A DNA stretch of 21,755 nucleotides. It comes from a virus. Location of the stretch: the IMG/VR virus record IMGVR_UViG_3300031975_001639, positions 1 through 21,755 of that record, one strand, 5' to 3'. The notes below the pieces were generated by a model. The model was given only the letters and a program-made list of their open reading frames with translations. It searched no databases and was not told the origin of the DNA. Shown piece by piece: positions 1 through 21,755 of this stretch. Position numbers and translations under genes: made by a program. Each line of letters begins with the position of its first letter. The stretch's first letter is position 1.

Positions 1-2
1 GA

Positions 3-1256
3 CTTGAAATGGATATGGCTAGATTGAGCGATGCAAGTTATGTTAATAAATTAAACATTAGAGAACGTGCATACGATAGTAATGGTAAGGAATATTTAAA
101 CACTGAAGGTAAAAATTATACAGTTGAAAGATTAATGCCAACTCCTTATACACTCAGTGTAAATGTGGACTTGTGGACTACAAATACAGATCAGAAATTG
201 CAATTAATGGAGCAAATTCTAATGTTGTTCAATCCAAGTTTAGAAATACAAACCACAGATAATTACGTTGACTGGACTAGTTTAAGTGTAGTAAATTTAG
301 ATACTATTGGTTTTAGTTCAAGAAGTATTCCAGTAGGCACAGAAACTGAAATAGACGTTGCTACACTAGGATTTAAAACACCGATATATATTTCACCACC
401 TACAAAAGTAAAAAGACTAGGTGTAGTTACAAGTATTGTACAGAGCATCTATGATGAATCTCGAGGTACTATTGGATTAGAACAAAGTAGACCTGAACTG
501 ACTGCATACGGCGATACTGCTGTACCAAGTGCTGATATACGCACAACTGTTGGCATAACACCAACAGGAGAGATTAACAGAGTCAATAGAAATGCTGGTG
601 CAATTAAAGATAATACAACTAATGTAATTACTAATACTTTTAAGGATTACGGATTACTAATATTAGGCAATAGTGCAAAACTTATAAGACGTGGTGTTGT
701 TGGCGGAGTACTATGGGACGCATATGTTAAATCCTTTCCGGAAATATTTGAAGATGGCATAACGGAAATACGACTAAAACGTAAAGATTTACCTACTGAG
801 ATAGTCGGTACTGTTGCGATAAACACTACAAATCCAAACGAATTGATAGTTAATTGGGATGCAGATACATTACCCAGTGATACTGTGTTCACTGGACCAA
901 ACGGTGACAATAATAAGATACACTATATTATCGATCCTCAAAAAACAAGTCCTGCTTCACTAAAAACATCAGGTTACAGATTCTTATTACTAGATAATAG
1001 TATTGGAGATGCAGTTAATACTGATGGTGCTGATGACTGGAAAAACAACGACGGCTCAGATTTTATTGCTAGTGCAAACGACATAGTTGAATGGAGCGGT
1101 ACTGCATGGCAGGTAGTATTCGATGCAAGCACATATACTGGGACTGCATATACTACTAATCTTAACACAGGCGTACAATACAAATGGGATTCAGGTGAAT
1201 GGATACTATCATTCGAAGGCGAATATCCAAATGGCACCTGGCGATTAAAATTCTAG
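3..1256 (+). CDS. gp15: gp15-like tail sheath stabiliser/completion protein (5' truncated by window edge)
   Basis: In T4, gp15 caps the contractile tail, holding the sheath and joining the tail to the head connector. The frame is open to the left edge; the first ATG is at 9, but the T4 protein has more sequence before this point, so the true start probably lies outside the window. Residues 40-140 (counted from that ATG) resemble the gp15 core: a MPTPYTLSV strand, a WTTN...QLMEQIL helix followed by FNPSLEI, and the IYISPP segment before KVKRLGVV. T4 gp15 is about 270 residues; this protein is over 415 because of an extra C-terminal part (about 275-415) rich in Asp, Asn and Trp. That part ends in a WDSGEW...YPNGTWRLKF stretch like those of cyanophage homologues. 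It stops with TAG. The identification rests on remembered family patterns, not an alignment. Confidence 0.72.
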   Translation, partial: LEMDMARLSDASYVNKLNIRERAYDSNGKEYLNTEGKNYTVERLMPTPYTLSVNVDLWTTNTDQKLQLMEQILMLFNPSLEIQTTDNYVDWTSLSVVNLDTIGFSSRSIPVGTETEIDVATLGFKTPIYISPPTKVKRLGVVTSIVQSIYDESRGTIGLEQSRPELTAYGDTAVPSADIRTTVGITPTGEINRVNRNAGAIKDNTTNVITNTFKDYGLLILGNSAKLIRRGVVGGVLWDAYVKSFPEIFEDGITEIRLKRKDLPTEIVGTVAINTTNPNELIVNWDADTLPSDTVFTGPNGDNNKIHYIIDPQKTSPASLKTSGYRFLLLDNSIGDAVNTDGADDWKNNDGSDFIASANDIVEWSGTAWQVVFDASTYTGTAYTTNLNTGVQYKWDSGEWILSFEGEYPNGTWRLKF

Positions 1257-1269
1257 CATAATTATTTGT

Positions 1270-1698
1270 ATGGAAAAGATTATTTGTAGTGGAGCATTGT
1301 TCTACACCTTAGATACTCATAGATTTTTGTTTTTACATAGAACTAAAGGTAAACAAAATAACCTTTGGGGATTAGTTGGCGGAACAAACGAAGGTGCTGA
1401 AACACCTTGGGAAAGTCTAAAACGAGAAATATCTGAAGAAATTGGTAGTGTAAAAATTAAAAAAACTATTCCTTTAGAAACTTTTGTAAGTAACGATGAT
1501 AAGTTCCAGTTTCATACATATTTGTGTTTAGTTGAAAATGAATTTATTCCTATCCTTAATGATGAACACGACGGATATGCTTGGGTCTCTTTTACAAAAT
1601 GGCCTAAGCCATTACATCACGGTTTGCGTAATACATTACAAAATAAAACTAACCAACTTAAACTGGAAACAGTTTTTAAATTGATTGAATTACTATGA
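1270..1698 (+). CDS. Nudix hydrolase
   Basis: This is a pyrophosphohydrolase-type enzyme that would cleave a nucleoside diphosphate linked to another moiety; the substrate cannot be read from the sequence. A complete Nudix box (G-x5-E-x7-REU-x-EE-x-G) lies at residues 38-60: G38, E44, R52-E53, E56-E57 and G59, which bind the metal and catalyse. The length of 142 residues is normal for a single-domain Nudix protein. The start ATG is 13 bases after the gp15 stop and has no clear Shine-Dalgarno. The stop TGA overlaps the next start (ATGA at 1695), so translation is probably coupled. It heads a small accessory operon (1270-2883) between tail genes. A sanitising or nucleotide-sugar role is possible but unproven. 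Confidence 0.85.
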   Translation: MEKIICSGALFYTLDTHRFLFLHRTKGKQNNLWGLVGGTNEGAETPWESLKREISEEIGSVKIKKTIPLETFVSNDDKFQFHTYLCLVENEFIPILNDEHDGYAWVSFTKWPKPLHHGLRNTLQNKTNQLKLETVFKLIELL

Positions 1699-2273
1699 CG
1701 CAAGCAATGTTTTTAGAAAATTTTGGTTTTTACAGAGAAAAAATACCACAAAATTTGTATTATAATTTACTAAACGAATCTTTAAAATGTACTCAAATAG
1801 TAAATTCTGGAATAACAGAAAAAGGTGTTGCAAAACATTTTAGACTAAAAGACACCGCACAAGAACTTAATCAATATATAATAACTCTTATTAAAAATTA
1901 CGAAGCCGACTTTCCAGGTTTAGGAGAAATAGGCATATTGACAAAATCTTTGCCGTATAGGATTGAAGAGCAATGGATAAACCATCAAAAGGCAGGTGAA
2001 TTTATTCCCAATCATGTACATCAAGGAATCTACAGTTATAGTATATGGATTAAAATTCCTGAAATAGAGAACAATAAGTATCAAGGTAATTTTGAATTCA
2101 CATATACTAACATTGTTGGAAATATTGTTCATAAAAGATTTCAATTAACTAAAGAAAATGAAGGCGAAATAATATTTTTCCCTTCAAAGTTGCCCCACAA
2201 TGTATATCCGTTTTTGAACAGTAATGAAACAAGGATATCAATAAGTGGTAATATAATATTGGATGCAGGATAA
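1695..2273 (+). CDS. Putative Fe(II)/2-oxoglutarate oxygenase (2OG-FeII_Oxy_5-like)
   Basis: This is likely a cytoplasmic non-haem iron dioxygenase that hydroxylates an unknown substrate. The core matches the phage 2OG-FeII_Oxy_5 pattern: a QWINHQKAGEF strand (93-103), then an iron-binding H107-V-H109 in place of the usual HxD, and IYSYSIWIKIP. A GEIIFFPSKLPH segment follows with the distal ligand H168, and a late R180 would bind the 2-oxoglutarate carboxylate. The length of 192 residues suits the family. The start overlaps the Nudix stop (ATGA) and the stop overlaps the cupin start (TAATG), so the four accessory genes form one coupled unit. Family assignment is from motifs. The HxH variant recurs in several paralogues in this window, so it looks like a family feature and not a defect. 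Confidence 0.7.
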   Translation: MTQAMFLENFGFYREKIPQNLYYNLLNESLKCTQIVNSGITEKGVAKHFRLKDTAQELNQYIITLIKNYEADFPGLGEIGILTKSLPYRIEEQWINHQKAGEFIPNHVHQGIYSYSIWIKIPEIENNKYQGNFEFTYTNIVGNIVHKRFQLTKENEGEIIFFPSKLPHNVYPFLNSNETRISISGNIILDAG

Positions 2274-2626
2274 TGGATAAAAAAGATAATGTAAAACAAA
2301 CGGACTATGGCTATGAAATTACTTGGGTATCAGAAGAAACTTATGGCGGCAAAATTTTGGTATTTGATAAAACAATTAAAACAGATTTCTGGTTTAACAG
2401 TATAACCGAAAAATGTTGGTTTGTAAATAGTGGTGAATTCCTATTTAAATGGATAGATACTAGTACCGGTCAATTATTTGAAAAACAAGCCTCCGAAGGT
2501 ACAACATTTATATCTAAGCCACTTATGCCTTGTGCAATTGAGTGTAAAATTGTTGGTAGTATTACTGAAGTCAACAACGGTAACAACGACGATCATAATA
2601 TTGTAATTAAAAAGGATAACTATTGA
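2273..2626 (+). CDS. Cupin-fold protein, metal ligands apparently lost
   Basis: This 117-residue protein resembles the single-cupin mannose-6-phosphate isomerase-like proteins of marine phages. It has a central strand series ending WFVNSGEF (49-56), a second G-x-TF...P motif (76-86) and a C-terminal SITEVNNG...DDHNIVI segment, similar to the end of type II mannose-6-phosphate isomerases. Where an active cupin has H-x-H...E it appears to have W40, N42 and K47, and the second-motif histidine near residues 86-88 is C or A. It is therefore probably not a metal enzyme and may bind a ligand or partner. It starts at TAATG, overlapping the oxygenase stop, and ends TGATG, overlapping the next gene. 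The cupin call is moderate and the loss of metal binding is an inference from manual alignment. Confidence 0.55.
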   Translation: MDKKDNVKQTDYGYEITWVSEETYGGKILVFDKTIKTDFWFNSITEKCWFVNSGEFLFKWIDTSTGQLFEKQASEGTTFISKPLMPCAIECKIVGSITEVNNGNNDDHNIVIKKDNY

Positions 2627-2883
2627 TGAATTTGCTAGAAAGTCCAAAAGTAAAAAAAGATATACGTGCTTACAAACAGGCTGTTGATAAAATAGTAGAT
2701 GAAAAAAATAAACAAATATTTCAACATATATTAGATGAATATATGGCAAGAGTAAAAATTATAAATGATACTCATAGCTCTAAAACACCAGGATTGATAA
2801 AGCCTAGTTCAATTCAAGAACATATAAAAGAGTTAGGTGATTTGAGAACGCAGTTAGATAATTTAGTCAAGAGTGTCAATTAA
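2626..2883 (+). CDS. Small helical protein of unknown function
   Basis: I do not recognise this 85-residue protein. It is charged and almost entirely helix-forming, with a Lys/Asp-rich first half (about 5-45) and a second predicted amphipathic helix near the C-terminus (EHIKELGDLRTQLDNLVKSV), which suggests a short coiled coil. It has no signal peptide or membrane segment. I chose ATG 2626, whose A is the last base of the cupin stop (TGATG), over the TTG one codon earlier, because this tight overlap matches the other junctions of the operon. Its TAA stop shares TTAA with the stop of the convergent fibre gene, leaving no room for a terminator between them. Confidence 0.6.
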   Translation: MNLLESPKVKKDIRAYKQAVDKIVDEKNKQIFQHILDEYMARVKIINDTHSSKTPGLIKPSSIQEHIKELGDLRTQLDNLVKSVN

Positions 2884-4496
2884 ATATTATCCATATTCTT
2901 TATCTTCATAGTTCCAAACATAGCACTATGTGATGTACACTGATACACATAATTAGTATTATTAGTTAACGCATCAGGCACACGCCAGTATAACATTCCG
3001 CTTGATTTACCCTGTGCGTTGGAATTTGTGCTAACTGTGCCATCTGCCGCAACATGAACTAAATTTGTTGTTAATGCTGAAAGTGTATTATCTTGCAGTT
3101 CAAATGGATGTCCACCTATACCGTCTAAGTCAAATGCTATTGTTGTTCCTGTTAACACTGTGATAGTAGGATTATTACCTGTATAATGGCTATTAATTGT
3201 GTATGCAGATGTGCCTACATTTCCCATTCTAAGTGTTGCAATAGCGTGTTCATATATATCATGTATATCAATACCTGCTGATTGTACATCGCTCAGTGCA
3301 TCAAACGTAGACGCACCAGGAGTTTGACTGTTGGTAATTGTTAACGAATCTCCGCCTGCATTAGTTGTAATGCCAATTCCGCTACCTGCAACTATTGTAA
3401 GTGTATCTGTAGTAGTGTCAGCCTCTATATTAGACTGTCCTGCAACAGTAATAACACTAAATGCATTTTGATTGACATCTCCGCCACCACCTCCAGTTGC
3501 TGGATCTGCAGGAACCCAATTTGTGCCGTTCCATGCAAGGACCTGATCGTCTGTAGGTGTTGCTGTAGTTGTGTCTACATCACTTAATGCATCTATACTC
3601 AAACTACCAATACCTGTTAAGTAGGTTCCTAGGTCACTAATTTGACTTTCAGTAATACTTAATGCCGCCTGGTGTTGTGTAACACTTGTCTCAGTAATAT
3701 TTGTATCTGGTACATCTGCCCAAGTTACTGCGGTACTAAGGTCATTTGTTTCTGTAAATGATTCTAAAGCACCTATGCCAGCTGCTGTAGGCGGTGTAAA
3801 TTTAAATTCGCCTGTTGCATTATTGTAACTTATAGCACCATTACCACTAGGTGTATTTTCAATGCCAATACTAAAACTATCTAGTGCAACGACACTGGGT
3901 GTGTTACTTAAATTGTTATAGTTTAAAAAATATGCACTATCAAATCCGTCTAATGTATCAGCATCAGTACCACCGCCGCCTGTTGTTGCATCAGCGCCAG
4001 GCGCCCAATTAGTTCCGTTCCATTTTAAGACTTGTCCTGTAGTTGGTGCACTACTCGTTGTGTCTACATCGCTTAAAAAATTAATACTAAACGGACTCAT
4101 ATTGACTGTTACGATATCTGTATCTGTACCAATAGCAGTTGCAATATTTGTTCCACCTACAATACTAAGTGTGTCATTTATACTTGCAGCAGTTGTTGAT
4201 CCTTGGTCTGCTGTAATAGTATCGAATACATTTTGTGTTAAGCCTCCGCCACTACTATTAATAGTTAAGGTTTTGCCTGAGATAGACGTAGTAACGTTTG
4301 TGCCGCCTTCTACTGTTAATGTATCGTTAATTATATTCGGAGCAACTGACCCAGTATCTGCACTAAATGTAGTAAAAATATTTCTTGCTACTGTATTTGT
4401 AACAAGATTCCATGCAGTACCATCCCATTTCCAGGTGGTGTTACCTTCTGTAAATGTATCATTTAATTCTGGTGTGTTTGGAAAATTTATTGCCAT
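2880..4496 (-). CDS. Tail-fibre-like virion protein with C-terminal cupredoxin-like domain
   Basis: This 538-residue Thr/Asn/Gly/Ser-rich protein is of the marine phage fibre type. The N-terminus (MAINFPNTPELNDTF...WKWDGTAW) is a frequent start of such virion proteins. The middle is repetitive: three copies of a unit with a DTLTIVxGxxI core (about 40-80, 89-131 and 344-388), two LSDVDTT...WNGTNW units (141-166 and 304-329) and Gly runs. The last 110 residues look like a small beta-sandwich with H463, C520, H523 and M526, the last three spaced Cxx-Hxx-M as in amicyanin (type 1 copper). The start has a GAGGT Shine-Dalgarno and an AATAAATA late-like box upstream. It lies just downstream of the S8 protease gene. 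A receptor or virion-surface role is inferred; copper binding is untested. Confidence 0.75.
   Translation of the reverse strand: MAINFPNTPELNDTFTEGNTTWKWDGTAWNLVTNTVARNIFTTFSADTGSVAPNIINDTLTVEGGTNVTTSISGKTLTINSSGGGLTQNVFDTITADQGSTTAASINDTLSIVGGTNIATAIGTDTDIVTVNMSPFSINFLSDVDTTSSAPTTGQVLKWNGTNWAPGADATTGGGGTDADTLDGFDSAYFLNYNNLSNTPSVVALDSFSIGIENTPSGNGAISYNNATGEFKFTPPTAAGIGALESFTETNDLSTAVTWADVPDTNITETSVTQHQAALSITESQISDLGTYLTGIGSLSIDALSDVDTTTATPTDDQVLAWNGTNWVPADPATGGGGGDVNQNAFSVITVAGQSNIEADTTTDTLTIVAGSGIGITTNAGGDSLTITNSQTPGASTFDALSDVQSAGIDIHDIYEHAIATLRMGNVGTSAYTINSHYTGNNPTITVLTGTTIAFDLDGIGGHPFELQDNTLSALTTNLVHVAADGTVSTNSNAQGKSSGMLYWRVPDALTNNTNYVYQCTSHSAMFGTMKIKNMDNI
3333..4379 (-). repeat. Degenerate protein-level repeats in the fibre gene
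   Basis: Translated repeats lie within the fibre gene. Three copies of a roughly 40-residue unit have the core N-x-F...ad-x-Gs...DTL-t-vxGt-nI...LTI (residues 40-80, 89-131 and 344-388). Two copies of a 26-residue LSDVDTT...QVLxWNGTNW unit (141-166 and 304-329) are interspersed. The copies are diverged at the DNA level. They are probably successive beta-rich shaft modules of a trimeric fibre. Confidence 0.55.
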
Positions 4497-4512
4497 TGTT
4501 TACCTCTTACTG

Positions 4513-4520
4513 TATTTATT
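4513..4520 (-). promoter_or_regulatory. Late-promoter-like box upstream of fibre gene
   Basis: The minus strand reads AATAAATA, one mismatch from the T4 late promoter box TATAAATA. It lies 17 bases before the fibre ATG at 4496, with a GAGGT Shine-Dalgarno between. It overlaps the stop codon of the S8 protease gene. It is weaker than the exact boxes at 10399 and 10903. Confidence 0.35.
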
Positions 4521-7041
4521 AATCTGGTACATATCCTGATGGGCCTGCAACTGTTGGATCACCTGTGTCTCCGTCTTGGAATATATTTCTAATAGTAGCA
4601 AGTGTTGGTTTACTGATTACCGGAGCAATATATGAATTGTGTAGTGCATACCCTAGAGGGTTATTAGATTGTATGCCTGCTGGTGTACGCATACTATCGC
4701 TCCATTCAGGCGCAAGGCTTCCGCCGTCCCATAGACTTGAATAATCGAACATACAAAAGTTTAGTAGATACAAATATTCTTTTGCAGCCACTTCAAATGC
4801 ATCTCCATTAGTTTTAAAAGCACCCGGACTTGGCTCGTAGCCTGATGGATCCCACATGCCTGCGTCATACGCTTCTACCATTGCATTATACAAAGGACCA
4901 GTGTTCCAGTCTGAACTTATATAAGGATACAATTTTAATGTTTGTGCATCTAAGCCATGCATATGTATTGTGTGAAATACGTGTTCAATAACTTCTTGTG
5001 CGTCTTGATCGCCATCGCCTGGTGCTCCACCTGTTGAGTTTAGATACCATACCATATCGTTTTGAACAGTAGCGTCAAACAAGTCTGTTAGGTTCCAAAA
5101 TATAATGCCAGCATCTGTTAAAAAGTTTGTGCTATAGTCTGCACCAGCACCTCTGGCTACTCTTTGTATAGTTGGTAACCCTGCGTGATATGTTCCTGCG
5201 TCACCACTTAAATTTTGTATTAATCCTCTTTGTGCTGATCCGTTTATATCTGCGCCTGTTGGATCTGTAAACAGTTCAAACATACGTGCTACTTTTTCTA
5301 ACCACGCATCTGGAACTGCTGTTTGTCCTCCAACTGCGCCGGCACCCATTATCCTTACACCATTTACAGTAACTTCCCGTTTAAAGAAGTCACTACCATC
5401 GCCAACAACATTGATAATTGCACCATTGTTGTATTCTGGATCTGCTACTGGTACTTCTGCCGGAGTATAATTAGGGAAAATTCCCTGTAATTTAAGATTT
5501 GCTCCGCTTACTTCTACCGGTTGTCTTCCATATTTGTCAAATAAAACTTTAGTGCTTGCACCTAATAAACTTGTAGTAAAAGATGCATAATCTGTATCAG
5601 AAGCAGTGTCGTACATCACAGGTTTTGCTTCAGATAATAATTTTGTTGTAAGTTGTGTAGGCGAACTATTAGAATTTATTTGCAAATGTAGTGCAGCTAC
5701 ACCAGCAACTTGTGGTGCTGCAAAACTTGTGCCAGACAATGATACAATTTTATAGTTAGCATCTATTGGACTATCAAGAGAAGTATAAATATTTGTAGTA
5801 CTTGTTGCTCCTACAATATTAGTTCCCGGTGCCCATATATTTACTCTAGGCCCTTTTGAGCTTGATCCTTGTGTTCTGTCTTTGTAAATTCCGCCATCAT
5901 TATATACACTCGTACTAATATTACCTACAATAAAAGCATCGTCGCTATGCGGACTAGAACCTCTTCCATAATTAAAAGTTAGGCCTCCAAAAACTACAGT
6001 ATTATTATAATCATCTCCGCTTGATATATCACCTTTATAATAATCATTACCTGCAGCAATTACAACATGCACTCCGGCGGCTATAAGTTCATCTACATCT
6101 GCATCTACAGAAGCGATTCTAGCAGGAATTTTTCTTGTAGTTCCTGCTAAAGGAATTACCACTCCTGTCCCTTGCCATAAAGAAAGATCAGTAGTATAAT
6201 CTACTCCCCAAACCCAACCTGTTCCTCTATATGTACCACTAGTAGGATCGCCAGTTACTGTGCTTGAATATCCCCAACTCATATTTACAACGGTTGGCCG
6301 GCCATTTGTTTTTGCATTATGCCATTCTTTAATTACATCAAAACAATCTGCTATAGGTGTTCCTGTTCCGGTATCTCCAGCACCTTCTAAACCTGCAATT
6401 TTCATAGAGTATATATGTGCGTCTTTAGCAAAGCCGTATATATTTCCTGCTGTAATACTTGCACACAAAGTTCCATGTCCGTCAAAATCTCTGTTATAAT
6501 TTGCGTTTTGTGTGCCACTTACAACGGATTGTGCTGCATACCAGTCTATTGGTTTAACTCTGCTTATTCCATTACTATCTAAAAAATCTGGATGATTTGG
6601 TTCTATACCACTATCCTGTATAACAACATCAACTCCCTTACCTGTTAGTGCATACGGAAATATATTATCACTTGTATTTGAATTTTGGTAATTATTTGCT
6701 TCCATTATACTTCTACGTAATCCCCAATTTACAAGACTGTTGTCTGAAAATGTAACTGGTTTTGTGAAGTTAGCAGTTTGTGTAGAATTAAATCCTATTT
6801 GGATATCAGTTCGTTGGTCAGGTGGAATTTCAACAGCAAGCACCCTACTATCCTCTTCAAGAGCAGTTGCTTCTTCGTCTGTAAGCATAAAATGTGTTTG
6901 TCTTTTCGATCCAGGTCTTGGATTAGCTATGTCGACACTCCTATTTGGAATAGGTCCAGCACCTGAACTTGCTGTAATTTCAGATTCTAATTCTACTAAA
7001 TTTACACCTTTGTGTACAACTACTGTGTATTCTTTTTCCAT
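4519..7041 (-). CDS. Subtilisin-like serine protease (S8), virion-associated, with His-rich C-terminal domain
   Basis: The 840-residue protein has an intact S8 catalytic set: D143 (IQDSG), H189 (FDGHGT), oxyanion N332 (IAAGND) and S439 (LSGTSFAAP). Residues 1-105 resemble a propeptide or linker, and the catalytic domain spans about 130-455. The remaining 370 residues are a separate domain I do not recognise. It contains a dense histidine cluster (E686, H687, H690, H693, H695) that could bind a metal but is not a standard HExxH. There is no obvious secretion signal, which fits a phage-made virion protein. It sits between two fibre genes in the same direction; its ATG is one base after the upstream gene's TAA, with AGGA ten bases before it. 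It could process virion proteins, or act on the host surface during adsorption. Protease activity is well supported; the target is unknown. Confidence 0.85.
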   Translation of the reverse strand: MEKEYTVVVHKGVNLVELESEITASSGAGPIPNRSVDIANPRPGSKRQTHFMLTDEEATALEEDSRVLAVEIPPDQRTDIQIGFNSTQTANFTKPVTFSDNSLVNWGLRRSIMEANNYQNSNTSDNIFPYALTGKGVDVVIQDSGIEPNHPDFLDSNGISRVKPIDWYAAQSVVSGTQNANYNRDFDGHGTLCASITAGNIYGFAKDAHIYSMKIAGLEGAGDTGTGTPIADCFDVIKEWHNAKTNGRPTVVNMSWGYSSTVTGDPTSGTYRGTGWVWGVDYTTDLSLWQGTGVVIPLAGTTRKIPARIASVDADVDELIAAGVHVVIAAGNDYYKGDISSGDDYNNTVVFGGLTFNYGRGSSPHSDDAFIVGNISTSVYNDGGIYKDRTQGSSSKGPRVNIWAPGTNIVGATSTTNIYTSLDSPIDANYKIVSLSGTSFAAPQVAGVAALHLQINSNSSPTQLTTKLLSEAKPVMYDTASDTDYASFTTSLLGASTKVLFDKYGRQPVEVSGANLKLQGIFPNYTPAEVPVADPEYNNGAIINVVGDGSDFFKREVTVNGVRIMGAGAVGGQTAVPDAWLEKVARMFELFTDPTGADINGSAQRGLIQNLSGDAGTYHAGLPTIQRVARGAGADYSTNFLTDAGIIFWNLTDLFDATVQNDMVWYLNSTGGAPGDGDQDAQEVIEHVFHTIHMHGLDAQTLKLYPYISSDWNTGPLYNAMVEAYDAGMWDPSGYEPSPGAFKTNGDAFEVAAKEYLYLLNFCMFDYSSLWDGGSLAPEWSDSMRTPAGIQSNNPLGYALHNSYIAPVISKPTLATIRNIFQDGDTGDPTVAGPSGYVPD

Positions 7042-7042
7042 G

Positions 7043-8323
7043 TTAGACTATTCCTGAATCGTCTAATCTACGCCATGTTCCATTTATATATGCTTGGATT
7101 TTATTGTCCTGGGTATTGTATATCATATCGCCGTCAACTGCTGACAACGCATCTCTCTGCGTGTTTGTATAACTAGGTAACCTAAATGGTCCGCCACTAA
7201 CAACAGTTCCGTCTTGACTATTTAAATTTATTATACTAGCACTATCTATTGTAGGCGTACCATTTGATGTAGATACAAAATTATTCGCATACGCAGTGTT
7301 TCGTACACTTAGATCATTATCTACGCTTAGGTCTGATGACATTGTAACTGGTGGAGTCATTGTTATTCCACTGCTATCGTCTGTATCAATAATACTAGAA
7401 CCTATTGTAAAATTGCCATTAGAATCACCTGTTGCAGGGTCTTGAAATGTAAATGCTCCGCTACCGTCTGTTGTTAGTACTTGACCGTTAGTTCCATCTG
7501 AAATTCCTAAATCTGTTATTGCAGTAATATTTTGGAAAGGTGCTGTAGGTTGTACCCATTGGTTGCTGTCGCCGTCTGCTACATATACATAAAGTATACC
7601 GTTTGTACTATTATACCAAATTGCTCCACTTTCTGGGCTATCTGGTACTGTATCGCTGACACTGATACTTGCGGCGCCGCCGCCTGCACCCGGGTCTGCA
7701 CTAGTAAATGTATTACCCATTCCTAGATGTGATGTGCAATAATAATAAAGAGTTGCAGGTGTTGCACTAGTAACTGTGATTTGCACACTACGTTGTGTAC
7801 TTTTTGCAAATCCTGTTACATACTGTGCTTTTGTAACAATATCATTTTCTAATTTGTAAATTACATTTGTTAGATAAGGTGTGCCAGCGCCAAGTTCTCC
7901 ATTTGCATCATCTGCTGAAAAACTTAAAGGATGTATATTTGCTACACCACCGTCGGCATTCGGCCAAAATTCGTTTGTTTGATCGTTTTGATTGAAGACA
8001 TATGTAAAACCTGTAACTAAATTTAGTTCTGGTTTGTATAGTCCGTCAATGTTATATACATTTCCGAGGTCTTCGTCTACACCTGCTTGCACCGTTACAG
8101 CATATTCAACTACACCCACACCTGAGGAAAGTATATGTTCACTAATATTTTTATCAGTCAGTACACTATATCCGCCTGCTAAATTTCCAGAATATAACCT
8201 TAATGTGTTAGACTGTTTATCAAAAAATACTTCGCCACTATTTCCAACGTTTCTATCTAGAAAGTCGTCAGGCCGTGGTATAATTCTAATTCTGTCTACT
8301 ATTGGTGCTTGGTTTGATGCCAT
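7043..8323 (-). CDS. Tail-fibre-like virion protein with internal cupredoxin-like domain
   Basis: This 426-residue virion protein of marine phage type has three parts. Residues 1-60 hold an attachment-like segment (RIRIIPRPDDFLDR...GEVFFD). Residues about 100-208 form a cupredoxin-like domain with H131 (NIHPLSF), C196, H199 and M202 (YYYCTSHLGMGN), again a full blue-copper ligand set. Residues 215-426 hold WYN...YVYV, LTTDGSGAFTF and a final RLPSYTNTQRDALSAVDGDM segment followed by QDNKIQAYINGTWRRL, a common fibre/collar C-terminus. The ATG at 8323 has AAGGA eight bases upstream, but that site lies inside the 3' arm of a 13-bp hairpin (8331-8367), implying control of translation. The gene is first in the fibre-protease-fibre block downstream of groEL. 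The copper role is inferred. Confidence 0.75.
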   Translation of the reverse strand: MASNQAPIVDRIRIIPRPDDFLDRNVGNSGEVFFDKQSNTLRLYSGNLAGGYSVLTDKNISEHILSSGVGVVEYAVTVQAGVDEDLGNVYNIDGLYKPELNLVTGFTYVFNQNDQTNEFWPNADGGVANIHPLSFSADDANGELGAGTPYLTNVIYKLENDIVTKAQYVTGFAKSTQRSVQITVTSATPATLYYYCTSHLGMGNTFTSADPGAGGGAASISVSDTVPDSPESGAIWYNSTNGILYVYVADGDSNQWVQPTAPFQNITAITDLGISDGTNGQVLTTDGSGAFTFQDPATGDSNGNFTIGSSIIDTDDSSGITMTPPVTMSSDLSVDNDLSVRNTAYANNFVSTSNGTPTIDSASIINLNSQDGTVVSGGPFRLPSYTNTQRDALSAVDGDMIYNTQDNKIQAYINGTWRRLDDSGIV

Positions 8324-8330
8324 ATTATAA

Positions 8331-8367
8331 GTCCTTCACAATACTATTTATCGATATTGTGAAGGAC
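8331..8367 (-). promoter_or_regulatory. RBS-sequestering hairpin with late-promoter-like box in its loop
   Basis: A perfect 13-bp inverted repeat (arms 8331-8343 and 8355-8367, GTCCTTCACAATA) encloses an 11-base loop. In the minus-strand transcript the 3' arm carries AAGGA (8336-8332), the Shine-Dalgarno of the fibre ATG at 8323, so transcripts reading through from groEL would bury it. The loop contains GATAAATA (8352-8345), one mismatch from the T4 late box. A start at the usual distance would fall near 8339, inside the 3' arm, giving an RNA without the 5' arm and with a free site. T4 genes e, soc and 49 use this arrangement. No T-run follows the stem, so a terminator is less likely. Confidence 0.65.
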
Positions 8368-8375
8368 AAAGTTCT

Positions 8376-10070
8376 TTAGTACGTGTCGCCGTTACCTTGG
8401 TCGTATTGGGGCGGCAATACTTTTTCACCTGCACTAGGTGAAGGTCCAAGGACAGTTATATCTTCTTCGTCATTATCTTCGTAAATGGCACAGTCAGTAA
8501 TTAAAAGTAATCCTGCTATACTTGCAGCATTCATAAGAGCTTTTTGTACAACAGTGATAGGATCAATAATACCAATATCAAACATATTTCCATATTCACC
8601 CGTAGCGGCATCGTAACCAAATTCGGCATCTCCTTTGGTTACTTCATTTGCAACAACATCGGGGCTATCACCTGCATTTATAACAATCTGTCTTAGAGGC
8701 TCTTGTAAAGCCTTAAGAACAACTTGTATGCCTGCATCCTGATCTGAATTTTCTCCTTTGAGATCTTTAATTTTGTTCATTGCACGTATTAATGCAACTC
8801 CGCCACCTGGTACAATACCATCTTTAAGAGCAGCTTTTGTAGCATGAAGAGCATCATCAATTCTATCTTCTTTTTCGCGCAGTTCAATTTTTGTTGCTGA
8901 TCCGACTCTAATAATACTCACGGCACCGGTTAGGTTACTAATACGCTTTTGTTGACCTTTGTCAGTAAAAACGTCATCTCCTCTAGGAGCATCAATATAG
9001 TATTTAATTTTTTCATCTATATATTTTGTAATAGTGTCTTTGTCGCCGTGGCCGCCAATAATAGTTACCTGACTATCGGTAATTTCTACTCTATTTGCTA
9101 CTCCGCAATCTTCTAATTCGGCACTTTCTACTTTTCTACCTGTTTGATCAGAAATTACATTTCCGCCTGTCAGTACAGCAATATCTTCGCAGTATTTTGT
9201 ACGCATCTTGCCCTTCCAATCTGGTGGTTTAACTGCACAACATTGTATAGATCCGTTTAAGTTGTTTATTACCAATGTAGCAAGCACATCTTGCTCTACT
9301 TCTTCAGCCATAATTAAAAATGGACGTTTAGTTTCTACTAGTTTTTCTAGTATAGGTAAAACATCATTCATATTTAAAATTGGTCTGTCACAAATTAAAA
9401 TTAGCGGATTTTCTAAAACACATTTTTGTTTATCTGCATTAACAAATTGAGGAGATAAGTATCCGTGTTCGTATTGAAATCCGTTAACATTAACAAGCTC
9501 ATCATAATAATTCGTACCTGGCTCAACTGATACTAGTGCTTCGTGAGTTGCGTTGTCGCCGCCAAGAGCTTCTGTAATTAGTTTACCTAATTTAGGATCA
9601 TTGTTGGTTGCAATGGTTGCAACAGCTTCAGTTGATGATCTATCTTTACAAACTTTTGCATCAGCTTTAAGTTCTTTCATTACTGCTTCTACAGCTATAT
9701 CTATACCTCTTTTTAAATTAATGCCACTGATACCTGCTGTTAAGAATTTATTGCCTTCGTTGATCATTTTTTGGGCCAATAGTGTTGCTGTGGTTGTTCC
9801 ATCACCAATATCTTGGAATGTTTGTGTAGCCGCCTGCTTAATCATACGGACACCAGTATCTTCAAGTTTATCTTTTAACCAAATTTCTTTAGCAACAGTA
9901 ACTCCATCCTTTGTTACATGAGGCGGGCCAAATGTTCTTTGACAAATTACGTTTCGGCCTTTAGGGCCAAGTGTTACTTTAACTGCATTTGCAAGAATGT
10001 TAACACCGTCAATTATCTTTTTACGTCCAGGTGCGCCCTGAACAACTACTCTAGGAATAATTTTAGACAT
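8376..10070 (-). CDS. groEL: Phage-encoded GroEL (Cpn60) chaperonin
   Basis: This is a group I chaperonin subunit that folds proteins in an ATP-driven double ring with GroES; here it is probably for phage virion or accessory proteins. The length is 564 residues (E. coli 548). The equatorial ATP-binding motifs are present: TLGPKGRN (33-40), DGVTVAKEI (55-63), GDGTTTA (89-95) with D90, D406 (RIDDALHAT, equivalent to E. coli D398) and VPGGG (420-424). The apical domain includes FLIMAEEVEQD and the EDIAVLTGG...GRKVESAELED region. The C-terminal Gly-Gly-Met tail is missing, replaced by an acidic, Pro-containing tail (532-564), so the cavity floor differs from the bacterial form. The start has AAGGAG six bases upstream and overlaps the end of groES by 8 bases. 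The intact motifs suggest a working protein. Confidence 0.97.
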   Translation of the reverse strand: MSKIIPRVVVQGAPGRKKIIDGVNILANAVKVTLGPKGRNVICQRTFGPPHVTKDGVTVAKEIWLKDKLEDTGVRMIKQAATQTFQDIGDGTTTATLLAQKMINEGNKFLTAGISGINLKRGIDIAVEAVMKELKADAKVCKDRSSTEAVATIATNNDPKLGKLITEALGGDNATHEALVSVEPGTNYYDELVNVNGFQYEHGYLSPQFVNADKQKCVLENPLILICDRPILNMNDVLPILEKLVETKRPFLIMAEEVEQDVLATLVINNLNGSIQCCAVKPPDWKGKMRTKYCEDIAVLTGGNVISDQTGRKVESAELEDCGVANRVEITDSQVTIIGGHGDKDTITKYIDEKIKYYIDAPRGDDVFTDKGQQKRISNLTGAVSIIRVGSATKIELREKEDRIDDALHATKAALKDGIVPGGGVALIRAMNKIKDLKGENSDQDAGIQVVLKALQEPLRQIVINAGDSPDVVANEVTKGDAEFGYDAATGEYGNMFDIGIIDPITVVQKALMNAASIAGLLLITDCAIYEDNDEEDITVLGPSPSAGEKVLPPQYDQGNGDTY

Positions 10071-10368
10071 TATCTTCTCCTTTTAATTTTCCAAGAATTT
10101 CGTGTTCTTCTAAAATTAAAAATTCTTCTTTGTTAATTTTAATTTGGTGTCCAGCGTAGCGTGGATAGACAATCATGTCTCCTGCTTGTACAACCATATC
10201 TAATAACTTACCATCATCATTGATCTTACCTGGTCCTACACTAATAACTTCGCCTTTAGTGGGGCGTTCCTTAGTGTCATCAGAAAGAACAAGACCTGAC
10301 TTTGTTTTATTTTCGTCTTCGACTTTTTTTACAAGAAGTCTATCTCGTATAGGTTCAAATACCTGCAT
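10063..10368 (-). CDS. groES: Phage-encoded GroES (Cpn10) co-chaperonin
   Basis: This 101-residue co-chaperonin closes the GroEL cavity. It shows the family pattern: FEPIRDRLLVKK at the start and a mobile loop (about 20-33) with the GroEL-binding hydrophobic triplet in SGLVLS (E. coli GIVLT). A GEVISVGPGK strand, GDMIVYPRYAG and a final EEFLILEEHEILG follow. Two adjacent ATGs are possible (10371 and 10368). I chose 10368 because AAGGAG then lies six bases upstream, exactly as at groEL (AAGGAGAAGATAATG against AAGGAGAAGATGATG). It overlaps the groEL start, so the pair is co-translated. An exact TATAAATA late box lies just upstream, which suggests late expression with virion genes. Confidence 0.95.
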   Translation of the reverse strand: MQVFEPIRDRLLVKKVEDENKTKSGLVLSDDTKERPTKGEVISVGPGKINDDGKLLDMVVQAGDMIVYPRYAGHQIKINKEEFLILEEHEILGKLKGEDNV

Positions 10369-10398
10369 CATCTTCTCCTTAGTAACGACATTGCAAGG

Positions 10399-10406
10399 TA
10401 TTTATA
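10399..10406 (-). promoter_or_regulatory. T4-type late promoter for groES-groEL
   Basis: The minus strand reads TATAAATA exactly. The expected start point (six bases past the box, near 10393) gives a roughly 25-base leader containing AAGGAG before the groES ATG. It is located in the 70-base gap between groES and the assembly chaperone gene. Confidence 0.7.
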
Positions 10407-10438
10407 TTAGTAGTTTAATACGAATAATGATTTGTGGT

Positions 10439-10879
10439 TTATGACGGCTTAGTTGGCCAATTAGGATCCCAAGGAAATCTAGTTTGTGCTGTCAGGTCAC
10501 GTAACGCTGTTCTATAAGTGGACCATTCGGATCTTTTACTAGCAGTCATTGCCGCAGATACATCAGGTAAACCAGAAAAATCTGATTCTAATAATAGCTG
10601 GTTTCTAGTTGCTTTTACTTCTGCTTCTCGCTCAGCTTGGGTTTTTGGCTGTGTGCGATAGCCGTCTGTTCCGTGTGTTAATTCACCGTAGTCACCGTTT
10701 TGTAATTTTGTGTAAAGCTCTACTGAAAGAGGTTCGTCTGAATCAGGTCTAGCAATATATTCGCAGAAATTTTCACAATCTGTAAATCTTATTCTACACC
10801 AAACTTCTTCTACACCCATCACATAACATGCGTCTTGAACAGCAACTACATCGCTTGCGGGAACATTTTTAATAGCCAT
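10439..10879 (-). CDS. Phage tail (fibre) assembly chaperone
   Basis: This 146-residue protein's C-terminal half matches the Phage_tail_APC pattern. It has a helix of Glu/Arg (QAEREAEVKATRNQLLLESD, 81-100), then the signature R-x2-W-x2-YR-x-ALRDL (about 116-129) and a closing FPWDPNWPTKPS. Such proteins help tail-fibre proteins fold or trimerise and are usually not in the virion. The N-terminal part (1-70), with four cysteines (C18, C28, C35, C39), is not recognised. It has AAGGAG five bases before its ATG and an exact late box (TATAAATA) upstream. Its place beside groESL puts three folding helpers together, next to two fibre genes. Confidence 0.75.
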   Translation of the reverse strand: MAIKNVPASDVVAVQDACYVMGVEEVWCRIRFTDCENFCEYIARPDSDEPLSVELYTKLQNGDYGELTHGTDGYRTQPKTQAEREAEVKATRNQLLLESDFSGLPDVSAAMTASKRSEWSTYRTALRDLTAQTRFPWDPNWPTKPS

Positions 10880-10902
10880 TCCAACTCCTTTTATTACAAT
10901 AG

Positions 10903-10910
10903 TATTTATA
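10903..10910 (-). promoter_or_regulatory. T4-type late promoter for the assembly chaperone
   Basis: The minus strand reads TATAAATA exactly, 23 bases before the ATG at 10879. The predicted start near 10897 leaves an 18-base leader that includes AAGGAG. It sits just past the stop codon of the oxygenase gene ending at 10917. Confidence 0.7.
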
Positions 10911-10916
10911 CAAAAT

Positions 10917-11561
10917 CTAAAATTCTTTATAGCCTAATCTAGGACGCTTGTCATATACCCATTCAGGATAAAACGGTCCGTCTTTGTTTATATAATGAAA
11001 AAATCCTTGTATATGATAACTATTTATTCCTGCTACAAAAGGATCTCTCCAATGTTCAATATCAACACCCCTATATATTAAAATATCGCCGGGCGACTGT
11101 TGTATCGGAATGCCTGGATTACCTGCACTTACAAAATTTCCTAGGATAGGAGTATTTACAGATTCTTTATCTACATACATGCTCCAATGATAATCTTCAG
11201 ATGTATCATTATATTTAAAGTCAAAGCATACTGATGTGCTTATTTCGCAACTTTCTCTATCTTTATGCCTTTCCAGCTCCATTCCAGGCCTGTATACTCT
11301 ATAATAACTGTAAGTAGGAGATAGTCGTAGTCCGGTATTTAATTCCATGTATGGTAGCAAGAAAAATTCTAATGTTTCCATTAGTGTATCACCATACACA
11401 CTATGAGAAAATGGTACTTGACCGTCTGCTTCTTCAGGTGCATCCAATTTATTTTCTTCTCTCATCAAACAGTATTTAGATACTAGGTTGCATATGTCTT
11501 TTGGTACAACTGATTTGCAGTCGACATATAGATTTTCTTTGAAATGATCTGGATTTGTCAT
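10917..11561 (-). CDS. Fe(II)/2-oxoglutarate oxygenase (prolyl-hydroxylase-like)
   Basis: This is a 214-residue non-haem iron dioxygenase-type protein. It has the canonical HxD motif H99-K-D101 after a YYRVYRPGMELER strand (87-98), then STSVCFDF. A PGDILIYRGVDIEHW segment (157-171) gives the distal ligand H170, and GFFHYIN (186-192) follows. The arginine that would hold 2-oxoglutarate is not obvious, although R172 is next to the distal His. Proteins of this form occur in marine phages and bacteria, with a substrate unknown. It starts with an ATGA overlap of the upstream oxygenase gene and is the last of a run of minus-strand oxygenase genes. No promoter of its own is visible. Confidence 0.72.
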   Translation of the reverse strand: MTNPDHFKENLYVDCKSVVPKDICNLVSKYCLMREENKLDAPEEADGQVPFSHSVYGDTLMETLEFFLLPYMELNTGLRLSPTYSYYRVYRPGMELERHKDRESCEISTSVCFDFKYNDTSEDYHWSMYVDKESVNTPILGNFVSAGNPGIPIQQSPGDILIYRGVDIEHWRDPFVAGINSYHIQGFFHYINKDGPFYPEWVYDKRPRLGYKEF

Positions 11562-12058
11562 CTAAATGGGTATCCTAAGTTCCAGCCTACTAAGCTATAC
11601 CTTGTACCTTTTGTGACTGGTGTTACTTGGTGGTAGACATGTGATGGAAATACTATAACACTGCCTTGAGGTCTAATTTCTGTGCATTCGTGAAATCTTT
11701 CATCGGCATGCGGTCCAAAATCAAATTTTAAATTTCCACCTTCATATTCTTCAGGTTTATTTAAACTGATCGTAACACTTAGCTTTCTTACCTTACCAAT
11801 TAAATTGGGATTAGAAGTCGCTAAATTATCCTCAGTTAAAGGATTACCAAATGTATCTAACATAGGAGTTCCATCAGGGTTAAGTTTCCACTTATCTTCT
11901 TGAGGTTTAAATTCACGATAAGGTTTTGACCCCATATCAACATGCCATCCATAAAATTGTCCTGGGCCATACTTTGTAAATTGAAATTCTTCGGTATAAT
12001 CCCAATCAAAATTCCAACCTGCTTGTTTGTTGGCTTCACCGACAAAAGATTGGACCAT
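11558..12058 (-). CDS. C-terminal part of a PKHD-type 2OG oxygenase, separated from its N-terminal part by an in-frame TGA
   Basis: This part carries the whole catalytic core: H39-V-D41 (GQFYGWHVDMG), a RKLSVTISLN strand, EEYEGGNLKF, distal H143 in FPSHVYHQVTPV and R153 in GTRYSLVGW, ending GYPFR. These are the features of PKHD-type hydroxylases (counted from the ATG at 12058). There is no Shine-Dalgarno before this ATG, which lies only six bases after the TGA that ends the preceding piece, in the same frame. Together the pieces (11558-12346) make one ordinary family-length protein of about 260 residues. The core may be made by readthrough, by re-initiation, or not at all. It ends with an ATGA overlap of the next oxygenase gene. 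Confidence 0.7.
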   Translation of the reverse strand: MVQSFVGEANKQAGWNFDWDYTEEFQFTKYGPGQFYGWHVDMGSKPYREFKPQEDKWKLNPDGTPMLDTFGNPLTEDNLATSNPNLIGKVRKLSVTISLNKPEEYEGGNLKFDFGPHADERFHECTEIRPQGSVIVFPSHVYHQVTPVTKGTRYSLVGWNLGYPFR

Positions 12059-12064
12059 TTCAAA

Positions 12065-12067
12065 TCA
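12065..12067 (-). other. In-frame TGA interrupting a 2OG oxygenase gene
   Basis: The minus strand reads GACGAACCTTGATTTGAAATG, decoding D-E-P-stop-F-E-M with no frame change. Homologues I recall have a tryptophan near here (a DPW-type motif before the helix), so TGG to TGA, one base, would explain it. TGA ends several other genes in the window, so it is not globally reassigned. Confidence 0.75.
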
Positions 12068-12346
12068 AGGTTCGTCATTAAGCCATGTGATGTTTGAGTC
12101 TCTTACATACGCTTCGGTAGGATCTAATCCTTCTTGTTTTAATTCTTCTATAGATTTATCATTTACTGCTTTTTGGTAACCTTCAGACCCTTTGTGTTGC
12201 CAACCACCTGTGGTAGCAATAGATACTTCTTTACCAAATTGCTCTTCTTGTGCCTTCATTTTTGCAAGACCCTGTTGAATTATATGATCACATAGGGACG
12301 GATCTATTGCTTTTTCAAAATACCAATAATCATAATCTAATATCAA
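12065..12346 (-). CDS. N-terminal part of the split PKHD-type 2OG oxygenase
   Basis: These 93 residues match the start of PKHD-like oxygenases: YWYFEKAIDPSLCDHII near the N-terminus, a TTGGW segment (46-50), and RDSNITWLND (82-91) just before the catalytic part. It lacks all iron ligands, so it cannot be an oxygenase alone. It ends at a TGA after which the same frame continues into the core. The start is a TTG at 12346 whose TG overlaps the TGA of the upstream gene; the next ATG would remove the conserved first strand. GGAG lies ten bases upstream, a weak site. It may be a helper or dimerisation piece, but a broken or leaky-stop gene is simpler. Confidence 0.6.
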   Translation of the reverse strand: MILDYDYWYFEKAIDPSLCDHIIQQGLAKMKAQEEQFGKEVSIATTGGWQHKGSEGYQKAVNDKSIEELKQEGLDPTEAYVRDSNITWLNDEP

Positions 12347-12960
12347 CGGAAAACAGCTCCATGCACATGACCAACAATAATTTTCTTTTCGCCTTTAGTA
12401 ATTTTATCAATACTATAGGGTATAAAAGATGGAAAAATTAAAATTGATCCCTTTGTGTTAGTATTTACTTCAGTAGTGTCAATATTTAAAAAAGAAATAT
12501 TTCCACCTTCGTATTCGTCTTCATCTGATAAATTTACCATCCAAGTAATTTTTCTTGTCGGTGCAAGAACATTTAAATCAATATGAGTTTTATAGTAACA
12601 TTCTTCAGTATATTTATAGACTTGCGGAAAATCTTGATCAATAATTCCTAATAGATCAAAATTGTAAATTTGATCGTTTGCAGCTTTTGTTATATCTCTA
12701 ATCTTATCAAAAGGAAACGCTGCAACATCTCCTCTTAACTTTTGTCTAAATCCTTTGTGCAAGTCTTCGTCGCCCATAACTTTAATAGGCATCCAAAGTT
12801 CATCAATAGTATTTTCGCATATAGTTTTGACTTCCTCGTCGTCAAACAGAGAATTAAAGTTTACTGAAGTAATCTGTAAACTTGCTTGTTGTTCTGGCTT
12901 ATCTGATTCTGTGCGTTCCATGGCCGGCTGTGTAAATCCGCTTGAATTTTCTGTGTTCAT
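12343..12960 (-). CDS. PKHD-like 2OG oxygenase with altered active site
   Basis: The fold is recognisable: H134-I-D136 (YKTHIDLN), RKITWMVNLS, DEYEGGNISF, a GSILIFPSF segment and a final VGHVHGAVFR. But where active members have FPSxxxH and R, this one has Y190 (FPSFIPYSI) and K200 (KGEKK). It thus seems to lack the distal iron histidine and the arginine that binds 2-oxoglutarate. It may be inactive, regulatory, or use another chemistry. I chose ATG 12960 because GGAGG lies six bases upstream; the upstream in-frame ATG at 12984 has no such site. The protein is about 205 residues with a disordered first 30. It leads the minus-strand oxygenase run and its stop overlaps the next TTG start. Confidence 0.7.
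   Translation of the reverse strand: MNTENSSGFTQPAMERTESDKPEQQASLQITSVNFNSLFDDEEVKTICENTIDELWMPIKVMGDEDLHKGFRQKLRGDVAAFPFDKIRDITKAANDQIYNFDLLGIIDQDFPQVYKYTEECYYKTHIDLNVLAPTRKITWMVNLSDEDEYEGGNISFLNIDTTEVNTNTKGSILIFPSFIPYSIDKITKGEKKIIVGHVHGAVFR
12611..12618 (-). promoter_or_regulatory. Possible internal late promoter
   Basis: An exact TATAAATA on the minus strand lies inside the oxygenase gene, 265 bases before the TTG at 12346. It could drive the downstream split oxygenase. It is also explained by the codons for K-Y, so it is weak. Confidence 0.25.
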
Positions 12961-13069
12961 TTCTTTCCTCCGTTTCGCATACACATTTACTTATCTACGT
13001 ACATTACTATTTAATAATTTATTGATTCGTATTTCTGGTGATGTGTGCTAATTAAAGTTAAATATATAT
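12961..13069. promoter_or_regulatory. Divergent intergenic region between the two oxygenase runs
   Basis: This is the longest non-coding gap, between a minus-strand gene (start 12960, GGAGG at 12967-12971) and the plus-strand halogenase operon (start 13070). It must hold promoters for both directions. No exact TATAAATA is present. The plus side is AT-rich (TTAAATATATATATG) with no Shine-Dalgarno, so the first plus gene may be started from an unusual leader. Confidence 0.4.
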
Positions 13070-13675
13070 ATGATTTTACCAAAAGATACAACATACTCAG
13101 ATGGTTTACTTAGCGACCAACACAAAGCAATTATTGAAAATGATGTTTTAGGATTTCATTTTCCTTGGTACTATGTAGGTAAACAAACAACTTATATTCC
13201 ACCTGAAAATACTCCTGAAAAAATAAAACAAGGGTCGTATGTTAATGGTCCTTTCTTAAGCCATTCGCTTCTACGGAGAACTGAAGAAGAACATATTAAA
13301 CACACTGATAGACCAACTGATCATTTTAGTGACGGATATGCAGAATTCTTTTTTGAAATTTTTCATAACTGGATGCATCAAAATAATAAATCTTATCATA
13401 ATATTTTTAGAGCTAACGTAAATTGTAATTGGTACAATGGCGAAAATGCTGTTACAGTACCACACGAAGATCATACTTGGCATCATCATAATTGGTTATT
13501 ATATTTGACAGATAATCCCACAGCTCCTACACTAGTATGGAACGAAGAGATGAATGATTGGAACGAATTACCTGCACAAAAATGGCAAGTATCACAGTTC
13601 AAAGGTTGTTATCATGCCCACAAATACCCGGCATTACACGAAAGACGAGTGGTAGTGGTATTTACATATGCATAA
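13070..13675 (+). CDS. Fe(II)/2-oxoglutarate oxygenase-like protein
   Basis: This 201-residue protein is of the double-stranded beta-helix dioxygenase type. Its iron motif is H132-E-D134 in TVPHEDHTWHHH, followed by NWLLYLTDNP (141-150), where such proteins have a YLN strand. A VWNE strand comes next, then KGCYHAHKYP with the distal ligand H182 or H184, and ERRVVVVFTY with R192/R193 for the co-substrate. The His-rich stretch (H132-H140) is unusual. There is no Shine-Dalgarno before the ATG. It heads a plus-strand operon of two oxygenases and two halogenases; its end overlaps the next gene by 8 bases. The family is assigned from motif order only, and the substrate is unknown. Confidence 0.65.
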   Translation: MILPKDTTYSDGLLSDQHKAIIENDVLGFHFPWYYVGKQTTYIPPENTPEKIKQGSYVNGPFLSHSLLRRTEEEHIKHTDRPTDHFSDGYAEFFFEIFHNWMHQNNKSYHNIFRANVNCNWYNGENAVTVPHEDHTWHHHNWLLYLTDNPTAPTLVWNEEMNDWNELPAQKWQVSQFKGCYHAHKYPALHERRVVVVFTYA

Positions 13676-14300
13676 TTTTAATGTTATTGATCAAACAATT
13701 ATATTACACATGGAAAATGAAATTCCACAAGCAATGTGTGACAAAATTAGTAACCAAATTACAAAATATAAAGATCAAACACTTAATACAGATAGGAAAA
13801 TGTTAAAAAATAGTCATTTTGGATGCTGGAGAGGAAAGCCGCATTTACACAACGGCTTTGATGAGCAAACACAACAGTACCTTGTAAATAAAATTTTAGA
13901 AGTTTCAAATCAATACATGTCTGCTTTACCTAAACCTAATAAAATTAGTATGCAAGATGTAGAAATATCTACTCAGTGGAATGTTGATGCTTGGTTTAAC
14001 ATGAACGAAAGGGGTGCAGAAAATAGAGAACATGCTCACACATCTAGTGCAAACTTAGTAAGTGGCGTTTTTTACTTTCAAGGCACAGGAACTGGAGCAA
14101 TTGAATTTATACCACAACATTATATGCATAGAACAACACATGTTTCTTGGCCGTATCATGGAACTTCGTACTATGAACCTAAGGATGGAGATATATTATT
14201 ATTTCCAAGTTATTTGATACACAAAGTACATAATAACCCTATTGATAGACAAAGGATTAACATGGCTTTTAACTCCGGATTAGCAACAGAGGATTTTTAA
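13668..14300 (+). CDS. Putative Fe(II)/2OG oxygenase (2OG-FeII_Oxy_5 type)
   Basis: This 210-residue protein shows the typical phage pattern: DAWFNMN (107-113), REHAHTSSANLVSGVFYF with H122-A-H124, and a GAIEFIPQ strand. These are followed by GDILLFPSYLIHKV with distal H185 and then R196 in QRINMAFN. The HxH replaces the classical HxD, as in its paralogues at 1695, 17315 and 20061. It overlaps the preceding gene by 8 bases and its TAA overlaps the ATG of the first halogenase (TAATG), so oxygenase and halogenase are produced together. That coupling suggests that they act on the same substrate or pathway, although this is an inference. Confidence 0.75.
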   Translation: MHNFNVIDQTIILHMENEIPQAMCDKISNQITKYKDQTLNTDRKMLKNSHFGCWRGKPHLHNGFDEQTQQYLVNKILEVSNQYMSALPKPNKISMQDVEISTQWNVDAWFNMNERGAENREHAHTSSANLVSGVFYFQGTGTGAIEFIPQHYMHRTTHVSWPYHGTSYYEPKDGDILLFPSYLIHKVHNNPIDRQRINMAFNSGLATEDF

Positions 14301-15829
14301 TGAAAATTGTAATTGTAGGTGGCGGAACAGCAGGCTGGGTAACTGCAATAATTGCTAGTGCAAGACACAAAGATCACAATATTACTGTGATTGAAAGTAG
14401 TAAAATTGGTGTTGTCGGTGTTGGTGAAAGCACTACTGGGCACTTTACTGATATATTAACTAACTGGGCATCAAACTTTGGATGTGATCAAAACGAATTT
14501 ATTAAGGAAACTGGTGCAACTTTAAAATACGCTATCAAGCACAAGGGGTGGACTAATGATGTTGATGATTACTATATAGGACCTATTGACGGTACTACTA
14601 CTGCTGGTGCTGTACCTGATTGTATGTTTAACTATGGCTTAGATAAACTACAACGAAAAGAATTATTAAATTTATCTAGATGCGGACACTGGATTCATGA
14701 TGGTAAAAGTAATTTTAACAAACATACTAACCAGTTTGCAAATAATCATCATGCATATCATATAGACGCCCATCTTGCTGGTCAATATTTTAAAAAAGTT
14801 GTCCTACGTAGGCATAACACTACCTATATAGATTCAGAAGTATTAGATGTATCATTAAATGAACAAGGATTTGTTAAAAATTTAAAATTATCAAACGGAG
14901 AAATTGTTGACGGTGATCTCTTTATTGATTGCTCTGGATTTAACAGAGTAATTATGAAGCACTTACCGAGTAAATGGATTAGTTACCAGTCGAATTTGCC
15001 TCTCAATACAGGTATGCCGTTTCATTTAAAATATAAAGAAAACGAAACACCTGAACCGTATACAACAGCATGGGCACAAAAGGCTGGATGGATGTGGCAA
15101 ATTCCTTTAATGGACAGAAAGGGTTGTGGGTATGTTTACTGTGATGCATACACTACTCCTGATAAAGCACAACAAGAAATTGAAACTATTCTAGGGCAAC
15201 AAATTGATCCTATTAAAACAATTAAGTTTGATGCAGGTAGACAAGAATCGGCTTGGATCAAAAATTGTGTTACTATTGGTCTTAGTAGTGCGTTTCTAGA
15301 GCCGCTTGAAGCAACTAGTATTCACTCAACTATTGTCCAAGCAAATAATTTGTTTCTTGAATATGTACAACCAACTATTGAAGATACCCTAAATCCGGGA
15401 AGTATTTCTATCTACAACAAGCGTACTAGAAAACTATATGATGATATCAAAGATTTTCTTGTACTACATTACATGGGGGGTAGAAAAGATAGTGAGTTTT
15501 GGAAATATATAAATTCTGGCGTAACACAAACCGAATTTGTCAAAGAATTACTTGCAATGATAAAACATAGAACACCAACTGTAAATGATTTTCCGCACTA
15601 TCAAGGCAGTGCCGGGTGGCCTTTGTATAGCTATGTTATGGAAGGCATAAATTTACTAGATAAAACAAAAGCAGGTAAAGAAATAGACTTTGATCTAAAA
15701 GAAGGTAATCTGTATGAGTTAACACAAGACAGTTTTTATCATCAAAACAACATATGGCGTAATGAAGATCAATATACATACAGTTACAAAGAATTTATTG
15801 ATTATTTTAGAGAGTTAAGAAGAAAATGA
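14300..15829 (+). CDS. Flavin-dependent (tryptophan-type) halogenase, copy 1
   Basis: This 509-residue FAD-dependent halogenase would use FADH2, O2 and halide to halogenate an aromatic substrate. The FAD-binding GGGTAG is at residues 7-12, and GVGES at 40-44. The lysine that carries the halogen (PrnA K79) corresponds to K76 in ATLKYAI. The class signature W-x-W-x-I-P is intact at 264-269 (WMWQIP), and the catalytic glutamate is E337 in FLEPLEATS. All key sites are therefore present and the enzyme is likely active. Its start shares TAATG with the oxygenase before, and its stop shares ATGA with copy 2. A phage halogenase (VirX1, from a cyanophage) is known to halogenate several substrates; whether this one prefers tryptophan or a larger substrate cannot be told. 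Confidence 0.9.
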   Translation: MKIVIVGGGTAGWVTAIIASARHKDHNITVIESSKIGVVGVGESTTGHFTDILTNWASNFGCDQNEFIKETGATLKYAIKHKGWTNDVDDYYIGPIDGTTTAGAVPDCMFNYGLDKLQRKELLNLSRCGHWIHDGKSNFNKHTNQFANNHHAYHIDAHLAGQYFKKVVLRRHNTTYIDSEVLDVSLNEQGFVKNLKLSNGEIVDGDLFIDCSGFNRVIMKHLPSKWISYQSNLPLNTGMPFHLKYKENETPEPYTTAWAQKAGWMWQIPLMDRKGCGYVYCDAYTTPDKAQQEIETILGQQIDPIKTIKFDAGRQESAWIKNCVTIGLSSAFLEPLEATSIHSTIVQANNLFLEYVQPTIEDTLNPGSISIYNKRTRKLYDDIKDFLVLHYMGGRKDSEFWKYINSGVTQTEFVKELLAMIKHRTPTVNDFPHYQGSAGWPLYSYVMEGINLLDKTKAGKEIDFDLKEGNLYELTQDSFYHQNNIWRNEDQYTYSYKEFIDYFRELRRK

Positions 15830-17325
15830 AGATTACTATTGTTGGCGGCGGAACATCGGGCTGGACAAATGCATTAATATTGGCAAATGATCACCCTCAT
15901 CATACCTTTCATGTAATTGAATCCTCCAAAATTGGAATTATTGGTGTTGGAGAAAGTACTACTGGTTACTTTACTAAGTTATTTAACGGCAGGTATCCAG
16001 TGTCTCTCAAAGACTTTATGTTTGAAACTAATGCTACACCAAAATATGCTATACGTCATGTAAATTGGGCTCCCGATGTTAATCCATCATACATTGCACC
16101 CATTGATGGTAGTGAATCTAGCTCATTTCATCATGATATATTTTTTAATTACGGAGTAAATTACCTAAATAGAGATAAGTTTCATAAAATTAGTCGGTTA
16201 GGTAATTTATTAGACTGGAATAGGTCATTAATGAGCGCAGAAACCGAAGATTTCATTAGCACTGACTTTGCATTGCACATAGATGGTCAAAAAACCAGTC
16301 AATATTTTAAAAAGCATGTTTTAAAGTTGCCTAATGTACAATTAATAGACACAGAAGTAGAAAATGTAAATTTAGATGACAATGGCTACATATCAACACT
16401 TAGTTTGGCCAACGGCATGACTCATAGTGCTGACTTTTTTATTGATTGTAGTGGATTTAATAAAATTTTAATAAAAGAGTTAGAAAAAGATAACTGGACC
16501 AGTTATAAAAAGTATTTGCCTGTAGATACTGCCATACCTTTCTTTACAAAGTACAAACAAAACGAAACTCCTGAACCTTATACATCAGCTATAGCACAGA
16601 GTAGTGGTTGGATTTGGCGCGGCCCACTTGCTCACCGTAGAGGTAACGGTTATGTATTTGATAGTAATTTTATATCATCCGATGATGCAATATCTGAAGT
16701 TGAATCTACACTAGGACAAACAATAGAACCTATAAAAACAGTGAAATTTGAAGCTGGTAGATTAAACAACAGTTGGATTAAAAATTGTTTTGCAAATGGT
16801 CTTTGTTCACAGTTCTTAGAACCATTAGAAGCTACAGCAATACACAATACTATTGTACAAGCCGAACTTTTTAGTTTAAACTTTTTAAGAAATACAGTAG
16901 AAGACACTTGTAATATAGATTCACAGAAAATTTACAATGGACAATTTAGAAAAACTGTAGATGACATTATGCATTTCCTAGTCATGCACTATAGAGGTGG
17001 TAGAGAAGATACAGATTTTTGGAAATATATAAAAAATGAATGTAGTACCGAACTTGTAAATACGCTAATTGGTACTGCTAAGTCTCGAGTGCCTGGTATG
17101 GTTGACTTTCCAACCTACTACGGTAGCGGAGGATGGCCTTTATACAGCCATGTCATGTATCAACTAGGACTTATAAACAAGGATGTTGCAGGATCGCATT
17201 TTGGTAAGTTTTATATGTTAGATGATGTTGCTAATTCGTTTCACGATCAAGTTGATGCGTGGAATTTTGACACTAGAAACTGTATAAATTTGCCACAGTT
17301 ACAAAAATTAAGATTTAAAAATTAA
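15826..17325 (+). CDS. Flavin-dependent halogenase, copy 2 (variant signature)
   Basis: This is a 499-residue paralogue of copy 1, coupled to it by ATGA. It has GGGTSG (7-12), GVGES (40-44), the halogen-carrier lysine K73 (ATPKYAI) and E335 in FLEPLEATA. The W-x-W-x-I-P signature reads WIWRGP (262-267), with Ile replaced by Gly and an Arg before it. That segment keeps FADH2 from acting as a plain monooxygenase, so specificity or activity may differ. Similar spacing of every other motif (DCSGFNK near 208, NETPEPYTSA near 246) shows it arose by duplication with divergence. It ends in an 11-base convergent overlap with the minus-strand oxygenase gene. It is probably active, with less certainty than copy 1. 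Confidence 0.87.
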   Translation: MKITIVGGGTSGWTNALILANDHPHHTFHVIESSKIGIIGVGESTTGYFTKLFNGRYPVSLKDFMFETNATPKYAIRHVNWAPDVNPSYIAPIDGSESSSFHHDIFFNYGVNYLNRDKFHKISRLGNLLDWNRSLMSAETEDFISTDFALHIDGQKTSQYFKKHVLKLPNVQLIDTEVENVNLDDNGYISTLSLANGMTHSADFFIDCSGFNKILIKELEKDNWTSYKKYLPVDTAIPFFTKYKQNETPEPYTSAIAQSSGWIWRGPLAHRRGNGYVFDSNFISSDDAISEVESTLGQTIEPIKTVKFEAGRLNNSWIKNCFANGLCSQFLEPLEATAIHNTIVQAELFSLNFLRNTVEDTCNIDSQKIYNGQFRKTVDDIMHFLVMHYRGGREDTDFWKYIKNECSTELVNTLIGTAKSRVPGMVDFPTYYGSGGWPLYSHVMYQLGLINKDVAGSHFGKFYMLDDVANSFHDQVDAWNFDTRNCINLPQLQKLRFKN

Positions 17326-17941
17326 AACTTAAAGATATTCTTCCATCGCTTATGTCATCAGTAATATTTTGTTCTACATAATGACTCACATGACTAGGAA
17401 ATAAAATAAGCATACCTTCTATAGGGTAATACCAATGTGTATTATTGGTTTCTGGGTTATCAACCTGGGTATCATTTGCTGCGTATATAGACTGTATGTT
17501 ATGCATACGATCGTATTCGTTAGTACTACGATTAAAAACTATCCTACCACTATCTTTAGGAACTTTAATATAGTAGACACCACTGATTAAAGAATTAGCA
17601 TGTATGTGTTCTCTATTATATGTAAATTTAGGATTTAAGTTATACCAATAACTAAAGCTATTAATGTCATGTGGTACATTCCATCCATTTAAAATTTTAG
17701 CAACTGCTGGTTGTATCCATTGTTCAAATAGCTTTTGTGTTTCATCAAAGTCAAATGGCATTGGGTAGATATCATTAGTTTGAAACCCTCCTGCATTACT
17801 ACGTTGACGTCTAACATTAGGCACATTATTATCTAAATAATTTACATGCTCAGTTATTTTACTGTTGTCAATGTCTTGGACATAAGTAGTATAAGCAGAG
17901 GTTACAAACATTGGGTGATGTTCTAAATGTATATTTTGCAT
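17315..17941 (-). CDS. Putative Fe(II)/2OG oxygenase (2OG-FeII_Oxy_5 type)
   Basis: This 208-residue protein shows the family pattern: SFSYWYNLNP (95-104), REHIHANSLISGVYYI with H112-I-H114, and SGRIVF. A GMLILFPSHVSHYV segment with distal H187 and R201 in GRISLSFNF complete it. I chose the ATG at 17941; an upstream TTG at 17974 would add 11 residues that do not resemble the family. No Shine-Dalgarno precedes this ATG. Instead an exact TATAAATA lies so close that transcription would begin at or beside the A of the start codon, implying a leaderless message. It is a lone minus-strand gene between two plus-strand halogenases, convergent with copy 2 (11-base overlap). Confidence 0.75.
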   Translation of the reverse strand: MQNIHLEHHPMFVTSAYTTYVQDIDNSKITEHVNYLDNNVPNVRRQRSNAGGFQTNDIYPMPFDFDETQKLFEQWIQPAVAKILNGWNVPHDINSFSYWYNLNPKFTYNREHIHANSLISGVYYIKVPKDSGRIVFNRSTNEYDRMHNIQSIYAANDTQVDNPETNNTHWYYPIEGMLILFPSHVSHYVEQNITDDISDGRISLSFNF

Positions 17942-17946
17942 AATGA

Positions 17947-17954
17947 TATTTATA
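17947..17954 (-). promoter_or_regulatory. T4-type late promoter, possibly giving a leaderless transcript
   Basis: The minus strand reads TATAAATA. The expected start, six bases after the box, coincides with the A of ATG 17941. It overlaps the plus-strand element at 17951-17958, so one short AT-rich site may serve both directions. Confidence 0.55.
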
Positions 17955-17958
17955 AGTA
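17951..17958 (+). promoter_or_regulatory. Late-promoter-like box for halogenase copy 3
   Basis: The plus strand reads TATAAGTA, one mismatch from TATAAATA. The predicted start near 17964 would leave a 16-base leader with AAGGA (17966-17970) nine bases before the TTG start at 17980. It overlaps the opposite-strand box. Confidence 0.45.
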
Positions 17959-17979
17959 AAGTTTTAAGGAACAAAGAAA

Positions 17980-19440
17980 TTGAATAAACTAGAAAAAATT
18001 TCAGTTGTAGGAGGCGGCACAGCTGGACTTGTTGCGGCTTTAATTTTAAAAACTAGATTTCCTAGTAAAAAAATACAAATAATTCGTTCTGAAAAAATAG
18101 GAATTATTGGTGTAGGCGAAGGTAGTACTGAACACTGGAACGAATTTATGAATTATATAGGTTTAAATTATAAAGATATAATAAAAAATTGTGATGCAAC
18201 ATTTAAAAGCGGCATTATGTTCCAAAATTGGCACGACAAGGATTATTTACATAGTATAGGTCCTGAACATGAAATTATAAACGGCCAGTATAGAACATAC
18301 TACGGGAAAGTTATTTCACACAACTGGTCAAACAAAGAATTAAATCCTTTAGGAACTTGGGAAAATACAGTTGACCAATGGCATTTAGATAATGACAGTC
18401 CTTACAATCAATTTCATTTTAATACACAAAAACTTAATGATTATTTGCATATCATAGCAGAACAAAAAGGTATTAACATACTAGATGACGAAATACAAGA
18501 TGTTGTGTTAGACGCTCAAGGTGATATCAGTTATATTGTAGGTGAGAAAACAAACTACGCTAGTGACTTTTTTATTGATTGCACTGGATTTAAACGTTTA
18601 TTAATTAATAAATTAGGAGCAAAGTGGAATAGTTACAGCAAATATTTAAAAATGAAATCTGCTATTGTATTCCCTACAGAACAAAAGCAAGAAATTGATC
18701 TTTGGACTACTGCGCGAGCAATGGATTATGGATGGATGTTTACTATTCCGGTTTGGGATCGTTGCGGCAATGGATATATTTTTGATAGTGATTATATAAC
18801 TGCTGACCAAGCACAGCAAGAAGTAGAAGAATTGCTTGGTAAGAAAATAAATGTTGGTAAACATCTTAAGTTTGATCCAGGTGCATTAGATCGTGTATGG
18901 ATAAACAACTGTTGTGCAATAGGGTTAAGTGCAAGTTTTGTAGAACCTTTAGAGGCGACTAGCATTGGCACTAGTATTAACCAAGCATTTTTGCTTATGC
19001 ACCGACTTCCGAACTATACCAAAAAATCAATTGACGAATACAACAAACAAATAGAAATTGTGTTGCATAATATTAGAGATTTTGTTGCACTGCATTATGT
19101 TACAAATAAAGACCACAATGAATTTTGGAAAGATGTAAAAAATATTACCTTGCCAGGAGAGTTATCTGATTGGTTAGATCATTGGAAAAACAATTTACCT
19201 ATACTAGAGGATTTTATTCATACTGGTAGCTATGCATTATTTAAGGATCCGCATTTCATACAAATTTTAGCAGGGTTAGAATTATTTGATCGGAACAGTC
19301 TTCTTGCTGAATATGATATGTTAAGTGATGCAAATAGGAAACTTGCTGACGGCATTCGTGAAGAACGTAGAGTATTAGGTATGAATAAAGTTATGATAGG
19401 ACATAAAGAATTTTTAGCAAGATTAAGGGCTAAAGAATAG
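17980..19440 (+). CDS. Flavin-dependent halogenase, copy 3 (divergent)
   Basis: This 486-residue protein is of the same class but a separate lineage from copies 1 and 2. It has GGGTAG (11-16), GVGEG (44-48, Gly in place of Ser) and K76 in CDATFKSGIMFQNW, which matches PrnA K79 context well. E325 lies in FVEPLEATS. The signature reads WMFTIP (252-257), with the second Trp replaced by Phe. The body between 85 and 200 differs strongly from copies 1 and 2, suggesting a distinct substrate. It starts with TTG preceded by AAGGA; no ATG is close in frame. It stands alone on the plus strand, flanked by minus-strand genes, and its last 18 bases overlap the DUF6445-like gene tail to tail. Confidence 0.87.
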   Translation: MNKLEKISVVGGGTAGLVAALILKTRFPSKKIQIIRSEKIGIIGVGEGSTEHWNEFMNYIGLNYKDIIKNCDATFKSGIMFQNWHDKDYLHSIGPEHEIINGQYRTYYGKVISHNWSNKELNPLGTWENTVDQWHLDNDSPYNQFHFNTQKLNDYLHIIAEQKGINILDDEIQDVVLDAQGDISYIVGEKTNYASDFFIDCTGFKRLLINKLGAKWNSYSKYLKMKSAIVFPTEQKQEIDLWTTARAMDYGWMFTIPVWDRCGNGYIFDSDYITADQAQQEVEELLGKKINVGKHLKFDPGALDRVWINNCCAIGLSASFVEPLEATSIGTSINQAFLLMHRLPNYTKKSIDEYNKQIEIVLHNIRDFVALHYVTNKDHNEFWKDVKNITLPGELSDWLDHWKNNLPILEDFIHTGSYALFKDPHFIQILAGLELFDRNSLLAEYDMLSDANRKLADGIREERRVLGMNKVMIGHKEFLARLRAKE

Positions 19441-20061
19441 TACCTGATTCAATCTAAATATTTTAAAAAATTCATCGTTAGTAACACTCATACCATGTAA
19501 AAAATATTCAGCATCAAAAAGAATTGCTCTATTAAACTTACCCTCTAGTGTTTTTATTACTTTGTATTTACTTGCAGGGCGCCACGGTTCATAATGTTCG
19601 GGTCCATCATAAACATCTTGTTCTATTTGTTTGTACAAGTTCGTGCCTTGATCAGTAGTAGGATTTAAATAAATTATTCCAATATAACCTTCAAAGTCAA
19701 TATGCGGCACCCAATAATTTTCTTTGTAATTATTAAATTCTTTATCAATAAACTTTATACAGTTAGTAGATACTATACTCTTATGTTGCTGATAGATTCG
19801 TTGTCCGCATATTTTACCCAATTCATCCGCAACTTTTTCTACATCATAATCTATAAAATTATGTCTATAGTCTAAAAAATGCACACCATTATAACTAGGA
19901 GTATCATTTGCTTTGTGTAAATCTGGTTTTTCCTGCGTTAGCAAATAAGAAACTAGTTCATCTGGATTTTTATAAAACTCATCAACATAGTAAATTTTAC
20001 TATCTTTAAAGGTTTCCTCGATAACTTTATAGTTAGGATTTATTTCAAATTTATTATACAT
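19423..20061 (-). CDS. DUF6445-like protein (2OG oxygenase fold)
   Basis: This 212-residue protein resembles DUF6445, a family found beside tryptophan halogenases in bacteria. It has VDEFYKNPDELVSYL near the start (26-40), a YWVPHIDFEGYIGIIYLN stretch (116-133) with H120-I-D122, and KFNRAILFDAEYFLHGM (175-191) with H189. R203 follows. The HxD...H...R order suggests an iron/2OG dioxygenase. Its location immediately convergent with halogenase copy 3 (18-base overlap) matches the known partnership, implying a joint pathway. The start is at TAATG overlapping the upstream stop. The role is unknown; the family match is from memory of its motifs. Confidence 0.65.
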   Translation of the reverse strand: MYNKFEINPNYKVIEETFKDSKIYYVDEFYKNPDELVSYLLTQEKPDLHKANDTPSYNGVHFLDYRHNFIDYDVEKVADELGKICGQRIYQQHKSIVSTNCIKFIDKEFNNYKENYWVPHIDFEGYIGIIYLNPTTDQGTNLYKQIEQDVYDGPEHYEPWRPASKYKVIKTLEGKFNRAILFDAEYFLHGMSVTNDEFFKIFRLNQVLFFSP

Positions 20062-20645
20062 TAACTATAGTTTACTGCAATACTCATTCTGGGAGTTTTA
20101 TTTTTACATGGTTCTACCATATGCCTAAGATAAGATCTAAAAATAAGTAGTTTGCGTTCCTCTGCTTCGTATCCTATGCGTGTAAAACTTAAACTATTTC
20201 TAGATTTTATATCTCTAATTTGTAACATATCTGGTTCTTTCGGGTCTTCGAAAATTAATTTACCTGATCCTGCAGGTGCTGCTACCCAATACACACAGCT
20301 AAAAATTGCATTATTGTGTGTGTGAAACTCTTGAAATGTGCCTTCTGAATTAATATTAAGCCACGCACCTGACATTGTTAGTTTAGATTTTGATCCATGC
20401 ATTTCGGCAAAATTGTGTGCATGGGCTGTAATTTGGTCTAATAACGGATGGAATATTTCGTCGTTGGTCAAATCAAAAGTGTCATGTGTATTATACGTGT
20501 CACCGTACCACTCTTTACCTCCATTAGCAACAGTCTTTTGTAGTTCTAAACCACGGTTATAAACTTTTGTATTTTCTTCTACAGATATAATTCCCGAGTC
20601 TTTGTATATAGCTACTGGGAACCACATTTCAACACTAGGATCCAT
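20061..20645 (-). CDS. Putative Fe(II)/2OG oxygenase (2OG-FeII_Oxy_5 type)
   Basis: This 194-residue protein shows the family pattern: MWFPVAIYK (7-15), GAWLNIN (93-99), and FQEFHTHNNAIFSCVYWV with H108-T-H110. A SGKLIFEDP strand, RSYLRHMVEP with distal H175 and R186 in PRMSIAVNYS complete it. I chose ATG 20645 because GAGGTGATC, a long match to the 16S 3' end, ends right before it; a GTG two codons upstream lies within that site. It overlaps the upstream gene by 11 bases and the next gene by one (TAATG). It belongs to a four-gene minus-strand oxygenase run ending at the halogenase. Confidence 0.78.
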   Translation of the reverse strand: MDPSVEMWFPVAIYKDSGIISVEENTKVYNRGLELQKTVANGGKEWYGDTYNTHDTFDLTNDEIFHPLLDQITAHAHNFAEMHGSKSKLTMSGAWLNINSEGTFQEFHTHNNAIFSCVYWVAAPAGSGKLIFEDPKEPDMLQIRDIKSRNSLSFTRIGYEAEERKLLIFRSYLRHMVEPCKNKTPRMSIAVNYS

Positions 20646-21285
20646 GATCACCTCTTTCGTTACGTAATTTTTTTACTGTATCATCGACATCTGCCCAAAC
20701 ATTATAAGAAACAGATAACCTATCTTTATTTGACTTATTAATCTCTACGCTGTGTTGTAGCCAAGATTCAAACATTATCATTTCGCCTACTTTGGGGGCA
20801 TATTCAATAAAATCGTAATTATACTGATTTTCTACTTTTCTTATTCTATCAAAAAACACATCTGTTGCACGTCTTGGTTCTAGAGGATTATGAAATTTTA
20901 AATTCCCAGAATTTTCAGGAACTTCTAGATAAAATACTCCACTTACTATTGCTCCGTAATGATCATGTCTGTTAAACAAAGATCCTGGTTGGTTTATTTG
21001 TAACCAACTAGTAATTTCAACATAACAATTAGGATTTAATCCCTTTAATTCTAAAAATCCCCTTACATGTTTGTTAATTTCCTCTAATATAGGAATAGCA
21101 TTTATTGTGCCTAAAAAGTTTTTATTATCATGATAATATGTAGTAAGCAATTTATTTTTTTCTTGTTTGCTTTCGGGCATTTTTTCTTTGACGTAAGTAC
21201 ATACTTTTTTGTGTACGTCATCTAATGCAGACTTATCTAAATCAAGTGTAACTATAGGAATTGGAAATGCATGATCTATTCTCAT
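20635..21285 (-). CDS. Putative Fe(II)/2OG oxygenase (2OG-FeII_Oxy_5 type)
   Basis: This 216-residue protein shows the same family: FPIPIVTLDLD (7-17), SWLQINQPGSLFNRHDHYG (93-111) with H107-D108-H109, and VSGVFYLEVP. These are followed by SGNLKFHNP, GEMIMFESWLQHSVE with distal H178 and R189 in RLSVSYNVW. It is closest in pattern to the gene at 20061. The ATG has GGAGG four bases upstream and overlaps the upstream TGA (ATGA). The C-terminal tail (196-216) is charged and not conserved in the paralogues. Confidence 0.78.
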   Translation of the reverse strand: MRIDHAFPIPIVTLDLDKSALDDVHKKVCTYVKEKMPESKQEKNKLLTTYYHDNKNFLGTINAIPILEEINKHVRGFLELKGLNPNCYVEITSWLQINQPGSLFNRHDHYGAIVSGVFYLEVPENSGNLKFHNPLEPRRATDVFFDRIRKVENQYNYDFIEYAPKVGEMIMFESWLQHSVEINKSNKDRLSVSYNVWADVDDTVKKLRNERGDHGS

Positions 21286-21755
21286 TTTGCCTCCGTATTA
21301 ATATTAATAATTACACGTCTTTTACTTTTTATAGGGTTGCTTGCTGTATGATATTTTAGTCCATTAATGACAAGAAGTCGATTTGCTTTCGGTGATACTC
21401 TATCTTTAACTGTAAAAGTATCATAACTTATTCCTAAATTAGGGCCAGAAGGTACTGGAGTGAACTTTTCTTCAAATATTCTTGTATCACCGTCACAATC
21501 ATTAAGATAATAAATTAAACTGAGATGAGGTATAAAATAATCAACATGGGGTAGATTATAATTTTCTTCGGTATAGCCTATTTTAGGATGTTTTATACTA
21601 GCCCTTGATCGAATTATATCATTGTAGGTTATACCAAAATTATTTTGTATTTGATTATTAAAGTCTTCCATTACCTTATGTGTGACAGCTTCTAATCCAA
21701 GATCTCGATCATAAAACAAATGTGCATATCCGTCTGTTTCTACTGCTTCTTTGTT
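21282..21755 (-). CDS. Fe(II)/2OG oxygenase, 5' end cut by window edge
   Basis: The frame is open to the right edge; the TTG at 21719 is probably internal, since twelve further in-frame codons (ending AHLFYDRDLG) precede it. The readable core is a classical iron dioxygenase: H58-V-D60 in LPHVDYFIPH (counted from that TTG), LSLIYYLND, GDTRIFEE, VSPKANRLLVI, distal H124 in KYHTAS and R134/R135 in KRRVIININ. Unlike its neighbours it has the usual HxD, so it is a different subfamily of the phage prolyl-hydroxylase-like type. Its TGA overlaps the next ATG (ATGA), making it the first visible gene of the four-gene minus-strand run. The N-terminus lies outside the window. Confidence 0.78.
   Translation of the reverse strand, partial: NKEAVETDGYAHLFYDRDLGLEAVTHKVMEDFNNQIQNNFGITYNDIIRSRASIKHPKIGYTEENYNLPHVDYFIPHLSLIYYLNDCDGDTRIFEEKFTPVPSGPNLGISYDTFTVKDRVSPKANRLLVINGLKYHTASNPIKSKRRVIININTEAK

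Follow-up and report, generated by a model that had tools for sequence, protein, structure and literature searches.

What a bacteriophage would gain from several flavin-dependent halogenases encoded beside a long series of iron oxygenases is the question raised by the locus described here. Annotations of viral halogenases go back to the first Prochlorococcus phage genomes, and one such enzyme, VirX1, is a prized biocatalyst. In the literature, we found no paper giving viral halogenases a native substrate or tying them to tail fibres, and no published link of prnA or 2OG oxygenase genes to tail adhesins. The DNA analysed (the window) is a 21.8-kb IMG/VR-type virus record that encodes a gp15-type tail-sheath stabiliser, tail proteins, GroEL/GroES and a tail-fibre assembly chaperone, and its source is an uncultured aquatic T4-like phage. 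No nucleotide-level match to the window was found in isolated phages. The capsid comparison was made on a relative, contig G002, whose capsid protein is nearest to those of Vibrio phage 2.275.O, Sinorhizobium phage Phosso and PA5oct-type (Pseudomonas) phages (65-71% identity); close cyanophage kinship was rejected on account of this similarity, which points weakly to a proteobacterial host. At a probability slightly below one half (about 0.48), we propose that most of a T4-like phage's virion-tailoring island, made up of several enzymes and expressed late, lies within the window, and we infer its substrate and chemistry.

Composition of the enzyme island

The features of the window are as follows.

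1695-2273, plus strand: ox1, PF13759 oxygenase near gp15 (PF13759, 4e-11)
8376-10371, minus strand: GroEL and GroES chaperonin pair (homology to phage GroEL; island-linked in relatives)
10399-10406, minus strand: late-promoter-like motif before GroES, TATAAATA
10439-10879, minus strand: TFA, tail-fibre assembly chaperone (PF16778, 4.6e-13), co-directional with ox2-ox4; order TFA-ox2-ox3-ox4 kept
10903-10910, minus strand: late-promoter-like motif before TFA, TATAAATA
10917-11561, minus strand: ox2, 2OG-oxygenase-like, phrog_2954 (labelled ferrochelatase); H99, D101 and H170 conserved
11558-12346, minus strand: ox3, 2OG oxygenase (PF13640, 3.1e-15); window copy interrupted by a frameshift near 12058-12065
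12343-12984, minus strand: ox4, 2OG-like, without the distal His (dN/dS 0.11-0.17)
13070-13675, plus strand: ox5, 2OG-oxygenase-like (phrog_274); H132, D134, H182 and R193 invariant; profile match to ox11
13668-14300, plus strand: ox6, PF13759 oxygenase of the HxH type (PF13759, 4.4e-15; HxH...H...R)
14300-15829, plus strand: FDH1, flavin-dependent halogenase, 509 aa (PF04820, 2e-98); K76 and E337 conserved in 142 relatives
15826-17325, plus strand: FDH2, halogenase, duplicate within the FDH1 clade (tree), 499 aa (PF04820, 1.1e-87)
17315-17974, minus strand: ox7, PF13759 oxygenase (PF13759, 1.2e-20)
17947-17954, minus strand: late-promoter-like motif before ox7, TATAAATA
17951-17958, plus strand: late-promoter-like motif before FDH3, TATAAGTA
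17980-19440, plus strand: FDH3, halogenase of a separate clade (tree), 486 aa (PF04820, 3.3e-95)
19423-20061, minus strand: ox8, DUF6445 oxygenase-like (PF20043, 8.9e-6); H120, D122, H189 and R203 invariant
20061-20651, minus strand: ox9, PF13759 oxygenase (PF13759, 4e-19)
20635-21285, minus strand: ox10, PF13759 oxygenase (PF13759, 1.5e-23; structure model and fold search)
21282-21755, minus strand: ox11, 2OG-oxygenase-like (phrog_274, 1e-19; HxD...H...R), cut by the window end

The first-pass annotation had reported three flavin-dependent halogenases and seven Fe/2OG-type oxygenase genes at 13070-21755, several of them overlapping, with four further oxygenase genes to the left or near gp15. 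All of these are borne out, as FDH1-FDH3, ox5-ox11 and ox1-ox4, with overlaps of 1 nt (ox6/FDH1) and 4 nt (FDH1/FDH2). The enzyme island is confirmed as real and is bigger than was reported there: its end is cut by the window, and five PF04820 genes are present in each of the nearest contigs, G001, G002 and G013, with three to six PF04820 matches in other related islands. The set of three halogenases therefore stands for the window and gives way, for the whole island, to five genes of four clades. Beyond the window end, relatives gathered by scans of IMG/VR carry first, in most cases, ox12, and then FDH4, a 242-aa gene (u242) and FDH5. The u242 gene belongs to phrog_17480 and remotely resembles a DUF6065-type family; its model (pLDDT 89.3) gave weak dUTPase-like matches (best E 0.004), and no function was assigned by fold. 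The remotely related phrog_17480 and phrog_7084, one member of which matches DUF6065, are regularly found next to phage halogenases (L079:12677-13405, L083:3804-4541, L083:1598-2323).

FDH1, FDH2 and FDH3 all keep the GxGxxG motif, the active-site Glu and the Lys aligned with the catalytic Lys of solved tryptophan halogenases; with the catalytic residues intact, halogenating activity is predicted for the three. The WxWxIP positions read WMWQIP in FDH1, WIWRGP in FDH2 and WMFTIP in FDH3, and are exact in FDH1 alone. A tree of 142 halogenases resolves four deep clades, FDH1 (with FDH2 as its duplicate), FDH3, FDH4 and FDH5, each spread over contigs. FDH5 clusters with VirX1 and adhesin-side cyanophage halogenases, and a halogenase of cyanophage S-RIM44 that lies beside talC/hli clusters with FDH1. 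In the S-PM2 record (NC_006820, 121319-122608) the halogenase frame contains one internal stop codon and is possibly a pseudogene. The reported absence of a flavin reductase holds for PF01613, which was sought and not found in 12 related contigs.

The cut-off of PF13759, Pfam's putative 2OG family, is passed by ox6, ox7, ox9 and ox10; ox8 matches DUF6445, and ox5 and ox11 fall in phrog_274, labelled 'DNA endonuclease V', yet keep HxD...H...R. The HxD...H triad and the 2OG-binding Arg are present in ox3 (whole in relatives, 262 aa), ox5, ox8 and ox11; ox2 has the triad, and a clear Arg was not seen. In the PF13759-type ox1, ox6, ox7, ox9 and ox10 the invariant pattern is HxH...H...R rather than HxD...H...R, which predicts a three-histidine iron site in an oxygenase fold, the use of 2OG by these family members being putative. 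At the distal iron-ligand position of ox4, Tyr, Phe or Trp replaces His in 15/15 aligned copies. Because this His is lost throughout and the gene is under purifying selection, ox4 is probably a pseudoenzyme acting as a partner subunit rather than an enzyme. The start of ox7 is probably 17911, since the late motif at 17947-17954 overlaps the longest frame.

The fold assignment rests on an AlphaFold model of ox10 (pLDDT 86.5), a double-stranded beta-helix whose nearest solved structures are the uncharacterised marine bacterial proteins 3bvc and 2rg4, followed by HIF prolyl hydroxylases (PHD2 and its relatives, E near 1e-7). For ox3/ox4, the profile finds structures of the PKHD and prolyl-4-hydroxylase types. 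The modelled ox10 and the ox3/ox4 folds are thus protein-hydroxylase-like, a likeness that does not in itself prove a protein substrate. The labels 'DNA endonuclease V' (phrog_274), 'ferrochelatase' (phrog_2954) and 'minor coat protein' (phrog_1644) are borne by 2OG-like proteins and have been copied into isolate records, which suggests that these PHROG names are misleading on island genes. Sister islands also contain a 350-aa gene in which a 2OG-like domain is fused to DUF6817 (L021:12157-13209, L036:7666-8718, L068:8325-9374).

Conservation and late-promoter motifs

Conserved gene order in related phages had been put forward as a check on the island, and the layout is indeed kept in more than 20 contigs. 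Together with dN/dS values of 0.04-0.25 for every island gene, which indicate purifying selection, this argues that the island is not a chance assembly. For eleven gene families, pairwise distances are correlated over as many as 20 contigs (r 0.47-0.93); given these correlations and the low dN/dS, the set is old and has been kept together.

These data bear on the possibility that a recombining tail-fibre region has collected enzymes for unrelated tasks such as counter-defence or nucleotide/tRNA modification. Oxygenase number and order do differ between contigs, carbamoyltransferase, methyltransferase and DUF6065-type genes are present in some sister islands and missing from others, and hot-spot regions have been noted in cyanophage genomes (PMC3037559). 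Such a cargo site nevertheless accounts poorly for a core order kept over deep divergence, for distances that correlate across families and for the repeated placement of one halogenase clade on the adhesin side in two distant lineages; we judge it rather unlikely. A carbamoyltransferase was rejected as a core partner (2/12 contigs).

A ribosomal peptide natural-product cluster with its precursor nearby is highly improbable. Peptide tailoring commonly employs flavin halogenases and 2OG oxygenases; against this stand genes that overlap nearly end to end, leaving no intergenic room for a precursor in the window island, and the lack there of any conserved small gene, in agreement with the earlier observation that no precursor peptide gene is visible. 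No pathway, transport, resistance or leader-binding genes were seen in the island.

The island seems to belong to the late regulon. Within the window, the raw number of ATAAATA occurrences falls below chance, and CTAAATA was dropped as a late motif for the same reason; the informative measures are the position of ATAAATA upstream of genes and the stricter T4-type motif TATAA[AG]TA across relatives. The latter lies upstream of TFA in 9/21 contigs, GroES in 7/15, ox7 in 13/18, FDH4 in 10/20 and FDH3 in 5/21, with 0.018 expected per stretch, and was not found in relatives before the downstream genes ox2, ox3, ox8, ox9, u242 and FDH5. In the 152.8-kb relative G008 it stands before four genes of the island, before three of the head/tail region and before none of 64 genes for DNA metabolism. 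It is this placement, in the relatives and in G008, that suggests late expression.

Tail adhesins beside the island

The window stops before the next tail genes, and adhesin adjacency was therefore read in relatives. In G002 blocks of very long tail-fibre genes flank the island, and FDH5 is directly followed by three tandem proteins of 354-378 aa, about 30% glycine, with Gly_rich_2 matches. Gly_rich_2 genes are the next tail genes in island-type contigs that reach far enough past FDH5 or u242, and in G008 their products are the sole Gly-rich proteins among 131 genes. In contigs with fewer halogenases a Gly-rich gene lies 0.3-2.1 kb from FDH3. Where a short contig carries many halogenases, adjacency by itself says little (rotation p up to 0.36). 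The receptor-binding tips of Pam3 and T2-type fibres are built from Gly-rich GGGGxGG domains, and in Pam3 a dedicated chaperone folds these domains (PMC9608196, PMC12892980). Tryptophan is not raised in the tail fibres (1.14%, versus 1.57% in other proteins), a point against tailoring.

Several further genes of the tail region are recorded here as observations. Tail proteins 7043-8323 and 2880-4496 carry CTSHxxM-type motifs (YYYCTSHLGMG, YQCTSHSAMFG) like a cupredoxin type-1 copper site, possibly marking a metal-binding tail domain. The protein at 4519-7041 in the same gene run has a subtilase domain (PF00082, 1.9e-29; 1303 aa in the G002 relative). A Nudix gene (1270-1698), kept in many relatives, adjoins gp15 and is followed by ox1 and then by a cysteine-dioxygenase-like cupin (2273-2626, phrog_7851). 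Giant proteins of structural type, 3454, 3109 and 5155 aa long, are encoded in G008 (31026-41390, 41444-50773, 87369-102836).

The adhesin link was conceived on uncultured contigs and S-RIM44, where Gly_rich_2 adhesins lie beside halogenases in the same layout, and was then checked in ten other cyanophage genomes. Both families occur in 8/10, and in six of these eight (syn9, P-RSM6, P-TIM40, S-WAM1, Sf-FR1 and Sf-CH3) a Gly_rich_2 gene lies 0.5-0.8 kb from a halogenase, with rotation p of 0.02-0.06 each. The isolates share synteny, and the adjacency counts are therefore not independent. The gap is 6.9 kb in S-SSM7, and the two genes are far apart in S-B64; S-SRM01 is without a Gly_rich_2 match, and its halogenase is flanked by a tail-fibre gene and a gene annotated 'adhesin tip complex'. 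Past the halogenases, the sequence continues into same-family oxygenase genes in S-RIM44 and in five of the six isolates (syn9, P-RSM6, P-TIM40, S-WAM1 and Sf-FR1); for Sf-CH3, the region read for oxygenases was that of its other halogenase alone.

It is with the FDH5/VirX1 clade that the adhesins are most closely associated, as judged from the tree grouping and from the talC/hli-side gene of S-RIM44, which falls in the FDH1 group. The tailoring link is correspondingly strongest for FDH5, which abuts the adhesins just outside the window. It is weaker for FDH1-FDH3, tied to adhesins through the island and, for FDH3, also through the contigs with fewer halogenases. Counter-cases exist: the halogenases of P-SSM2, S-B64 and G003 lie away from the Gly-rich adhesin genes, and FDH1-type genes occur in non-tail contexts. 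Tail-fibre neighbourhoods are, moreover, variable regions that gather cargo, which also counts against tailoring.

The FDH1-type genes off the tail regions in S-RIM44 and G003 would suit a different explanation, in which small host metabolites (tryptophan, indoles, phenolics or pigments) are halogenated and hydroxylated to steer the host or to make a toxic or protective compound. This corresponds to the usual view of phage prnA as an auxiliary metabolic gene; the closest solved relatives of the window halogenases are free-tryptophan halogenases, and prnA and phage 2OG genes have been treated as host-metabolism genes (PMC3037559, PMC2984593, PMC10452541). It does not, however, predict the late-promoter motifs, the tail chaperone or the adhesin linkage, the island is without pathway, transport or resistance genes, and bacterial halogenase loci are without these oxygenases in 79/80 cases. 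We regard it as unlikely.

Proposed function and comparison with known systems

The first-pass annotation had suggested a multi-step tailoring route on a ribosomal peptide, a virion protein, a glycan or a host metabolite. This suggestion is partly supported. A conserved multi-enzyme set is well supported, and a locally encoded ribosomal peptide is disfavoured. Among the substrates offered a virion protein has by far the best contextual support, because of the late-promoter motifs, the tail-fibre chaperone inside the island and the Gly-rich tail-tip adhesins adjoining it. For virion tailoring we envisage that, late in infection, host-reduced flavin would feed the halogenases, which would attach Br, I or Cl to exposed aromatic residues of newly made tail-tip or tail-fibre proteins, while the 2OG oxygenases would hydroxylate other side chains of these proteins. 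TFA and GroEL/ES would fold and assemble the modified fibres, and the outcome would be an adhesin that differs in how it binds its receptor, in stability or in resistance to proteases. Conserved adhesin aromatics such as W49, W167, Y260 and Y354 are speculative target residues. The carbamoyltransferases and methyltransferases of some sister islands might be expected in a side-chain decorating suite. Broader, and held more tentatively, is the proposal that T4-like phages, including the VirX1 cyanophages, halogenate and hydroxylate their own tail-tip adhesins post-translationally, and that this is the native role of viral halogenases. If true, receptor-binding proteins decorated with halogens and hydroxyls would change views of host recognition and of protein halogenation.

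Alpha- and Gammaproteobacteria likewise often hold two or three PF04820 genes together. Their loci differ in that the phage oxygenase families are absent nearby, the one exception (L092) being a 13-kb contig filed in a MAG, and bacterial clusters are accordingly unsupported as the source of the halogenase-oxygenase pairing. A precedent is found in the collagen hydroxylase/glycosyltransferase system of Mimivirus, which is reported to encode 2OG hydroxylases alongside collagen-type fibre proteins (PMC5802723, PMC9546862). The island differs in being without collagen repeats and without glycosyltransferases. To our knowledge, halogenases are not part of the Mimivirus system.

The same gene families, prnA and 2OG-Fe(II), are found in T4-like cyanophages and in pelagiphage HTVC008M, often as adjacent genes; the gp13-gp17 region of HTVC008M contains a 2OG cluster together with a 2OG/halogenase pair, and for T4-like cyanophage genomes one or two copies of prnA and as many as five 2OG genes have been reported (PMC3037559). 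VirX1 of cyanophage Syn10 (PDB 6QGM), identical except for the first residue to gp42, the second halogenase of syn9, is likewise a phage PF04820 halogenase, and the FDH5 of the relatives lies in its clade; the window FDH1-FDH3 belong to other clades, at about 30% identity. Its large open active site tolerates bulky substrates (PMC8407142) and may suit a protein. In syn9, two PF04820 halogenases have Gly-rich 'tail fiber assembly' genes on one side and a series of 2OG genes on the other, whereas the present island has five halogenases in a non-cyanophage lineage. A halogenase/oxygenase/adhesin layout is thus common to two distant phage lineages, which makes the tail tip a testable proposal for the substrate.
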